Source: Desulfobacterales bacterium
GTDB taxonomy: Bacteria; Desulfobacterota; Desulfobacteria; Desulfobacterales; SpSt-501
NCBI GenBank assembly: GCA_025454255.1
Contig: JALOOU010000014.1
Location: forward strand, 20,186-84,185
DNA length: 64,000 nt
Reading direction: 5' to 3'
Both the position numbers and the translations under genes were made by a program. Shown piece after piece: positions 1 through 64,000 of the stretch (the stretch's first letter is position 1; every line of letters begins with the position of its first letter). The notes beneath the pieces are model-generated. The model saw only the letters and a list, made by a program, of their open reading frames with translations, made no database searches and was not told the origin of the DNA.

Positions 1-1
1 C

Positions 2-2587
2 ATCGTGCGCTCCCGTCAGATGGCGGGCTATGATGCGGTCTACGTCCCCGGCTGGGACTGCCACGGCCTGCCGATCGAGCACAACGTGGACAAGGAGCTG
101 GGGGAGAAGAAGAACCGCCTGTCCAAGCCCCAGGTGCGCAGGCTCTGCCGGGCCTACGCCGAGCGGTTCATCGACATCCAGCGCGAGGAGTTCAAGCGCC
201 TGGGCGTCATGGGGGACTGGGAGAACCCCTACCTGACCATGAACCACGAATACGAGGCGGTGATCGCCCGGGAGTGCATGCGGTTTGCCCTGAGCGGGGG
301 GCTGGTGCGCAGCAGAAAGCCCATTTATTGGTGCGCCACCTGCCAGACGGCCCTGGCGGAGGCCGAGATCGAATACCAGGACGAGACCACGGCCTCCATC
401 TACGTCAAGTTCGCCCTGACGGACGACCTCGGCGCGGACTACCCGGAGCTGGCCGGCCGCGCGGTCGCCGTCGTCATCTGGACGACCACGCCCTGGACCC
501 TGCCGGCCAACCTGGCGGTGGCCCTGCACCCGGAGTTCGAATACGTCGCGGTGGATGCGGGGCCGCAGGGGGTGCTCATCATGGCCCGCGAGCTGGTCGC
601 GGGCTGCATGCGGCGCTTCGGTATCGAGCGCTACACGGAGCTGGCCCGAATAGACCCGGTGCGGCTCGAGCGCAAACGCTGCGCGCACCCGCTCTACGCG
701 CGCGACTCGCTCATCGTTTTGGGCCGCCACGTGACGCTCGACGCCGGCACCGGCTGCGTGCACACCGCGCCCGGGCACGGCCGCGAGGACTACGAGGTCG
801 GGCTGGAGTACGGCCTTGAGCCCTACTCGCCGGTCGACGACCGGGGCTGCTTCACGGACGAGGTCGAGCTCTTCGCAGGCCGCTCGGTCTTCGCGGCCAA
901 CCCGCACATCAGCGCGCAGCTGCAGCGCCGCGGCGCCCTGGTGAACGAGAGCCGCTTCGAGCACTCCTATCCGCACTGCTGGCGCTGCAAGGAGCCGGTG
1001 ATCTACCGGGCGACCCCCCAGTGGTTCATCCCCATGGACAAGACCGGGCTGCGCCGGCGCACCCTCGATGAGATCGGCCGGGTGGCCTGGATCCCCGCCT
1101 GGGGGCGGGAGCGCATCACCGGCATGATCGAGAACCGCCCCGACTGGTGCGTCTCGCGCCAGCGCGCCTGGGGGGTGCCCATCACGGTGCTCACCTGCGA
1201 GCGCTGCGAGGCGCTGGTGATCTCCCCCGAGATCGCCGAGCGGATCGCGCGCATGTTCGCCGAGCACGGCGCCGACATCTGGTTCGAAAAGAGCGCCGCC
1301 GACATCCTGCCGGCGGGCACGCGCTGCGGCCAGTGCGGCCACGACCGCTTCGTCAAGGAGGAGGACATCCTGGACGTCTGGTTCGACTCCGGGGTGAGCC
1401 ATGCGGCCGTGCTGGAGGTGCGCCCGGAGCTGCGCTGGCCGGCCGATCTCTACCTCGAGGGCAGCGACCAGCACCGCGGCTGGTTCCACAGCTCGCTGTT
1501 GACCGCCGTGGGCACACGGGGGCGGGCGCCATACCGCTCCGTGCTCACCCACGGGTTCGTGGTGGATGCCGACGGCCGCAAGATGTCCAAGTCGCTCGGC
1601 AACGTCGTCGCCCCGCGCGAGGTGATCGACCGCTACGGCGCGGAGATCCTGCGGCTGTGGGTGTCCGCCTCGGACTACCAGGAGGACATCCGCATCTCGG
1701 AGGGCATCCTGGCCCAGCTGAGCGACGCCTACCGGCGCATCCGCAACACCAGCCGCTTCATCCTCGGGAACCTCTACGATTTCGATCCGGCCCGGGACCG
1801 GCCGGCGCCCGCCGAGATGCGGGAGATCGACCGGTTCATCCTGCACCGGCTGCAGGTGCTGCTGGAGAAGATCCGGAAGGCCTACGAGCGCTACGAGTAC
1901 CACACCATCTACCATGGGCTTTATCAATTCTGCACCGTGGACCTCTCGGCCCTCTATCTCGACATCCTGAAGGACCGGCTCTACACCTCGCCGGCCCGAT
2001 CGCGCGAGCGCAGAAGCGCCCAGGCCGCGATGCACCTTCTGTTGGACGCCATGGCCCGGGTGATGGCCCCGATCCTGCCCTTCACGGCCGAGGAGATCTG
2101 GCAGCACCTGCCCGCTGCGTCCGACAAGGCCGCGAGCATCCATCTGGTCCGGTTCCCGGAGCCGGATGCCGGCTTCATCGACGAGGCCCTGGCCGCGCGC
2201 TGGGAGAGCCTGTTGAAGGTGCGGGCCGAAGTGACCAAGGCGCTCGAGGCGGCGCGGGTGCAGAAGCAGATCGGCCATGCGCTGGATGCGGCCGTGACCG
2301 TCGCGGCCGGGCCGGAGCTCTATGCCGAACTGGCCCCCTTCGCGGCGGAGCTGCGCTCCATCCTGATCGTCTCCGCGGCCGAGCTGGTGCCCGCTGCGGC
2401 GCTCGCGGGGGCGATCGAGAGCACCGAGGTTCCCGGCCTGAAGGTGCAGGTCCGGCCGGCGCCCGGAGCCAAGTGCGAACGCTGCTGGGTGCATGCCCCA
2501 TCGGTGGGGGAGAGCGCCGATCACCCCACGATCTGCGGCCGCTGCCGGGATGCCTTGGCCCGGATGGGGGCGGCCGGCCCCGCATGA
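2..2587 (+). CDS. ileS: Isoleucyl-tRNA synthetase, 5'-truncated by window edge
   Basis: Charges tRNA-Ile with isoleucine in the cytoplasm and edits misacylated valine. The frame is open to the window edge, so the N-terminus is missing; the valine codon at base 5 is internal. The class I HIGH-type motif is seen as CHGLPIEH near the start. The editing (CP1) insertion follows, then KMSKSLGN at about fragment residue 526, an anticodon-binding helical domain, and a C-terminal zinc finger of two CxxC pairs (CERCW and CGRC) typical of bacterial IleS. The visible 860 residues fit a full protein of about 930. The stop overlaps the lspA start (ATGA), and ileS-lspA is a common bacterial pair. Confidence 0.97.
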   Translation: MVRSRQMAGYDAVYVPGWDCHGLPIEHNVDKELGEKKNRLSKPQVRRLCRAYAERFIDIQREEFKRLGVMGDWENPYLTMNHEYEAVIARECMRFALSGGLVRSRKPIYWCATCQTALAEAEIEYQDETTASIYVKFALTDDLGADYPELAGRAVAVVIWTTTPWTLPANLAVALHPEFEYVAVDAGPQGVLIMARELVAGCMRRFGIERYTELARIDPVRLERKRCAHPLYARDSLIVLGRHVTLDAGTGCVHTAPGHGREDYEVGLEYGLEPYSPVDDRGCFTDEVELFAGRSVFAANPHISAQLQRRGALVNESRFEHSYPHCWRCKEPVIYRATPQWFIPMDKTGLRRRTLDEIGRVAWIPAWGRERITGMIENRPDWCVSRQRAWGVPITVLTCERCEALVISPEIAERIARMFAEHGADIWFEKSAADILPAGTRCGQCGHDRFVKEEDILDVWFDSGVSHAAVLEVRPELRWPADLYLEGSDQHRGWFHSSLLTAVGTRGRAPYRSVLTHGFVVDADGRKMSKSLGNVVAPREVIDRYGAEILRLWVSASDYQEDIRISEGILAQLSDAYRRIRNTSRFILGNLYDFDPARDRPAPAEMREIDRFILHRLQVLLEKIRKAYERYEYHTIYHGLYQFCTVDLSALYLDILKDRLYTSPARSRERRSAQAAMHLLLDAMARVMAPILPFTAEEIWQHLPAASDKAASIHLVRFPEPDAGFIDEALAARWESLLKVRAEVTKALEAARVQKQIGHALDAAVTVAAGPELYAELAPFAAELRSILIVSAAELVPAAALAGAIESTEVPGLKVQVRPAPGAKCERCWVHAPSVGESADHPTICGRCRDALARMGAAGPA

Positions 2588-3069
2588 CGGCCGCCAAGCT
2601 CAAATTCCTGGCCCTGGTGGCCGGCGGGGTGCTGGTCCTGGACCAGCTGACCAAGGCCTGGGTCCTGAAGCACCTGGCCCTGGGCGCGAGCCTGACGCTC
2701 ATTCCCGGCTTTTTCGACCTCACCCACGTCCACAACCCGGGGGGGGCCTTCGGCTTTCTGGCCACGATGGGCCCCGTGGTGCGGGCCATCGTCTTCATCG
2801 CCGCCTCGGCGCTCGCCGCCGGCGTCATCCTGTGGTTGTATCTGCAGACCCCGACCCGGCAGCGGCTGGCTGCGTTCGGGCTGGCGCTCGTCTTCGGGGG
2901 CGCCCTCGGCAACCTCATCGACCGGATCCGGTTCGGGGTGGTGATCGATTTTTTCGATGTCTACATCGGGCGGATGCACTGGCCCGCGTTCAATGTGGCC
3001 GACAGCGCCATCACCGTGGGTGTTTGCATCTTTGCCGCCCACCTGATTTTTGCGAAACCCTCGGCGTGA
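2584..3069 (+). CDS. lspA: Lipoprotein signal peptidase (signal peptidase II)
   Basis: Inner-membrane aspartyl protease that removes the signal peptide of diacylglyceryl-modified prolipoproteins. The 161-residue product has four hydrophobic segments. Conserved family blocks are DQLTK near residue 20, HNPGGAFGF, GNLIDR, VIDFFDVY and FNVADSAI; the catalytic aspartates are those of VIDF and NVAD (about D122 and D140). The start is the ATG that overlaps the ileS stop by 4 bases, which implies translational coupling. The ORF track shows it fused to a long out-of-frame extension that is only the ileS shadow. Confidence 0.96.
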   Translation: MTAAKLKFLALVAGGVLVLDQLTKAWVLKHLALGASLTLIPGFFDLTHVHNPGGAFGFLATMGPVVRAIVFIAASALAAGVILWLYLQTPTRQRLAAFGLALVFGGALGNLIDRIRFGVVIDFFDVYIGRMHWPAFNVADSAITVGVCIFAAHLIFAKPSA

Positions 3070-3114
3070 CCGGCGGCCGCTGCGCTCACGGCGCAGGGCG
3101 CCCCCTGGGGGACC

Positions 3115-4575
3115 ATGGCCGAAATCACCCACAACGAGCTCCGCTCCCACCTTCGGGGGCTTGACCCCGCCGCGGGCAACGCCCCGCCTGCTGTGGTGTT
3201 GATCCACGGTGAGGAGCGCATCGTGCAAGGGGCACTCGATCGCATCCTGGAGCGGCTGCTGCCGGAGGCCCGCGGGAGCCTCAATTACGAGCCCTTCGAC
3301 GGCGCCACCGCCGATATGGGCGATGTGCTCGCCCGCATGAACACCTTCTCCCTGACCCCCGGCGCCAAGGTGGTGGTGCTCAAGGCGGCGCGCATCTTCC
3401 ACTCCAAGGAGGACGCGGCGCGTCTGCTCTCCCAGGCGCGCAAGGCCCACGCCGAGGACGACCTGCCGCGCGCGGCCCGCGGCCTGCTCTCCGCCCTGAG
3501 CCAGTTGGGCCTGACGTTCGCGGAGGCCCGCCGGCCCGAGCGCGCGGTTCTCCTGCCGGCGGGCGCCGACGGCGCCGAGGAGGACGGCTGGGTCGACGCC
3601 GTCTTAGCCTACTGCGGCGAGAACGGCCTGAGCATCCCGCCCGCCGCAGACTCCGCCGGGATGCTGCAGCGGGCGGTCGCAAAGGGCTTCCCGCGCGGCA
3701 ACCACCTGATCATCACCACCGACGGCGCCGACCGCCGGCGGTCCGTCTACGGCGCCCTGAACGCTGCCGGCCTGATCGTGGACTGCTCCGTCCCCACGGG
3801 CGAGGGCCGAGCCGACCGGCAGGCCCAGGAGGCGGTCCTCTCCGATCACGTGCGGGCGGCCCTGGCCCCGCACGGCAAGGTGCTGGAGCCGGCCGCGTTT
3901 CAGGCGCTCTGCGAGATGACCGGGTTCAACCTCGGCATCTTCGCCAACAACCTGGAGATCCTCATCGACTACGCGGGGGAGCGCCGGGAGATAACGGCCG
4001 GGGACGTGGCAGCGGTCCTGGCGCGGACCAAAAAAGACCCTATCTTCGAGTTCACCAACGCCCTGACCGAGCGCCATCTCGACCACGCCCTGTTTTTCCT
4101 CGGCACGCTGCTTGACGGCGAGATCCACCCGCTGCAGGCGCTGGCGGCCATGGCCAACCAGGTGCGCAAGCTGCTCGCGGTCAAGGAGTTCACCGCGAGC
4201 CCTGAGGGTGCGCTCTGGCAGCGCGGGTGCAGCTTCCCGCTCTTCCAGAAAACCGTCCTGCCGGCTGTCGTCCGCCGCGACCAGGAGTTTCTGGCCCGGC
4301 TCGAAGCGTGGGAGGAGGCCGCCGCCGCACCCCCGGCGGAAGGCAAGAAAAAGAAGAAGCCCCGGGCGGCCTCCGACCTGGTGCTGGCCCGCAACCCGGG
4401 CAATGCCTACCCGGTCTACATGCTCTTTAAAAAGGCGCAGGGCTTCCGTCGGGAGCAGCTGCTGGCGGTGATCCGGCGGCTCAGCGCGGCCGATGCCGAG
4501 CTCAAATCCTCCCCGCTTCATCCGCGGTTGATTTTGGAGCGGGTGGTGTGGCAGATATGTGACACGCACGGGTGA
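3115..4575 (+). CDS. holA: DNA polymerase III subunit delta (HolA family)
   Basis: Clamp-loader delta subunit, which opens the beta sliding clamp in the replicative polymerase complex. The N-terminus shows VVLIHGEE followed by segments like the AAA+-related fold of HolA. The C-terminal collar region is recognisable (FEFTNALTERHLDHALFFL, then QALAAMANQVRKLLAVKEF). At 486 residues it is clearly longer than the usual 330-350. The extra length lies in an alanine- and charge-rich stretch around residues 110-190 and in a low-complexity KKKKK insertion near residue 410. It begins 45 bases after lspA. Delta subunits diverge strongly, but the C-terminal match makes the call good. Confidence 0.85.
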   Translation: MAEITHNELRSHLRGLDPAAGNAPPAVVLIHGEERIVQGALDRILERLLPEARGSLNYEPFDGATADMGDVLARMNTFSLTPGAKVVVLKAARIFHSKEDAARLLSQARKAHAEDDLPRAARGLLSALSQLGLTFAEARRPERAVLLPAGADGAEEDGWVDAVLAYCGENGLSIPPAADSAGMLQRAVAKGFPRGNHLIITTDGADRRRSVYGALNAAGLIVDCSVPTGEGRADRQAQEAVLSDHVRAALAPHGKVLEPAAFQALCEMTGFNLGIFANNLEILIDYAGERREITAGDVAAVLARTKKDPIFEFTNALTERHLDHALFFLGTLLDGEIHPLQALAAMANQVRKLLAVKEFTASPEGALWQRGCSFPLFQKTVLPAVVRRDQEFLARLEAWEEAAAAPPAEGKKKKKPRAASDLVLARNPGNAYPVYMLFKKAQGFRREQLLAVIRRLSAADAELKSSPLHPRLILERVVWQICDTHG

Positions 4576-4577
4576 CG

Positions 4578-4790
4578 ATGGGCTTTATCCGCAACCAGGA
4601 AGAAAAGCTTGCCGCGCGGTTTCTGCGGTGGCAATACCAAAAGCAGGGCCTGGCGGCGCCGGCCGAGGAGCAGATCCGGCGCCATGCGGCGCAGATCGTC
4701 GCCGAGGCCCACCGCATCGGCCGCCTGCGCGGCGGCAATCTGCTCGAGATCATGCAGGAGCTGGTGGCCGATCTCTTGAAGAAAAAATAG
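4578..4790 (+). CDS. Small uncharacterised helical protein
   Basis: Not recognised. The 70-residue product (MGFIRNQEEKLAARFLRW...) is rich in Arg, Glu and Ala, predicted mostly helical, ends in three lysines, and has no signal peptide or cysteines. The ORF track starts it at a GTG overlapping the holA stop (4572). The ATG at 4578, two codons inside, is an equally good start. It lies immediately behind holA and before a cysteine-rich small gene, so it is probably co-transcribed with holA. Confidence 0.6.
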   Translation: MGFIRNQEEKLAARFLRWQYQKQGLAAPAEEQIRRHAAQIVAEAHRIGRLRGGNLLEIMQELVADLLKKK

Positions 4791-4831
4791 ACCGGTCGGA
4801 CCCCCATCCCACAGACGACCAGGAGGAACCG

Positions 4832-5095
4832 ATGAGCACGAGCTGGAAAGAGAAGCTGTCCTGCGCCACCCAATGCCACCGCTGCAGCCGCAAGCTGGCC
4901 CCGAAAGACCAGCGGATCCTCTCGGTCTACGACCACGAGCCGATCTGCCTGCCATGCAAGCACTCCGAGGAAAAGCGCCCCGACTACGAAGCCGCCTCCA
5001 AGGAGGCGATCGGACAGTGCCTGATGGACGTCGAGGTCGCCTACGGCGACCCCGGCGGCTACTGCTACCACCACTTCTACCCGTTCACCTGCTGA
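4832..5095 (+). CDS. Small cysteine-rich (zinc-ribbon-like) protein
   Basis: Eighty-seven residues with a CHRC pair near the N-terminus, a CLPC pair about 30 residues later, and a Cys/His/Tyr-rich tail (YCYHHFYPFTC). The two CxxC knuckles suggest a structural zinc or iron site. The ATG at 4832 is chosen because AGGAGGAACC precedes it directly; the longer ORF-track start at 4559 is a shadow of the preceding gene. Function unknown. It lies 41 bases after the small helical ORF in the same direction. Confidence 0.7.
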   Translation: MSTSWKEKLSCATQCHRCSRKLAPKDQRILSVYDHEPICLPCKHSEEKRPDYEAASKEAIGQCLMDVEVAYGDPGGYCYHHFYPFTC

Positions 5096-5143
5096 GGGCG
5101 GGCGGGCAATGTTGCATCGTCTCATGCGGGACAAGGAGGATGC

Positions 5144-5911
5144 GTGCGTGGAAACCCCTTTGAACTGACATCAAAGGTGGCCCTGGTGACGGGCGCCGGG
5201 CGGGGCATCGGGCGGGCCTGCGCCCTGGCCCTGGCGCAGGCGGGCGCCGATGTGGCCCTGGTCGCGCGCAGCCGGCCGGAGCTCGAGACTGTCGCCGATG
5301 AGATCGGCCGGATGGGCCGCAAGGCCTTCGTCCGTCCGCAGGACGTGACCCGGGTCGACCAGCTGCCGGCGGCGATGGAGGCGGTCGTGGCGCACCTGGG
5401 CGGGATCGACATCCTGGTGAACAACGCCGGCATGAACATCCCCCAGGCGGCACTCGAGGTCACGCCCGAGGCGTGGGACCGGGTCATCGATCTCAACCTG
5501 AGGGCCGCCTTCTTCACGGCGCAGGCGGCGGGCCGCGTCATGGTGCGGCAGGGCCGCGGCGGACGCATCATCAACCTGACCTCCCAGACCGGCAGCGTGG
5601 GGTTGCTGAAACGCGCCGCCTACTGCGCCAGCAAGGGGGCGCTCAACCTGGTGACGAAGGTCCTGGCCCTGGAGTGGGCCGCCCACAACATTCTGGTCAA
5701 CGCGGTGGCGCCGACATTCATCGAGACCGACTTCTCGCGCGGCTTTTTATCCGACCCGGCCTTCCGCGAGTATGCCTTGTCCAAAAACCTGCTCAAGCGG
5801 TTCGGGACGCCCGAGGACGTGACGGGGGCGGTGGTGTACCTGGCCTCGCCGGCCGCCTCCCTGGTCACCGGCCATATCCTTTTCGTGGACGCCGGCTGGA
5901 CGGCGCACTGA
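5144..5911 (+). CDS. Short-chain dehydrogenase/reductase (SDR), FabG/gluconate 5-dehydrogenase-like
   Basis: NAD(P)-dependent oxidoreductase of the classical SDR family, 255 residues. The Rossmann glycine motif TGAGRGIG is near residue 17, the NNAG motif near 90, the catalytic Ser/Tyr/Lys set includes YCASK near 160, and the C-terminus (FVDAGWTAH) is typical. Start is a GTG with AAGGAGGA a few bases upstream; the ATG at 5140 is in another frame and stops quickly. It precedes a HisD-like dehydrogenase by 67 bases, so the two probably oxidise successive alcohol groups of one catabolic substrate. Substrate is not predictable from sequence. Confidence 0.9.
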   Translation: MRGNPFELTSKVALVTGAGRGIGRACALALAQAGADVALVARSRPELETVADEIGRMGRKAFVRPQDVTRVDQLPAAMEAVVAHLGGIDILVNNAGMNIPQAALEVTPEAWDRVIDLNLRAAFFTAQAAGRVMVRQGRGGRIINLTSQTGSVGLLKRAAYCASKGALNLVTKVLALEWAAHNILVNAVAPTFIETDFSRGFLSDPAFREYALSKNLLKRFGTPEDVTGAVVYLASPAASLVTGHILFVDAGWTAH

Positions 5912-5978
5912 CCGCCGCCGGCCGCAAGGCTTTCGTCAACCGGGGCGCGGACCCCGCTCTGAAAGAGGAGATCTGCAG

Positions 5979-7286
5979 ATGGCGCGCTATCTCAAGCAGG
6001 CCAAGCAACGGCCCAAGGAAGATCTGACCCGCGTGCGCGAAACGGTCCGGGAGATCATCGACAGGGTCCGCTGCGAGGGGGAGGCGGGGGTGCGGCACTA
6101 CTCCGCCAAATTCGACAACTGGTCGCCCAAAAGCTTCAAGGTGGACAGCGCGGAGATCGCGGCGGTCAAATCCCGGCTGCCCGCGACGATGGTGGCGGAC
6201 ATCGATTTCTGCCAGACGCAGATCCGCAACTTCGCCTCCGAGCAGATGAAGCGGCTCTCCGACTTCGAGATCCAGACCCTGCCCGGGGTCTTCCTGGGCC
6301 AGAAAATCATCCCCGTGGCCTCCTCCGGCGCCTATGTCCCGGGCGGCCGCTACCCCATGCTGGCCTCGGCGCACATGACGGTGATCACCCCCAAGGTGGC
6401 CGGGGTGAAGCGGGTGGTGGCGTGCTCGCCTCCGGTCAACGGGCAGGGGATGTACCCGGCGACCCTCTACGCGATGGTTGCGGCCGGGGCCGACGAGGTC
6501 TACTGCATGGGCGGGGTCCAGGCCCTGGCGGCGATGGCCTACGGCATGGAGGGGCTTGCGCCCGTGGATGTCGTGGTCGGCGCGGGCAACCAGTTCGTGG
6601 CCGAGGCCAAGCGCCAGCTCTTCGGGGAGGTGGGCATCGACCTGTTGGCCGGCCCCACCGAAATTTTAATCATCGCCGACGGGTCGGCCGACCCGGTCAT
6701 CCTGGCCGCGGATCTCCTCGGCCAGGCCGAGCACGACCCGAACTCCCGGCAGTGCCTGATTTCGCTCTCCACGCCGGTGGCCGAGGCGACGATCCGGGAG
6801 CTGGAGCGGCAGCTGGCGACCCTGCCCACGCGGGAGGTGGCCGGGCGCTCGTGGGGCGATTACGGCGAGGTCGTGGTGGTGGACTCCCCCGAGGAGGCGG
6901 CGGACTTGTCCGATGCCTGGGCGCCGGAGCACCTGGAGGTCCAGACCGAGGATTGGCGGTTTTTCCTGGGGCGCTGCCGGAACTACGGCTCCATGTTCTG
7001 CGGCGAGGAGACCACGGTCTCCTACGGCGACAAGACCATCGGCACCAACCATGTCCTGCCGACCCTGCGGGCCGCCCGCTACACCGGCGGGCTGTCGGTC
7101 CACAAGTTCGTCAAGGTCGTCACCTACCAGCACGCCACCCGCGAGGGGTCGCTGGAGATCGCCCGGGTCTGCGAACGGGCCTGCAACTACGAGAACATGC
7201 TGGCCCACGGCCTGAGCTGCCGGGTCCGGATCGACAAATACGCTAGAAATCCCACTGCACCGGGTTGTCGTCGAGCAGACCCGTGA
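5979..7286 (+). CDS. Histidinol dehydrogenase-family protein (HisD-like, probably not histidine biosynthesis)
   Basis: NAD-dependent zinc dehydrogenase fold of the HisD family, 435 residues. Conserved blocks include GAYVPGGRYPMLASAHMTVI, VGAGNQFVAEAKRQLFG, LAGPTE, QAEHDPNSRQ, APEHLE and GTNHVLPT, supplying the expected Gln/His/Glu/His metal and catalytic positions. The N-terminal wording and the long TGGLSVHKFVK region resemble HisD-like paralogues that act on sulfonate or other diols rather than histidinol. No his gene is nearby; the partner is an SDR. The last 12 residues run past the usual end of the family and overlap the converging aldo/keto reductase by 44 bases. Start ATG follows AAGAGGAGAT. 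Confidence 0.85.
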   Translation: MARYLKQAKQRPKEDLTRVRETVREIIDRVRCEGEAGVRHYSAKFDNWSPKSFKVDSAEIAAVKSRLPATMVADIDFCQTQIRNFASEQMKRLSDFEIQTLPGVFLGQKIIPVASSGAYVPGGRYPMLASAHMTVITPKVAGVKRVVACSPPVNGQGMYPATLYAMVAAGADEVYCMGGVQALAAMAYGMEGLAPVDVVVGAGNQFVAEAKRQLFGEVGIDLLAGPTEILIIADGSADPVILAADLLGQAEHDPNSRQCLISLSTPVAEATIRELERQLATLPTREVAGRSWGDYGEVVVVDSPEEAADLSDAWAPEHLEVQTEDWRFFLGRCRNYGSMFCGEETTVSYGDKTIGTNHVLPTLRAARYTGGLSVHKFVKVVTYQHATREGSLEIARVCERACNYENMLAHGLSCRVRIDKYARNPTAPGCRRADP

Positions 7287-8205
7287 CCGGACGGCTGAGG
7301 GCCTCCATTGCGGCCAGTTCGGAGGTGCTGAGCTCCACCTGCATGGCGCCGGCATTCTCGGCCGCCTGGGCCGGGCTGCGCGCCCCGGCAATGGCGCAGG
7401 TGTCGGGGTGCGACAGGACCCAGGCCAGCGCCAGCTGCGCCAGGCTCACCCCGCGGCGTCGGGCGATCGGCCCCAACCCCTCCACGGCCTTGAGCACCTG
7501 CGGGTAGATGTCCGGCTGGAAGAGCCGGTGCCCCCGGCGATGGTCGCCCTTTTCGAATGTCGGCGCCGCCCCGAACCGGCCCGCCAGGATGCCCTGGGCC
7601 ATGGGCGAGTAGGCCAGCACCGTGATGTCGTTGGCGGCGCAGTAGGGCAGGGCATCCCGTTCCGCCTGCCGCCAGAGCAGGGAGTACGGGGGCTGCAGGC
7701 TGTCGATCCGGCCATAGCGGGCGGCCTCCTCCAGCTGGGCCCGCGAAAAATTGGAGACCCCGACGGCCCGTATCTTCCCCTGCGCCTTCAGATCGGTCAT
7801 GGCGCGCATCGTCTCCTCGATGGGCACCTGGCGGCTGCCGAAAGAGCCCGCGGGCCAGTGGATCTGATAGAGGTCGATCACGTCGGTGTTGAGGTTCTTG
7901 AGGGAGCGATGGCAGGCTGCGATCACCTGGTCGTACTGCAGGTGATTGGAGAAGACCTTCGTCATCAGCACCACCCGGTCGCGGATCCCGGCGGTGGCGG
8001 CGGCGAGAATGCGCTCGGAGTGCCCCTTGCCGTACATCTCGGCCGTGTCGAAAGCGCTGATGCCGGCATCCACCGCGGCGCGGACGCTCTTTTTTATCTC
8101 CGCATCGTCGATCCCCGCCCACATCTCCTTGCCGGCCTGCCACATGCCCATGACGACGGGTGAAATCATAATGTCAGACGTTCCCAGGCGCAGTGCTTTT
8201 TGCAT
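7243..8205 (-). CDS. Aldo/keto reductase
   Basis: Cytoplasmic NADPH-dependent carbonyl reductase with TIM-barrel fold, 320 residues. Family signatures are FDTAEMYGKGHSE (active-site Asp and Tyr), DVIDLYQIHW (barrel strand with catalytic His), VGVSNFSRAQ and a C-terminal cofactor region (IAGARSPAQAAEN). Start ATG is preceded by GGGAGGAGTG. It converges on, and overlaps the end of, the HisD-like gene. The YajO/Tas-type AKR subfamily is likely; the natural substrate is unknown. Confidence 0.92.
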   Translation of the reverse strand: MQKALRLGTSDIMISPVVMGMWQAGKEMWAGIDDAEIKKSVRAAVDAGISAFDTAEMYGKGHSERILAAATAGIRDRVVLMTKVFSNHLQYDQVIAACHRSLKNLNTDVIDLYQIHWPAGSFGSRQVPIEETMRAMTDLKAQGKIRAVGVSNFSRAQLEEAARYGRIDSLQPPYSLLWRQAERDALPYCAANDITVLAYSPMAQGILAGRFGAAPTFEKGDHRRGHRLFQPDIYPQVLKAVEGLGPIARRRGVSLAQLALAWVLSHPDTCAIAGARSPAQAAENAGAMQVELSTSELAAMEALSRPVTGLLDDNPVQWDF

Positions 8206-8353
8206 CCGTCACTCCTCCCTATCGAAATCCGGCCGGCCCGCTCCGGCGGTGCAGTGGTTAAAGGGCTTTTTTCCTGAATGAATCGCTTCCTGTGGATCGA
8301 TAGTAGGGTCGCTTCGGCCGAAACACAAGCGGCGAGCCGATACGGCCGGCCGA

Positions 8354-8382
8354 TTGACAGTGACCGGCCGGGGACATATACC
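8354..8382 (+). promoter_or_regulatory. Sigma-70-type promoter for the J-domain gene
   Basis: TTGACA at 8354-8359, a 17-base spacer and TATACC at 8377-8382. Transcription would begin near 8389, upstream of the ATG at 8407 but downstream of the ORF-track start at 8278, which supports the shorter protein. Confidence 0.7.
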
Positions 8383-8406
8383 CTGGGACATCAAGCGAGG
8401 CCGACC

Positions 8407-9405
8407 ATGTATCTTGCATCTGTGACCGAAGGCGGCAGGAAGCAATTCTACATTCGCGAGTCCTTCCTGGGCGGGGGCGTCTGCCGGCACCGTGACCTGT
8501 TCAAGCTGGGTCCGACCCCCGGCCGCTTCATCGTCTACCCCGGCGGGAACTCGTTTTACGTCGACGAGGCGGTGGAGGAGGCCATCCGCGGCCACGGCAT
8601 CGAGACGAACCAGGAGGAGCTGGAGGAGATCTTCTGGCCCTTCGTCGACCCCGAGATCCGCCGCAAGCTGGAGCCGTTTAGAAGGCAGGAGCGCAGGCTC
8701 AAAGACGAGCGTGAGGTCAAGGAAGCCCCCCACCCGGGGCGCCTGCACCTCTTCGACAAGCGCCGCCTTCATTTTCTGAAGTTCGGCCGCATGGAGCAGC
8801 GGTCCCTGGACCACCTCCCGGCCTCGGCCGTCCGGCTGCTGCAAAACAAGTCGCGCGACGAGATCGAGCAGCGCTTCCTGCAGATGGAGAGCGCTCTGCG
8901 GCCGCGCGAGATCAAGGCCTACTGCTACGTCATCTTCGATTTGCAGAAGTTCTTCACCCAGCGTTTTGCCAAGGATAGCCCCGAGCTTCTGAACCAGGAC
9001 GAGGTCGACCGCTGTTTCGTGGAGGAGCTCTGCGCGCTCGATGCGGACGCCTCGTTCTGGCCCGGGATACCGTCCGCCGGCCGCCTGCACGACTATCTCG
9101 TGCGCTACGTCCTGATGTTCTTCGACCACGACTACGGCGCCCGTTCGCTGGCCGAGGAGTACCTGCGCGATTTCATGAACCGCCACCGTGAGCACCGGCC
9201 GCCGGAGTCGGTCGCCGTCAGCATGGAGGAGGCCGGCCGCATCTTCGGCAAGGGCCGCGAGGCGCTGAAGCGGCTGACGCGCCGGGACCTCGGACGCCTC
9301 TACCGCAGCCGGGCTCAGGAGCTGCACCCGGACAAGGGCGGCAGCCACGAGAGCTTTCTGCGCCTGACGGCGGCCTACCACCGGCTGCTGCGCACCAAGA
9401 AGTGA
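8407..9405 (+). CDS. J-domain (DnaJ-like) protein with unique N-terminal region
   Basis: Predicted DnaK co-chaperone-type protein of 332 residues. The C-terminal 70 residues form a J-domain ending with LHPDKGG, the HPD tripeptide that stimulates Hsp70 ATPase. The rest has no domain I recognise: an N-terminal beta-rich part (MYLASVTEGGRKQFYIRESF) and a charged helical middle. A C-terminal J-domain is the reverse of classical DnaJ and typical of specialised co-chaperones. Start chosen at 8407 because a TTGACA-N17-TATACC promoter lies between it and the upstream ORF start, and GCGAGG precedes it. Confidence 0.85.
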   Translation: MYLASVTEGGRKQFYIRESFLGGGVCRHRDLFKLGPTPGRFIVYPGGNSFYVDEAVEEAIRGHGIETNQEELEEIFWPFVDPEIRRKLEPFRRQERRLKDEREVKEAPHPGRLHLFDKRRLHFLKFGRMEQRSLDHLPASAVRLLQNKSRDEIEQRFLQMESALRPREIKAYCYVIFDLQKFFTQRFAKDSPELLNQDEVDRCFVEELCALDADASFWPGIPSAGRLHDYLVRYVLMFFDHDYGARSLAEEYLRDFMNRHREHRPPESVAVSMEEAGRIFGKGREALKRLTRRDLGRLYRSRAQELHPDKGGSHESFLRLTAAYHRLLRTKK

Positions 9406-9481
9406 TGGCCGCCGAGTCGGCGGGGCCTATGCCCGCGGTGCGCCGCGCACGTGCTTTCAAACCCTTACACAGGGAGGGACA

Positions 9482-10630
9482 ATGTTCGACTTCGACGAGG
9501 TGATCGACCGGCGCGGCACGGCCAGCGAGAAGTGGGAAAAATACCGCGGGCGGGAGGTCATTCCCATGTGGGTGGCGGACATGGATTTCCGCTCCCCGCC
9601 GGCGGTCGTCGAGGCCCTGCACCGCCGCGTCGCCCACGGCGTGTTCGGCTACACCGGCCCGCCGCCGGAGCTGGTCGCGGCCACGGTCGGCATGCTGGAG
9701 CGCGACCATGGCTGGCGGGTCGATCCGGACTGGATCGTCTGGCTTCCGGGGCTGGTGTGCGGCCTGAACGTCACCTGCCGGGCCGTCGGGGACGACGGGG
9801 ACGAGGTGGCCACCCTGACCCCCGTCTACCCGCCGTTTCTCTCCGCCCCCCAACACGCGGGACGCGGAGTGGTGCGGGTGCCGCTGCGCGAGGAGTCAAA
9901 CCGCTGGGGCATCGACTTCGACCGCCTGGAGGCGGCGCTCACCCCGCGAACTCGAATGTTCATGCTCTGCAACCCCCACAACCCGGTCGGCCGCGTCTTC
10001 GATCGCGCGGAACTGCAGCAGTTGGCCCAGCTGTGCCTGCGCCGCGAGCTGGTGATCTGCGCGGATGAAATCCACTGCGGATTGCTGCTCGACCCCGACA
10101 AACGCCACATCCCGATGGCCGCCCTCGGCCCCGAGGTGGCCGCGCGCACCATCACCCTGATGTCGCCCAGCAAGACCTTCAACCTGGCAGGCTTGGGGTG
10201 CGCGTTTGCCGTCATCCCCTCGGCGGAGCTGCGCGGACGCTTTCGGCAGGCCAAGGCCGGGATCGTGCCGATGCTCAACCCCTTCGGCTATCTGGCAGCG
10301 GCCGTGGCCTACCGGGAGTGCGAAGGCTGGCGGCGGGCCCTGATCGATTATCTCAGAGGCAACCGCGACCTGCTGGCCGGCGCCCTGAGCCGAATGCCCG
10401 GAGGGCTCGCCATGGCGCCGGTGGAGGGGACCTATCTGGCCTGGATCGATGTGCGCCCGGCAAACCTCGAGAACCCGGTGGGCTTTTTCGAAGAGGCCGG
10501 CGTGGGGCTACAGGACGGGCGCGATTTCGACGGGAAAGGGTTCGTGCGCCTGAACTTCGGCTGCCCGCGGGGGCTTCTGGGCGATGCCCTCGCGCGCATG
10601 CACCGGGCGCTCGCAACGCGCGTTGCGTGA
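9482..10630 (+). CDS. patB: PLP-dependent C-S lyase/aminotransferase, MalY/PatB family
   Basis: Fold-type I pyridoxal-phosphate enzyme, 382 residues. MalY/PatB hallmarks are IPMWVADMDF near residue 30, FGYT near 57, HNPVGRVF near 165, ADEIHC near 200 and the PLP lysine in SPSKTFNLAGL near 235. Members usually cleave cystathionine or cysteine conjugates (beta-lyase), giving homocysteine or thiols plus pyruvate and ammonia. Start ATG follows GGGAGGGACA. Monocistronic by position, converging with a small minus-strand gene. The specific substrate is not certain, so the symbol is a family label. Confidence 0.9.
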   Translation: MFDFDEVIDRRGTASEKWEKYRGREVIPMWVADMDFRSPPAVVEALHRRVAHGVFGYTGPPPELVAATVGMLERDHGWRVDPDWIVWLPGLVCGLNVTCRAVGDDGDEVATLTPVYPPFLSAPQHAGRGVVRVPLREESNRWGIDFDRLEAALTPRTRMFMLCNPHNPVGRVFDRAELQQLAQLCLRRELVICADEIHCGLLLDPDKRHIPMAALGPEVAARTITLMSPSKTFNLAGLGCAFAVIPSAELRGRFRQAKAGIVPMLNPFGYLAAAVAYRECEGWRRALIDYLRGNRDLLAGALSRMPGGLAMAPVEGTYLAWIDVRPANLENPVGFFEEAGVGLQDGRDFDGKGFVRLNFGCPRGLLGDALARMHRALATRVA

Positions 10631-10665
10631 CGAAGGGGGGGCGCGTCCGCGGGCGGCGCTCCACT

Positions 10666-10935
10666 TTATGGTTCAGGCGGAGCCTGTTTTCGGCGCCGGG
10701 CGCCCGCAGCTTTTGGGGGAGCCGGTTTGGCGGCGGCTTTCGCCTCCCGCATCTGCTTTTCCCACTGCCGGCGCCTCTGAATGCGGTCCTGGAACTGGAT
10801 GGAGGTGCGGGCCTCTTCGCCGCTTGCCCAACGGATCACCATGTCGCTTTTCTCGATCGACATGACCGTAAAGAGCCCTTTTTCGTTCTCGTACGTCTCT
10901 CCGACCACAAACTCGAATTCGGCGGGTGGATACAT
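10666..10935 (-). CDS. Small basic-tailed hypothetical protein
   Basis: Eighty-nine residues; not recognised. The N-terminal 50 residues look like a small beta-barrel (YPPAEFEFVVGETYENEKGLFTVMSIEKSDMVIRWASGEE). The C-terminal 40 are Ala/Pro/Lys/Arg-rich and probably disordered, which would suit nucleic-acid binding (inference). Start 10935 is preferred over the ORF-track start because GAGGGAGGCAAA precedes it. A TTGACA promoter lies about 190 bases upstream and a terminator-like hairpin sits in the leader. Confidence 0.65.
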   Translation of the reverse strand: MYPPAEFEFVVGETYENEKGLFTVMSIEKSDMVIRWASGEEARTSIQFQDRIQRRRQWEKQMREAKAAAKPAPPKAAGARRRKQAPPEP

Positions 10936-11006
10936 TTTGCCTCCCTCAGGTACCGGTTGTCCTCGCGCCCGGCGGTCCATGTGCGTGCCCCAACGGCAAA
11001 CGGCAA

Positions 11007-11042
11007 GAAAAAAACCACCGCACGTTGAACCGTGTGGTGGTT
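11007..11042 (-). terminator. Rho-independent terminator-like hairpin
   Basis: On the minus strand a 12-base stem (AACCACCACACG / CGTGCGGTGGTT, one imperfect pair) with a 6-base loop is followed by a run of seven T. It could end transcription from the zinc-ribbon gene upstream, or act as an attenuator, because it also lies between the promoter at 11128-11156 and the start at 10935. Confidence 0.65.
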
Positions 11043-11127
11043 GGGCCCTACGCTGCAGAAGGGTGTTGCGCCGACTCGATCGGTGGCCGCTTCCCGCTGG
11101 GTTCGGTGGCGAGACTCGTTTGCATTC

Positions 11128-11156
11128 AACCTATGCCCTGTGCGTGGCCGTGTCAA
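11128..11156 (-). promoter_or_regulatory. Putative promoter of the 89-residue gene
   Basis: Minus strand TTGACA (11156-11151), 17-base spacer, TAGGTT (11133-11128). The -35 is perfect; the -10 matches only three of six. The predicted start is near 11121, leaving a leader of about 185 bases that contains the hairpin at 11007-11042. Confidence 0.45.
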
Positions 11157-11347
11157 CACAATTATCCTCGATTAGCTGGGGTGCAACCCGCCGCCGCCGA
11201 TCAGCAGCGGCGGCGCTTTGGGCGCAAGGCGTTGTGCAGCGGATGCGCCAGCTTTCCCTATGGCTGCGCGATGGGGATCCCCCCGAGGATGACCGTTCGG
11301 GGCGGCGACGCCCCTCGCCACGGCGGACCGCCGTGTCAGGATTTGAC

Positions 11348-11536
11348 TCAGCTTTTTTTCGAAAGGGAACAGCCGCCCCCGGTCGGGGGCGCTGCGCTCT
11401 CCTTTGTGCCCGCGGCGCGCTCCACGTTTGGGCTCTTGCAGGTGGGGCAGGCCACCGGTTTGCGCGCTTGGCTCCAGGAAAGAAAAAGATCGAACGTATC
11501 GCCGCAGTGCCTGCAGCTAAAGCTCAGCAAGGGCAT
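11348..11536 (-). CDS. Small zinc-ribbon protein (FmdB-like)
   Basis: Sixty-two residues with paired knuckles CRHC near residue 8 and CPTC near residue 30, the pattern of FmdB/CxxC-CxxC putative regulatory zinc ribbons, then a Gly/Ser tail. Start 11536 is chosen because GGAGGACCC precedes it; the ORF-track extension upstream has no ribosome site. It lies between the TRAP/DapA operon and a gene-poor stretch, so it may be the last gene of that operon (87 bases after the PPC gene). Confidence 0.7.
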   Translation of the reverse strand: MPLLSFSCRHCGDTFDLFLSWSQARKPVACPTCKSPNVERAAGTKESAAPPTGGGCSLSKKS

Positions 11537-11623
11537 GGGTCCTCCGGTACGTTGTACCTCCGCGGCCGGGCGCGGCGGCCCTGCGGCCAAAGCAAAAAGC
11601 GGTCGGCCCTGGCATCCGAGCCG

Positions 11624-12004
11624 TCAGCGGCCCGCTAGAATCAAATCGGCCATCTTGAAAATGGTGGTGCCCTCCTGGAGGGCACCACCGAAAACATTCG
11701 TTCCTTTATGCGTGAGCGATCCGTGCAGATGCACCCGGATCTCGTTTCCACGCCGTTTCACATCGCCGCCGATGCCGTTTATTTCGAAGAGCCCCTCGAA
11801 TTCGGTTTTACCCAGTTGCGGCGGGATATCGGCTGTCGTCGGATAGACGGCCACGACCGTGGTGCACGACCCGACGCACGACACCACATAGGCTTCCTGC
11901 AGCTTCTCCCGCTCCAGAAACTCTTTCAACGAGCGATGCAACACCGCGCCGGGGCCCAATGAGAGGCGATACCATTTAAGGTCTGTCAACCGCTCTATCT
12001 CCAT
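11624..12004 (-). CDS. PPC/DUF296-domain protein
   Basis: A 126-residue single-domain protein of the PPC (plants and prokaryotes conserved, DUF296) family. The visible pattern is a basic start, SCVGSCTTVVAVYP, FEGLFEINGIGG, IRVHLHGSLTHKGTNVFGGALQEG and a final strand (KMADLILAG), matching the trimeric family fold. The HLH...GG segment holds conserved histidines often near a metal or ligand site. In bacteria the family is usually a stand-alone protein of unknown role. Here it lies 13 bases after a DapA-like aldolase, suggesting a link to the TRAP-imported substrate. Confidence 0.85.
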   Translation of the reverse strand: MEIERLTDLKWYRLSLGPGAVLHRSLKEFLEREKLQEAYVVSCVGSCTTVVAVYPTTADIPPQLGKTEFEGLFEINGIGGDVKRRGNEIRVHLHGSLTHKGTNVFGGALQEGTTIFKMADLILAGR

Positions 12005-12017
12005 CGGCAGCCTCCGT

Positions 12018-12944
12018 CTAGCGAATACCGTACTTGCGTTTGAGGTCGAAGCGCTCGATCACCGCCTCCATGGCCTTGCGGGTCTCGGGGGACACATCCG
12101 GAATCGGTGCGCGGCAATAGCCGGCCGGCAAACCCAGCAAGCGCACCATCGCCTTGGTGGCCACCGGATTGGGGGCTGAATAGACCGCCTCCATCAGGGG
12201 CAGAAGTTCGAAATAAAGGGCCCGGCAGCGCTCCACCTGCTCCCAGCTTCTCCACGGTTTGGACATTTCGGCTATTTCGCGCGGCGCCACATTGCCGGTC
12301 ACATTCGCCGTTCCGCTGCCGCCGAGCGCCAGGGTGGGAATCGTCAAGGCATACGCGGGCGAGTCGCAGCAGAGCAGTTGAATGCGCCCGCCGGTCCCCT
12401 CCATGACGGCCGCCAATTGGGAAACATCCGGCATCGCCTCCTTGTCGGCCACCAGGTTGGGGCACTCTTCCGCGAGGCGGATAATCGTCTCCGGGTTGAT
12501 GTTGACCACCACGCGGGCGGGATTGTTGTAGAGCGCGACCGAAATCTCCACCGCGTCGCAGACGGTTTTCAGGTACAGATAGACCGCGTTTTGAGGAGGC
12601 GTCACATAGGGGGGCGGGACGATGACGATGCCGTCGGCGTCATGCTCCTGCGCATAGCGCGCCAAATCCACAGTGGCCTCGGTCGATCCCATGGTGACCC
12701 CGAAGAAGACGGGGATTTTCCCGCTGCAATACGGCCCCAATTCGCGAATGATCCCCTTGCGCTCCTCCAGGGTAAGGGTGGTGGGCTCTCCCGTGGACCC
12801 CATGATCAACACAGCGGATGTATGGTTGGCCGATTGGAAATCGATGAGACGCTTGTAGCCGTCCATGTCCACTTTCCCCTGGGGCGTGAAGGGGGTGATG
12901 ATGGCGACCCAGGACCCCTCGGGTCTGATCAGTTCTCTGCTCAT
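12018..12944 (-). CDS. DapA-family class I aldolase/dehydratase
   Basis: Schiff-base TIM-barrel enzyme of the dihydrodipicolinate synthase/N-acetylneuraminate lyase family, 308 residues. Motifs: AIITPFTPQGKVDMDG near the start, MGSTGEPTTLTLEERK near residue 48, catalytic Tyr in VALYNNPAR near 140, Schiff-base Lys in LVADKEAMPD near 165, and a GG(S/T)G-type loop. The neighbourhood (TAXI-TRAP transporter, PPC protein) points to catabolic cleavage of an imported oxo- or sugar acid rather than lysine synthesis; this is inference. Start ATG follows AAGGAGGTGCTCGG. Confidence 0.9.
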   Translation of the reverse strand: MSRELIRPEGSWVAIITPFTPQGKVDMDGYKRLIDFQSANHTSAVLIMGSTGEPTTLTLEERKGIIRELGPYCSGKIPVFFGVTMGSTEATVDLARYAQEHDADGIVIVPPPYVTPPQNAVYLYLKTVCDAVEISVALYNNPARVVVNINPETIIRLAEECPNLVADKEAMPDVSQLAAVMEGTGGRIQLLCCDSPAYALTIPTLALGGSGTANVTGNVAPREIAEMSKPWRSWEQVERCRALYFELLPLMEAVYSAPNPVATKAMVRLLGLPAGYCRAPIPDVSPETRKAMEAVIERFDLKRKYGIR

Positions 12945-12978
12945 CCGAGCACCTCCTTGTCGTGATGGCCGGGTGGCC

Positions 12979-14862
12979 TCAAGCGACCGCCGCGCGGGCG
13001 GATTTTTTCCGACGGGCCGATACCAAAGCGCCGCCGGCCAAAAGAGTGAAACCGACGAGCCCTCCGAGATTGCTGGCCAATCCGGGTGTAATCAGAAGAA
13101 TGGCGCAACCAAAGAGGGCGGCGCGAAACAGCCGGCCGAGCTTTGCAAACAGCCAGCCCTGAAAGGAAGCCGAGAGCGCGATGACGCCGACCATGGCCGT
13201 GCCGAACTCGAAGAGGATGCCGGGCCACGCCCCCTGCATGAGAAGGCTGCTGTCGAATATGAACACAAAAGGGATGAAGAACGCCACAAAACAGAGCTTG
13301 ACTGCTGCAAAACCGATTTTGATGATATCTTCCTGGGCGATTTCCGCAGCGGCGTAAACGGCGATGGCCACCGGCGGGGTCACCATGGAGAGCACGCCGA
13401 AATAAAAGACGAAAAAATGGGCCGGCAACACGTCGAAACCCAACTGGACCAGGGAGGGAACGCCCAGCGTCGCCACGATGATATAGGCCACCGTTGTGGG
13501 GGTTCCCATCCCCATGATGATGGATGCGATCATCACCAGCATGAGCGCCACGATAACATGGCCGCCGGATGAGCGGATGATAATCGAGCTGATGTTCAGA
13601 CCGATGCCCGTCATGGTCACCACGCCGATGATGATTCCGGCGGCGGCGCAGGCGGTCGCGATCAGGACCGTGCGCTCCGCGCTTTCTTTGAGCGCCGCGA
13701 GAATCCGCCGCAGGTTCATGCGCGTTTTTTTTGAGAAGAAGGTGACCAGGATCGTGCTTGCAGTTGCTGCAAACGCGGCGAGGAAAGGGGTGTATCCCAG
13801 GATCATGGCGGCCAAAAGCACCAGGATCGGCAAGAGCAGGTAACTGCGCTTGAACGCCTGCCGCATCAGCGGCAACTCCGACGGCTCGAGCCCTTTCAAG
13901 CCCTTTTGCGCCGCTTCGAAATCGATCATGAAAATCAGGGACGAAAAATAGAGCAGTGACGGGATCAGGGCGGCCGCGCAGATCTTGAGATAGGGTATTC
14001 CCAGAATATCGGCCATCAAAAAGGCGGCTGCGCCCATGATCGGGGGCATGAGCTGGCCGCCGGTGCTGGCGGAGGCCTCGACCGCTCCGGCAAACGACGC
14101 CGAATAGCCGAGGCGTTTCATCAGCGGAATGGTAAACGTTCCCGTGGCATAGACATTGGCAGCTGCCGAGCCGGAGATGGAGCCGAAAAAGGCGCTCGTC
14201 AGCACCGCTATTTTAGCGGGCCCGCCGCGGTACCGACCCGCCAGGGCGCGGCCCATGTCCATGATCACATCGCCTGCGCCGGTTTTTTCCAAAAAGGTGC
14301 CGAAGATGATGAAAATGATGATATAGGTCGAGGCTACGCCGACCGGCAGCGAGTAGATCCCATTGAGCCCGAAGCTCATGTAGTCGATGACATCGACGAC
14401 CGTAAACCCTTTATGGGCCAGCATATGCGGCATATAGGGCCCTAAAAAGGCGTAGGCGAGCGCCGCCACGGTGACCGCCGACAGGACCCAGCCGACCACG
14501 CGGCGGGTGAGCTCCAGGATCAGAATCACCCCGGCCCCCCCGGCGACGAGCTGCCAGGCGCTGAGCGGGTCCACCATGCTCAGCCGCTCCGCATTGACCT
14601 CATGCCCGGCAGCCACCGTGCCGAAGCAGACCAGGCAGATCAACGCCAGGGCGATGTCCGGCCACGAAGCGCCCCCCGGCTGCTTGCGACCCCGGGACGA
14701 ATACATCGCAAAACCGAGCGCCATGGCGAAGGTGACGAAGACCGGCCGGTGCAGGTAGGCGACCGGCATGCCGAAGGCGGTGGTCCACAGGTGGTAGGCC
14801 GAAAAGGCCACGCATCCGGCGGCGGCGGCATGCCGGATCACCGCTGATTTTTTTTCGCCCAT
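12979..14862 (-). CDS. TRAP transporter fused permease (DctQM type, TAXI system)
   Basis: Inner-membrane permease of a sodium-driven tripartite transporter, 627 residues with about 16 hydrophobic segments. The first 150 residues correspond to a DctQ-like small subunit, the rest to DctM with signature stretches FGSISGSAAANVYATGTF, GGQLMPPIMGAAAF and MGMGTPTTVAYIIV. The fused architecture is standard for TAXI-type TRAP systems. Start 14862 (MGEKKSAVIRH) is preferred to the longer ORF start; it lies 11 bases after the TAXI gene stop. Substrate unknown; the DapA-like gene downstream suggests a carboxylate. Confidence 0.94.
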   Translation of the reverse strand: MGEKKSAVIRHAAAAGCVAFSAYHLWTTAFGMPVAYLHRPVFVTFAMALGFAMYSSRGRKQPGGASWPDIALALICLVCFGTVAAGHEVNAERLSMVDPLSAWQLVAGGAGVILILELTRRVVGWVLSAVTVAALAYAFLGPYMPHMLAHKGFTVVDVIDYMSFGLNGIYSLPVGVASTYIIIFIIFGTFLEKTGAGDVIMDMGRALAGRYRGGPAKIAVLTSAFFGSISGSAAANVYATGTFTIPLMKRLGYSASFAGAVEASASTGGQLMPPIMGAAAFLMADILGIPYLKICAAALIPSLLYFSSLIFMIDFEAAQKGLKGLEPSELPLMRQAFKRSYLLLPILVLLAAMILGYTPFLAAFAATASTILVTFFSKKTRMNLRRILAALKESAERTVLIATACAAAGIIIGVVTMTGIGLNISSIIIRSSGGHVIVALMLVMIASIIMGMGTPTTVAYIIVATLGVPSLVQLGFDVLPAHFFVFYFGVLSMVTPPVAIAVYAAAEIAQEDIIKIGFAAVKLCFVAFFIPFVFIFDSSLLMQGAWPGILFEFGTAMVGVIALSASFQGWLFAKLGRLFRAALFGCAILLITPGLASNLGGLVGFTLLAGGALVSARRKKSARAAVA

Positions 14863-14873
14863 AGCCCCGTTTT

Positions 14874-15854
14874 CTATTTCATGACGCCCCGTTCGCGGTA
14901 GTATTTCTCGGCCCCCGGGTGGAGCGGGCCGCCCACATTCTGCCACGCGGTTGCCGGGTCGTAGCTGCCGTAGGTTTGATGAATGCTGCGGACCCGGTCC
15001 CTGTTTTCGCTGAGCGATTTCGTGAACGCGTGGACCTGGGCCTCCGGCAGCGAGGCCTGCGCAACGACGATGACCGCCTCGGCCATGTGCGGGGTGTCCT
15101 TCTCCACAAAGTAGTATTTATCCTTGGGCAGATTGATCTTCACATAGTTGTGGTCGGTTTTTAGCTGGTCCAGCACAGCGGGGGCGATCGGCAGCATCCT
15201 CATTTTGGTGGTCGTGGCGAGCTCCACGATCGCCGACACCATCGGGCCGATCCAGGCATCGGCGTGGCCGTCCTTGATGAGGTTGGAGGCCTCGGCGTAG
15301 GAGACGAACGAAACCGAGCCCCCCCACGCCTTGATGTCGTCGAAGGTCATTCCGTATTTGGCGAGCATCCGTTCGGCGGCCACCGACGGCGAGGACCCCT
15401 TGGTCGTGGTCAGGATGCGGATGCCGCGCTTCTTCGACTTGATCTCCTCGATGGAGGCGATGGGGCTCTCCTGCTTCACCAGGAAAAAGCTCATGGGTAT
15501 GTCCGCCAGAAAGGCCACCGCGCGCAGATTTTCCATTTTTCCCTTTTCCGCGTAGGCCCCCTTGCCGTTGAGCGCCTCAGCGTAGAGGCTGGCCATCGTC
15601 AAGCCCACGTCGGCCTTGCCCATGTTCACCTTGGCGATGTTTTCGACGGCGCCGCCCGTGGTGACGGTCACAATGGCCTGGGGGTATATCTGTTTGGCCA
15701 TCTCCCCCATGGCGCCGCCAAGGGAGTACCAGTCGCCCCCCATGGGCCCGGAAGTGACGTTGAAGGTTTTGACATCGGCGGCGTGCGCGGTCCCTGCGGC
15801 GGCCGCCGCCAGCAGAACCAGCAGATACAACGGCAGGCTTCTTTTTGCAGCCAT
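14874..15854 (-). CDS. TAXI-family TRAP solute-binding protein
   Basis: Periplasmic binding protein of a TRAP transporter, 326 residues. A cleavable signal peptide (hydrophobic LPLYLLVLLAAAAAGTAHA, cut after AHA) precedes TFNVTSGPMGGDWYSLGGAM, the ligand-site region of TAXI proteins. GGAVENI and KADVGLTMASL follow, as usual. It is the first gene of the operon with the fused permease, DapA-like and PPC genes; start ATG follows AAAGAAAGGAGATC. Characterised TAXI proteins bind small dicarboxylates or amino acids; the ligand here is unknown. Confidence 0.94.
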   Translation of the reverse strand: MAAKRSLPLYLLVLLAAAAAGTAHAADVKTFNVTSGPMGGDWYSLGGAMGEMAKQIYPQAIVTVTTGGAVENIAKVNMGKADVGLTMASLYAEALNGKGAYAEKGKMENLRAVAFLADIPMSFFLVKQESPIASIEEIKSKKRGIRILTTTKGSSPSVAAERMLAKYGMTFDDIKAWGGSVSFVSYAEASNLIKDGHADAWIGPMVSAIVELATTTKMRMLPIAPAVLDQLKTDHNYVKINLPKDKYYFVEKDTPHMAEAVIVVAQASLPEAQVHAFTKSLSENRDRVRSIHQTYGSYDPATAWQNVGGPLHPGAEKYYRERGVMK

Positions 15855-15921
15855 CTTGATCTCCTTTCTTTATGGGTGGGCTCGTAAAAAGTCCCCGCCA
15901 CAGACGACGTTGAAAAAAGCC

Positions 15922-15957
15922 CACGATCAAGGCGCGCGGCGTCCGTGTTGCGAGGCG
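15922..15957 (+). repeat. Dispersed palindromic repeat, copy 1
   Basis: A 36-base core (CACGATCAAGGCGCGCG...GCGAGGCG) that matches, with an equal-length variable centre, the minus strand of 28034-27999 in the rfbB-pyrF gap. It sits in a stem-forming region (15890-16030) containing GTGGGCT/AGCCCAC and CCCGCC...GGCGGG inverted repeats, between the TAXI gene and the adenosine-specific kinase. Confidence 0.6.
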
Positions 15958-16044
15958 GTTCCCGCCAAGACGGGAGCCTATCGACCATCCCGCCAGGGCG
16001 GGGCCTTCGGCCGTTGGGCGGAGTCGTGAAACCAGTTCTCGTCA

Positions 16045-16539
16045 TTACTGCTTGTAGCCGATCGCGCGCAGCAGCCCTTTGCGCTTCTGGATGTCCGCTT
16101 CGGTTTCGATGCCCTTGGACGCGAACCCGTCGATGACCCCCAAAATACCCCGACCCTGGTCGGTCTCCCCGATCACCACCTGCAGCGGGTTGGCGGTGGC
16201 GCAGAAGATGCGGCAGACTTCGGGCAGGTTGCGGATGGCGTTGAGCACATTGATCGGGTACATCTGCTTCATGAAGACGATAAAGCTGTGGCCGGCGGCC
16301 AGGGCGAAGGCGTTTTTCGTGGCCAGCGCCACCAGCTCCGGGTCGGTGCCGCTGTGGCGCACCAGGCAGACGTCGGAGGCCTCGCAGAAGGCCAGGCCGA
16401 ACTGGGCGCCGGGCACCGTCGACACCATGGCCTCGTGCATGTCCTCCACGGTCTTGATGAAGTGCGACTGCCCTAATATCAGGTTCAGCTGGTTGGGGTT
16501 GTCGATTGTGACGATTTTGATATCCATTTTGATATCCAT
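16045..16539 (-). CDS. Adenosine-specific kinase family protein (PF04008 type)
   Basis: A 164-residue protein of the family described from a Pyrobaculum adenosine-specific kinase structure. Family-like stretches: NLILGQSHFIKTVEDMHEAM, GLAFCEASDVCLVRHSGTD, AGHSFIVFMKQMYPINVLNAI, and NPLQVVIGETDQGRGILGVIDG near the C-terminus. The family is common in archaea and anaerobic bacteria and its physiological role is unsettled. Start 16539 follows GGAGGAGGAACCC; the ORF-track extension overlaps moaA. It starts 17 bases after moaA and is likely co-transcribed. Confidence 0.85.
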   Translation of the reverse strand: MDIKMDIKIVTIDNPNQLNLILGQSHFIKTVEDMHEAMVSTVPGAQFGLAFCEASDVCLVRHSGTDPELVALATKNAFALAAGHSFIVFMKQMYPINVLNAIRNLPEVCRIFCATANPLQVVIGETDQGRGILGVIDGFASKGIETEADIQKRKGLLRAIGYKQ

Positions 16540-16555
16540 GGGTTCCTCCTCCGTG

Positions 16556-17566
16556 TTAGCCCCCGATCGACCGCATCTGACAGCACACATGCGCCGGCTC
16601 GCCCACGGACAGGTGGTGGTCCGAGGGCTTGCATTGAATGGTCTTAAAGAAGATCTCCGCCAGATCGTCGTCGCTGCAGCCGCTGCGCATCGGCCCCTTG
16701 AGGTCCTCCTGGCAGTCGGACATGAGGCAGGGCCGCAGCTGGCCGTTGGCGGTGAGCCGCAGCCGGTTGCACCGGTCGCAGAAATGGCGGCTGATGGCTG
16801 AGATAAAGCCGATTTCGCCGCGGGCTCCCTCGATGCGGAAGCGGCGGGCCGGGCCGTCGTGCTCGGAGCGGGGCACGGGGATGAGCGTCCCCAAGGCTGC
16901 GATGCGCCGCATGATCTCGGGCGCGAGCAGGGTGGGCTTGCCCGCGAAGTGGGAGCGGCCGATCGGCATGAATTCGATGAAGCGCACGTGGAAGGGGTGG
17001 TCCCAGCAGAGCCGCGCCAGGTCGATCAGTTCGTCGTCGTTGACGCCGTGCAGTACCACGGCATTGAGCTTGATGGGCTGAAACCCGAGGGACTCCGCGG
17101 CCAGAATCCCTTCCCAGACCCGGCCGAAGAAGTCCCTGCCGGTGATGGCCCGGTAGCGCTCGGGCCGAAGGGTGTCGAGGCTGACGTTCAGCCGCGTGAC
17201 GCCGGCGCTGCGGATGCGCTCGACGGTCTCCGTGAGCAGGACCCCGTTGGTGGTCAGCGAAATATCGCGCAAACCGGGCACGGCGGCCAGTTCGGCCAGA
17301 AAATCGCAGACGCCCCTGCGGACCAGCGGCTCGCCGCCCGTCACCCGCACCTTGGTGATCCCCAGGCGCACCGCCACCCGGACGATGCGCAGGATCTCCT
17401 CGTAGCGCAGGATGGCGGCGTGGGCCAGGCGCGGGACGGCCTCTTCCGGCAGGCAGTAGCCGCAGGCCAGGTTGCAACGATCCGTGATGGACACGCGCAG
17501 ATAGTTCAGGTGGCGGTTGCAGGCATCGACCAGGCGGGTGGGCGGGCGTTGGTTCATGGGATCCAT
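16556..17566 (-). CDS. moaA: GTP 3',8-cyclase
   Basis: Radical SAM enzyme that converts GTP to 3',8-cyclo-GTP, the first step of molybdenum/tungsten cofactor synthesis. The SAM-cluster motif is CNLACGYC near residue 32, followed by TGGEPLVR near 80. The C-terminal second [4Fe-4S] site is seen as CDRCNRLRLTANGQLRPC. The 336-residue length is normal, and the protein ends in Gly-Gly as MoaA does. Start could be the first or fourth codon. Neighbours are a STAS gene (10-base gap) and the adenosine-specific kinase. The cofactor would serve the AOR encoded at 54 kb, among others. Confidence 0.96.
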   Translation of the reverse strand: MDPMNQRPPTRLVDACNRHLNYLRVSITDRCNLACGYCLPEEAVPRLAHAAILRYEEILRIVRVAVRLGITKVRVTGGEPLVRRGVCDFLAELAAVPGLRDISLTTNGVLLTETVERIRSAGVTRLNVSLDTLRPERYRAITGRDFFGRVWEGILAAESLGFQPIKLNAVVLHGVNDDELIDLARLCWDHPFHVRFIEFMPIGRSHFAGKPTLLAPEIMRRIAALGTLIPVPRSEHDGPARRFRIEGARGEIGFISAISRHFCDRCNRLRLTANGQLRPCLMSDCQEDLKGPMRSGCSDDDLAEIFFKTIQCKPSDHHLSVGEPAHVCCQMRSIGG

Positions 17567-17576
17567 GCGGGCGGGG

Positions 17577-17912
17577 CTACTCGAACTGTTTCAAACCGGC
17601 AGCCACGGTGTCGGTGATCGGGATGATCGAGGAGAAGTTGCTTACATCGAATATCTCGCGGACATAGGCGGTGAGCGCACTCAGCACCACTTTGCCGTTG
17701 GCGGCCTGCAGCCCCTTGACGGTGAGTAGGATGACCCGCAGGCCGGCGCTGCTGATGTAGTCCAGCCCGCCGAGGTCGAAGAGCAGACGGGTGTTGCCCT
17801 GCTCCATCAGCCCCTTGATCGTCCTTTCGGCCAGCGGGGCCGACTCCGCATCCAACCGCCCCGATAGTTTGACGCAAACCACCCCGTTGGTCTCATGATG
17901 AGCGATGTCCAT
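17577..17912 (-). CDS. STAS-domain anti-sigma-factor antagonist-like protein
   Basis: A single STAS domain of 111 residues. The pattern VVCVKLSGRLDAESA, then LLFDLGGLDYISSAGLRVIL, has the phosphorylatable serine region SSAGLR of SpoIIAA/RsbV-type regulators. Such proteins release sigma factors or other targets from an anti-sigma kinase by a phosphorylation switch. No RsbW-type kinase or SpoIIE phosphatase gene is in the window. Start 17912 follows GGGAGGGGGCAG; the ORF-track extension lacks a site. Confidence 0.88.
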   Translation of the reverse strand: MDIAHHETNGVVCVKLSGRLDAESAPLAERTIKGLMEQGNTRLLFDLGGLDYISSAGLRVILLTVKGLQAANGKVVLSALTAYVREIFDVSNFSSIIPITDTVAAGLKQFE

Positions 17913-18061
17913 CTGCCCCCTCCCGCCGAAAATGCCGTGGCCCAAGCGATGCAAGAGATCTATCTCAGCTGCGGCCGTATTTCAAGGGCGCCGCGCGGCT
18001 CGGCGCATCCCTGCGCGGGGAGCCCCGAGAGGCAGTGTGCGGGGGATGACGGCAGCGCGCT

Positions 18062-19087
18062 TCAGCCGGCCGCCTCGCGGGCGCCGCTGAAATGTGCGAC
18101 GATGGCGGCGCAAAGCCCCGGGATGGTGTACTCCGCGGCGACGAGGCCCACCTCGAATCCGAGCTGCCGGGCGGTTTCGGCTGTGACCGGCCCGATGCAG
18201 GCGGCGGGCAGGCCGGATGCGAGCTCGGCCGCACGGTCCGGGGGCAGCAGCGCCTTGAAATTCTTTACGGTCGAGGAGCTGGTGAAGGTCACCAGATCGA
18301 TGTCGCGCTGGCTCAGGTGTTCGACCAGCTGCGCGGCGTCGGCCGATGCCCGGCGGGTCTGGTAGGCGGCCACCTCCTGCACGACGGCTCCCATGGCGGC
18401 CAGCGCCACGGGCAGTGTCGGGCGCGCCTCCTGGGCGCGCGGCAGCAGGATGTGCCGGCCGCGGATGTCATGGGCCCGGAAGGCGGCGATGACAGACTCG
18501 GCCACGTAGGCCTCCGGGACCAGGTCGCTCGACAGCCCGAAGGACCTGAGCCGTTCGGCGGTGGCCGGCCCGATGGCCGCGGTGCGGATTCGGCCCAGGG
18601 CGCGCACGTCTTTGCCGGAACGGAAGAGGCGGTCGAAAAAACGGCTCACCCCGTTGACGCTGGTGAAGATGATCCAGTCGACGTCCGCCAGCCCCGCGAT
18701 GGCCGCATCCAGCGGACCGCTGTCGTCGGGGGGGGCCGTCTCGATCGTGGGGCACTCCAGGCAGTCCGCGCCTAAATTTGAAAGGCTGCGCACCAGATCG
18801 CTCGCCTGCTCGCGCGAGCGGGTCACAACGATGCGCCGGCCCAAGAGCGGCCGGCGCTGTTCGAACCACTGGAGCTTGCCCCGCAGGCCGACGACCTCCC
18901 CGACCACGATGATGGCCGGCGCCGTGAGGCCCGCTTTTTCGACTCTGTCGGCGATGTCCGCCAGCGTGCCGCTGACCGTCACCTGGGCCGGGGTGGTCCC
19001 CCAGCGCACCGCGGCCACGGGGGTCTGCGGCGAGCGGCCGTTGGCGGTGAGTTCGCGCACGATGTTCGGCAGGTTCTTCACCCCCAT
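18062..19087 (-). CDS. hemD: C-terminal part of split CobA plus uroporphyrinogen-III synthase (HemD)
   Basis: The first ~60 residues ([17 protein letters not shown] to [15 protein letters not shown]) are the C-terminus of a SUMT/CobA domain. From [16 protein letters not shown] onward it is uroporphyrinogen-III synthase, which closes and inverts ring D of hydroxymethylbilane; [15 protein letters not shown] and [10 protein letters not shown] are typical. In the usual fused protein these follow the CobA N-terminus in frame. Here an exact 47-bp tandem duplication (47 = 3x15+2) shifts the frame. The ATG at 19087 lies 8 bases upstream of the stop of the first part (ATGGGGGTGA), so reinitiation could still yield HemD. 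Confidence 0.85.
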
Positions 19088-19158
19088 GAAGAAGACCAGC
19101 GTTCCGATGCCTTCGGCAGGTTCTTCACCCCCATGAAGAAGACCAGCGTTCCGATGCC
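19065..19158. repeat. Exact 47-bp tandem duplication
   Basis: Copy 1 is 19065-19111 and copy 2 is 19112-19158, identical and abutting (TTCGGCAGGTTCTTCACC...GATGCC). Removing one copy restores a single reading frame across CobA-HemD ([21 protein letters not shown]). Confidence 0.95.
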
Positions 19159-19650
19159 GCGGGCCAGGGCGGACCAGTCGATGTTCGACTCCGGCTTGGT
19201 CGGGTCCTCGTGGCCGGTGACGAAGGCGATCGTGGCCGTGAGCCGGCGGTGGCTGAGAGGGATGCCGGCGTAGGCGGAGGCCGCCACGGCCGAGGTGACG
19301 CCGGGCACGACCTCGAACGGGATGCCGGCCTCCACCAGCACCTCCGCCTCCTCGCCGCCGCGGCCGAAGACGAAGGGGTCGCCCCCCTTGAGGCGGGTGA
19401 CCACCTTGGCCTCGCGCGCCTTGCGCAGGATCAAGGCGTTGATCTCATCCTGGGGCAGGGTGTGGTCGCCGCCCTTCTTGCCGACGTAGATCAGCTCCGC
19501 GCCCGCAGCGGCGTGTTTGAGGAGCGCGGGCGCGGCCAGGTAGTCGTAGATCACGACGTCGGCCTTGGCCAGGCACTCCAACCCCTTGAGGGTCATGAGC
19601 CCGGGATCGCCGGGCCCGGCTCCAACCAGATAGACGATCGGTGGTTTCAT
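19078..19650 (-). pseudogene. cobA: N-terminal part of split uroporphyrinogen-III C-methyltransferase (CobA domain)
   Basis: Begins [23 protein letters not shown] and continues with [25 protein letters not shown] and GIPLSHRRL, all signature SUMT motifs for SAM-dependent methylation of uroporphyrinogen III at C2 and C7 (siroheme/cobalamin branch). After FFMGVKNLP the frame enters the duplicated 47 bp and stops 12 codons later ([11 protein letters not shown]). The 190-residue product lacks about 60 C-terminal residues, which are encoded in the next ORF. Start is one base after the hemC stop. It was evidently part of a fused CobA-HemD gene spanning 18062-19650. Confidence 0.85.
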
Positions 19651-19651
19651 G

Positions 19652-20584
19652 TCACACGGATCCGGAGGTGAGTTTGGCGAGCAGGGCGTCGGCGCCGCGG
19701 CTGAGGAGGCTCTCCGCAAGCGCGGTGCCCAGCTGGGCGGCCGACAGCGCCGGCCCCGAGAGCCGCTGCCGGATCAGGCAGCTGCCGTCCACGTCGGCGA
19801 CCAGGCCCTCCAGCTGGAAGCGATCCCCATCCACCGTGCCGTGGCCGGCGATCGGCACCTGGCAGCCGCCTTCCAGGCGCTGCAGAAAAGCCCTTTCGCC
19901 GCTGACGGCCGCATGGGTGGCGGGGTGGTCGATCGCGGCGACCATGGGGCCGATGCGCGGATCGCCCCGGCGGATTTCGATGCACAGGGCCCCCTGGCCG
20001 ACCGCCGGAAGCATGAGCGCGGGGTCCAGGTACTCGCTGATGCGGTGTTCCAACCCCAGCCGCCGCACCCCGGCGGCGGCCAGCACGATGGCGGCCAGCC
20101 CTTCCGCCTCCAGCTTGCGCAGCCGGGTGTCCAGATTGCCCCGCAGGGCGGCGATTCCGACCTCCGGCCGCCGGTGGCGCAGTTGGGCCGCGCGGCGCAG
20201 GCTGGAGGTGCCGATGATGCTGCCGGGCGCAAGCTCCATCAAGCCTCTGCCGTCGCGGGAGATCAGCACATCCAACGGGCTCTCCCGTTGGGGGACGGCT
20301 CCGATGGCGAGCCCATCGGGCAGCTCCGCCGGCATGTCCTTCATGCTATGGACGGCGATGTCCACCCGCCCGGCCAACAGCGCCTCCTCGATCTCCTTCA
20401 CAAACAGCCCCTTGCCGCCGACCTTGGCCAGCGGCACGTCCAGGATCTTGTCGCCCTGGGTCTTGATGGTGTGCAGCACGACGGCGGTGCCCGGAAAGTG
20501 CGCCTGCAGCGCGCTGCGGACCCAGTCGGCCTGCCACAGGGCCAGAGGACTTCCGCGGGTGCCGATGACGACCGGCTGGGGCAT
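19652..20584 (-). CDS. hemC: Hydroxymethylbilane synthase (porphobilinogen deaminase)
   Basis: Condenses four porphobilinogens into hydroxymethylbilane for the tetrapyrrole pathway. Of normal length (310 residues), it starts [15 protein letters not shown]. It has [26 protein letters not shown] near 45-75, [11 protein letters not shown] near 80, and the dipyrromethane cofactor cysteine in [10 protein letters not shown] near 240. Start ATG overlaps the fmdB stop by one base. Followed by cobA/hemD, so three consecutive tetrapyrrole steps are encoded together. Confidence 0.97.
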
Positions 20585-20814
20585 CAGTGTTTGCACCCGG
20601 CGCAACTGGATGCGTGGCAGCCGCCGCAGGCGGAGGACCCGGCGGCCTGCTTGACGGTTTGCCCGCCGCCGCCCTTGCTGACGAACCCGCAGGCGGACAT
20701 CAGCCGGCGCACTTTTTTGCTGCGGCAGGCCGCGCATTCGGGCGTGTCGCTGCCGATCACCAGGCACTCGAACTCCGCACCGCATTTTTCGCAGTGATAC
20801 TCATAGATGGGCAT
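20584..20814 (-). CDS. FmdB-type zinc-ribbon protein
   Basis: Seventy-six residues beginning MPIYEYHCEKCGAEFECLV, the classic FmdB putative regulatory domain with CEKC and CAAC knuckles. A Cys-rich tail (CGGCHASSCAGCKH) adds further possible metal ligands. The family is named from a regulator of formamidase; most members have no assigned role. Start 20814 is fixed by homology (MPIYEY); the ORF-track start is too early. First gene of the operon with hemC. Confidence 0.88.
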   Translation of the reverse strand: MPIYEYHCEKCGAEFECLVIGSDTPECAACRSKKVRRLMSACGFVSKGGGGQTVKQAAGSSACGGCHASSCAGCKH

Positions 20815-20916
20815 GCTGCAAGGATCTCCTTTGTCAAAGCTGGCAGCCGCCAGCCGAACGCCCGCCGGCGCCCGGCTCCCGCTCTCAGGCAGCGGCCGCT
20901 GAGTGCGCAATAACCG

Positions 20917-20945
20917 CTTAAATTCAAAATACGACAGTTTGTCAA
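20917..20945 (-). promoter_or_regulatory. Putative promoter of fmdB-hemC-cobA/hemD
   Basis: Minus strand TTGACA (20945-20940), 17-base spacer, TTTAAG (20922-20917), within an AT-richer patch. Predicted start near 20910, about 95 bases before fmdB. Confidence 0.5.
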
Positions 20946-21011
20946 TAGCGCCAAGGGGTCGGCGCGCGCGGCGGCCGGGAAGGGCGGGGGGCGCGTTTTT
21001 GCCGCGAACCC

Positions 21012-21971
21012 TCAGCCGGGGGCCTCGCGCAGCGCCTCGATGACGCCCGCGGCGATGAGCGGCAGCATGATCTCGTGGTGGCCCACCAGGTTGATGCCGG
21101 TGCCGCCGCGGACCGTGGGGCGGGAGACCACGTTCACCATCGGGCGGTAATGCCTCACGAAATCCAAATTTACCGCAGTGAAGGCGTCGACGCGAAAGCC
21201 CAGGTTGCGCGCGACGTTGAGGGCTTTCAGAAACACCTCGGGTAGGACCACGGCCGAGCCGGCGTTGATGAAGACGCCGCCTTCGAGGCGGGCGATCTGC
21301 GCGGCCAGCAGGCGGAAGTCCGCGTGCGAGGCGGCGCCGGTCCGGGCGGCGTCGAACCCCGGGTGCATGTGGATGACGTCGGTGCCGATGGCCACATGCA
21401 CGCTCACGGGCAGCCCCAGGCGCGCGCCGGCGGCCAGAATGCTCCGGCCTGCACCGGGAAAGCCGGCCGTCTGAACGGCCTCGCCGATGATTCGGCCCAG
21501 CCCCGCGCCCGGATCCGGCGCAGCGGCCAGCGCCCGGTTGAGAAAGCCGGATGTCTCCGCGGCCATTCCGAAGGAGCCCTCGTTCAAGGCCGGGCCGACA
21601 TCCTCCGAGGTCCGCCCGCTCATGGCCATCTCCACGTCGTGGATGATCCCCGCCCCGTTCATGGCGACCCCGGTGATCACCCGGCGCTCCATCAGGTCGA
21701 TCACGATCGGGCCGAGCCCGACCTTGACGACATGCGCGCCCATGGCGAAGACGACCGGTCGGTCGCTGCCGGCAGCCTCCGCCACGGCGGCGATGACCGT
21801 TTTGAGGTCGGCCGCGGCCAACATGCCCGGCAGCCGTTCCAGGAACGCGGCAAAGGAGCCGCCCGGCCGCCAGGGGCGGGCGGCGTCGGCGGCCGCCACC
21901 CGGCGCGGGATTTGTGCGCTGGGCGCCGTGCGCACCGCACTCAAATCCAGCGGTTCGAGCTCAGGTTTCAT
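21012..21971 (-). CDS. Conserved protein of unknown function next to gmhA
   Basis: A 319-residue soluble protein without signal peptide. Strongly patterned segments suggest an enzyme: VVFAMGAHVVKVGLGPIVID near 80, TGVAMNGAGIIHDVEMAMSG near 100, LPVSVHVAIGTDVIHMHPGFD near 190, a His-rich potential active site, and INLVGHHEIMLPL near the end. The IDLM...TGVAMNGAGIIHD stretch is faintly reminiscent of deoxyhypusine-synthase-like folds, but I would not assign that. Its start overlaps the gmhA stop by 11 bases, so the two are translationally coupled and may act on related sugar phosphates. Confidence 0.75.
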   Translation of the reverse strand: MKPELEPLDLSAVRTAPSAQIPRRVAAADAARPWRPGGSFAAFLERLPGMLAAADLKTVIAAVAEAAGSDRPVVFAMGAHVVKVGLGPIVIDLMERRVITGVAMNGAGIIHDVEMAMSGRTSEDVGPALNEGSFGMAAETSGFLNRALAAAPDPGAGLGRIIGEAVQTAGFPGAGRSILAAGARLGLPVSVHVAIGTDVIHMHPGFDAARTGAASHADFRLLAAQIARLEGGVFINAGSAVVLPEVFLKALNVARNLGFRVDAFTAVNLDFVRHYRPMVNVVSRPTVRGGTGINLVGHHEIMLPLIAAGVIEALREAPG

Positions 21972-22557
21972 GGGCGAACGCCTCCGGGAACAGGATCCGG
22001 TCTACCAGTTCGCACAGGATGTGGCCCATGGTGATGTGGGTTTCCTGGATGCGGGCGGTGACGGCCGAATCGACGGTGAGGAGGAGGTCGGCGGCCTCGG
22101 CGAGCCTGCCGCCGCGGCCGGTCATGCCGATGGTGGCGAGCCCCCGGCGCCGGGCGGCCAGAAGGGCCGCGACCACGTTGGGTGAGTTGCCGCTGGTGCT
22201 GATGGCCCAGGCCAGGTCGCCTTCCGCGCCGAGGGCGTTGATCTGCTTTGCGAAAACATCCTCGAAGCGGTAGTCGTTGCCGACGGCGGTGAGGATGGAG
22301 CTGTCCGTGGTCAAGGCCAGCGCGGCCAGCGGGGGGCGCTCGAGCCGGAAGCGGTTCACGAACTCCGCGGCAAGGTGCTGGGCGTCTGCGGCGCTGCCGC
22401 CGTTGCCGAAGATCAAAACTTTGCGGCCGGCCGCCATGACGGCGGCGATCATCTCGGCGCCGCGCCGCAGGCGCCCACTGTTTTCCGATATGGCGCCGCG
22501 CTTGACGCGCAGGCTCTCTTCCAGGATGTCGGTGATGATCCGGTCGGGGTCGATCAT
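21961..22557 (-). CDS. gmhA: Phosphoheptose isomerase (D-sedoheptulose 7-phosphate isomerase)
   Basis: SIS-domain enzyme that converts sedoheptulose 7-phosphate to D-glycero-D-manno-heptose 7-phosphate for LPS core heptose. GmhA blocks are complete: FGNGGSAADAQHLAAEF near 50, TDSSILTAVGNDYRFEDVF near 85, AISTSGNSPNVV near 118, and IQETHITMGHILCELVD near 170 with the catalytic Glu/His. The 198-residue length is normal. It follows the TPR gene by 15 bases on the minus strand. Confidence 0.93.
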   Translation of the reverse strand: MIDPDRIITDILEESLRVKRGAISENSGRLRRGAEMIAAVMAAGRKVLIFGNGGSAADAQHLAAEFVNRFRLERPPLAALALTTDSSILTAVGNDYRFEDVFAKQINALGAEGDLAWAISTSGNSPNVVAALLAARRRGLATIGMTGRGGRLAEAADLLLTVDSAVTARIQETHITMGHILCELVDRILFPEAFAHET

Positions 22558-22572
22558 GCGCGGGGCTCCTCT

Positions 22573-23907
22573 TTACGTGGCCTCCCCCATCCGGGCGCGC
22601 ACGCGGCGGATCTCCTCGGCGGCGTCGAACCCTAAGCCGGCGGCGGCCTCGAACTGGGCCAGGGCCTCCGCGAGCCGGTTCTGCTTGAGGTGCAGCGCGC
22701 CCAGGCGGTGGTGGAACAGGGGGTTTTCCGGAGCGAGGATGACGCTCTCGCGGCAGAACACGAGGGAGATTTCAGGGTTTTCCCCCTTGCGGTCGAACAG
22801 CCAGCCTAAGCCGGAGAGGGCATGCGGGTCGCTGGGGTTGAACTGGAGCGCTTTTTTATAGGCGGCGATCGCCTTCTCCGGCAGGCTCAGCGCATCGTAG
22901 CAGTCGCCCAGGTGGCGATAGACCCCGCCGGATTTCGTGCGCAGGCGCGCGGCCCGCTCCAGAAGCTCGCGGGCGGCTTGCGGCCGGCCCAGTTCGAGCT
23001 GGAGGCTGCCGGCCTGGAAGAGGATTTCGAACACGTCGTGGCGCAGGGCCGCGGCCTTCTCCAGGTTCTCCAGGGCGGCTTCCCGGCGCCCGAGCAGCCG
23101 GTGCACCATGCCGGTGTTGTAGGCGGCCATGTAGTCGTTGGCGTCGAGCGCGGTGGCCGCCGCGAATTCGCCCAGCGCCGGCTCGTATTCGCCGCGCACG
23201 GCGTGGCAGACCCCCAGGCTGTTGTGCACGTTGACGTTGGCGGCGTCCAACGCGAGGGCCTGTTGGAACTCGCGGATGGCCGCCTCGGTGTCGCCGTGCT
23301 CGAAATGCCGGTCGCCGCTGATGTTCAGGCTGACCGCATCGAAGGCGACCCGTGCGCCCGGGCCGAAAAAGGCGGCATGGTCCAAGGCCTTGCGGGCGTT
23401 CTCGAGGGTTTCGTGAACCGCGTACCCCAGCGTGGGGTGCACGGCGACGCCGGCGGTGAGCGTCCGGCCGGTGCGGCCGCGGATTTTTTCCTGCAGCGAG
23501 CGGGCGGCGGCAAGCCCCTCCTCCGCCGTGTGGAGCGGCAGCAGGCCCGCCAGCAGCCCGCGATCCTCGACGCCCCAGAAGCCCTCGGCCTTGCGGCAAC
23601 GCCGGTCCAGCTCACGGGCCGCCTCCAGGTGTGCCTGCGGGTCGATGGCGGCGCGGTCGGCCTCGGGGCCCGGATCCGGGCGCAGGACAAGGGCGGCGAA
23701 GCGTGCGATCGTTTTCAACCGCCGGGTGCACGCCCCGCGCAGCCCGGTGCCCCAGAGCAGGTCGGGGAAATGGGGGCTCAGCCAGCCGCGGACCTCATCG
23801 CGGTCGAGCCCCAGCAGCGGGTCGAAGCGCCGCGCATCGGTCTGGGAGAGCAGGAAATGATCGCGCGAGCCTTCCCGGCGTGCAATTGTGCGTTTGCGTC
23901 TGGTCAT
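22573..23907 (-). CDS. TPR protein with degenerate GGDEF-like N-terminal domain
   Basis: The 444-residue protein ends in about seven tetratricopeptide repeats (residues ~205-440, for example AAIREFQQALALDAANVNVHN and KAIAAYKKALQFNPSDPHAL). Residues ~60-200 have the layout of a nucleotide-cyclase fold: a phrase like TLTAGVAVHPT, then LENARKALDHAAFFGPGARV, as in GGDEF domains. The GGDEF signature itself is absent, so it is unlikely to make c-di-GMP and may be a scaffold. It starts 3 bases after selA stops and precedes gmhA. Role unknown. Confidence 0.8.
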   Translation of the reverse strand: MTRRKRTIARREGSRDHFLLSQTDARRFDPLLGLDRDEVRGWLSPHFPDLLWGTGLRGACTRRLKTIARFAALVLRPDPGPEADRAAIDPQAHLEAARELDRRCRKAEGFWGVEDRGLLAGLLPLHTAEEGLAAARSLQEKIRGRTGRTLTAGVAVHPTLGYAVHETLENARKALDHAAFFGPGARVAFDAVSLNISGDRHFEHGDTEAAIREFQQALALDAANVNVHNSLGVCHAVRGEYEPALGEFAAATALDANDYMAAYNTGMVHRLLGRREAALENLEKAAALRHDVFEILFQAGSLQLELGRPQAARELLERAARLRTKSGGVYRHLGDCYDALSLPEKAIAAYKKALQFNPSDPHALSGLGWLFDRKGENPEISLVFCRESVILAPENPLFHHRLGALHLKQNRLAEALAQFEAAAGLGFDAAEEIRRVRARMGEAT

Positions 23908-23910
23908 CGC

Positions 23911-25347
23911 TCAGGTCGCGCCCAGCACCGATGAAATCGCCGCCGCGATGATCGCGAGCTCGTCCTCCTGGACCGTGCGCATGTCCATGACGAAGGCGTC
24001 GTCTTCGATGCGGCCGATGACGGGCGGATCGTTGCGGCGCAGCTTCGCCTCCAGTGCATTGGCCGACATGCCGGCGATGCGCAACTTCAGGCAGCGGCTC
24101 GGCAGCTCGAGCAGGGGCAGCGAGCCGCCGCCGGCCTTCGAGGAGAGCTGGACGGTGTCGGTCGAGAGCCGGGCGTCGGCCAGCGCCGCCAGCAGCCGGG
24201 TGAGGTCCCGGGCGCGGGCGGCGAGGGACTCCTCCGTCGCGGTGAGCATGCGCAGCGTGGGGATGGCCGTGAGTGCGCGCGGCTCGTCCCGGTAGAGGCG
24301 CAGGGTGCCCTCGAGGGCCGCCAAGGTGAGCTTGTCGATGCGCAAGGCGCGGTTGATCGGGTTTTTGCGGATGCGCTCGACCATGGCGGTGCGGCCGACG
24401 ATGATGCCGGCCTGGGGTCCGCCCAGCAGCTTGTCCCCGCTGAAGGTGACCACGTCCGCACCGCCGGCGACCGACTCCTGGACGGTCGGCTCCTTGCGCA
24501 GGCCGTATTTCGAAAAATCGACGAACGTGCCGCTGCCCAGGTCCTCCATGACCGGGACCCCGTGCCGGGACCCCAGCGCCGCCAGCTCGGCCAGCGGCAC
24601 CTGGGCGGTGAAGCCGATGATGCTGTAGTTGCTCCAATGCACTTTCAGGAGCAGCGCGGTCTGGGGGTCGATGGCGTCCTCGTAGTCGCGCAGGTGGGTG
24701 CGGTTGGTCGTGCCGACCTCCTTGAGGATCGCGCCGCTCTTGGCCATGACGTCCGGGATCCGGAACGACCCCCCGATTTCGACCAAGTCTCCGCGCGAAA
24801 CGACCACGCTGCGCCCCCGGGCGATGGTCTCCAGGCTGATGAGCACCGCCCCGGCATTGTTGTTGACCACCATGGCGTCCTCGGCGCCGGTGATCTCGCA
24901 CAGGAGGTCCCGCACCGCCGAGTAGCGCGAGCCGCGGCGGCCCGCGGCGAGGTCGTACTCGAGATTGGAGTAGCGCCCGGCCACCGCCAGCATGCGCTCC
25001 ACCGCCTCTTCGGCCAGCAGGGAGCGGCCGAGGTTGGTGTGGATCACGACGCCGGTTGCGTTCACCACGCGCCGCAGGTTGGGCATCATCGCCTGCCGGA
25101 CGGCCTGTTTGGCCCGCTCCATCAGGGGCCCGTCGGCAGGCCCCGGCGCACGCGCGCCGCCGTCGTTCGCCAGTATGCGGCGTCGCTCGGCCTCGATCGC
25201 GGCGCGGATCGAGGCGACCAGCACCGCTGCGGGCACCCGCGCGAAGGCCGGATCGGACCTGGCGGCCGCGAGCATCTCATCGACGGCCGGAAGTTCGCGC
25301 AGCCGTTTCTTCTGGAGGTCGTCGGGGGGCACGGGAGCGGCCTTCAC
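23911..25347 (-). CDS. selA: L-seryl-tRNA(Sec) selenium transferase
   Basis: PLP enzyme that converts Ser-tRNA(Sec) to selenocysteinyl-tRNA(Sec) with selenophosphate. The 478-residue length fits. Motifs: VVNATGVVIHTNLGRSLLAEEA near 90, SNLEYDLAAGRRGSR, a central NNNAGAV, and the PLP lysine in FSGDKLLGGPQAGIIVG (about K306). Start is a GTG overlapping the stop of the upstream CheD-HDOD gene (GTGA), well inside the longer ORF-track entry. Its presence implies selenoproteins and a selB/selC elsewhere; none is in this window. Confidence 0.95.
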   Translation of the reverse strand: MKAAPVPPDDLQKKRLRELPAVDEMLAAARSDPAFARVPAAVLVASIRAAIEAERRRILANDGGARAPGPADGPLMERAKQAVRQAMMPNLRRVVNATGVVIHTNLGRSLLAEEAVERMLAVAGRYSNLEYDLAAGRRGSRYSAVRDLLCEITGAEDAMVVNNNAGAVLISLETIARGRSVVVSRGDLVEIGGSFRIPDVMAKSGAILKEVGTTNRTHLRDYEDAIDPQTALLLKVHWSNYSIIGFTAQVPLAELAALGSRHGVPVMEDLGSGTFVDFSKYGLRKEPTVQESVAGGADVVTFSGDKLLGGPQAGIIVGRTAMVERIRKNPINRALRIDKLTLAALEGTLRLYRDEPRALTAIPTLRMLTATEESLAARARDLTRLLAALADARLSTDTVQLSSKAGGGSLPLLELPSRCLKLRIAGMSANALEAKLRRNDPPVIGRIEDDAFVMDMRTVQEDELAIIAAAISSVLGAT

Positions 25348-26696
25348 GCCTGGAGCGCCTTTTCGGGAGAGGTGTCGAACACCTGCATCGGGATCAAATC
25401 CACCACCTGTTCCAGCTGCCCGCAGGCAAGGCCGATGGCGGCCAGGCGGGGCGCCAACAGGGCGGCGTTCAATTTTCCCAGCTGCAGCCCGGCGCGGAAG
25501 CAGGACATGAGAAAATTGGCCAGGAAGACGATGTGGGCCAGCGCCGGCTGCTGCAAGGCCCGCTCCGGGACGTGGTGATGGCGGATGGACTCTGCGAGCG
25601 AGTCCGGAAGCGACCAGCGCTGCGCCAGGCGCAGGCCGATTTCGGCGTGGTCGAGCCCGAACACCTCGCGTTCGGCCTGCGTGAAATCCAGCGCTTGATC
25701 CTCGGACAGGCGGCGGTAGAACTGCGGGGCGGCGCGGCTGAGGAGCTGGTCCAGCGCCACCTTGCCGATGTCGTGCAGCAGCCCGGCCGTGTAGGCCAGC
25801 GCCGGGTTGGCGCGGCCGGTGAGGTGGGCCAGTTTTTCCGCCACCACGGCGGTGCCCACGGCGTGGTGGAAGAGCCCGCCTTTGCACAGGGAGTAGCCCC
25901 TGCTCGGCTGGTCGAAGAACCCGTCGACGGCCGCGGTGACCACGTATCGCATCAGCAGGTTCACCCCCAGGTACATGAGCGCATGCTCAAGGGAATCGAT
26001 GCGGTTTCGGCTGGCAAACATCACCGAGTTGGCCAGCTGGAGCGTGCGGGCGCTGAGAACCTGGTCCTTGCGGATCTCGCCGGTGAGGATGCGAAGGTCG
26101 ACTTCCTGCTGCGCATCGGCCAGCTGCATGATTTTCAAGGCGACCTGGGGGATCGGAAGCAGCCGCTCGAGGCCCTGGTCGATCTCTGCGGTCTCCGGAA
26201 GGGGGACCGGGGCGGGGGCCTCTTCGAAAACCGGGTCGCTGGCTGCGACGCTGCAGCTCAAGGTGCGCATGTCCAGGCTCAGGCGGGTCCCCGACATCCC
26301 GCCGGTATCGACCCTGGCAAGGGCGATGCCCTCCTGCTGCAGGAGGGCTTGGGCGATGTCGGCCGTGCGGCCGCCGATGTTGAGACTGATGTCCAGCGCG
26401 CCCACGGGGCCGACCAGTGCGCCGCCGGCGATGGTGGCCTTGAGCCGCTCCGGCCGGGCGCCGGTTTCGCACAGCGCCTTCAAAAAAAGCGGCAGCCCGG
26501 TGGAGGCGTATTTCTCGGGCTGAAAGGCCCCGCCGAGGCTCACCGGCTGCGGCAGCAGAAAATGGGCCATGCCGCCGATGCCGTGCGTTTCGTCCACCAG
26601 GGCGATGCCGACGCATGTGGCCAGATAGGCCTCTAAAACCAGCGGCTGCCTGGCGCCGACGAAAAAGCTGCCCGCACTGACGTGGCGATGTTCCAT
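25344..26696 (-). CDS. CheD-HDOD fusion protein
   Basis: Two signalling domains in one 450-residue chain. Residues ~1-155 match CheD, the chemoreceptor glutamine deamidase: LATCVGIALVDETHGIGGMAHFLLP carries the catalytic Cys and His, followed by KATIAGGALVG and DTGGMSGTRLSLDM. Residues ~190-420 are an HDOD domain (PQVALKIMQLADAQ, VLSARTLQLANSVMFASRNRI, AYTAGLLHDIGKVAL), a degenerate HD-hydrolase-like regulatory module. The gene overlaps selA by 4 bases and is divergent from rfbB. No other chemotaxis gene is present nearby. Stand-alone CheD is usual; the fusion suggests coupling deamidation or CheD binding to an HDOD output. Confidence 0.85.
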   Translation of the reverse strand: MEHRHVSAGSFFVGARQPLVLEAYLATCVGIALVDETHGIGGMAHFLLPQPVSLGGAFQPEKYASTGLPLFLKALCETGARPERLKATIAGGALVGPVGALDISLNIGGRTADIAQALLQQEGIALARVDTGGMSGTRLSLDMRTLSCSVAASDPVFEEAPAPVPLPETAEIDQGLERLLPIPQVALKIMQLADAQQEVDLRILTGEIRKDQVLSARTLQLANSVMFASRNRIDSLEHALMYLGVNLLMRYVVTAAVDGFFDQPSRGYSLCKGGLFHHAVGTAVVAEKLAHLTGRANPALAYTAGLLHDIGKVALDQLLSRAAPQFYRRLSEDQALDFTQAEREVFGLDHAEIGLRLAQRWSLPDSLAESIRHHHVPERALQQPALAHIVFLANFLMSCFRAGLQLGKLNAALLAPRLAAIGLACGQLEQVVDLIPMQVFDTSPEKALQA

Positions 26697-26881
26697 GGAG
26701 GAGGGTGAAGGTTAGAGTATGATCGTGTGACGACCGGCAAAAAGTACCACGCCGCGCTTGAGGATTCAACGCTTTTCTCCGAAAATTCTTTCTGCCGGCC
26801 GCTATTTGGGGTATGCTGTGCAACATGCATCCCGGCGACGGGGCCCGGGCATGCTGACCCACAACAAAGGAGTTGCATCGG

Positions 26882-27934
26882 ATGCAGGCCATTCTGGTCA
26901 CCGGCGGCTGCGGGTTCATCGGCTCGAATTTCATCCGCTACCTTTTGACCGAAAGCGGCTATGAGGGGCGGGTGGTCAACCTCGACAAGCTCACCTACGC
27001 CGGCAACCCGGAGAACCTGGAAGAGATCGCGCGGCAGGCCGGGCAGCGCTACCGCTTCGCCAAGGGCGACATCTGCGACCCGGCCGCGGTCCGCGCCATT
27101 TTTCAGCGCGAACGCATCGACGCCGTCTGCCATTTCGCCGCCGAATCCCACGTGGACCGTTCGATCGTCGGACCGGGCGCCTTCATCGAAACCAACGTCC
27201 AGGGCACCTTCACGCTGCTGGAGGTCGCGCGCGAGTTTGCCGCAGACGTGAAGCTGTTTCACCACGTGAGCACCGATGAGGTCTACGGGTCGTTGGGGCC
27301 GGTCGGCTATTTCACCGAGGAGACGGCCTACCGGCCCAACAGCCCCTACTCCGCCTCCAAGGCCGCCTCGGACCATCTGGTGCGGGCCTACCACCACACC
27401 TACGGGCTGCCGGTGACCGTATCCAACTGCTCCAACAATTACGGCCCCTACCAGTTCCCGGAGAAGCTGATTCCGCTGATGATCCTGAATGCGGCCGAGG
27501 GCAAGCCGCTGCCGGTTTACGGGGAGGGGCGCAACGTGCGCGACTGGCTGCACGTGGCCGACCACTGCCGGGCGGTGTGGGCGGTGATGCAGCGCGGCAG
27601 AAGAGGGCAGACCTACAACATCGGCGGCCGCTGCGAGCGGGTCAACATAGACACGGTGACCCTCATCTGCGACCTGGTCGACGAGATGCTGCCCGACCCG
27701 GGCGCCGGGCCGCGCCGACGGCTGATCACCTTCGTCAAGGACCGGCCGGGCCACGACCTGCGCTACGCCATCGACTGCCGCAAGATCGAAACCGAGCTGG
27801 GCTGGCAGCCGCGGGAAACCTTCGAGAGCGGGCTGCGCCAGACGATCCAATGGTACCTCGATCATCGCGAATGGGTGGAGCGGGTTCGCAGCGGGGAGTA
27901 CCAGCGCTGGGTGAAGCTGCACTACGGTGCCTGA
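26882..27934 (+). CDS. rfbB: dTDP-glucose 4,6-dehydratase
   Basis: Extended SDR enzyme producing dTDP-4-keto-6-deoxyglucose, precursor of rhamnose and other deoxysugars. The 350-residue protein has [12 protein letters not shown] at the N-terminus, [13 protein letters not shown] near 85, STDEVYGS near 130 with the Thr-Asp-Glu catalytic triad, [11 protein letters not shown] near 160, and [14 protein letters not shown]. RfbB-specific features support it over UDP-sugar epimerases. Start ATG 26882 follows AAAGGAG. No other rml gene is adjacent. Confidence 0.95.
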
Positions 27935-28048
27935 CGCTGCGAGAAGGCTACGTTCCGCGTTGCGCTTCAGCTCGCCAGTGCTGCGGCGTACGAAAGTACG
28001 CCTCGCACTGCGAGCTTCGCGCGCCTTGAACGTGGCCTTCTCGCAGCG
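27935..28048. repeat. Long palindromic repeat between rfbB and pyrF (copy 2 of dispersed element)
   Basis: Arms CGCTGCGAGAAGGCTACGTTC (27935-27955) and GAACGTGGCCTTCTCGCAGCG (28028-28048) pair over 21 bases with one wobble. Inside, GCGTAC-GAAA-GTACGC (27986-28001) forms a perfect stem with a GNRA-type tetraloop. The minus strand of 27999-28034 matches the repeat at 15922-15957. It starts immediately after the rfbB stop. Confidence 0.85.
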
Positions 28049-28064
28049 CCAGGAAAGTTGCGCG

Positions 28065-28892
28065 ATGCGTGAAAATGGGATTATGATCGATGTTCGAACT
28101 CCAAGCACCATCGGACAGGCGATGATGAAAGACCCCTGCAAACACCCCAAAGACTACATCATCTTCCCGCTGGACGTGCCCTCGGAGAGCGAAGCGCAGC
28201 GCTGCGTGGAGCTGCTGGCCGATGCAGTGGGCATGTTCAAGGTCGGGCTCGAGGTGTTCATCCGCTGCGGCCCGGCCATCGTCCGCTTCATCCATTCCGC
28301 CGGGGCCGCCGGGGTCTTTCTGGACCTGAAGCTGCACGACATACCGGCCACGGTGTCGCGGGCCATGGCCGGGGTGGCGGAGCTGGGCGTGCGCCTGGCC
28401 ACGGTGCACTGCGGCGAAACCCCGCGCATGATGGAGGCCGCCGTGGCTGCCAGCCGCGGCCGCGTCGGCGTCCTCGGCATCACGGTGCTGACCAGCGTGA
28501 CGGCCGCGGAGCTCGCCGCTTCAAGCGGGCGGCCGGAGCAGGCGGGCGACCTGGAGGGTGTGGTGCGGCAGCGGGCGCGGATGGCCCGGCAGGCCGGCTG
28601 CGCCGGGGTCGTCTGCTCGGGCCTGGAGGCGGGTGCGATCAAGGCGGAATTCGGCCGGGATTTCATCACCGTGACCCCGGGCATCCGCCCGCTGTGGGCG
28701 GCCGGGGCGGCCGACGACCAGCGGCGGGTCACCACCCCGGCCGAGGCGGTGCGCTGCGGGTCGGACTACATCGTCATCGGCCGGCCCATCCGAGATGCGA
28801 AGGACCCGCGGGATGCCGCGCGCCGCATCGCCGATGAGATCGCCGCTGCCGCCGGCCGTCGCGGCGCCGCACTGCCTGCGGTCGGTTCCTAG
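28065..28892 (+). CDS. pyrF: Orotidine 5'-phosphate decarboxylase
   Basis: Final step of UMP synthesis: decarboxylates OMP. TIM-barrel motifs: IIFPLDVPSESEAQR, VGMFKVGLEVF, the catalytic FLDLKLHDIPATV (Asp-Lys-Asp tetrad), TVHCGETPRMM, VTPGIRPLWA and YIVIGRPIRDAKDP. Start is uncertain: 28065 has the best ribosome site (AGGAAAG) and gives 275 residues, whereas 28122/28125 would give the more usual 255. It lies just downstream of the long hairpin after rfbB and converges on the response regulator gene. Confidence 0.93.
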   Translation: MRENGIMIDVRTPSTIGQAMMKDPCKHPKDYIIFPLDVPSESEAQRCVELLADAVGMFKVGLEVFIRCGPAIVRFIHSAGAAGVFLDLKLHDIPATVSRAMAGVAELGVRLATVHCGETPRMMEAAVAASRGRVGVLGITVLTSVTAAELAASSGRPEQAGDLEGVVRQRARMARQAGCAGVVCSGLEAGAIKAEFGRDFITVTPGIRPLWAAGAADDQRRVTTPAEAVRCGSDYIVIGRPIRDAKDPRDAARRIADEIAAAAGRRGAALPAVGS

Positions 28893-28922
28893 ACGGGCGC
28901 ACCCGCAAAGACCCGGCGCCGC

Positions 28923-29600
28923 TCACTCCTTCCAGCGGTCGATGTCGATGATCCCCACCTTGGCGGCGTAGCGGATCAGCTCGAAGCTGCTGTGCACCCC
29001 CAGTTTGCGCATGATGCTAGTGCGGTGGTTCTCGACGGTTTTGGGGCTGATGAACAAGCGCTCGCCGATCGTCCGCAGCGATTGGCCCTCGGCCAGCAGC
29101 GCCAGGATCTCCTGCTCGCGGACGGTCAGGGACTCGTAGTCCGGATCCCGCGTGGAGCGCGGGGCGACGTTCAGGCCCGCCAGCTTCTGGACCACCTTCT
29201 GGGACATCGCCGAGTCCATGAAATACTCACCCCGCAGGACGAACTCGATGGCCTGCAGCAGCCGTTCGGCGGCCGACTCCTTGGTCACGAAGCCGGTCGC
29301 CCCGGCCTGGAAGGCCTTGACGATGTAGTCGACCTTGGAGTGCATCGTGACCATCATCACGCGGGTCTGGGGCAGGCGTTTGCGCAGCTGACGGGTCAGT
29401 TCAATGCCGGTCTGGTCCGGCAGGGAGATGTCCACCAAGACGAGCTTCGGCCGCAGCGCGGCGGCCAATTGCAGGGCCTCGTCGCCGCGGCCGGCCTCCC
29501 CGACGACCTCGTATGCCGGGTTGCGGGAGATGATGGCTTTAAGCCCCTCCCGAAACAACGCGTGGTCGTCGACGATCAGGATGCTCTGCCTGCCGGCCAT
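28923..29600 (-). CDS. NarL/LuxR-family response regulator
   Basis: Two-domain transcription factor of 225 residues. The receiver domain (1-125) has the acidic DD pair at 11-12, phospho-acceptor D57 in LVLVDISLPD, and lysine in GFVTKES. A LuxR-type helix-turn-helix lies at the C-terminus (LTVREQEILALLAEGQSLRTIGERL, SPKTVENHRTSIMRKLG). Its cognate kinase is encoded 4 bases upstream. Being at the end of the minus-strand run that begins with bcs/ole genes, it may control them (inference). Confidence 0.94.
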   Translation of the reverse strand: MAGRQSILIVDDHALFREGLKAIISRNPAYEVVGEAGRGDEALQLAAALRPKLVLVDISLPDQTGIELTRQLRKRLPQTRVMMVTMHSKVDYIVKAFQAGATGFVTKESAAERLLQAIEFVLRGEYFMDSAMSQKVVQKLAGLNVAPRSTRDPDYESLTVREQEILALLAEGQSLRTIGERLFISPKTVENHRTSIMRKLGVHSSFELIRYAAKVGIIDIDRWKE

Positions 29601-29604
29601 GCGA

Positions 29605-30945
29605 TCACCCCCTGCGCGGCAACTTGATGAGGATGCGGGTCCCCCGTCCCGGCGTGGAGGCCACGATCATGACGCCGCCGAGCAGCGCGGTTCGCTCCTG
29701 CAGGCTGCGCAGCCCCATGCGTTTTTCGGAATCCATCTCCCGCGCGCGCTTTTCGACGTCGAAGCCGATGCCGTTGTCCTCGATTCTCAGAAGGATGTTC
29801 GGGTGCGCCGCCGTCAGCTTGACGACGGCCTCGGTCGCCGCGGCGTGTTTGTAGATGTTGTTTAACCCCTCCTGGAGCATGCGGTAGAGATTGATCTGGG
29901 TGTCAACGTCGAGCGTGAGCGCCTCGATGCCGGCGAACCGGTAATCCACGTGGATGCCCGTTTTTTCGAAAAACTCATCGCACACCGTGGCCATGGCCGG
30001 CACGATCCCCATCTCATCGAGCCCCGGAGGGCGCAGGTCGTAGGCCAGGTCGCGGATGGCGCGGATCGAACGGTCGAGCAGTCCGGAGAGGGCGCCCACC
30101 TTGGCACCCGTCCCGGCAGCGGCCGGAGGGAGGCCGTCGAAGAGGGTTTCCAGCGATAGCCGGATCGTGGAGAGGTCCTGGCCCACCCGATCGTGCAGCT
30201 CCCGCGATATCAGGCAGCGCTCGTCTTCCTGGGTTTGCATAAGCTTGCGGGTCAGCGTCCGGATCTGGGTTTCGGAGCGCTGGCGTTCGCGCAGATGCCC
30301 GATCCAGCTGTTCAGCTTGACGACCGCCGGGTCGGCGGCCGCGACCGTTCGCGGCGGCATGTGATAGAAGTTGTCGTAGAGTTCGGTGCCGATGGCTGCC
30401 AGCGGGTGGGCCTCGAGCACGCCCAGCAGCAGCGGCGCGTCGAAACGGCGCCGATCGTATTGGCAAAGGGCGAGGCAGCCGCTGCCGGGCAGCCAGGCGT
30501 CGAGCGCCGACTCGGCTTCGACCAGCCGCTCGGGGCCGGGCTGTTCCGCGAACCGCCGGCTCATTTCGATTGCGATTCTAAGGCCGCTGTAGCCTTGCGC
30601 GCGCGCCGGCCCGATCTCGGCCTGCACCCGTGCGGCCATCCCTTTCAGGTCCACGGCGCCCCCGCGCCGGGCGAAGCGCTCCGCCGGCAGAATCCGGATC
30701 TGGCCGCTTTGCTCGCGGGGGCCCACCTGGACCCCGTCCGCATCGAGGTAGGCCCGGATCTGTTCGGCGCCATGGGCCTCGGTCAGGCAGAGCAGTTTTT
30801 CATGGCGTTCGAGGCCGTGGCGCATGAAGGCGGCGGTCAGGGCCCGGTGCTCCTGCTCGGATTCGAACAAGAAGCAGACGTGCGCCCCGGGGCGAAGCCC
30901 CCAGAGCCTCTGCTCCCACTCGGAATTCTGCCGGTGTGCGCTCAT
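29605..30945 (-). CDS. MEDS-domain sensor histidine kinase (HisKA_3 type)
   Basis: A 446-residue cytoplasmic kinase without membrane segments. Residues ~15-200 form a MEDS (DcmR-type) sensory domain: PGAHVCFLFESEQEHRALTAAFM, GYSGLRIAIEMS, CLALCQYDRRRFDAPLLLGVLEAHP. Then a HisKA_3 dimerisation helix with phospho-His in RELHDRVGQDLS and a HATPase_c domain (GLNNIYKHAAA, IEDNGIGFD, MGLRSLQERTALLGG). MEDS was proposed as a sensor of simple hydrocarbon derivatives. The kinase pairs with the LuxR regulator, 4 bases downstream, and follows the PocR gene and oleABCD on the same strand. Confidence 0.9.
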   Translation of the reverse strand: MSAHRQNSEWEQRLWGLRPGAHVCFLFESEQEHRALTAAFMRHGLERHEKLLCLTEAHGAEQIRAYLDADGVQVGPREQSGQIRILPAERFARRGGAVDLKGMAARVQAEIGPARAQGYSGLRIAIEMSRRFAEQPGPERLVEAESALDAWLPGSGCLALCQYDRRRFDAPLLLGVLEAHPLAAIGTELYDNFYHMPPRTVAAADPAVVKLNSWIGHLRERQRSETQIRTLTRKLMQTQEDERCLISRELHDRVGQDLSTIRLSLETLFDGLPPAAAGTGAKVGALSGLLDRSIRAIRDLAYDLRPPGLDEMGIVPAMATVCDEFFEKTGIHVDYRFAGIEALTLDVDTQINLYRMLQEGLNNIYKHAAATEAVVKLTAAHPNILLRIEDNGIGFDVEKRAREMDSEKRMGLRSLQERTALLGGVMIVASTPGRGTRILIKLPRRG

Positions 30946-31014
30946 CTGCTCCCCGTCATCTCGGTGGGGGCCCTGCTGCCGCCCATGCCGCTCGACGGGC
31001 AGAGCCGGTTGTGG

Positions 31015-31530
31015 CTAGCGGTGCGCCGCCGTGACCGCGGCGAGGATCTCCGCCACCGCTGCGGCGATCGAGCGCCCCAGCGCCTCGGTCTTCTCCCGCG
31101 AGACGGGCAGGACCGTGGCGGAAAGGGAGTCGACCGTCTCCGCGTCGATGTCGGTCATCTTGGTGACCAGGAAGGCGTCGATCTCGGCGTCTTCGAACCT
31201 CATCCCGCAGGCGCCGACCGCGCCGAGAAACTCGCCGTTCAATCGGATCGGCACGACCAGCTTGACCATGCCGGCGTCGCACTCCTCGACTACCGGTTCG
31301 CCGGCGCGCATGGCCTGCGCCGCGATGTTCATGTGGGCCGGCGCGCAGATGAAGCTCTGGCCCTTGTCGGTCTCCTTGATGGCCGGACAGAGCCGGTTGG
31401 CCCAGTTCTTGACCGGCGTGATGCGGTAGCCCCGGATGTCGAAGACGTTGGCATCCATGCCGGTGCGCGCGTGGATCTCCCGTTCGAGTTCGATCCAGCG
31501 CTCCAGGGGGGCGACGTCCGTCAGCTTCAT
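31015..31530 (-). CDS. Stand-alone PocR-type ligand-binding protein
   Basis: Single sensory domain of 171 residues resembling the PocR domain: GMDANVFDIRGYRITPVKNWANRLC, then CAPAHMNIAAQAMRAGEPVVEECDAGMVKLVVPI, then GEFLGAVGACG. PocR domains normally sit on regulators or kinases and sense small alcohols or diols. Here there is no output domain, so it may work with the adjacent MEDS kinase. Start 31530 follows AAAGGACCCG and overlaps the oleD stop (ATGA), giving coupling to the olefin operon; the ORF-track extension upstream is an oleD shadow. Confidence 0.82.
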   Translation of the reverse strand: MKLTDVAPLERWIELEREIHARTGMDANVFDIRGYRITPVKNWANRLCPAIKETDKGQSFICAPAHMNIAAQAMRAGEPVVEECDAGMVKLVVPIRLNGEFLGAVGACGMRFEDAEIDAFLVTKMTDIDAETVDSLSATVLPVSREKTEALGRSIAAAVAEILAAVTAAHR

Positions 31531-32549
31531 GTCGGGTCCTTTCCGTTCGGTTTGAGCCAGGCCGCGAGCCGGCGCAGGCCCTCCGCCGTCGAGACGGCCG
31601 GCGCGTATCCCAGGTCGCGGCGGGCGGCGGAAATGTCGAACCAGTGGGCCCGGGCCAGGGCGTCGGCGACAAACCGGGTCAGCGGGGGGTCGCCCGAAAG
31701 GCGCAGCCCGCTGTAGATCAGCTCGCAGGCCCAGCCGATCAGCCATGCGCTGCGGTGGGAGATGCGGCCCTTCACCGGGCCTCGGCCGGCCGCCCGGAGG
31801 ATGGCGTCGATCATGTCCCAGGCCGGGATCGGTTCGCCCTGGCTGATGAAGTAGACCCGGCCCGAGAGCCCGGGGGCCTGCCGGAGGCGGTCGGCGGCGA
31901 GCAGGTGCGCCGCCGCGGCGTTGTCGATGTAGGTGGTGTCGACCAAATTTTTGCCGTCGCCGATGCGCCGGAGGCGGTGGGCGCGCGCCAGGATGCGCGG
32001 CACGAAGTGCGGGTCGTGCGGGCCCCAGATCTCGTGGGGCCGCAGCACGACGGCCGGCAGCCCCCCGGCCGCGGCGCGCAGGACCTGCTGCTCGGCAAGG
32101 GCCTTGGTTTCGGCATAGGGCGAGTGCCAGCGCGCCGGATAGGGTGCGGATTCATCGACTCCCTCCAAGTCGCGGCCGTCGAAAAGGACGCTGGGGGTGC
32201 TCGTGTGGATCAGCCGCTGCACCCCGCAGCGGCGGCAGGCCGCGATCACGTTGGCGGTGCCGGTGACGTTGGTGCGCCGATATTCGTCGGGCGGCCCCCA
32301 GGGCGGAGGTTTGGCGGCGGTGTGGTGGACGACGTCCACCCCCCGGCAGGCGCGCGCGAGGGCGTCCCCATCGGCGATATCCCCCCGGATGTGGGCGACG
32401 CCCAGCCGGGCGAGGCGCGGGTGCTCCGCGCGCGAAAAGCTGATCACCCGGTCGCCGCGGGCGGCCAGCCGGCGCGCGACCGCCGAGCCGAGGAAGCCCC
32501 CGCCGCCGGTGACCAGCGCCGTTTCAGGTGCGTGCGGGGGCATCGGCAT
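31527..32549 (-). CDS. oleD: OleD, NADPH-dependent 2-alkyl-3-ketoacid reductase
   Basis: Reduces the 2-alkyl-3-keto acid from OleA to the beta-hydroxy acid, the second step of long-chain olefin synthesis. Extended SDR, 340 residues: ALVTGGGGFLGSAVARRL at the N-terminus, HHTAAKPPPWG near 75, and YAETKALAEQ (catalytic Tyr/Lys) near 145, plus LRPHEIWGPHD as in 3-beta-HSD-like reductases. It overlaps oleC by 26 bases and lies in the standard neighbourhood oleA-B-C-D, which makes the assignment firm despite the broad family. Start could be shifted two codons (32543). Confidence 0.92.
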   Translation of the reverse strand: MPMPPHAPETALVTGGGGFLGSAVARRLAARGDRVISFSRAEHPRLARLGVAHIRGDIADGDALARACRGVDVVHHTAAKPPPWGPPDEYRRTNVTGTANVIAACRRCGVQRLIHTSTPSVLFDGRDLEGVDESAPYPARWHSPYAETKALAEQQVLRAAAGGLPAVVLRPHEIWGPHDPHFVPRILARAHRLRRIGDGKNLVDTTYIDNAAAAHLLAADRLRQAPGLSGRVYFISQGEPIPAWDMIDAILRAAGRGPVKGRISHRSAWLIGWACELIYSGLRLSGDPPLTRFVADALARAHWFDISAARRDLGYAPAVSTAEGLRRLAAWLKPNGKDPT

Positions 32550-34257
32550 GCAGACGCTCCGTTTCCCGCAGGCGGCGAAGATCGGCCGGGCCGATTTTTT
32601 TGCGGGCCCAGTCGGCCAGCTGCTCGCGGAAGATTTTGGCGTTGTGGCGGATGTCCACCGGGAATCTGCGGCGGAAGAGCACGACCCGGATGGGCTGCGT
32701 GATCTCGTGCTCCTTGGCCAGCGCCAGCAATTCGGCTTTGAGTTTCCGGCGGCTGCGGCGGCGCTCCGCCGGCAGAAGCTCGATGCAGATCACCGGCACC
32801 TGGTGCGGGGGGGGGCCGACGCCGACCAGGGCGCTGCGCAGCACCGCCGGGTGGCGGTTGAAGATGCTCTCGCAGGGGATGGTGTAGAGGGTCCCGCCGG
32901 GGGTGATCACCCGGTGGCTCTTGCGCCCGCAGAACCAGATGCGCTCCTTGCGGTCGACCCAGCCCAGGTCCCCCATGCGGTGCCAGACCTCCCCGTCCTG
33001 GGGGATTTTCGCCAGGCGGTCGGCCGCGGGGTTTTCGAAATAGCGCCGGCTGACCAGGCCCCCCCGGACGGCGATCTCGCCGATCTCCCCAGGGGGCAGC
33101 ACGAGCTCCTGCGACCACTGCCGGATCGGTTCGTCGCTGACGGCGATGATGCGCACGGCGACGTCGTTGATCGGGCGGCCGACGCAGATGCCGAAACCCT
33201 GATCGGTGAGCGGCCGGGTCTCGGCGAGGATCTCCCGGGCGGTGATCGAGGTGACGGGCACGGCCTCGGTGGCGCCATAGGGGGTTTCGATCCGGGCGTC
33301 CGCGGTCAGCAGATCGGCGAAGCGCTCAAGGGTGCGCGGCGGAACCGGCGCTCCGGCGCAGATGACGCGCTTGAGGGAGTGCAGCCGGATCCCCTTGCCG
33401 CCGCCGTAGGCCCCCAGGCGCTGGAGCAGGGCGGGGGATGCGAACATGTTGGTGACGCCGTGGTTCGCGACGGCCTCAAAGATGCGCTCCGGGTTGGCGC
33501 GGGCGGGCCGGGTGGGGTCCATCTCCGGGATCACCGCCGTGACCCCCAAGGCGGGGTAGAAAAGCGCGAACAGCGGAAAGGTGGAGAGGTCGATCTCGTC
33601 GTCGTCGAAGGCGAGATGGCGGCGGATCTGGTCGAGCTGGGCGTCGAAGTTGCCGTGGGTGTAGACCGCGCCCTTGGCCGGCCCGGTGCTGCCGGTGGTG
33701 AAGAGGATGGCGGCCGGCTCGTCGGCCCGGGTGCGGGCCGTCTCGAAGGGGGGCAGACAGCGGGCGCGCAGCTGCCGCAGCGTGGGGCCGCCCCAGAACC
33801 AGCGGCGTCCCACCGTGATCCGGGTGCGCACGGATCGGAAGTGCCTGGCGCAAAGCACCCGCACCGCATGCGCAAGGGGGATGCCGATGAAGGCCTGGGG
33901 CCGCGTGGAGCGGTAGCAGGCGAGCAGACGGCGGATCCCCATGCCCGGGTCGACGACGACCGGGACCGCGCCCAGCTTGAACAGGGCGAAGACCAGCACG
34001 AAGAATTCGATGCTCGGGCGCACCATCAGGATCGTGCGCGTGCCGCGGTCGATGCCGGCTTCCTTCAGCCCGTAGGCCACGACTCCGGACTCCCGCTCCA
34101 GCTGGTCGAAGGTGAGGTGGGCGTAAGCCGTCCGGCCGTAGCGGTCGCGGCCGGCCGGGCACACCACGGCCCGCCGCATGGGCCGGTGGCGGGCGGCGTG
34201 CGTCAGGTGGTCGGCCACGTTGACGGCGTCGGTTGTCGGGCGGGGGGTCTCCTCCAT
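32524..34257 (-). CDS. oleC: OleC, beta-lactone synthetase (AMP-ligase family)
   Basis: Converts the 2-alkyl-3-hydroxy acid to a beta-lactone with ATP. ANL-superfamily signatures over 577 residues: ILFTTGSTGPAKGAVYTHGNF (P-loop) near 175, PYGATEAVPV near 315, and RMGDLGWVDRKERIWFCGRKSH near 450. The C-terminal lysine region ends with DIRHNAKIFREQLADWA. OleC-typical is the fatty-acyl ligase-like N-terminus and position between oleB and oleD. Start at MEETPRP (34257), 39 bases after oleB; the ORF-track start is 13 codons earlier without a clear site. Confidence 0.93.
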   Translation of the reverse strand: MEETPRPTTDAVNVADHLTHAARHRPMRRAVVCPAGRDRYGRTAYAHLTFDQLERESGVVAYGLKEAGIDRGTRTILMVRPSIEFFVLVFALFKLGAVPVVVDPGMGIRRLLACYRSTRPQAFIGIPLAHAVRVLCARHFRSVRTRITVGRRWFWGGPTLRQLRARCLPPFETARTRADEPAAILFTTGSTGPAKGAVYTHGNFDAQLDQIRRHLAFDDDEIDLSTFPLFALFYPALGVTAVIPEMDPTRPARANPERIFEAVANHGVTNMFASPALLQRLGAYGGGKGIRLHSLKRVICAGAPVPPRTLERFADLLTADARIETPYGATEAVPVTSITAREILAETRPLTDQGFGICVGRPINDVAVRIIAVSDEPIRQWSQELVLPPGEIGEIAVRGGLVSRRYFENPAADRLAKIPQDGEVWHRMGDLGWVDRKERIWFCGRKSHRVITPGGTLYTIPCESIFNRHPAVLRSALVGVGPPPHQVPVICIELLPAERRRSRRKLKAELLALAKEHEITQPIRVVLFRRRFPVDIRHNAKIFREQLADWARKKIGPADLRRLRETERLHADAPART

Positions 34258-34296
34258 GGCAGGGTGAAACCTACACCAATCCGCCGCGGTTTTCAA

Positions 34297-35199
34297 TCAG
34301 GGCAGCCGGTGGCGCTTCAGGAAATCGAGGACCAGCGGCACGATCGCATCCGCGGCATCCTCCAGAACGTAGTGGCCGGCCTGCGCGAAGAGATGGGCTT
34401 CGGCTCCGGGGAAGCGGCGCCGCCACTCGCGGTAGTAGTCGGCGTCGAAGACGAAGTCCTTCGCTCCCCAGCAGATCAGCATCGGCGTTGCGGCCAGCGT
34501 CGGCAGCCCTTCGTCCACGCGGCGCACGATGGCATAGCTGGGATCGCGCGCCGTGAGCGGGATGTCGCGGACGAATTCCAGGGTGGCCGTGCGGCCGGCG
34601 CGGCAGCGGGTGGGGGCCAGCAGCCCGCGGCGCACTGCGGGCGCCAGTCGTTTGGCCGAGGCCGTCAGCAGCGCGCCGCGGGCGAACAGGTTGAACCGCA
34701 GGATCGCCGGGCCGCTGATGCGGGACGTCCGGCGGATGAAGGCGAGCACCGTGGGCAGCGGTTTATCGGCCGGCTTGCGGAAGGCGGCCGTGTTCAGGAC
34801 GATGAGCCGGCCGATGCGCTCGGGGTGCCGCAGGGCGTAGGCGGCGCCGATCATGCCGCCCCAGTCGTGCAGGACGAGGGTGATCCTCTCCCGGACGCCG
34901 ATCGCTTCGAGCAGCCGCTCGAGGTCCTCGATGCGGTTGCTCAGACGGAAGGGGTAGTCGCCGGCGGCGGGCATCTCGGAGAGGCCGCAGCCGATGTGGT
35001 CCGGGGCGACGGCGCGGCGGTCGACCGAAACGGCCTTGATCAGCTCGCGAAAGTAAAACGACCACGTGGGGTTGCCGTGCAGCATGACCACCGGCTCGCC
35101 GGTGCCTTCGTCCACGTAGTGCATGCGGCGGCCGTTGACCTCCTGGAACCGTGAGGCGAAGGGGTAGAGATGGCGGAAGGGGGCGAGGTCGATCTTCAC
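34297..35199 (-). CDS. oleB: OleB, beta-lactone decarboxylase (alpha/beta hydrolase)
   Basis: Removes CO2 from the beta-lactone to yield the cis-olefin. The 300-residue alpha/beta hydrolase resembles haloalkane dehalogenases: oxyanion HGNPTWSFYFREL near 41, nucleophile Asp in LVLHDWGG (about D112) rather than the usual Ser, and catalytic His in QAGHYVLED near 275. The Asp nucleophile is diagnostic of OleB in this context. It overlaps oleA by 4 bases and precedes oleC. Confidence 0.93.
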   Translation of the reverse strand: MKIDLAPFRHLYPFASRFQEVNGRRMHYVDEGTGEPVVMLHGNPTWSFYFRELIKAVSVDRRAVAPDHIGCGLSEMPAAGDYPFRLSNRIEDLERLLEAIGVRERITLVLHDWGGMIGAAYALRHPERIGRLIVLNTAAFRKPADKPLPTVLAFIRRTSRISGPAILRFNLFARGALLTASAKRLAPAVRRGLLAPTRCRAGRTATLEFVRDIPLTARDPSYAIVRRVDEGLPTLAATPMLICWGAKDFVFDADYYREWRRRFPGAEAHLFAQAGHYVLEDAADAIVPLVLDFLKRHRLP

Positions 35200-36236
35200 C
35201 AGCGCACGCCCAGCATCAGGCAGTTGAGCCCGCTGCCGATGCCCAGCAGGCCCACCGAGTCCCCCGGCGCGAGGAAGCCGCGCTCCTCGGCGATGGCCGC
35301 GGTGATCGGCAGCGACACCGTGCCGATGTTGCCGAGGTGGCGGAAGGTGGTGAAGTCGCGTTCGGCGGGCACCCCGATGGCCTCCAGGAGGGCGCGCTGG
35401 TGGGCGGCGCCGACCTGGTGGCAGATGATCTTTTCGGGTTGGTCCGGGCCGAGCGCCAGCGACCGGCGGAATTCGCCGAAGGTCTCGACGCCTAAGGCCA
35501 CGCCGTGCTGCAGCACCCTGGTCGAGTCCGTCTCGGCCATGTGGTTCGCGCCGGCAGGGATTCCGGTGGCGGGGCCCCAGGTGCAGAGGCGGTGGTGCTC
35601 GGGGGCGCTGCGGGCCACGCCTCCGAGCAGCCGGCGCCCCTCGGGGGCGAGGGCGGCGTCCGCCAGCAGCACGCCGACAGCGCCCGAGCCGCCGGTCAGG
35701 GTGGCGATCGTCTTGCGCAGCACCTCCATGCTCTTCTCGCGCAGCAGCCGCTCGACGGTCAGGTCGACGATTTCGCGCGCCGATTCGCAGGCCACCACCA
35801 GCCCGGCCTCGACCTGGCCGAGCTCGATGGCGTTGGCGACCTGCACCATCCCGTTCAGGACCCCCAGGCAGGCGTTGGAGACGTCATACACCTGGCAGCC
35901 CGGCGGCAACTTCAGCGCATCGGCCACGGCGCAGGCGGTGGCCGGCTCCAAATTTTCGCGGCAGACCGCCGCGTAGATCAGCATTCCGACCCGTTCGCGG
36001 GGCACCCCGGAGGCCTGCAGCGCCTTGCGGCCGGCGCGGGCCGCGCCCGCGGAGAGCGCCGCCCCGGGGCTCCAGTAGCGGCGCTCCTGGATGCCGGTGA
36101 TCGCCTCCAGCTGGCCGCGTTGAAGGCGCAGCGCAGCGTAGAGCGGCGCGAGGCGCTGCTCCAGGTCTGCGGAGGTGACGACGTCCGGCGGCAGTTCGTA
36201 GCCGAAGGCGGCGATGGATACGCGTGAGTAGTTCAT
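35196..36236 (-). CDS. oleA: OleA, acyl-CoA/acyl-ACP head-to-head condensing enzyme
   Basis: Thiolase-superfamily enzyme (FabH-like, 346 residues) that joins two fatty acyl chains to a 2-alkyl-3-keto acid. Catalytic Cys in VSNACLGVLNGM is C123. A glutamate in CRENLEPAT (E97) lies 26 residues upstream, the same spacing as the OleA-specific base E117 to C143 of the Xanthomonas enzyme. His in CHQVGAAHQ and Asn in GNIGTVSLP complete the triad. The E97 match separates it from FabH. A strong promoter lies just upstream (36252-36280), with almost no leader and no clear Shine-Dalgarno. Confidence 0.95.
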   Translation of the reverse strand: MNYSRVSIAAFGYELPPDVVTSADLEQRLAPLYAALRLQRGQLEAITGIQERRYWSPGAALSAGAARAGRKALQASGVPRERVGMLIYAAVCRENLEPATACAVADALKLPPGCQVYDVSNACLGVLNGMVQVANAIELGQVEAGLVVACESAREIVDLTVERLLREKSMEVLRKTIATLTGGSGAVGVLLADAALAPEGRRLLGGVARSAPEHHRLCTWGPATGIPAGANHMAETDSTRVLQHGVALGVETFGEFRRSLALGPDQPEKIICHQVGAAHQRALLEAIGVPAERDFTTFRHLGNIGTVSLPITAAIAEERGFLAPGDSVGLLGIGSGLNCLMLGVRW

Positions 36237-36251
36237 GGCTGCTGTCGACGG

Positions 36252-36280
36252 TTCATAGGCAACGGGGCCGGCCGTGTCAA
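36252..36280 (-). promoter_or_regulatory. Strong sigma-70-type promoter in front of oleA
   Basis: Minus strand TTGACA (36280-36275), 17-base spacer, TATGAA (36257-36252). The predicted start, near 36245, leaves only about 9 bases before the oleA ATG, so the ole transcript would be nearly leaderless. It allows oleABCD to be expressed apart from the bcs-pfaC genes upstream. Confidence 0.65.
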
Positions 36281-36389
36281 CGGTTATTGCAGCGGCGCCG
36301 GGTCCGCCCGCCAGCGGCGCGGTGCGGCCGCCCCGGTGGCGCGGCGGCGGTGGACGGGTCCCGATGCGGGCCTGTCGCGGGTTGCCGCT

Positions 36390-39300
36390 TTAGTCGTGTA
36401 CGGGCACGAGCCGGATCCCGAAGCCATCCATGCGGTAGATGGGAAGCCCGTCCACCCGGAGGATGCCGGATGCCTCCAGCCCCGGCTGCGGGGTCGGTTG
36501 CACGGCGGTGATGGATGCCTCGACCGTGACCCTGCGGCTGGACGGCAGGATCTGTCCCCGGTAGGTCCAGCGATGGGGCTTTCCGGTTTGAGGCGCAAAG
36601 CGGTGCGAATCGACGAGCCCGGGCCAGCGCTGCCGGGCGGCGAACTTCAGCAGCTGGAGGAAGCTTTCGATCCCCAGGGAGCCGGGGCAGACCGGGTCCT
36701 GGTAAAAGTGGGCCTTGAAAAACCACTCCTCCGGAGCGACCCTTTTGAAACCGCGCACGAATCCCAGCCCGGCCGGCCCGCCGTGCGGCAGGTGCCGGTC
36801 GATGCCGTCGAGCATGCGCAAGGCGCCGGCGGGCATCGCCAGGGGCGGGGCGGGGCTTGCGCCCGGATCGTCGGGGGTGAGCGGGGCCTCGGCGGCAAAA
36901 AGAACGGGCTGCCGCTGCTCCTCTCCGGCCGGCGCGGCGGCCGTTCCGGGCGCCTCGCGCAGGCCCTCCTGCCGTTGCAGGGCGGCGGGCGTGAAAAACC
37001 CGAAGTAGGTCGAGCCCTCGTAGACCGGGCCCGTGCGGCTCGAGATCTCGAATTCGAAATGCTCGATGATCATGTCCGGCACCTCGGAGATCTGGCGCAT
37101 GCGCACGCGCGTCCGCAGGGTGCCGTCGTCGGGGCCGTGGTCGCGATGCAGCAGCGCCTGCCCGCCGAGGTTGCGGAAATGGAGCGGTTTATCGCTTTTC
37201 AGCGCCGAGCCCATGAAGGCCGCCAGCCAGCCGCAGGGCTGCAGGGCCGCCTCGAGCAGGACGCAGTAGGGGACCGATCGGCTGCGGTCGGCCCGGATGT
37301 ACCAGGCGTCGGGCGGCACGTCGAGTTCGGCCGTGACCCACCCGCCCGGCTGAAGCTCCCAGGCCGGGGGCTCGACCGCGGTGATGCGGTCGATGAAGAG
37401 GTAGGGCGGGGCGGGCAGCCGGGCGATGAAGCGCTCCGCGTCGAACGGCCGATAGGCATCGCCGAAGGCGCGGGAGGGGCGGCCGCGGGCGAACTCCAGC
37501 AGATGGCTGCGCGCGAAGCGGGCCGGGGCGGCGGGCGGTGCCGTCGCGGCGGGCGCCGGCCGTCGCCGCCGCCAGAAGGCCTCGATCTGCTGCCGGTCGG
37601 CGCCGGCCAGCTGCAGGGACATGCCGGTGAAGCGCACGATCTGGCGGCCGTCGGCCAGCATATCGGCGTCGGCCAGGGCATAGGGCTGCGGTCCGTAGCC
37701 GAGCTCCTTGATGTCCACCTGGTAGACGACGCGGCGAGTGCGGGGGGTCACCGGCCCGCGGCACTTGAGGGCGGCGCGCACGCCCGGCAGCGGGGCGTAG
37801 CGGGCGTCCGGGGCATCGGTGACCCATCCCAGCCGCTGCACGAAGACCCGCAGGGCGTGGGCGCAGCACTCGTACATCAGAGTGCCCGGCATCACCCGGT
37901 CGTCCACGAAGTGGCAGGTCAGAAACCAGGCGTCGGGCCGGATGTCGGCCTCGGCCCGGATGCGGCCGATCCCGTAGCGGCCGCCGGCGGGGTCGAACTC
38001 GAGCACCCGGTCGATCAGTTTCATGCGGCCGCCGGCAAGCCGGAGGGCCTCGGGCAGTTGAACGCCGTCGAACGCCCGGCCGAAACAGGCCGCAAGGTCG
38101 CCGCGGCGCAGGGCCTCCAGGGCCGCTTCATCGTAGGCCCCGGGCGACAGGGGCACGGGGTCGGCCCAGTCCGGCGGCCTGCGGCCGGCGGAGGGCCGGA
38201 GCTCCTCTCCGGCCAGGATGATGCCGCCCGAGGCCTCGACCTCCTCCGGGGTGAAGAACCCTGCGCACCCGTCGGTCATGGTGATGAGCGGCGCCCCATC
38301 GATTTCGCCTCGGAAGCGGAAGAGAAAAAGATAGGTTTCGCCCTGGCGCAGGAATTTTTCGATCGTGATGTCGTAGCGGATGGTTTCGCCGGGCCGCGGC
38401 AGGTCGCGGTGGAACTCCACCGTCGCATCCAGCAGCCGATAGGTGCGGCGGCCGCGCACGATCTTGTCGATGCCGAGATAGGCGCACAGGAAGAGGTCGG
38501 CCTGGCCGGCCTCCACCGCGATGCACACCGGCGCCCGGCCGCCGTCGAGGTACCAGGCGCCCGGGAGCACGTCATGCTCGGTCACCACCCGGCCGGGGCC
38601 CAGAACCCCCTTTTCGCCGCGGACCTCGAGAATGCGGTCCACCAGCATCAGCGGCTCGTCCGGCAGACGCACCCGGGCTGCAAACCCGTCCACCTCGGCA
38701 AACTCCGGCCCCAGCACCTTGGCCGCCGAGCCGCGGGCGAATTCGAGGCATTGGCTGCGGTCGAAGGCCGGCCCCTTCGCCGGGGCGGGGGGGCGGCCTG
38801 CCGCTGCCTCTCCGCCGCCCGCCGCCGCCAGGAGCCCGGCGTGGACCTTCAGGGCCTCGGCGTAGCGGCGGGTGATGTCGCCGGAGATCTCGAGAAATGC
38901 CTGATGGGCGCGGGCGGTGGCCTGGCTCGCGTGGGCCAGTCCGTCGATCAGGCCGGCTCCCGGCGCCCCTGCCGGGGCCGGCGGAGCGGCGGCCGGGCGG
39001 CCGGCGGCGGGGGGTGCCGCCGGCCGGGGCGCCGGAGGCACGTGGAGCGGTTTTCCCGCCACGGAAACTCGGATCGAATCGGCCCGCTGCGGGGGCGGCT
39101 GGAGTTGGCCGGGGCGGGCCGCCGCCGGCGGGAGCGCAACGGCCTGGCCGGCGCTCTCCAGAACGACGTGCATGCAGTTGCCTTCGTCGCTGAGGCAGGC
39201 GGCGAGTGCGCGGCGGGGGGCGGCGCCGCGCCGAAGCGGCTTCGGGACGCCGGTGGTGGACGGCGCGCGCGGGGCCGTCGCGCCGTGGTAGAGGCTCAGG

Positions 39301-41861
39301 GCGGCCTTCACGACCGAAACCAACCCGGCTGCCGCACCGGTGTGGCCGCAGACCGGCTTGGCCGATCCCGGCGGATCGCCGTCGGCCATTGCCCGTGCAA
39401 AGCGGCCGAGCAACTCGGACTCGAGGGCGTCCTCGGCCGGGATCCCGCTGCCGTGGGCCTCGATCGCGTCGATGCCGGAGGGGTCGACGCCGGCCTCCGC
39501 CAGTGCGGCTTCCAGCGATCTGCGGTAGGCATCGCGGCTGGCGGTTTCGGAGTCGATGCCGCCGCCGCCGGCGGCGCCGACCCCGCGCACCACGGCGTAG
39601 ACCCGGTCCCCGTCGGCCAGCGCCCGGTCGAGGCGCTTGAGCACGAGGGCCACCGCCCCCTCGCCCGGCAGGGTGCCCTCGCTGGCCGGATCGAACGGGC
39701 GCAGCCGGCCGCCGGCCGAAAACGGACGCAGCGCCCGATGGAGGGCGACGGCGCGCAGATCGCCGCACAGGTCCACGGCCCCGGCCAGCGCCCAGTCCAG
39801 CTCATCGGCCTGCAGCGCGCGCAGCGCCTTCTCGAGCGCGCGCACGCCGGATGCCTCTGCGGCCGAAAGCGTGAAGCTGGGCCCGCCCAAACGGAACTCG
39901 CGTGCGATGCGGCTTGCCGCCATGCTGCCCAGGGCGCCCAGCACCCGGCTGGCGGTGAGCGGCGGGCTGCAGGCGTCCTGGGCGCGGGCGATCCAGTCGA
40001 GCGTCTCCGGGGCAGCTGCGCAGTCGCGGCGCGGCTCCGCCCGGCGCGCATCGAGCAGCCAGCGCAGGTGGAAGTTGGTGGCCTCGAAGTCGAAATCGAT
40101 GCCGATCAGCGCCCCCGCGCGGGGGCGCTCCCGGCGCAGTTCGAGTCCGGCGTCCTGCAGCGCGTCGGCGGCGACGTTGAGCATGAGCAGCTGCTGGGGC
40201 AGGATGTCGGGGATCTCCCGCGGCGGGATGCGGAACCGGCCGGACGGAACGATAAAGGCATCCTGGAACCCGCCCGCAAGCGGCTGAAGGTCCGGCAGGA
40301 GCCGGTCGCAGTCCTTCCACCGGCCGGCCGGCCGTTGGCGGATCAGCGGCGTTGCTGCGAAGAGCGCCTCGCGCAATGCGGCCAGCGAATCGGCCCCGCC
40401 CAGACAGGCCGCCATGCCCACGATGGCCACCGCCGGCGGGCCGGCACCGGGGATGCCCGCGACCGGAAAAGGGGCGTTCGGCGTCCGGGCGGGTGCGCCG
40501 CGCGCGGCGGCGGAGCCGCTCGTCTGCCACTCCTCGAGCAGCAGATGGGCGTTGATCCCGCCGAAGCCGAACGCGCTGACGGCCGCCCGGCGCGGGGTCT
40601 GTGGGGTTCGCCGCGGCCAGGGTTCGGCCTCGAGCGGGACCCTGAACGGCCCCCCGTGCAGCGGGCTGTGGGGCGGCGCCTGCCGGAAGTGCAGGGTCGG
40701 CGGCAGGGTGGCGTGCTCAAACCCCAGCAGGGTTCTGATCGCGGCCGCCGCTCCCGCCGCCGTCAGGAGGTGGCCGATCATCGACTTGACCGACCCCAGG
40801 GCGCACTGGCCCGGCGCCCAGCCGGCATCGGCCCACAACCGCCGCAGGCTCTCCAGCTCGACGGCATCGCCTACCGGGGTTCCGGCGCCGTGGCATTCGA
40901 TATAATCGACGTCCGCCGGCGACCACCCCGCCGCGGCGTAGGCCGCGGCCATGGCGCGCAGCTGCCCCTCGCTGTCGGGGGCCAGCAGGTTGCCGCGCAG
41001 GTCGTTGGAGAGGCCGATGCCGCGGATGAGCCCGAGGATCGGGTCCCGCTCGGCGAGTGCGTCCGGCAGGCGCTTCAGGGCGAGGAGCCCCGCCCCTTCG
41101 CCGACGACCAGGCCGTCGGCGCTGCGGTCGAACGGGGCGCAGCGGCCGCTGGGCGAAAGCGCCCTCAGCTGGCTGAAGCCGACCTGGGTGAAGAGGCAGT
41201 CCGGCCGGGAGAGCCCGCCGGCGAGCATCGCATCCGCCCGTCCCGCGGCCAGCTCGTCGCAGGCGAGCTTTATGGCGTAGAGCGAAGAGGCGCAGGCGGC
41301 ATCCAGGGTCAGGCTGCCGGCGCCCAGCCCCCAGGCCTTGGCCAAAACGGCGGCGGGCAGTCCCGCCACGCGGGCGGCGAGACTGGGGCCGCGGCCTCCG
41401 GAGACAGCCGGCGGCCGCGGCGGATCCGCCTCCAACAGGCGGCCGAGCAGCTCGCGCGTGAAGCGCGAGGAGGCCTCCGTGGGCAGGACCAGGGCGGCCA
41501 GAACCACGCCGGTCCGCTCCCGATTGAGGCGCGGGGGGGCCGGCCCTGCAAGGATCTGCCGGCTGGCCTGGAGCAGCACGTGGTAGAGCGGGTCCAGCTG
41601 CCGCAAAAGGTGCGGGTCGATCGCCAGCCCCTCGGGGTCGAAGCTGAACTCCGGCAGCAGGCAGCAGCGGGCGGAGACGGCCTTGTCCGGCTGGAGCTCG
41701 GCGCGGACCATCTGCTCGGGGGGGGCGATCCAGCGGGTGCGGGGCACATCGGCCGCGGCATCCCTTTTGGAGCAGATGTTGGCCCAGAGGCGGCCGGGGT
41801 CGAGCGCTCCCGGGAAAAGCCCGGCCATGCCGACCACGGCGATGGGGGTCGCAGGGCTCAT
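36390..41861 (-). CDS. PfaC-like PUFA/secondary-lipid synthase subunit (KS-CLF-DH-DH)
   Basis: An 1823-residue iterative type I synthase subunit. Domain order: ketosynthase (1-~435; active Cys DAACASSLYA at 190, His in ECHGAGTPVGD and VKSMIGHLL); chain-length-factor ketosynthase (~460-880) whose active Cys is replaced by Glu (LSAAEASG, E669); an Ala/Pro linker; then four FabA-like hot-dog units (from ~1030). Units two and four carry catalytic His in CHFVDDRVMPGTL (H1317) and AHFYQDPVCPGSL (H1718); units one and three lack it, giving the pseudoDH-DH-pseudoDH-DH layout of PfaC. It would dehydrate and isomerise growing chains carried on PfaA ACPs. Start overlaps the bcsC stop (ATGA), coupling it to the cellulose operon. 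Confidence 0.93.
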   Translation of the reverse strand: MSPATPIAVVGMAGLFPGALDPGRLWANICSKRDAAADVPRTRWIAPPEQMVRAELQPDKAVSARCCLLPEFSFDPEGLAIDPHLLRQLDPLYHVLLQASRQILAGPAPPRLNRERTGVVLAALVLPTEASSRFTRELLGRLLEADPPRPPAVSGGRGPSLAARVAGLPAAVLAKAWGLGAGSLTLDAACASSLYAIKLACDELAAGRADAMLAGGLSRPDCLFTQVGFSQLRALSPSGRCAPFDRSADGLVVGEGAGLLALKRLPDALAERDPILGLIRGIGLSNDLRGNLLAPDSEGQLRAMAAAYAAAGWSPADVDYIECHGAGTPVGDAVELESLRRLWADAGWAPGQCALGSVKSMIGHLLTAAGAAAAIRTLLGFEHATLPPTLHFRQAPPHSPLHGGPFRVPLEAEPWPRRTPQTPRRAAVSAFGFGGINAHLLLEEWQTSGSAAARGAPARTPNAPFPVAGIPGAGPPAVAIVGMAACLGGADSLAALREALFAATPLIRQRPAGRWKDCDRLLPDLQPLAGGFQDAFIVPSGRFRIPPREIPDILPQQLLMLNVAADALQDAGLELRRERPRAGALIGIDFDFEATNFHLRWLLDARRAEPRRDCAAAPETLDWIARAQDACSPPLTASRVLGALGSMAASRIAREFRLGGPSFTLSAAEASGVRALEKALRALQADELDWALAGAVDLCGDLRAVALHRALRPFSAGGRLRPFDPASEGTLPGEGAVALVLKRLDRALADGDRVYAVVRGVGAAGGGGIDSETASRDAYRRSLEAALAEAGVDPSGIDAIEAHGSGIPAEDALESELLGRFARAMADGDPPGSAKPVCGHTGAAAGLVSVVKAALSLYHGATAPRAPSTTGVPKPLRRGAAPRRALAACLSDEGNCMHVVLESAGQAVALPPAAARPGQLQPPPQRADSIRVSVAGKPLHVPPAPRPAAPPAAGRPAAAPPAPAGAPGAGLIDGLAHASQATARAHQAFLEISGDITRRYAEALKVHAGLLAAAGGGEAAAGRPPAPAKGPAFDRSQCLEFARGSAAKVLGPEFAEVDGFAARVRLPDEPLMLVDRILEVRGEKGVLGPGRVVTEHDVLPGAWYLDGGRAPVCIAVEAGQADLFLCAYLGIDKIVRGRRTYRLLDATVEFHRDLPRPGETIRYDITIEKFLRQGETYLFLFRFRGEIDGAPLITMTDGCAGFFTPEEVEASGGIILAGEELRPSAGRRPPDWADPVPLSPGAYDEAALEALRRGDLAACFGRAFDGVQLPEALRLAGGRMKLIDRVLEFDPAGGRYGIGRIRAEADIRPDAWFLTCHFVDDRVMPGTLMYECCAHALRVFVQRLGWVTDAPDARYAPLPGVRAALKCRGPVTPRTRRVVYQVDIKELGYGPQPYALADADMLADGRQIVRFTGMSLQLAGADRQQIEAFWRRRRPAPAATAPPAAPARFARSHLLEFARGRPSRAFGDAYRPFDAERFIARLPAPPYLFIDRITAVEPPAWELQPGGWVTAELDVPPDAWYIRADRSRSVPYCVLLEAALQPCGWLAAFMGSALKSDKPLHFRNLGGQALLHRDHGPDDGTLRTRVRMRQISEVPDMIIEHFEFEISSRTGPVYEGSTYFGFFTPAALQRQEGLREAPGTAAAPAGEEQRQPVLFAAEAPLTPDDPGASPAPPLAMPAGALRMLDGIDRHLPHGGPAGLGFVRGFKRVAPEEWFFKAHFYQDPVCPGSLGIESFLQLLKFAARQRWPGLVDSHRFAPQTGKPHRWTYRGQILPSSRRVTVEASITAVQPTPQPGLEASGILRVDGLPIYRMDGFGIRLVPVHD

Positions 41862-44638
41862 CGGCCGAACTCGCGGAAAAAATCCCTGCGCTGCCAGAGC
41901 CGGTGCTGCGGTTCGAAGAAAATCTGGAGGCCGGCGCCGACCACCCATTCGGTGGCGTCGGAGCTGTTGTCGATCCCGGCAAATCCGCCGGCGGCCAGAT
42001 GCGGGGTCACCAGGTGCATGCCCTGCAGCTTCAGGCTGACGCCGATCTTGTTGTCGCTGTCGGCCGCGTACTTGCCGTTGGCTTCGGCGGCGGCGGCGGG
42101 GGTGAAGCCGGCCGTATCGCCGCTGAAGAGCGGGTAGAAGGGGCTGGCGTCGAGACGCTGGTGCAGCCAGCCGGTCGCGGCCTGGACGTCGACCCATGCG
42201 TTGCGGCACAGGGCGGTGCGGTAGCGCACGAACGGCCCCACCATGGTCATCAGCTCCGGGCTGTAGTAGCCCCCGTGGCCGAAGGTGTGAAAATCGCTGT
42301 TGCGGTGAAAATGCCGCGCGGTGGCGAAGAGGCCGGCGCTGAGTTCGTCCGCGCCGCGCCACCAGGTCCGGCCGACGGCCGTGTCGAGCTGAACGGAGTA
42401 GTTGTCCCAGACCCGCTCCCCCCGGTAGGCGTCGAAGCCGGCCGACCCGCTCACCCACCAGCGGTTTCCCAGCGGCCAGCTCGTGCCGGCCTCGATGCCG
42501 TTGCGGGTCACCCGGCCCCAATCGTCCCGGCTGTAGGGGTCCTGCTGGCCGACATAGGAGAGGATCGAATCCTTCACCGGCAGCCGGTGCGCCTGCACAT
42601 AACCGCTCGGCGCGCTGAGCCGGGCGCTGAAGGTGGGCGTGGGGTCGACCGGCCCGCCGAGGGGCGTTGCGCCGGCCTGAACCCGCAGGTGCAGACGGCC
42701 CTCCATCTCGACGCCGACCTGCGGCTGCACCCCGAACACCGAATCCTCGAGATCGCGCTGCGGGGGCAGGCCGTTCAGGCTCTGGTAATAGCGGCCGGCG
42801 CGCGGGGGGGAGGGCCCCGCGTCGCCTTTGAGCCAGGTGGGGGTCAGCGTGGCAAACCACGAGGTGCCCAGCGGCGTCGGCACCACCAGGGTCAACGGCA
42901 GCGCAGTTTCCGCCAGGTCGCTGTATCTTCCGCTGCTTTGCTTGTTGCGGTGGTAGAGAAAGGCCTCGACGCGCGGCGAGTCGGCGTGGGTGTAGCACCG
43001 GCCGGGGCCCGGGTCCAGCTGGGCGGCCGTGACCGGCGCCCCGCGGTCGAAGAAAAAGCCGCCGGCGGCGGCCCGGAGCGTCGGGTCCGGGTCCCGCGCC
43101 AGGCGGGCGGCCAGATCATAGCCCGCCTGCTCGTCGCCGGCGGCGCCGTAGATGCCCAGCAGCCCCCCGGCCAGGCCTGCGCCGGGGCTGCGGGCGAAGG
43201 CCGCCTCCATCAGCGGCCGGGCGTCGCCGTGCCGCCCCTGTTCGTAGCGCGCCCAGGCGAGCAGCTCGCCGGCGGCCGGGTCCGCCGGGTCCAGGGCCAG
43301 GAGCTTCTCCGCCGCAGCGGCGGCGCGGTCCCAATCCTGCGCCGCGGCGGCGGCACCGGCCTGCCGGCGGTAGACCAGCGTTCGGAGCGCACGGGTATCG
43401 GCATCCTCGGGGATCCCCCCCTGGTCGAGGGGCGCGAGGGCGGTATCCAGCCGGCCGGCGTTCAGCCGGGCATAGCCCTGGCCCAGCGCGAACTGCTTGT
43501 TGCCGGGCTCACGCGCCAGCAGCTGCGCGAAGATGCGGTCGGCCTCTTCGAACCCGCCCCGGTTCAGCGCATCCCAGGCCAGTGCGGCCAGGGCGTCGCG
43601 GTCCTCGGGGGCATGCTCCAGGACGGCCCGCGCGGCGGCAGCCCGCTCCGGGGAGTCCGCCGGGAGCTCCGCCAGCCGGCGCCTGAGGAGGTCGGCCTCG
43701 ATTCGGCTGAACGCGGCCCGCTCATCCGCGGGACGGCCTTCAAACATCGGCGCCTGCCGCTGCATCAGCTCCATCGCCTCGTCCGGGGCCAGCGCGGCGG
43801 CCAGATCGCTCAGGATCCCCGCCCGCAGCGCCGGCGGCAGGTCGCATGCGAGCAGGCGGCGCTGGAGCGCTGCGGCCGGAGGGCCTTCGCCGGCCGCGCG
43901 CAGCTTGAGACCGACCGCGTGGAACAGATCCGGCCGCAGGCACCGTTTCAGAGCCTCCTCATGGGTTGCGAGAAACGCGCGCAGCGCGGCCGCGTCGGCC
44001 TCCTCGGCCAGGGCGGCGTGGTCCGCGGCCAGGTGCGCTTCGAGCAGGCGGCGCTCCCATGCGCGGCGCCGGTCGGGGGGGGGCTGCGCGATTTGGCGGC
44101 GGGCCTCCTCCCAGCGGCCGGAGCGGATCAGGAGATCGACCAGGGCCGGCCGGGTCTCGGGCAACCGGTAGCGGTCGCGGACGAGGGCGGAGAGGTGCGC
44201 GGCGGCCTGATCGATCTTGCCGAGACGCGCCAGCGTGTAGGCCAGCCCCAGCCGGGCGTTCATGGCATCCTCGGGGGGGGGGGAGGCGAGCAGGGTCGCA
44301 AAAAGCCCGGCGGCGGCGCTGTAGCGCCCCGCTGAATAGTGCTGCCACGCGCGGGAGAGGTCCGAGGGCGGCGCGTCGGACCCGAAACCGGCCTGCGGCA
44401 TCCTGTCGGCCTCCAGGATCTCGGCGTCCGGCGGCGTGGCATAGACCCAGTCCGGATCGACGAGGTCGACGCGGCTGTCGTCCGGGCGGGTGGTGACCAT
44501 CTCCTCGGAGCGGGACTGGCGCACCGCCTGGTCATGGACGGCCGCTTCGCGTTCCAGCGCCAGCGTCTGGCCGACTCCTTCCACGGCCGGGATCAGCCAG
44601 AGTGCGAGAGCGCACAGTGAGACGAGGCAGCACCTCAT
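41858..44638 (-). CDS. bcsC: Cellulose synthase outer-membrane export protein
   Basis: Exports the cellulose strand across periplasm and outer membrane. The 926-residue protein has a signal peptide (MRCCLVSLCALALWLIPAVEG), TPR-type helical repeats from ~60 to ~540, and a C-terminal beta-barrel region of ~350 residues ending ...GAGLQIFFEPQHRLWQRRDFFREFGR with many alternating aromatic strands. E. coli BcsC is about 1160 residues; the shorter length reflects fewer TPRs. Start at 44638 overlaps the bcsZ stop (ATGA). Its own stop overlaps the pfaC-like start. Confidence 0.9.
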   Translation of the reverse strand: MRCCLVSLCALALWLIPAVEGVGQTLALEREAAVHDQAVRQSRSEEMVTTRPDDSRVDLVDPDWVYATPPDAEILEADRMPQAGFGSDAPPSDLSRAWQHYSAGRYSAAAGLFATLLASPPPEDAMNARLGLAYTLARLGKIDQAAAHLSALVRDRYRLPETRPALVDLLIRSGRWEEARRQIAQPPPDRRRAWERRLLEAHLAADHAALAEEADAAALRAFLATHEEALKRCLRPDLFHAVGLKLRAAGEGPPAAALQRRLLACDLPPALRAGILSDLAAALAPDEAMELMQRQAPMFEGRPADERAAFSRIEADLLRRRLAELPADSPERAAAARAVLEHAPEDRDALAALAWDALNRGGFEEADRIFAQLLAREPGNKQFALGQGYARLNAGRLDTALAPLDQGGIPEDADTRALRTLVYRRQAGAAAAAQDWDRAAAAAEKLLALDPADPAAGELLAWARYEQGRHGDARPLMEAAFARSPGAGLAGGLLGIYGAAGDEQAGYDLAARLARDPDPTLRAAAGGFFFDRGAPVTAAQLDPGPGRCYTHADSPRVEAFLYHRNKQSSGRYSDLAETALPLTLVVPTPLGTSWFATLTPTWLKGDAGPSPPRAGRYYQSLNGLPPQRDLEDSVFGVQPQVGVEMEGRLHLRVQAGATPLGGPVDPTPTFSARLSAPSGYVQAHRLPVKDSILSYVGQQDPYSRDDWGRVTRNGIEAGTSWPLGNRWWVSGSAGFDAYRGERVWDNYSVQLDTAVGRTWWRGADELSAGLFATARHFHRNSDFHTFGHGGYYSPELMTMVGPFVRYRTALCRNAWVDVQAATGWLHQRLDASPFYPLFSGDTAGFTPAAAAEANGKYAADSDNKIGVSLKLQGMHLVTPHLAAGGFAGIDNSSDATEWVVGAGLQIFFEPQHRLWQRRDFFREFGR

Positions 44639-45696
44639 GGCCGGTCCAGTTTGATTCGGGCTAGCAGAAAGAGCGCGTGCGAGTAGTAGTTGGTCGTCTC
44701 GGATCCGATTTTGTTCCATGCGTCCTGTTGGAGCCTGCGCGCCAGGCTCTCCTTGCCGAGGCGCTCGGCGCAGGCCGCCATGACGGCGTAGAACCCGGCC
44801 GGCGCCTCCTCCGTCGCAACGAACCCGTCGATCAGGTCGACCCGGCTGGGGAGGTAGCCGGAGCGTTCCACGAACTCCAGGTACGGCGCGTACGCCTGCA
44901 GGCGGTCCGTGCGGCCGCCCCAGAGAAGATAGAGCGGGACCCGGATGGCCTCGAAGCCGAAGTGGCGGCTTTTCTCGGTGTGCACGGAGGCCCTGCCGTT
45001 CTGGAGCAAGACCCAGTCCGCCGGCAGCCCGAAGCGGGAAAAGGTCGCCAGGTCGAGCAGCCGCTCGCTGTCGGCGGCGATACGTTCCCAGAACTTCTTT
45101 TCCTCCGCCTGGGCGAACCGGGAAAACGCCGGCAGCACCAGGTAGCCCGGGTTGAACACGAATCCGGCATCGGCCTCGAAGCCGAAATAGGCCGGCGCGA
45201 TCAGCTGCAGCCCGTTCCGGGCCACGGCCAGCTGGGTGCGCAGGTCGCGCACGATCCGCAGGGCGGATTGCCTGAACGGCGGGTGATTCCAGCGCGCCGC
45301 GGCTTCCAGCAGGGCCAAGGCGATCAGCAGATCGCCGTCGCTGGCGTTGTTGTAGTCGATGACCGCCCATTCGCCGTTGGGGCGCTTGCCCCACGACCAG
45401 GCGAAGAGCGCATCGCGCCGGACCTGGAGGTTCTCGCTGGTCCACTTCCACAGCCGGTCGAACGCCGGGCGATCCTCGTGGGTCAGGGCCAGCATCAGCC
45501 CGTAGCCCTGTCCCTCCGAGTGGCTGATGGCGTCATGGAAGCGGTCGATGATGCGCCCGTCGTCTGAAACGAAGGCCTGCTTGAAGGCCTGCCAGTCCTG
45601 CGCTGCGGAGGGGCCGGCCCCGATGAGCGCCAGCAGGCAGAGCAGGTGCAGGCGGCGCAGCGCCGGCGCCGGCCGTTTGGGGGCGTCATCACGCAT
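44635..45696 (-). CDS. bcsZ: Periplasmic endoglucanase (GH8)
   Basis: Cellulase of the cellulose operon that trims chains during export. The 353-residue protein has a signal peptide (LRRLHLLCLLALIGAGPSAAQ). GH8 landmarks: ISHSEGQGYGLMLAL with the catalytic Glu near residue 60, FAWSWGKR, and YNNASDGDLLIALALLEAA with the conserved Asp near 120. It overlaps the bcsB end by 8 bases and bcsC by 4. Confidence 0.94.
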   Translation of the reverse strand: MRDDAPKRPAPALRRLHLLCLLALIGAGPSAAQDWQAFKQAFVSDDGRIIDRFHDAISHSEGQGYGLMLALTHEDRPAFDRLWKWTSENLQVRRDALFAWSWGKRPNGEWAVIDYNNASDGDLLIALALLEAAARWNHPPFRQSALRIVRDLRTQLAVARNGLQLIAPAYFGFEADAGFVFNPGYLVLPAFSRFAQAEEKKFWERIAADSERLLDLATFSRFGLPADWVLLQNGRASVHTEKSRHFGFEAIRVPLYLLWGGRTDRLQAYAPYLEFVERSGYLPSRVDLIDGFVATEEAPAGFYAVMAACAERLGKESLARRLQQDAWNKIGSETTNYYSHALFLLARIKLDRP

Positions 45697-47938
45697 GCGA
45701 GCGCTCGAGCCGGCGCCGGCGCCGATGCTTCACCATTTGGTAGACCACCAGGCTGAGAAGCAGCAGGAGCACCAGCAGCAAAATCAGCGCCAGGACGGGG
45801 TTCGTGTTGATGAAGTTCTGCATCCCCGGCAGGTGGCCGGGGCTGCCCAGGTAGTAGCTGGGCCCGATCAGGCTCGCGCTGGCCGTGGCCTCGGGCCGCT
45901 GCAGGTTGAGGAGCACCAGGTCCCCGTCGGCGGCGGCCTGCACGGCCGGCTGCCAAAGCGCCCGGCTCGCGGCGAGCAGATCCGCGGCGGAGTCGGCGGT
46001 GAGCAGAAGGACCGTGCGCTCCGCGCTCTCCGGGTGCCGGAATTGCATCAGCGCCGCCCGGCCGGGTCCCAGGTTCCCGCTGAAATCTCCCTGAACCGCG
46101 CTCGCCGTGCGCAGGTCCGCGAGGCTGCGGGGGGTCTCCTGCGCCGGTTCGGCGGCCTGGGTCCAAAACCGGGTCGGCTCGGCCGGCCGCGGGAGGGGCC
46201 GGTCCAGCTGGGGCAGCGATATCTGCAGGGGGGCGATGCCGGCAATCGGCGCCCGGCTGAGCAGCTCCCTGGGCAGGTTCTGAAAACGTCCGGCCAGGAT
46301 GAGGTCCTTGGGCGCCGCCGGCTTGTCGCCTCCGAGCACCCACGATAACCCGAAGGGCGGGTAGCCGATCTTCTGGGCGCCCAGCGCGACGAGGTTCAGG
46401 GCGGCGCCGGCGGCGGCGTAGCTGGTGTCGGTCAAAGCGACGGCGGCCTCCCGCATGTCCGGCCAGCGCCCCACCGGGAAGGCGTCCTGGAAGAAGACCC
46501 CGAGTTGGGGCATTTTGATCCAGTGCGGGGCGTCCGGCAGCATGAGCTTGGAATCGCCGAAGATCGTCAGGCGCAGATTCTCGGTCTGGATCAGGGTGCA
46601 CTTGTCGGTGTGCAGGGGCGTTAGCACCGCCTCGAAGCTCAGCTGGTTGGCGCCCGGTTTGAAGGCGGCCAGAGGGATGTCCACCCGGTAGTCGCGGAAG
46701 TAGTCGCCCCGCGGGTTGTCCAGGCGGACGCCCGAGACGAACTTGCCGTTCAGGCGGATGTTCAGGACCGAGTCCGAACGCATCATGGCATTGTAGGCCA
46801 TGTGCAGGATGATGCTGGCGAACTTGTTGGGCGAAAAGTAGAGGTCGGACGGCAGCCGCAGGTCTAAATTCAAACGCGGGGCGGCGATGCCCCTGAACTC
46901 CGCGGTCGCGGCCCCAAGGCTGGCGAAGGTGTAGGTTTCATCCGCGGCGAGGCCGCGCTGGATCATGCGCGGCTCGATGTCGGGCAGACGCAGGTTCGAG
47001 ACGCGCGTCGCCGGGGAGCCGGGAAGCGGGTAGGAGAGCGCGGCGAACGCCTGGGCGGCGGTGAGCAGATCGGCTTCATCCTTTCCGGTGACGACCACCA
47101 GGGCGCAGCCGGGGTTGGGCTCCCACGCCGCCTGTCCGGTGGGGCCGATTTTCTTCTCCGGCAAAGGCTGGATGGCGATGACCGGGCCCTCTTCCAGCTG
47201 CATGGGTTCGGGCAAAAGGGCCTGCAGGTCGCGGTGGAGGGCGATCAGGACGTTGTCGACGCCGGGGCTGAGGCTGTTTGCCAAGGCCGTCTCGGGCACC
47301 CGGTACTCATAGCGCAGACCGATCCCCGAGGCGACCAGCGCCGCGGCCTGAAGATGGTTCGGGCTCAGGGCGGAGACGACCAGGTTGACCCGGGTGTCGA
47401 AGATGTTGCGCGGGTCGAACAGGAAATCGTTGATGGCCGACACCCGGCCGGGCACGCCGACCTGCTCCAGCTCGAAGCTGAAGTAGGCGTCGTTGAGTTT
47501 GAGCCAGGTCCAGAGCTCCGGAGAGAAGGGGTCCTCGCACTCGTCGATCGTGTAGTGCTGGGCCACCCAGAAGCTGCAGGAGTTGTAGCCGGTCTTGAAA
47601 ACCGAACCGGGCACCGGGACGACCACCTCGCCCTGGGGGGCGTCCGGGTTGAGCCGGATCTGGGCCAGCGGCTGATCGTTGATCATGAACACCAGCCGGG
47701 AGTTCAAGGGGATGAGGGCGGTCGAGTTCACATAGGCAAAGTGCAGGCTCGCCTTCTTGACCTGCCAGCGCTCGGGGATCGGCAGGCTGAAAGTGTAGTT
47801 GTCCATCGAGCCGCGCAGGCGGTAGTCCTGCACGGGGGCCACTTTGCGCAGCGGGATCTGCAGGGTGGCCGCCGACGCCGAGGCGTGAAACAGGGCCGTG
47901 AAGAGCAAGAACAGGGATAACGCCTTCATTGCGTGCAT
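45689..47938 (-). CDS. bcsB: Cellulose synthase periplasmic subunit
   Basis: Periplasmic, membrane-anchored partner of BcsA that guides the polymer. The 749-residue protein has a signal peptide (LSLFLLFTALFHASASA), two carbohydrate-binding/flavodoxin-like repeats (DYRLRGSMDNYTFSLPIP near 45; RGDYFRDYRVDIPLAAFKPG near 400), and a single C-terminal transmembrane helix (ALILLLVLLLLLSLVVYQMV) ending in a basic tail, as in BcsB. Start 47938 follows AGAGGATCTAACC; 47929 is an alternative. It starts 2 bases after bcsA. Confidence 0.94.
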   Translation of the reverse strand: MHAMKALSLFLLFTALFHASASAATLQIPLRKVAPVQDYRLRGSMDNYTFSLPIPERWQVKKASLHFAYVNSTALIPLNSRLVFMINDQPLAQIRLNPDAPQGEVVVPVPGSVFKTGYNSCSFWVAQHYTIDECEDPFSPELWTWLKLNDAYFSFELEQVGVPGRVSAINDFLFDPRNIFDTRVNLVVSALSPNHLQAAALVASGIGLRYEYRVPETALANSLSPGVDNVLIALHRDLQALLPEPMQLEEGPVIAIQPLPEKKIGPTGQAAWEPNPGCALVVVTGKDEADLLTAAQAFAALSYPLPGSPATRVSNLRLPDIEPRMIQRGLAADETYTFASLGAATAEFRGIAAPRLNLDLRLPSDLYFSPNKFASIILHMAYNAMMRSDSVLNIRLNGKFVSGVRLDNPRGDYFRDYRVDIPLAAFKPGANQLSFEAVLTPLHTDKCTLIQTENLRLTIFGDSKLMLPDAPHWIKMPQLGVFFQDAFPVGRWPDMREAAVALTDTSYAAAGAALNLVALGAQKIGYPPFGLSWVLGGDKPAAPKDLILAGRFQNLPRELLSRAPIAGIAPLQISLPQLDRPLPRPAEPTRFWTQAAEPAQETPRSLADLRTASAVQGDFSGNLGPGRAALMQFRHPESAERTVLLLTADSAADLLAASRALWQPAVQAAADGDLVLLNLQRPEATASASLIGPSYYLGSPGHLPGMQNFINTNPVLALILLLVLLLLLSLVVYQMVKHRRRRRLERSHA

Positions 47939-47940
47939 GG

Positions 47941-50292
47941 TTAGATCCTCTTGCCGATCCATTTGATGGAGTTGATGAAATTCAATCCGAGGCCCGCGCA
48001 GACCGTCGCGGCAAGCCGCACGATGCCGACCAGGTTGCGCAGGGAGCCCCTCACGCCGATCCCCAGGATGATCAGAAAGCCCTTCAGAGAGTTGACGGTT
48101 CGGCCCAGTTTCGCATCGTAGAAATATTTCCAGCGGCCGCTGTCGCCGTAGACGAAGTCGACGATGCGGGCATAGGCCTGCTCGTCGGGGTGCTCGAACT
48201 CGCAGCCCAGGATCAGGCCGGCTTCGCGGCGCTCCCGGCGGCGGACGCTCACGGGCAGGACGTGCAGGCGCCCCTCGCTGTCGCAGGCCTCCAGGATCAG
48301 GCGCTCTCCGGGGAGCCGGGCCCCCGCCTCGGTCATCACCCGCACCCCCGCGGTCGAAAGGTCGACCAGGGTGGCTGCCGTCGGGGCCTTGGACCCCGGC
48401 GCCCGCACCGTGACCGGCTCCCGGGTTTCGTAGCGGTGCGCCCGGCGGATTTGGCGCCGCTCCCACACGACCCCCAGGCAGCAGAGGATCAGCACCATGT
48501 TGAAGGTGTTCCAGGCCAGGCAGACGAACACCGTGTCGGCGAGCAGCGGGGCGGTGACCAGCTCCTTGAGGCCGGCCGGGTAGGCCAGCGCGGCGAAGAC
48601 CAGCATGATATAGAACGGCACCGAAAGGGGCGTCAAGGCGTCTTTGCGCGCTGAAATGGTTTTGGGAGTGACGCGGAACGTGGGCTTGCGCGGGTGGGCG
48701 AAGACCGAGAGCACCGCCGGGGCGAGGAAAATGCTCTGGATGGTTTCGTAGAGTTCTGAAAAAAAAGGGTGACGCAGACGGCCGAAAAGATAGTTCGTCA
48801 CGTAGTAGGAGGCCAAGAGATGCGGAATGGCGTAGATCGCCACCTGGGACAGGGAGGCGTTGTAGATCCGCAGCCCGAAGAACAGAAACAGCAGCGGGGA
48901 GACGAAGAAGATGATCCGGGCCAGGCCGAACAGCCAGAAGAAGCAGGAGTTGAAGTAGCAGATCCGCTGACCCAGGCTCAGCCCCTTTTTGAACAACGGG
49001 TTTTTCAGCACGAAAATCTGCATCATGCCCTGCGCCCAGCGGCTGCGCTGGATGATGAAGTGGTCGAAGGATTCGGGCGACAGCCCCATGATCATGGGCT
49101 TGTTCAGATAGACGCTGCGATAGCCGCGCGCGTGCAGCTCCATGGCGGTCTCGGCGTCCTCGGTGATCGTGTCGCCGGCCACCCCGCCGATCTCCTCCAG
49201 GCACCGGCGCCGCAGCAGAGCGGCCGAGCCGCAGAAGAAAGAGGAGTTCCAGAAGTCGAGCCCCAAGTGGATGGCTCCGTAGAACATCTCGTTTTCCGTC
49301 GGGCTGCGGCGCCGGGTGTCCAGATTTTTCTCCACCGGCGTCGGGTTGATGAAGAAATGAGGGGTCTGCACCAGAAACAGCCGCTCGTCCTCCAGAAAAA
49401 AGCCGACGGTGCTCTGAAGGAAGTCCCGGGTCGGGACATGGTCGCAGTCCAGAACGAGCACCAGCTCCCCGCGGCTGCGATGGAACCCGTTGTTGATGCA
49501 GCCGGCCTTCCCCGAGAGTTCAGCCGTCTCGTCGCAGCCGCAGTTGCGCAATCCACCGTTGATGTTGCCGGCTTTGGCCCGGGTGTTGTCCTCCCGGGTC
49601 AGGTAGTGGACTCCCAAACGGGCCGCCAGGCCCTTTAGCGATTCGGCCCGCGCGCGGGCCGCCGCCGCTTGAAGCGGGTTGGGGTCGTTCAATTTGGAGA
49701 TGGTGCCGCCGTCGTCCAGCAGGTAGATGGCGAGCCGGTCGGGGGGATAGTCCAGCTGCGTGCAGGCCGCGAGGGTGACGTGCACCACCTCCACGGGTTC
49801 GTTGTAGGTCGGGATGAACACATCCACCGTGGGCAGCCGCGCGGGGTCGGAGGGAAGCGGGGGCGCCTTGCGGGCCAGGGGGGAGATGTTCACGATCATC
49901 CCCATCGAGTGGATCAGGATCCCATACGTTTCGGCCAGATAAAGCAAGGTCATGAAGGTGAAGTCCCAGCCGCCCTGATAGCTCAACGTTTCGGTGGTGC
50001 GGAACATCCAGTACCGCCACGACAGGAATGCGCCCAACAGGATGACCGTGATGCGGCTGACATCCGGATTGAAACGCTTGGACCATCCGGACAGGTACAA
50101 CACCACCAGGACCGTCAGGCTCATGAGGACCTGGTTGTCGAAGGAGAGGTGGATGGCGGAGCCTATGGCGGCAAAGCACATGAGCAGGCTGAAGGCGATC
50201 CAGTGCATCGTGCCCGGAGTCCGGTCGCCGGTCGGGTCGGCGGCCAGGGGGTGCGGCCGCTCGCTGTGATCGGTGGAGGATCTCGCGCTCAT
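47941..50292 (-). CDS. bcsA: Cellulose synthase catalytic subunit (UDP-forming), c-di-GMP-activated
   Basis: Inner-membrane GT2 processive glycosyltransferase that polymerises glucose from UDP-glucose and translocates the chain. Motifs: LLDDGG, LDCDHV, the catalytic TEDAETAMELH and QRSRWAQG, with about eight membrane helices around the GT domain. The C-terminal PilZ domain has the basic RRAHRYETR stretch and DLSTAGVRV, the two motifs for c-di-GMP binding, so activity should respond to c-di-GMP. Start is uncertain (50292, 50307 or 50376; none has a strong ribosome site). First gene of the bcs-pfaC run; a TATAAT box lies about 130 bases upstream. Confidence 0.96.
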   Translation of the reverse strand: MSARSSTDHSERPHPLAADPTGDRTPGTMHWIAFSLLMCFAAIGSAIHLSFDNQVLMSLTVLVVLYLSGWSKRFNPDVSRITVILLGAFLSWRYWMFRTTETLSYQGGWDFTFMTLLYLAETYGILIHSMGMIVNISPLARKAPPLPSDPARLPTVDVFIPTYNEPVEVVHVTLAACTQLDYPPDRLAIYLLDDGGTISKLNDPNPLQAAAARARAESLKGLAARLGVHYLTREDNTRAKAGNINGGLRNCGCDETAELSGKAGCINNGFHRSRGELVLVLDCDHVPTRDFLQSTVGFFLEDERLFLVQTPHFFINPTPVEKNLDTRRRSPTENEMFYGAIHLGLDFWNSSFFCGSAALLRRRCLEEIGGVAGDTITEDAETAMELHARGYRSVYLNKPMIMGLSPESFDHFIIQRSRWAQGMMQIFVLKNPLFKKGLSLGQRICYFNSCFFWLFGLARIIFFVSPLLFLFFGLRIYNASLSQVAIYAIPHLLASYYVTNYLFGRLRHPFFSELYETIQSIFLAPAVLSVFAHPRKPTFRVTPKTISARKDALTPLSVPFYIMLVFAALAYPAGLKELVTAPLLADTVFVCLAWNTFNMVLILCCLGVVWERRQIRRAHRYETREPVTVRAPGSKAPTAATLVDLSTAGVRVMTEAGARLPGERLILEACDSEGRLHVLPVSVRRRERREAGLILGCEFEHPDEQAYARIVDFVYGDSGRWKYFYDAKLGRTVNSLKGFLIILGIGVRGSLRNLVGIVRLAATVCAGLGLNFINSIKWIGKRI

Positions 50293-50423
50293 GGGTCGCT
50301 TTATCATGCAGCTGCGCGGCCGGTTCCAAACGCCCCGGTCGGCGGGATTGAGTCGGTCTGGAAACAGGCGGCCCATAAATCCGATTGGGCCGGGTTTCGG
50401 ATCGATTTTGAGATGTTACACCT

Positions 50424-50429
50424 ATTATA
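50424..50429 (-). promoter_or_regulatory. -10 box of the bcs operon
   Basis: Perfect TATAAT on the minus strand within an AT-rich patch. No good -35 lies at 16-18 bases (TGGCCT at 17), so an activator may be needed. Start would be near 50417. Confidence 0.4.
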
Positions 50430-50584
50430 GCGAATATTTTACCCAAAGGCCACAAAATTATGAAGCCGGAGCGCCGCCGGGATCCCCCGCGCCGTGCTGC
50501 GTGTAGATCTCTTTTTCTCCACATAAGCCGACCCGTCCTGAGGCCATGGCCGGCTGCTGAAATCACCGGCAGGCCGCTGCGGCC

Positions 50585-50612
50585 TTGACATGAGCGAATG
50601 CGGTGGTAGTCT
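50585..50612 (+). promoter_or_regulatory. Putative mrp promoter
   Basis: TTGACA (50585-50590), 16-base spacer, TAGTCT (50607-50612), about 50 bases before the mrp ATG. Confidence 0.4.
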
Positions 50613-50664
50613 CTACCGCCTGAACAGGCAACTATATGCGGACCACTTTTGGGAGGCAATTGGA

Positions 50665-51510
50665 ATGGTTGACATCATGAGTGAGGTGCCCAGGACCCCG
50701 CAGCAGGTGAAAGCGGAGCAGGATCTATCGCTCAAAAATTCACTGGGCATGATCAATAACAAGATCATGGTGATGAGCGGCAAGGGCGGTGTGGGAAAAA
50801 CCAGCACGGCGGTCAACCTTTCGATCGCCCTGGCGCACAAGGGGTTTCAGGTCGGTATCATGGATGTCGATCTTCACGGCCCGGATGTGCCGCGGATGCT
50901 CGGTCTGAACGGGATGCCGGATGTGAACTCGAATCGAAAGCTGGCCCCGCTGAAGCACTCCGAGCGGCTGGCCGCCATTTCCATGGAGTCTTTTCTGCCC
51001 AAGAAAGACGATGCCGTCATCTGGCGCGGCCCCTTGAAGTTCTCCGCCATCCGGCAGTTCATCGCCGATGTGGAGTGGGGCCGGCTCGATTTTCTGGTGA
51101 TCGACTCTCCGCCCGGCACCGGCGACGAGCCCCTCACCGTCGCCCAGCAGATTCCGGACGCCCGCGCTATCATCGTCACCACGCCGCAGGAGGTCGCACT
51201 GGCGGACGTGCGCAAATCCATTAATTTCTGCCGGACCGTCAACCTCGATGTTTTCGGCCTCGTTGAAAACATGAGCGGGCTGGCCTGCCCGCACTGTGGA
51301 GGGAATATCGATCTTTTCGGCGCCGGCGGGGGGGAGCGCACGGCGTTGGAGATGGGGGTGCGCTTTCTCGGGAAGATCCCGATCGACCCGCGCATGGTCG
51401 CCTGCGGGGACTCGGGCCAGTGCTTCCAGCAGGTGCATGCCGGCTCGCCGGTGACGCTTGCTTTCAGCACGATCGCGGATGCCGTGGCCGGTCTGGCGGA
51501 GCGGCGCTGA
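50665..51510 (+). CDS. mrp: Mrp/NBP35-family iron-sulfur carrier ATPase
   Basis: P-loop ATPase that carries and delivers Fe-S clusters. The 281-residue protein has the deviant Walker A GKGGVGKTSTAVNL near 35, IMDVDLHGPDVPRMLGL, LVIDSPPGTGDEPLTV near 140, and the cluster-binding CPHCGG near 210. Start 50665 follows GGGAGGCAATTGG; the ORF-track start at 50590 is too far upstream. Monocistronic and divergent from bcsA. Confidence 0.94.
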   Translation: MVDIMSEVPRTPQQVKAEQDLSLKNSLGMINNKIMVMSGKGGVGKTSTAVNLSIALAHKGFQVGIMDVDLHGPDVPRMLGLNGMPDVNSNRKLAPLKHSERLAAISMESFLPKKDDAVIWRGPLKFSAIRQFIADVEWGRLDFLVIDSPPGTGDEPLTVAQQIPDARAIIVTTPQEVALADVRKSINFCRTVNLDVFGLVENMSGLACPHCGGNIDLFGAGGGERTALEMGVRFLGKIPIDPRMVACGDSGQCFQQVHAGSPVTLAFSTIADAVAGLAERR

Positions 51511-51579
51511 CGGTTCGCGCGCGGATCGCGATGGGCTCCTCCCCCCGCAGCGCCTTCCGCCCTTCGCGGCTCCCCCTGT

Positions 51580-52515
51580 TTATTTGAGCGCCGCCGTCAT
51601 CTGCTCGGCGGACCCGACCACGTAGTGGGAGAGGTCCCGCGGTGTGGGCTTGCGCGGGTCGCTCCAGTCGTAGAACCCCTTGCCGGTAGCCGCGCCGAAC
51701 TCGCCGTTCTTCACCATCCGCACCAAAATCAGCGGCGGGTAGAGCCGCGGATCGCTGGAGGCCTGCAGCATTTCTAGGGCCACCCGCAGCATCGTGGGGG
51801 CGCTGATGAAGTCGTGCAGTTTGAAAACGCCTTGGGGGTGGCCAAGGCTCGTGTTCAGGCCGACATCGCCGTCTTCCACCCGGATTTTTCCCTGCTCGAG
51901 GAGCCGCACCGCGTCGAGCGCCATCGGCACCAGCAGGCGGTTGACCCAGAAGCCCGGGATGTTGGGCGCCAGAAACGGCGCTTTTTTCATTTCCAGGAGA
52001 GCGCGTCGGGTGAACTCGACGGTCTCAGCGGATGTTTTGGCGCCCGGCACCACCTCGACGCCCGGCATCATCGGCACCGGGTTGAACCCGTGCGTGATGA
52101 TGGAGCGCTCCGGCCGTCCGCCGGCCTCGGCCAGCTGGTTGATGTCCAGGCTGCTGGTGTTGGACCAAAAAATCACCTTTTCCGGCAGCTGCGGCAGCAG
52201 CTCTCCCAGCACCCGGCGCTTGAGCTGCAGATCCTCGAAGATGACCTCGAGCAGCACATCGCACGCGGACGCGGCGGCGATGAAGGCCGCCCGCTCCGTG
52301 TGGGTCCGGATGCGGCCGCCGACGGCCGCGGCGAGGCCCGGCTCGGCGAGTTTGAAGCGCCGGGCCGTTTTTTCGGCCAGCTCGACGCAGGCGCCGACGG
52401 TGCCGGCTAGCATGTCGGGGTCGGCGTCGGTGCAGTGGACCTCGTGGCCGGCCATGGCGCATTGCGTGATCCAGCCGCGCCCCATGACCCCCGTGCCGAT
52501 GACGGCGATCTTCAT
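51580..52515 (-). CDS. 3-hydroxyacyl-CoA dehydrogenase
   Basis: NAD-dependent oxidation of 3-hydroxyacyl-CoA (beta-oxidation or butanoate metabolism), 311 residues. Motifs: AVIGTGVMGRGWITQCAMAGH dinucleotide site, LLEVIFEDLQLKRRVLGELL, FWSNTSSLDINQLAEA near 125, HGFNPVPMMPGVEVV with catalytic His near 148, and the C-terminal helical domain with NRLLVPMALDAVRLLE. Single-function HbdH/PaaH type. It lies 31 bases after the aminotransferase on the same strand. Confidence 0.93.
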   Translation of the reverse strand: MKIAVIGTGVMGRGWITQCAMAGHEVHCTDADPDMLAGTVGACVELAEKTARRFKLAEPGLAAAVGGRIRTHTERAAFIAAASACDVLLEVIFEDLQLKRRVLGELLPQLPEKVIFWSNTSSLDINQLAEAGGRPERSIITHGFNPVPMMPGVEVVPGAKTSAETVEFTRRALLEMKKAPFLAPNIPGFWVNRLLVPMALDAVRLLEQGKIRVEDGDVGLNTSLGHPQGVFKLHDFISAPTMLRVALEMLQASSDPRLYPPLILVRMVKNGEFGAATGKGFYDWSDPRKPTPRDLSHYVVGSAEQMTAALK

Positions 52516-52546
52516 GAGTGACCTCCCTGGGTGGTTTTGATTTCAG

Positions 52547-53737
52547 TCATCGAGCGTCTCCGCCGCGTCGGGCCTGTTCGGCTGCGCGCAGGAATCCGCT
52601 GCGTGAATCCCGGATCGTCTGGTCCGGCACCGCAAACGAAATGCGGAAATAGCCGGGGGTCCCGAAGGCGCGCCCCGGGCTGACCAGGATGCGTTCGGCC
52701 TTCAGGATCTCCGTGAAGCGGACATCGTCGGGGATCGGGCTCTGGGGAAAAAGGTAGAAGGCGCCTTCGGGCCGGTTGAATTCGTAGCCCGCGGCCGCAA
52801 GGATCTCGCAGAGCATGTCCCGCCGCCGGCGGTAGACGGAGACATCCACCGCCGCCCCCAGCACGCGGGCGACGGCCTGCTGGAGCAGGCCGGGGGCGTT
52901 GACGACGTGCATGGAATTGGCGGTGCTGCCGGCGGCCACGATCGCCCCGGCGTCCTCGGCCTCCGGGTGCACGGCGAAATAGCCGATCCGCTCCCCGGCC
53001 AGGCTCAGCTCCTTCGAGAAGGAGTTCACCACGATGGTGTGGGGGTAGGCCTTCATCACCGGGGGGACGAGGGTTCCGAAGGTGATGGTGCGGTAGGGCT
53101 CGTCGCAGACCAGGTAGATGCGCCGGCCGAAGCGGGCGCTCGCCTTCTCCAGCACCCGGCCCAGGGCGTCGATCTCGGCCGCCGAATAGATGGCGCCGGT
53201 GGGGTTGTTCGGGGAGTTGATCAGCACCACGCGGGTCTGCCGGGTCAGGGCCCGGTTGACGGCGTCGGGATCCAGATGAAAGCGCCGATCGGTCGGCGCC
53301 GTTTTAAGAGTTGCATCCACCAGGAAGGCGTAGCTGCCGTAGCCCAGAAAATAGGGGGCGGGGGTCAGGATCTCCTCGCCGGGGTTGACCAGCGCCCGGA
53401 AGACGGCGTTCAGGGCGCCCGCCGCGCCGACCGTCATGACGATCATCTCCGGCCGGGCCGGCACGCTGTGCTCGGCGGAGAGCCGCCGGGCCAGCGCCTC
53501 GCGCAGCGGCGGGTGCCCGGCGACCGGCGCGTAGCCGAACGAGAGGGTCTCTGACTGCGCCAGCTCCCGCAGCGCGGCGCGCAACTCGGCCGGGGGGGGG
53601 AGATCGGGGTTGCCCAATGAGAAGTCGTAGACGTTGTCGGCGCCGTGCCGCTCCTTGAGCCGGCGGCCCTCCTCGAACATGTCCTTGACGACGGCAAACT
53701 CCGCCACCCGGCGCACCATTCGGTCTGCAATCGGCAT
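52547..53737 (-). CDS. PLP-dependent aminotransferase (class I/II)
   Basis: Fold-type I aminotransferase of 396 residues: YDFSLGNPDLPPP near 40, FGYAPVAGHPPLREALARRL near 75, NSPNNPTGAIYS near 175, PLP lysine in NSFSKELSLAGERIGY near 245, and C-terminal SPGRAFGTPGYFRISF with the substrate-binding Arg. Amino acid specificity cannot be read from sequence. Start 53737 follows GGGGAGGAAGAG and lies about 65 bases after a good promoter; the ORF-track start is upstream of that promoter's predicted start site. Likely operon with the 3-hydroxyacyl-CoA dehydrogenase. Confidence 0.92.
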   Translation of the reverse strand: MPIADRMVRRVAEFAVVKDMFEEGRRLKERHGADNVYDFSLGNPDLPPPAELRAALRELAQSETLSFGYAPVAGHPPLREALARRLSAEHSVPARPEMIVMTVGAAGALNAVFRALVNPGEEILTPAPYFLGYGSYAFLVDATLKTAPTDRRFHLDPDAVNRALTRQTRVVLINSPNNPTGAIYSAAEIDALGRVLEKASARFGRRIYLVCDEPYRTITFGTLVPPVMKAYPHTIVVNSFSKELSLAGERIGYFAVHPEAEDAGAIVAAGSTANSMHVVNAPGLLQQAVARVLGAAVDVSVYRRRRDMLCEILAAAGYEFNRPEGAFYLFPQSPIPDDVRFTEILKAERILVSPGRAFGTPGYFRISFAVPDQTIRDSRSGFLRAAEQARRGGDAR

Positions 53738-53809
53738 CTCTTCCTCCCCGTGTGGGTTGTGCCCCGGCTCTCCGGCATCCGGGGTGAGGAATCCGGAGAG
53801 CGCGCCGCG

Positions 53810-53838
53810 ACTATACGAGGTTCGCATGCGAGGGTCAA
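53810..53838 (-). promoter_or_regulatory. Sigma-70-type promoter of the aminotransferase operon
   Basis: Minus strand TTGACC (53838-53833), 17-base spacer, TATAGT (53815-53810). Predicted start near 53803. Confidence 0.7.
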
Positions 53839-53960
53839 GCTCCGCGGCGGGAGGCCGCCGGGGCGGGCGCTAAATTTTTTGCTTCAAATATGCCCGGCTT
53901 GATTGTATCCTGCCGCAGAGCTGGAGCCCTTTGAATCGAGCTCGCATGGGAGGTGGACCT

Positions 53961-55877
53961 ATGCCGTTCGCATACACCGGAAAAATTCTGCACGTGGACC
54001 TCACGCACCGCAAGGTGGAGATCGAGGAGCCCGGGGAGGTCTTTTATCGCAGTTACCTGGGGGGCCGGGGCATCGGCTACCACTACCTCATGCGGGAGGT
54101 GCCGCCGCACGCGGATGCGCTGGCGCCGGAGAACCTGCTGGTGCTGGCCACCGGGGTGATGACCGGGTCGCCGATCGCCGCCTCCTGCCGGTTTGCCGCG
54201 GTCGGCAAATCCCCGCTGACCGGAACCGCCGGCGAGTCCGAGGCCGCCGGCTTCTTCGGCCCCGAGCTCAAAAAGGCCGGCTTCGACGCGGTCGTTCTCA
54301 GGGGGCGGGCGGACGCCCCGGTCTATCTCTGGGTGACCGACGGCCGGGCCGAGATCCGGGATGCGCGCCCCATCGCCCTGCAGGGTGCGCGCGAGGTCGA
54401 GGACGCCATCCGCGCGGAGCTGGGCAGCGACAAGATCCGGGTGGCCCAGACCGGGCCGGCCGGTATGCGGCAGGTGCGCTTCGCCAACATCACCAACAAC
54501 CTCGGCCACTTCAACGGCCGCGGCGGCTTCGGCGCCGTGATGGGGGCCAAGAACATCCGGGCCGTGGCCGCCCTCGGAAACGGCGCCATCGAATACCGCG
54601 ACCCCGAGTTCCTGCGCCGGACCGCCACCGAATACGCCAAGAGCTTCCGGCAGAACCCGGTGGGCGATGCGCTCTACGTCTACGGCACCACCGCCTTCCC
54701 GGAGATCTTGTCGGCCGCCGGCGGGCTGCCGGTGAACAACTTTCGCGCCAGCGCCCTCGCGGACGCCGCCCCTTTGGGCGGCGAGACCTACAATGCGCTG
54801 CTGCTCAAGAAACGCAAGGGCTGCCATGCCTGCCCCATCATGTGCAAGCGGGTCATCGCCCTGGACGACCCGGTCTACGGCGTCGATTCGCGCTACGGCG
54901 GGCCCGAGTACGAGACCATCGCCGCCTTGGGGTCCAACCTGAACATCACGGACCTGCGCGTCGTGGCCAAGGGCAACGAGATCTGCGACCGCTACTGCAT
55001 GGACACCATTTCGGCCGGCATGACCATCGCCTTCGCCTGCGAGTGTTTCGAGAAAGGCCTCATCACCGCGGTCGACACCGGCGGCCTGGAGCTGCGCTTC
55101 GGAGACCCCGGGCTGCTCTTGAGGCTCTTGGAGATGATCGCTCACCGGGAGGGCTTCGGCGATGCGCTGGCCGAGGGCTCGGCCCGGCTGGCCGAACGCT
55201 GGGGGCTGTCCGATTCCCCCTTTTGCATGTGCGTCAAGGGCCAGGAGCTTGCCCTGCACGACCCGCGCATCAAGGCCGGGGTGGGGTTGAGCTATGCGCT
55301 GAGCACCTACGGGGCGGACCACATGAACGCCCCGCACGACCCCTCCTTCGTGGACGAAGCCTCCTTTTCCTTCCGCTCGGCCCAGGCGCTGGGGATCTAC
55401 CGGCCGATGCCCGCCACCAGCCTCGCCGGCGAAAAGGTGCGCGCGTTCACCGCCCTCGAAAAATACTGGCGGATGCTCGATGCGCTCGGCCTGTGCGTCT
55501 TCGGCTTTGCGCCGCGCGGGGTCATGCCGATCGAGGCGCTGGAGGCGTGCATCCGGGCGGCCACCGGATGGAATGCGAGCCTCTACGAGCTCATGCGGGC
55601 GGCGGAACGCTCCTCCATCCTGGCGCGCGCCTTCAACAGCCGGGAGGGGTTTTCGATCAAGGAAGACCGTATCCCCGCCCGTCTCTTCGACCCCAAGCCC
55701 AACGGCCCCCGGGCCGGGGAGCAGGCCTTCTCCCCCGAGGAGTTCCAGAGGGCGGTTGAGCTCTATTACACCATCGTCGGCTGCGATCCCCGCACCGGGC
55801 GGCCGCTGCCCGGCAAGCTGGCCGAGCTCGACCTCGAGTGGGTGGCGGCGCTGTTGGGAGCGCCCCAGGCCGTGTGA
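53961..55877 (+). CDS. aor: Aldehyde:ferredoxin oxidoreductase (tungsten-dependent AOR family)
   Basis: Oxidises aldehydes to acids with ferredoxin, using a tungsten bis-pyranopterin and a [4Fe-4S] cluster. The 638-residue length fits AOR. Seen: GRGIGYHYLMRE N-terminal pterin-domain signature, TGSPIAASCRFAAVGKSPLTG, NITNNLGHFNGRGGFGAVMGAKN, the cluster ligands KGCHACPIMCKR near 290 with a fourth Cys in LGLCVFG near 515, and GPEYETIAALGSN. Start 53961 follows GGGAGGTGGACCT. No partner ferredoxin or moaD/thiS gene is adjacent; moaA in the window would supply the pterin. Confidence 0.95.
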   Translation: MPFAYTGKILHVDLTHRKVEIEEPGEVFYRSYLGGRGIGYHYLMREVPPHADALAPENLLVLATGVMTGSPIAASCRFAAVGKSPLTGTAGESEAAGFFGPELKKAGFDAVVLRGRADAPVYLWVTDGRAEIRDARPIALQGAREVEDAIRAELGSDKIRVAQTGPAGMRQVRFANITNNLGHFNGRGGFGAVMGAKNIRAVAALGNGAIEYRDPEFLRRTATEYAKSFRQNPVGDALYVYGTTAFPEILSAAGGLPVNNFRASALADAAPLGGETYNALLLKKRKGCHACPIMCKRVIALDDPVYGVDSRYGGPEYETIAALGSNLNITDLRVVAKGNEICDRYCMDTISAGMTIAFACECFEKGLITAVDTGGLELRFGDPGLLLRLLEMIAHREGFGDALAEGSARLAERWGLSDSPFCMCVKGQELALHDPRIKAGVGLSYALSTYGADHMNAPHDPSFVDEASFSFRSAQALGIYRPMPATSLAGEKVRAFTALEKYWRMLDALGLCVFGFAPRGVMPIEALEACIRAATGWNASLYELMRAAERSSILARAFNSREGFSIKEDRIPARLFDPKPNGPRAGEQAFSPEEFQRAVELYYTIVGCDPRTGRPLPGKLAELDLEWVAALLGAPQAV

Positions 55878-55938
55878 TCCGCGCGGCACGCCGCCTGCGG
55901 CAGCGCTTCGTCAGCGAGCAAGTTCAGATGTTGCGGGA

Positions 55939-55953
55939 GCGGCTTCCAGCCGC
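55939..55953. repeat. Short REP-like palindrome
   Basis: GCGGCT-TCC-AGCCGC, a perfect 6-base stem in the AOR-yvcK gap, of the kind often dispersed in GC-rich genomes as REP-like units. Only one copy was noticed here. Confidence 0.4.
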
Positions 55954-56052
55954 GATCCGATCTCGCCCCTGCCCGGGCGGGGCGCCCACGGGAAAAAGCC
56001 GAACGTACGCGAGAGCCGCAGGCGGCTAAAAGTGTGCGAGCACCGGACCCTT

Positions 56053-56087
56053 AACACCCAACACTAAACACCAAACACTGAACACCA
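56053..56087 (+). repeat. Five-copy heptanucleotide tandem repeat
   Basis: AACACCC-AACACTA-AACACCA-AACACTG-AACACCA: five consecutive 7-base units of consensus AACACYN. It ends 15 bases before the yvcK-like ATG, where a ribosome-binding site would be expected. Confidence 0.85.
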
Positions 56088-56102
56088 ACCATCCGCACGC
56101 CT

Positions 56103-57113
56103 ATGGACGCCAAACCCATCAAGCTTTTGACTCTCGGCGGCGGCAGCGGGCAGTTCGCGCTGCTCTCCGGCCTGCGCGATCTGGAGCAGATCGACATCAC
56201 GGCCGTGGTGTCGATGGTCGACAGCGGCGGCAGCACCGGCCGGTTGCGCGATGAATTCGGCATACTGCCGCCGGGGGACATCCTCAAGTGCATCGTGGCC
56301 CTCTCCCCGCATCGGGACATGGCCCGCGGGCTGCTGCTCAAGCGCTTCATCGAAGACCGGCGCCTGAAGGGCCACAATGCCGGCAACCTGCTGCTGACCA
56401 TGCTCTCGCGCTACACCGAGAGCTTCCCGGCAGGGGTCCAGGCCCTGGCGGAGATTCTGGACGTGCGCGGACGGATCCTGCCGGTGACCGTCGACCAGGC
56501 CACCCTGGTGGCCGAGCTCACCGACGGCACGCGCATCTTCGGCGAAAAGGCCATCGACGTGCCGCGCGGGACGCAGCGCGAGAAAATCCGGGATGTGTTT
56601 CTGGTGCCCCACCACAGCGAGTCGATCTCGGTCTACCCGCCGGTGATCGATGCCGCCTGGTGGGCCGATTACATCGTCATCGGACCGGGCGATCTGTTCA
56701 CGAGCATCATCGCCGGCCTGATCGTCCCCGGGGTGAAGGAGGCCTTCCAGAAAAGCCGCGCCAAGATCCTCTTCGTTCTCAACATCATGACCAAGTTCGG
56801 CGAAACTCACAATTTCAGCGGGTGGGATTTCGTGTCGCGCCTGGAGAGCTTCTTGGGGCGGTCGGTCGACGGGGTGCTCTGCAACACAGCGCTGCCCGAT
56901 CCGTCGGTTCTGTCGAACTACGGCGCCCAGAAGGCCGAGCTGGTGAAGGTGGACCCGCAGGAGCGCTGCTGGGGGCGCCGGCGCATCTACGCGGCCGACC
57001 TGCTCGACACCTCCGGGGGCATCGTGCGCCACGACTCCAAGAAGCTCGCGGGCCTGCTCAAACGCATTATCGACGATCCGGCGACGGGTCGCAGGCGAGA
57101 GGAGGGGGAATGA
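56103..57113 (+). CDS. yvcK: YvcK/CofD-like protein (gluconeogenesis factor family)
   Basis: A 336-residue protein of the CofD/YvcK superfamily. It begins with the nucleotide-binding LLTLGGGSGQFALLSGL and has VVSMVDSGGSTGRLRDEFGILPPGDILKCIVAL near 40-70, KGHNAGNLLLTML near 95, and YIVIGPGDLFTSIIAGLIV near 190. The family binds UDP-sugars and is tied to cell shape and carbon-source adaptation in Firmicutes; its role in this lineage is not established. No Shine-Dalgarno is visible; the heptamer repeat stands in its place. Stop overlaps the next start (ATGA). Confidence 0.9.
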   Translation: MDAKPIKLLTLGGGSGQFALLSGLRDLEQIDITAVVSMVDSGGSTGRLRDEFGILPPGDILKCIVALSPHRDMARGLLLKRFIEDRRLKGHNAGNLLLTMLSRYTESFPAGVQALAEILDVRGRILPVTVDQATLVAELTDGTRIFGEKAIDVPRGTQREKIRDVFLVPHHSESISVYPPVIDAAWWADYIVIGPGDLFTSIIAGLIVPGVKEAFQKSRAKILFVLNIMTKFGETHNFSGWDFVSRLESFLGRSVDGVLCNTALPDPSVLSNYGAQKAELVKVDPQERCWGRRRIYAADLLDTSGGIVRHDSKKLAGLLKRIIDDPATGRRREEGE

Positions 57114-57922
57114 TGGAAGCGCCGATCCGCACCCGGACGATCACGACCCGCTATGAACTCAGCGGGGCCGCAAACCAACCCGTCGTGATGTTGAGCCACT
57201 CGCTCGGCGCGGACCTGTCGATGTGGGATCGCCAGCTGGCCGCTTTGCAGCCCGGCTTCCGGGTGCTGCGCTACGACACCCGCGGCCACGGCGGCAGCGA
57301 GGTGGCGCCTCCGCCCTACCGGCTGGAGGAGCTCGTGGAGGATGCGGTCGCCCTGCTGGATGCCCTCGAAATCCCCAGGGTGCATTTCGCCGGCATCTCC
57401 ATGGGCGGGATGATCGGGCAGGGCCTTGCCCTGGGCCATCCGCAGCGCCTGCTCAGCCTCTGCTTGTGCAGCACGGCCGCGGTCATGCCGGAGGCCGCCC
57501 AGCCGGTGATCCAGGAGCGCATCGATATCGCCCGGGCCGAGGGCATGCCGGCGCTGGTGGAGGGCACGCTGGCCCGCTGGTTCACCCCGACGTTTTTGAA
57601 AAGCCGGCCGCCCGAAGTGGACGCTATCGGGCGCCAGCTCCGCGCCACGCCGGTGGCCGGCTACGTGGGGTGCACCGAGGCCATCCGCAGGCTCGATTAC
57701 CTCGACCGGCTGCCGCGCATCGGCCTGCCCACGCTGATCGTTGTGGGCGCCGACGATCCCGGAACGCCTGTCTCCGCCTCGCAGGCCATTCACGAGCGCA
57801 TCCGCGGCTCCCGGCTCGCGGTGATCCCGCGGGCCATGCACCTCGCCAACATCGAGCATGCCGGGATATTCAACCGCACGCTGGTCGATTTTTTAAGCGG
57901 CATCGAGCCCGCAGCCCCCTGA
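57110..57922 (+). CDS. Alpha/beta hydrolase, 3-oxoadipate enol-lactonase-like
   Basis: A 270-residue hydrolase with the Ser-Asp-His set: oxyanion region VVMLSHSLGADLSMWD near 22, nucleophile Ser in FAGISMGGMIGQG near 95, acid Asp in VVGADDPGTPVSA near 220, and His in MHLANIEHAGIFN near 245. The overall wording resembles PcaD-type enol-lactonases, but no aromatic-degradation genes are nearby, so the substrate is open. Start ATG (57110, or 57113) follows GAGGAGGGGGA and overlaps the yvcK stop. Confidence 0.9.
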   Translation: MMEAPIRTRTITTRYELSGAANQPVVMLSHSLGADLSMWDRQLAALQPGFRVLRYDTRGHGGSEVAPPPYRLEELVEDAVALLDALEIPRVHFAGISMGGMIGQGLALGHPQRLLSLCLCSTAAVMPEAAQPVIQERIDIARAEGMPALVEGTLARWFTPTFLKSRPPEVDAIGRQLRATPVAGYVGCTEAIRRLDYLDRLPRIGLPTLIVVGADDPGTPVSASQAIHERIRGSRLAVIPRAMHLANIEHAGIFNRTLVDFLSGIEPAAP

Positions 57923-57990
57923 CGGGCTAAAGTCCGGCGGCGCGGCTGCCGATACCCTTAGGCTGGAGGAGCCGTTAGACGCATCCGACC

Positions 57991-58602
57991 ATGAACAGCA
58001 GCTACCAGTCCGAACAGTTGCAGGCGCTTTGCCTCGTGCACACGCACCTGGCGGCCATCCCCCGCTCCGAGCGCGATCGGCTGCAAGCGCAGATCGCCGA
58101 CTACATGGCGTTCCGGCGCCGCGTGGACGACTTTCTGGAGGCGGCTTTCGGCGCCGTCTGCAGCGCCACCTGCTACCGCAGCCGGCTTTCCGCCTGCTGC
58201 TCGCGGGAGGGGATCGTGACCTTCTTCGCCGACATGGTCATCAACCTGCTGCACTCCGAGCAGCGCGACAGCGACCGACTCTTCAAGGCGCTGCAGACCG
58301 AAAACACCGGCTTCAAATGCGTCTATCTCGGGCCGGCGGGCTGCCTGTGGCGGGTCAAGCCCATCGTGTGCCAGATGTTCCTGTGCGACCCGGCCAAGGC
58401 GAAAGTGTTCGGCTCCCGCCCCGATCTGGAAACGCAGTGGGCGGATTTCGAACGGGAACGCAAGCGGTTCACTTGGCCTGACCGCCCCGTGCTCTTCGAC
58501 CGGCTCGAGGCCTATTTCATCTCCATCGGCTGTTCCTCCCCCCTCATGTACCTGCACCAAAGCCCCGGACTGTTGCGCGTAAAGCGCCGCGCAGGGCTGT
58601 AA
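57991..58602 (+). CDS. Conserved cysteine-rich protein of unknown function
   Basis: A 203-residue cytoplasmic protein with ten or so cysteines arranged in clusters: AVCSATCYRSRLSACCSREG near 55-75, FKCVYLGPAGCLW near 110, IVCQMFLCDP near 125, and a last Cys in ISIGCSSP. The spacing suggests a bound metal or Fe-S cluster, somewhat like YkgJ-type Cys-cluster proteins. No domain is assigned with confidence. Start ATG is the first in frame, without a strong ribosome site (TTAGACGCATCCGACC upstream). It follows the hydrolase by 68 bases. Confidence 0.75.
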   Translation: MNSSYQSEQLQALCLVHTHLAAIPRSERDRLQAQIADYMAFRRRVDDFLEAAFGAVCSATCYRSRLSACCSREGIVTFFADMVINLLHSEQRDSDRLFKALQTENTGFKCVYLGPAGCLWRVKPIVCQMFLCDPAKAKVFGSRPDLETQWADFERERKRFTWPDRPVLFDRLEAYFISIGCSSPLMYLHQSPGLLRVKRRAGL

Positions 58603-59023
58603 CAGGCTGCGGATAAACGGCGTCCTAAGGCCCTGATCCAGCGTTGCGCGGCTCGCGGATCGATTGCATGCGCTTTCCAAATCAGCCGTGCGGCTTGGCT
58701 GGCGGCCCGACCCTTCTTCTTCCACTGCCCGATGAGGCGTGCCCGGCCGTCAGCGGCGTCTATCGGCCATGCCGTGGTTCCCACCCCTCACGCCCCCCCG
58801 GCGGTGATGGACCGCGCCTGCGGCGGGGGCATCGCTCCCGGCCAGGCCTGAACCGCAACCCACTGCGTCAGCCTCCCCATCCGCCCGCCATCGACGCGCC
58901 GAGCGCTGCCGGCGGGCTCGCTGCGGCGATCTTTTTTTAAAGAAAAAATAAAAAAAATAATTTTATAAAAAAATTATTGAAATAATATTGCAATATATAA
59001 AGATTTAAATTAATATTGCTGGC
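58603..59023. other. Gene-free stretch ending in an AT-rich island
   Basis: About 420 bases. The first ~325 are ordinary GC-rich sequence with no supportable gene. From about 58930 to 59020 composition switches abruptly to almost pure A/T (runs of T7 and A7-A8), containing AATAATTT...AAATTATT and the perfect 12-base palindrome ATATTGCAATAT (58985-58996). This looks like a promoter/operator region for the RHH gene that follows. Confidence 0.65.
58985..58996. promoter_or_regulatory. Perfect 12-bp palindrome, candidate operator
   Basis: ATATTGCAATAT, 28 bases before the RHH ATG; a half-site-like AATATTG recurs at 59012-59018. RHH proteins commonly autoregulate through such palindromes; binding here is inferred. 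Confidence 0.4.
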
Positions 59024-59176
59024 ATGAAGCACAAGAAGACCTTCTCCACGCGGATCGACGACAACCTTCTCAAGGCGCTCAAGCACCTGGCGGTCGACAC
59101 GGACAAGTCGCTGGGCGAACTTCTGGAGGAGGCCATCCGGGAGCTGCTGCGGAAGTATGCCACGCCGAAACCATAG
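59024..59176 (+). CDS. Tiny ribbon-helix-helix (RHH) DNA-binding protein
   Basis: Fifty residues, below the ORF-track cutoff: MKHKKTFSTRIDDNLLKALK, then HLAVDTDKSLGELLEEAIRE, ending LLRKYATPKP. The pattern KTFSTRIDDNLLKALKHLA (beta strand plus helix) and SLGELLEEAIRELL (second helix) is the RHH/MetJ-Arc fold used by antitoxins and small repressors. No Shine-Dalgarno is evident directly before the ATG; an extremely AT-rich segment with a palindrome precedes it. The next gene, a zinc-ribbon protein, starts 15 bases later and may be its partner. Confidence 0.82.
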   Translation: MKHKKTFSTRIDDNLLKALKHLAVDTDKSLGELLEEAIRELLRKYATPKP

Positions 59177-59191
59177 ACGGGAGGTTCAACT

Positions 59192-59440
59192 ATGCGGGCA
59201 AAAAAATCGGCATTGCGCGTTGCGGTGGAGTGTGACGAGGTGCCTTATCAGCCCGGCGAAGACGGGATCACCATGGAGTGCACCTGCCCCCGGTGCGGCT
59301 GCTGCCACCGCATGAAGCTGCTCTGGGCGGGTCGGGGAACCCCCAGAAAGTTCTGCCAGGCCTGCAAGGCCTATATCGCAACCTTGGAGACCTACGAGCT
59401 GCCTTGCATGCCTGTGTCGGTGAACCGCATGGTGGGGTGA
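59192..59440 (+). CDS. Small zinc-ribbon protein behind the RHH gene
   Basis: Eighty-two residues with CTCPRCGCCHRMK near 30 and KFCQACKAYIAT near 53, two CxxC knuckles that should form a zinc ribbon. The N-terminus is basic. Start ATG follows GGGAGGTTCAACT, 15 bases after the RHH stop, so the two form a mini-operon. It might be a DNA- or RNA-binding partner, but the toxin-antitoxin idea is only suggested by the arrangement. No family recognised. Confidence 0.72.
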   Translation: MRAKKSALRVAVECDEVPYQPGEDGITMECTCPRCGCCHRMKLLWAGRGTPRKFCQACKAYIATLETYELPCMPVSVNRMVG

Positions 59441-59551
59441 CCTGACGGACTCGGGGCGATTGCCCAGAAGATCGCGCCGCCGTGCGTCGATCTGGCCAAT
59501 TCCCTCGCGGGTGCGGGGCGTTGCTACCGCCGTTGGCGGCGGTTCGGTATT

Positions 59552-59580
59552 TTGAAAGAGATGGACCTTCCTGCTATACA
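59552..59580 (+). promoter_or_regulatory. Sigma-70-type promoter before the nucleotidyltransferase remnant
   Basis: TTGAAA (59552-59557), 17-base spacer ending TGC (extended -10), TATACA (59575-59580). Predicted start near 59587; the remnant's ATG is at 59610. Confidence 0.6.
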
Positions 59581-59609
59581 ACTAGAAAACCCAGCGCGAG
59601 ACTCGCGCC

Positions 59610-60092
59610 ATGATCGCAAAGGTGATCACGCGCAAACGGTCGGATGATATCCGCGCGACAGCCTCCGACCATCTTTACTGGATGACGAAAACCTCCGAGG
59701 AACGCTTCGAAGCGGTGGAAATCCCAAGACGGCCGTACCATCGAGGTTCAGCCAGTGAGATTCAGCCAGACTTCAGAAACCTGCTCGCGTTGTTCAACAC
59801 GCATAAAGCGGAATATCTGATCGCGGGCGGTTGCGCGCTGGCCTTCCATGGCGCACCGCGCTGCACCGGCGACCCCGATATTTTCATCAACTCCGGCGCG
59901 GATATAGCCCCCCATCGCATCCTTCCGACAGGCCCCTGCAGGCAGCGAGCAGGGCCGCCGCCGCGGGACACCAGGCCCGGGGCTGGCCCGGGCACCGCTG
60001 AGCGTCCGCGGCGAAATGCCTTCGGCCGAGGGGGGTGCTGCTTCCGACGGGCTCCCCGACCAGGGGGTTCGACGCTATGCGTGTGGAGGTGA
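59610..60092 (+). pseudogene. Broken two-gene nucleotidyltransferase module
   Basis: The first ~47 residues (SDHLYWMTKTSEERFEAVEIPRR) look like the small partner protein whose members read 'YW..KTPEERI.AVE.LRR'. Residues ~52-98 (DFRNLLALFNTHKAEYLIAG, then GCALAFHGAPRCTGDPDIFI) are the start of a nucleotidyltransferase of the kind normally encoded as a separate next gene. Homology ends abruptly near base 59903. The remaining ~60 codons are Pro/Arg-rich read-through. Normally these are two ORFs; here a fusion/deletion has joined and truncated them. A good promoter survives upstream. Such pairs are often toxin-antitoxin-like. Confidence 0.6.
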
Positions 60093-61079
60093 GGGGCGGT
60101 CGCCCGGAGCCATCATGTCGGCGAGGCGGGTGCCGATGATCTCCTCGGCTTCGGCCATGATCCGGTCGAGCAGCTCCCGGCAGGTGGGGATGTCGCGGAT
60201 CAGCCCGATGCACTGGCCGGCGGCCCAGGTGGCCTTATCCACATCGCCGTCCTGCAGCATCTGCCGGCCCACCCGGCCGGAGACGTAGGGGATGAGCTCC
60301 TCGATGCGGGTGTTGCCCCGGCCTTCGATTTCAAGGACCTTTTCGGCGGCCCGGTTGTGCAGCACGCGCTCCGTGTTGCGCAGGCTGCGCATGATCAGGC
60401 GGGTGTCGGTCTCGCGGCGGCGGATCAGCGCCAGCTTCATGTTTTCGTGCACCGGCGCCTCGCGGGTGGCCACGAAGCGCGTGCCCATGTTGATGCCGTC
60501 CGCGCCCAGGGCGAGCGCCGCCGCCAGGCCGCGGCCGTCGGCGAATCCGCCGGATGCGATCAGGGGCAGGTCGACCGCGTCGCGAGCCAGCGGTACGAGG
60601 ATCAAGGTGGTGACGTCGTCCTCCCCGGGGTGGCCGGCGGCTTCGAACCCGTCGATGCTGATGGCGTCGCAGCCGATCGTTTCGGCCTTCAGCGCGTGGC
60701 GCACCGAGGTGCATTTGTGAACGACCTTGATGCCCGCGGATTTGATCTGCGGCATGTAAGGCTCCGGGTTGCGGCCGGCGGTTTCGATAAAACCTACCCG
60801 CTCCTCGACGCACACGCGGATGAGGGCCGGGTAGTCCGGCGGCCGCAGGGTCGGCAGAAAGGTCAGGTTGACGCCGAAGGGCTTGGCGGTCATCCGCCGG
60901 CAGCGGCGGATCTCCGCCCGCAGGCGTTCGGCGTCGGGGAAGGTGAGGGCGGTCATGAAGCCCATGCCGCCGGCGTTGGCCACCGCCGCGACCAGCTCGG
61001 CCGTGGCCACCCACATGAGCCCCCCCTGGACGATGGGGCGTTCGACGCCGAAGAATTCCGTGATCCGCGTTTTAAGCAT
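60075..61079 (-). CDS. Nitronate monooxygenase/FabK-family FMN enzyme
   Basis: A 334-residue FMN TIM-barrel protein. Motifs: PIVQGGLMWVATAELVAAVANAGGMGF at the N-terminus, FGVNLTF near 68, IDGFEAAGHPGEDD with the conserved His near 150, LPLIASGGFADGRGLAAALALGADGINMGTRF near 175-205. This family covers nitronate monooxygenase, FabK-type enoyl-ACP reductases and, more distantly, PfaD. It starts about 100 bases after the PfaA-like gene on the same strand, so a role as the trans enoyl reductase of that synthase is plausible but unproven. Confidence 0.9.
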   Translation of the reverse strand: MLKTRITEFFGVERPIVQGGLMWVATAELVAAVANAGGMGFMTALTFPDAERLRAEIRRCRRMTAKPFGVNLTFLPTLRPPDYPALIRVCVEERVGFIETAGRNPEPYMPQIKSAGIKVVHKCTSVRHALKAETIGCDAISIDGFEAAGHPGEDDVTTLILVPLARDAVDLPLIASGGFADGRGLAAALALGADGINMGTRFVATREAPVHENMKLALIRRRETDTRLIMRSLRNTERVLHNRAAEKVLEIEGRGNTRIEELIPYVSGRVGRQMLQDGDVDKATWAAGQCIGLIRDIPTCRELLDRIMAEAEEIIGTRLADMMAPGDRPSPPHA

Positions 61080-61178
61080 CAGCCCCCCGCATCACTGCCA
61101 TCCCCGACGCAGACGCCGCCTGCGGTGCCACCGCCGGCGGCGATCAGCGAGTCTGCAGGGGTCCGCGACGGCGGGCGC

Positions 61179-64000
61179 CTAAAGGGTGCCCTCCGGCTTG
61201 AAGGCCCGGTTTAAAACCGGGTCCATCACCGCTTCGAAGCCGGTCAACCGGGCGACGACCTCGCCCTGCGCGTCCAGAAAGGTGAAGTCCCCGCGCATCT
61301 TTTTCCCGGCGGCATCCCGCACCTCGAGCACCACCGTAATCCCCTCGCTCGGGAAGGCCTGCCGGAACTGCCGGTAGGAGGAGGCGAGGCTGGGCAGGGA
61401 GACGCTGCCGCGCTGCTCGTAGCACCACAGGCTTGCCATCTGGAAGGCGGCGTCGAGCACGAGCGGGTCCGCCAGCCAGCTGTTGCGCAAGGGCGAGGCC
61501 ATCCACTGGACCGGGGCCGGAGCGCCGACGGCGTCGGCCACCATGCCGTCCGCGGTGCAGCAGCGGATCCCGCGCAGGCCCTGCAGCTGGCGTCCGTGGA
61601 AGAGGATTTTTTCGTAGATTTCAGCCGGCGAGCGCGGGTAGTGGTTGCAGGCCAGCGCATCGGGCAGACGATAGGCCGGCGGCGGCGCATAGTCCTCGGC
61701 CAGGATCGCCCTGGCCCTGGAGTGCAGGATCTCCTTGCCTTCGTCCATGCCGTTTCGCAGCTCGAGCTCGACCTCGAAGTGGCCGTTTTTGCGCAGGGCC
61801 TTCCCGGCCAGAAGGCGGACCCGCTTGGCCTTCCGTTCCAGCCGGATTCCGCTCATGATGCGCAGCTCCTCGAGTCCGTGCAGGATCAGGCCCGGGTTTT
61901 CGTGCAGCGCGCCGTGCCCGAAGAGCTCCGCGATCAGCGCCAGGGGCACGACCGGTTTGCCGTCGATGACATGGGAGCCGAGCACCGGGTAGGATGTCAG
62001 ATCGATCTGGCGCTCGAAAAGGATGCTGAGGGGCTGCCTCGGACTCGCGGCGGCCTGCATTGAGGCGGGGTTCAGGGTCCCGCCGATCACCACCTCGACC
62101 GGGGCGCCGGCCGGCCGGCCCAGCTCGCGGATCAGCGCGATAGCCCCTTCGGCGGCGGGCAGCAGCGTGACTCCCTGGCGTTCGAACTCGCGCTTGATGG
62201 AGGCCGTCACCATGCCGCATTCCCAGGGCCCCCAATTGATGGAGACCACGCGGCAGCCGGGCCGGTTGTCGGATTCGGCTTGGGCCAGCTTGTTCAACGC
62301 CTCATTGGCCATGGCGTAGTCGGCCTGGCCCCGGTTGCCGATGCGGGCGGTGACCGAGGAAAAAATGACGATGGCCTTGAGCTCGTCCGGTGCGCACGCC
62401 TCGAGCAGCGACCGGAACCCATCGAGTTTGGTCGTGAACACCCGCTCGAACTGCTCCATGTTCTTGGCGGCGATCAGCCGGTCCTCGAGCACGCCGGCGC
62501 CGTGGATCAGGCCGCGGATCGGCCCGAAGCGCGAGCGGGCGTCTGCCAGGGCGGCGCGGACCTGCCCGGCGTCACGCACATCGACGGCGTAATAGCGCAC
62601 GGAGGCCCCGGCCGACGCCATCGCCGCCAGCGAGTGCGAGACCTCCCGGTTCGCCAGAAGCTGCCGCAGGCGCCGTTCGACGTCGGCCGGCCGCACCGTT
62701 TGGCCGGTGAACTCGTGCTCGATCAGCGCCGCTTTGATCTCCGCCTCCGCTGCCAGGCCGTGCATCCACTCCGGCTCGGGGAAGGGTTCGGGCGAGCGGC
62801 CGAGCAGAACGAGGCCGGGGCGGACCCTGCGGGCCAGCTCCAGGGCGCAGGCGGCGGTGATGCCGCGCGCGCCGCCGCTGACCACGACGGCCTCCCCCGG
62901 CTGGAAGGGAAGCGCCCCCTCCGGATAGTCTTCCGCCGCAAGCACCGGCGTGCGGCAGCCGTTCGCGGCGAGGCCGGCCTCCAACGGGCCGCGGGTCATG
63001 GCGTGGGCGGCGACGGCCCGGGCCGCGGCGCGCAGATCCGTCCACTCCGGGTCGATGTCCAGGGCGCGGCAGATCACCTCCGGCCATTCGGCCGCGGCGG
63101 TTTTGGCCAGCCCGGCGAGTGCGCCTTGAACCGGGTTGGCCACGGCCCGGCCGCTGAAGCCGAAGGCGCCGTCCATGCGGGTCACTGTGGTGAAAAAGGC
63201 GCCCCCGCTCCGCGCGGATTCGGCCAGGTCCCCGGCAAGCCTTTGGGCGAGCTCGAAGCTGTTCTTCAGGTCCGCCTCCACAGCGGCCGGGGCCGGGTTC
63301 TGGACGATCACCAGGCCGGCTGCTGGCGGCAGATCCCTCCGGTGCTGCAGGATGTCGGTCGACACCAGGACGGCGTTGATCCCGAGCCGGCCGAACTCCG
63401 CCAGGAGGGCCTGCGAGAGCCCGGCGCGGTCGTCGGTCACAAAGACCTTGCGGCCCTTGGCAACGGCCACCTCCGCCGGGCCGGCCGCCGGGGCCTCCTG
63501 CAGGCGGACGACGCGGCGCTCGGCGGGCCGCCCGCCCGATGCGGCCGCGGCGAAACGGCACGAATCCGCCGCCGCGCCCGGCGACGGCGGCGCCTCCGGG
63601 GCCTGCGGCAGGGCCGGGGCGGGGGCGGCGCTGAGAAAGGCGATGATCTGGCCCAGCGTTTTGAGCCGCCCCATGTCCTCGGGGGCGACGGGCCGCAGGC
63701 CTCGAGGGTGGAGAGGATTTCGACGCGCTTGATGGAGTCGATGCCGAGGTCGGTTTCGATGTCCATGTCGAGGCCGAGCATCTCCACGGGGTAGCCGGTC
63801 AGCTCGGCCACCACCGCCAGCAGCAGGGCTTGCAGATCGTGGCGGTCTCCGGTTGGAGGCGCGGGGCGGGCTTCCGGAGCCCCTGCGGGCGCCTCCGGGG
63901 TCTGCGGCAGGGCCGGGGCGGGGGCGGCGCTGAGAAAGGCGATGATCTGGCCCAGCGTTTTGAGCCGCCCCATGTCCTCGGGGGCGACGGGCCGCAGGCC
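61179..64000 (-). CDS. PfaA-like PUFA/polyketide synthase, 3' part (ACP-KR-DH), with frameshift
   Basis: C-terminal portion of an iterative type I synthase that continues beyond the window. Reading inward: a linker with [15 protein letters not shown], an ACP with [13 protein letters not shown] (phosphopantetheine serine), a second copy of the linker, a ketoreductase ([38 protein letters not shown] with Ser and Tyr), and a polyketide-type hot-dog dehydratase ([29 protein letters not shown]). This order is the PfaA C-terminus. The ACP frame (to 63973) and the KR-DH frame (61179-63674) disagree by one base near 63700, where GAGGGCC appears to have become GAGGCC. It may be a sequencing indel in repeated sequence or a real break. 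Confidence 0.88.
63590..63701. repeat. ACP-linker repeat, copy A (copy B 63889-64000)
   Basis: 112 bases repeated at 63889-64000 with one mismatch (63602 C / 63901 T). The offset is 299, not a multiple of three, which locates a missing base between the copies. The repeat encodes the linker ...[19 protein letters not shown]... that separates tandem ACPs. Confidence 0.9.

Follow-up and report, generated by a model that had tools for sequence, protein, structure and literature searches.

Introduction

The PocR domain is usually regarded as a hydrocarbon-sensing module that is joined to a regulator. PocR and MEDS domains were together proposed to be sensors of simple hydrocarbon derivatives, according to the title of a 2005 paper that is cited in PMC9768040 and PMC8784404. 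For a cluster of alkene-oxidation genes, the predicted sensor is EtnR2, a MEDS-domain protein whose partner is a regulator of the CdaR type (PMC8784404). Linkage of the ole genes, which encode a head-to-head olefin pathway, to pfa genes has been described in Shewanella and Photobacterium (PMC6463001). Additionally, a PocR-domain protein that is also annotated as a kinase has been mentioned in the acetogen Clostridium autoethanogenum (PMC10230548); it may lie outside the stand-alone branch described below.

Here, we analysed a DNA stretch of 64,000 nucleotides (the window) from a Desulfobacterales MAG (87% complete, 4.1 Mb), in which a stand-alone PocR protein follows oleABCD. The window protein has a PF10114 match, Cys48, Cys62, Cys84 and a GAF/PAS-like fold in common with the PocR regulator and the PocR-domain histidine kinases; in contrast to these, it is a single-domain protein that lacks a DNA-binding or kinase part and has a fourth invariant cysteine. 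The GAF, IclR and CodY effector domains are the nearest folds to the PocR model, yet they show no sequence similarity to it. The adjacent kinase shares a full-length MEDS domain with the known MEDS sensors (PF14417: DcmR, EtnR2 and the methanogen MEDS kinases). Whereas EtnR2 has a CdaR-type partner, the MEDS domain in the window is fused to a HisKA_3-HATPase part and the partner regulator is of the NarL/LuxR type. As in Shewanella and Photobacterium, oleABCD lies downstream of a Pfa-type synthase; unlike those clusters, the Desulfobacterales version has PocR behind oleD, an arrangement for which the searched literature held no description.

Results and Discussion

Organization of the locus

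All genes of the locus share the minus strand and run from the PfaC-like synthase through oleA, oleB, oleC, oleD, PocR and the MEDS kinase to the response regulator (Table 1). All four ole genes are thus present in order, with OleD scoring below its NCBIfam cut-off. The start codon of PocR and the stop codon of oleD share four nucleotides (ATGA), 69 bp separate the PocR stop codon from the kinase start, and the kinase and regulator genes are 4 bp apart. The preliminary description of a stand-alone PocR coupled to oleD with a MEDS histidine kinase next to it is borne out by the gene order, the Pfam matches and the ATGA overlap. Family searches of the whole genome, an 87% complete MAG, returned a single PocR match and a single MEDS match; as each is single-copy in 4.1 Mb, their adjacency by chance would be expected about once in 2000.

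Table 1. Positions of genes, domains and cysteine codons of the locus within the window
Feature	Position	Strand	Properties
NarL/LuxR-type response regulator	28923..29600	-	225 aa; Response_reg 106 bits, GerE (helix-turn-helix) 73 bits; acceptor Asp57
MEDS sensor histidine kinase	29605..30945	-	446 aa; Pfam MEDS 122.8 bits + HisKA_3 + HATPase_c; H-box His251
MEDS domain of the kinase	30403..30882	-	residues 22-181
Stand-alone PocR-domain protein, four-cysteine variant	31015..31530	-	171 aa; Pfam PF10114 62.4 bits, cut-off 23.9
Cys108 codon of PocR, extra cysteine of the stand-alone variant	31207..31209	-	invariant in stand-alone PocRs
Cys84 codon of PocR, in ECDAG	31279..31281	-	invariant 62/62 + 30/30
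Cys62 codon of PocR	31345..31347	-	invariant 62/62 + 30/30
Cys48 codon of PocR	31387..31389	-	invariant 62/62 + 30/30
oleD, 2-alkyl-3-oxoalkanoate reductase	31527..32549	-	top NCBIfam match OleD NF042422, 386 bits, below the 580 cut-off; gene order
oleC, olefin beta-lactone synthetase	32524..34296	-	PRK09274 735 bits (above cut-off); olefin beta-lactone synthetase 617 bits
oleB, alpha/beta hydrolase (beta-lactone decarboxylase)	34297..35199	-	haloalkane-dehalogenase-like; gene order
oleA, thiolase-fold condensing enzyme	35196..36236	-	PRK09258 465 bits, above cut-off
Polyketide-type fatty-acid synthase (PfaC-like), upstream of oleA	36390..42998	-	ketoacyl synthase + FabA domains

The two places suggested for binding of the regulator, around 36252-36280 and around 50424, carry no inverted repeat; G+C-rich ones occur only nearby. 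A search for sigma-70-like promoters in 28700-36500 gave none (0.3 expected). Neither result is informative in a G+C-rich genome. A 110-aa gene behind the regulator was considered as a PilZ protein, for which Pfam gave no support. Further along the minus strand, an N-terminal CheD domain is fused to an HDOD domain (25344-26696), which is an unusual pairing, and a frame with SelA-like sequence (L-seryl-tRNA(Sec) selenium transferase; 23911-25887) was recognised by eye and suggests selenocysteine use.

Cysteines and predicted fold of PocR

PocR is the sole Pfam family in the 171-aa protein, which, like its relatives, carries no output domain. Sequence alignment revealed that C48, C62, C84 and C108 were invariant in all 62 aligned stand-alone proteins of the order and in all 30 from a phylum-wide set, 19 of which were from outside the order. 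Two of the cysteines are missing from the diverged second copy of one tandem pair, L211 (W at 62, G at 108). The fused PocR domains from 30 loci of the same order kept C48, C62 and C84 where aligned, and position 108 was occupied by Gly in 17, Ile in 5 and Val in 1 of the 23 that aligned there. In a second set of eight fused domains, which partly overlaps these 30 loci, six had Gly at 108 and two were unaligned there. The two groups also differed in their PF10114 scores, mostly 83-190 bits for fused domains versus about 60-77 bits for stand-alone proteins. The fourth invariant cysteine, Cys108, can be regarded on these alignments as diagnostic of the domain-only PocR branch.

The AlphaFold2 model of the PocR protein showed a mean pLDDT of 95.2. 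Foldseek placed it nearest to the solved IclR effector, GAF and CodY domains, with probabilities of up to 0.99, TM-scores of about 0.3-0.5 and no E-value below 0.001. Among solved structures, we found no PocR relative by sequence and no close one by fold.

Distribution of stand-alone PocR and its association with ole

Matches to the PocR query (P0001) were present in 116 of 194 Desulfobacterales genomes, and almost all of them fell within reading frames of approximately 165-265 aa. Counted at more than 68 bits, stand-alone PocR occupied 134 places in 113 genomes. It lay directly behind oleD on the same strand in 35 of these 134 places, and the gap between the match ends was at most 40 bp in 24 of the 35; among 80 named loci, this position was found in 37. 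The part of the preliminary description that coupled PocR to ole was thus upheld beyond the window. Isolates with the ole-PocR junction include Desulfosarcina cetonica (L154) and D. alkanivorans (L199). Neighbour counts in the very G+C-rich contigs L104 and L121 rest on tblastn.

At the genome level, 83 genomes had both PocR and OleD, 44 had only OleD and 30 had only PocR (odds ratio 2.3, p 0.009, uncorrected for phylogeny). Genomes of one or two contigs fall into both of the latter groups: G151 and G172 carry PocR but yield no OleD match, and G049, G070 and G117 carry ole but no stand-alone PocR. The 30 genomes that hold PocR without ole and the 44 with the reverse make a feedback loop dedicated to ole no more than a possibility. 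Mapping the ole label onto the PocR tree takes 14 changes, of which at least four are forced by well-supported branches, compared with 31 in shuffles, which indicates that the junction recurs and is partly inherited and that it is not the marker of a single clade. The PocRs of genomes with no OleD match include the nearest ones found outside the genus (about 60-62% identity), and none of the 19 PocRs that a phylum-wide search found outside the order lies within 1.5 kb of oleC or oleD. Judged from its sequence, stand-alone PocR forms a branch of its own within the PocR domain family, common throughout Desulfobacterales and conserved across many families of sulfate reducers. The searched open literature held no description of stand-alone PocR with ole or iron-sulfur proteins.

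Tandem pairs of stand-alone PocR, with a strongly diverged second copy, were observed at L072, L174, L192 and L209-L211. Two very similar ole-PocR-hdr loci (L187 and L189) lie on one chromosome, CP070652.1.

Association with an Hdr-like cassette

We compared the neighbours of PocR at 97 distinct loci and found ole upstream in 39, an Hdr-like cassette beside 29 and an ACT-DUF711 pair downstream in 13; as the loci were partly chosen for absence of ole, these fractions are not frequencies. The cassette is composed of a small FAD oxidoreductase, a FlpD-domain 4Fe-4S protein, an HdrC-like 4Fe-4S protein and a CCG-domain HdrB-like protein. Its position relative to PocR varies, on either side and in either orientation. 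The HdrC of the cassette was used as a marker and was present in 80 of the 194 genomes above a clear score gap. PocR and HdrC occurred together in 65 genomes, PocR alone in 48, HdrC alone in 15 and neither in 66 (p 3.5e-8). The association of PocR with the Hdr-like cassette is stronger than that with ole, with odds ratios of 6.0 and 2.3, respectively, both uncorrected for phylogeny. Some contigs combine more than one of these modules; at one locus (L146), oleABCD, PocR, hdr, ACT and DUF711 follow one another on a single contig. In another family (f29), genomes that lack ole retain PocR-ACT-DUF711.

The MEDS kinase and its regulator

The kinase core is complete, with intact H, N and G boxes after the full-length MEDS domain, and the MEDS kinase and the regulator are predicted to be a complete two-component pair. 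The two genes are side by side in all seven genomes of the genus, and they are linked to ole-PocR in only three (G000, G174 and G153). In G000 and G174, they directly follow PocR, and G153 has a HAMP-SpoIIE phosphatase gene between PocR and the kinase. The other four genomes (G190, G127, G090 and G030) have the pair on another contig without ole, where an EamA transporter gene precedes the kinase and the regulator is followed by small conserved genes and then UspA, while PocR remains behind oleD. This EamA-kinase-regulator-UspA cluster is near a DsrC/Hdr cluster, whose DsrC and Hdr names were assigned by eye from the sequences. Beside ole-PocR in G153, the regulator is still followed by the small genes and UspA, from which it seems that the kinase cluster and the ole-PocR cluster have been brought together.

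A second kinase-regulator copy in G174 (L105, C290) is 77% identical over 1.4 kb to the ole-linked copy and has the usual small genes behind it. An assembly overlap was considered for this contig and rejected at only 77% identity, which leaves a second copy or a contaminant.

Of 187 genomes outside the genus, 16 have MEDS, in no case on the same contig as stand-alone PocR, a count that is limited by MAG fragmentation. Conversely, 93 of the 113 genomes with stand-alone PocR contained no MEDS domain. The MEDS kinase is best described, on these gene neighbourhoods, as a local neighbour of PocR and not as its general partner.

Alternative explanations and proposed role of PocR

The preliminary description raised the possibility that PocR acts as a detached sensor of the MEDS kinase and that the two together mediate feedback by product or precursor on the ole operon. 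The two genes are adjacent and probably co-transcribed in G000 and G174 and are one gene apart in G153. Both domains were also proposed in the same 2005 paper, known here by its cited title, to sense simple hydrocarbon derivatives, and EtnR2 offers a putative MEDS precedent at an alkene-related cluster. However, the kinase and PocR are unlinked in four of the seven genus members, most PocR genomes lack any MEDS domain, and the 16 MEDS genomes outside the genus never have it on a PocR contig. Linkage in three of seven genomes, together with the 93 PocR genomes without MEDS, makes the kinase an improbable user of PocR as its sensor, and this explanation is the one that we consider least credible. 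The pairing of PocR with MEDS was thus not upheld, and a tempting but weak inference, namely that the neighbouring kinase is the partner of PocR, is removed.

Alternatively, PocR could be an accessory subunit of an Ole enzyme assembly or an ole-specific regulator that serves hydrocarbon synthesis only. Its recurrent position behind oleD, the short gaps in 24 of 35 places and the ATGA overlap in the window are consistent with such a role. Nevertheless, we regard it as unlikely: 30 of the 113 PocR genomes, including those of the closest PocRs found outside the genus, have no OleD match, 44 OleD genomes lack PocR, and the 19 PocRs outside the order all keep the four cysteines with none beside oleC or oleD. 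The neighbourhood might also be an inherited gene order without functional meaning, in which ole, PocR, hdr, ACT and DUF711 have been together since an ancestor. The serial arrangement on the L146 contig and the PocR-ACT-DUF711 genes without ole in family f29 fit this explanation, which as a whole appears doubtful to us in light of the tight, same-strand PocR-oleD spacing across families, the at least four and most simply 14 shifts of the ole label on the PocR tree, and the variable placement of hdr. Part of the PocR synteny may still be inherited order and not function, as PocR-ACT-DUF711 persists without ole.

The reading that we prefer, to which we give an even chance, is that PocR is a metal- or redox-dependent sensor or adaptor, often co-transcribed with ole, for which the MEDS kinase is not the general partner. 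PocR would be a soluble, GAF-like protein; in many lineages, its gene closes the oleABCD operon or immediately follows it. The presence of four invariant cysteines in anaerobes, together with frequent iron-sulfur neighbours, suggests a metal or redox centre; the cysteines may bind a metal or an iron-sulfur centre or serve as redox thiols. Because it has no output domain, PocR would have to act through partners, presumably by contacting partner proteins in a sensor or adaptor role. Its synthesis would accompany that of the Ole enzymes, and its function would extend to Hdr-type electron-transfer systems. As for the MEDS kinase and regulator, they would have come to adjoin ole-PocR in a small number of species within one genus. 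A more far-reaching proposal, which we put forward as speculation and consider rather unlikely, is that the four-cysteine stand-alone PocRs of anaerobes are metal- or iron-sulfur-dependent redox sensors or adaptors that link the synthesis of long-chain hydrocarbons by ole with Hdr-type electron transfer. The domain-only branch is distinguished by its diagnostic fourth cysteine and by its recurring proximity in genomes to olefin synthesis genes and Hdr-like cassettes. The metal or redox centre is a concrete prediction for a protein family of unknown role and bears on how anaerobes might couple membrane hydrocarbon synthesis to redox state.

Other signalling genes beside PocR

In two genomes of family f29, a PAS histidine kinase gene ends at or overlaps the start of PocR, which makes a pairing of PocR with some kinase possible, and a receiver-PAS-SpoIIE protein is encoded behind PocR in one further genome. 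The signalling partners of PocR may therefore differ by lineage.

In G125 (L065, 6055-8004) and G028 (L067, 6061-8004), which have a second stand-alone PocR, we also observed a receiver-PAS-PAS-HATPase gene that overlaps its start. Genes for SpoIIE-type phosphatases adjoin stand-alone PocR in G153 (L075, 10464-12239) and G151 (L033, 5992-7626), and a gene of the same cluster is present in G172. Finally, stand-alone PocR lies beside B12-binding radical SAM genes at three loci (L225, L052 and L055), two of which also have an AsnC/NirDL-like gene.
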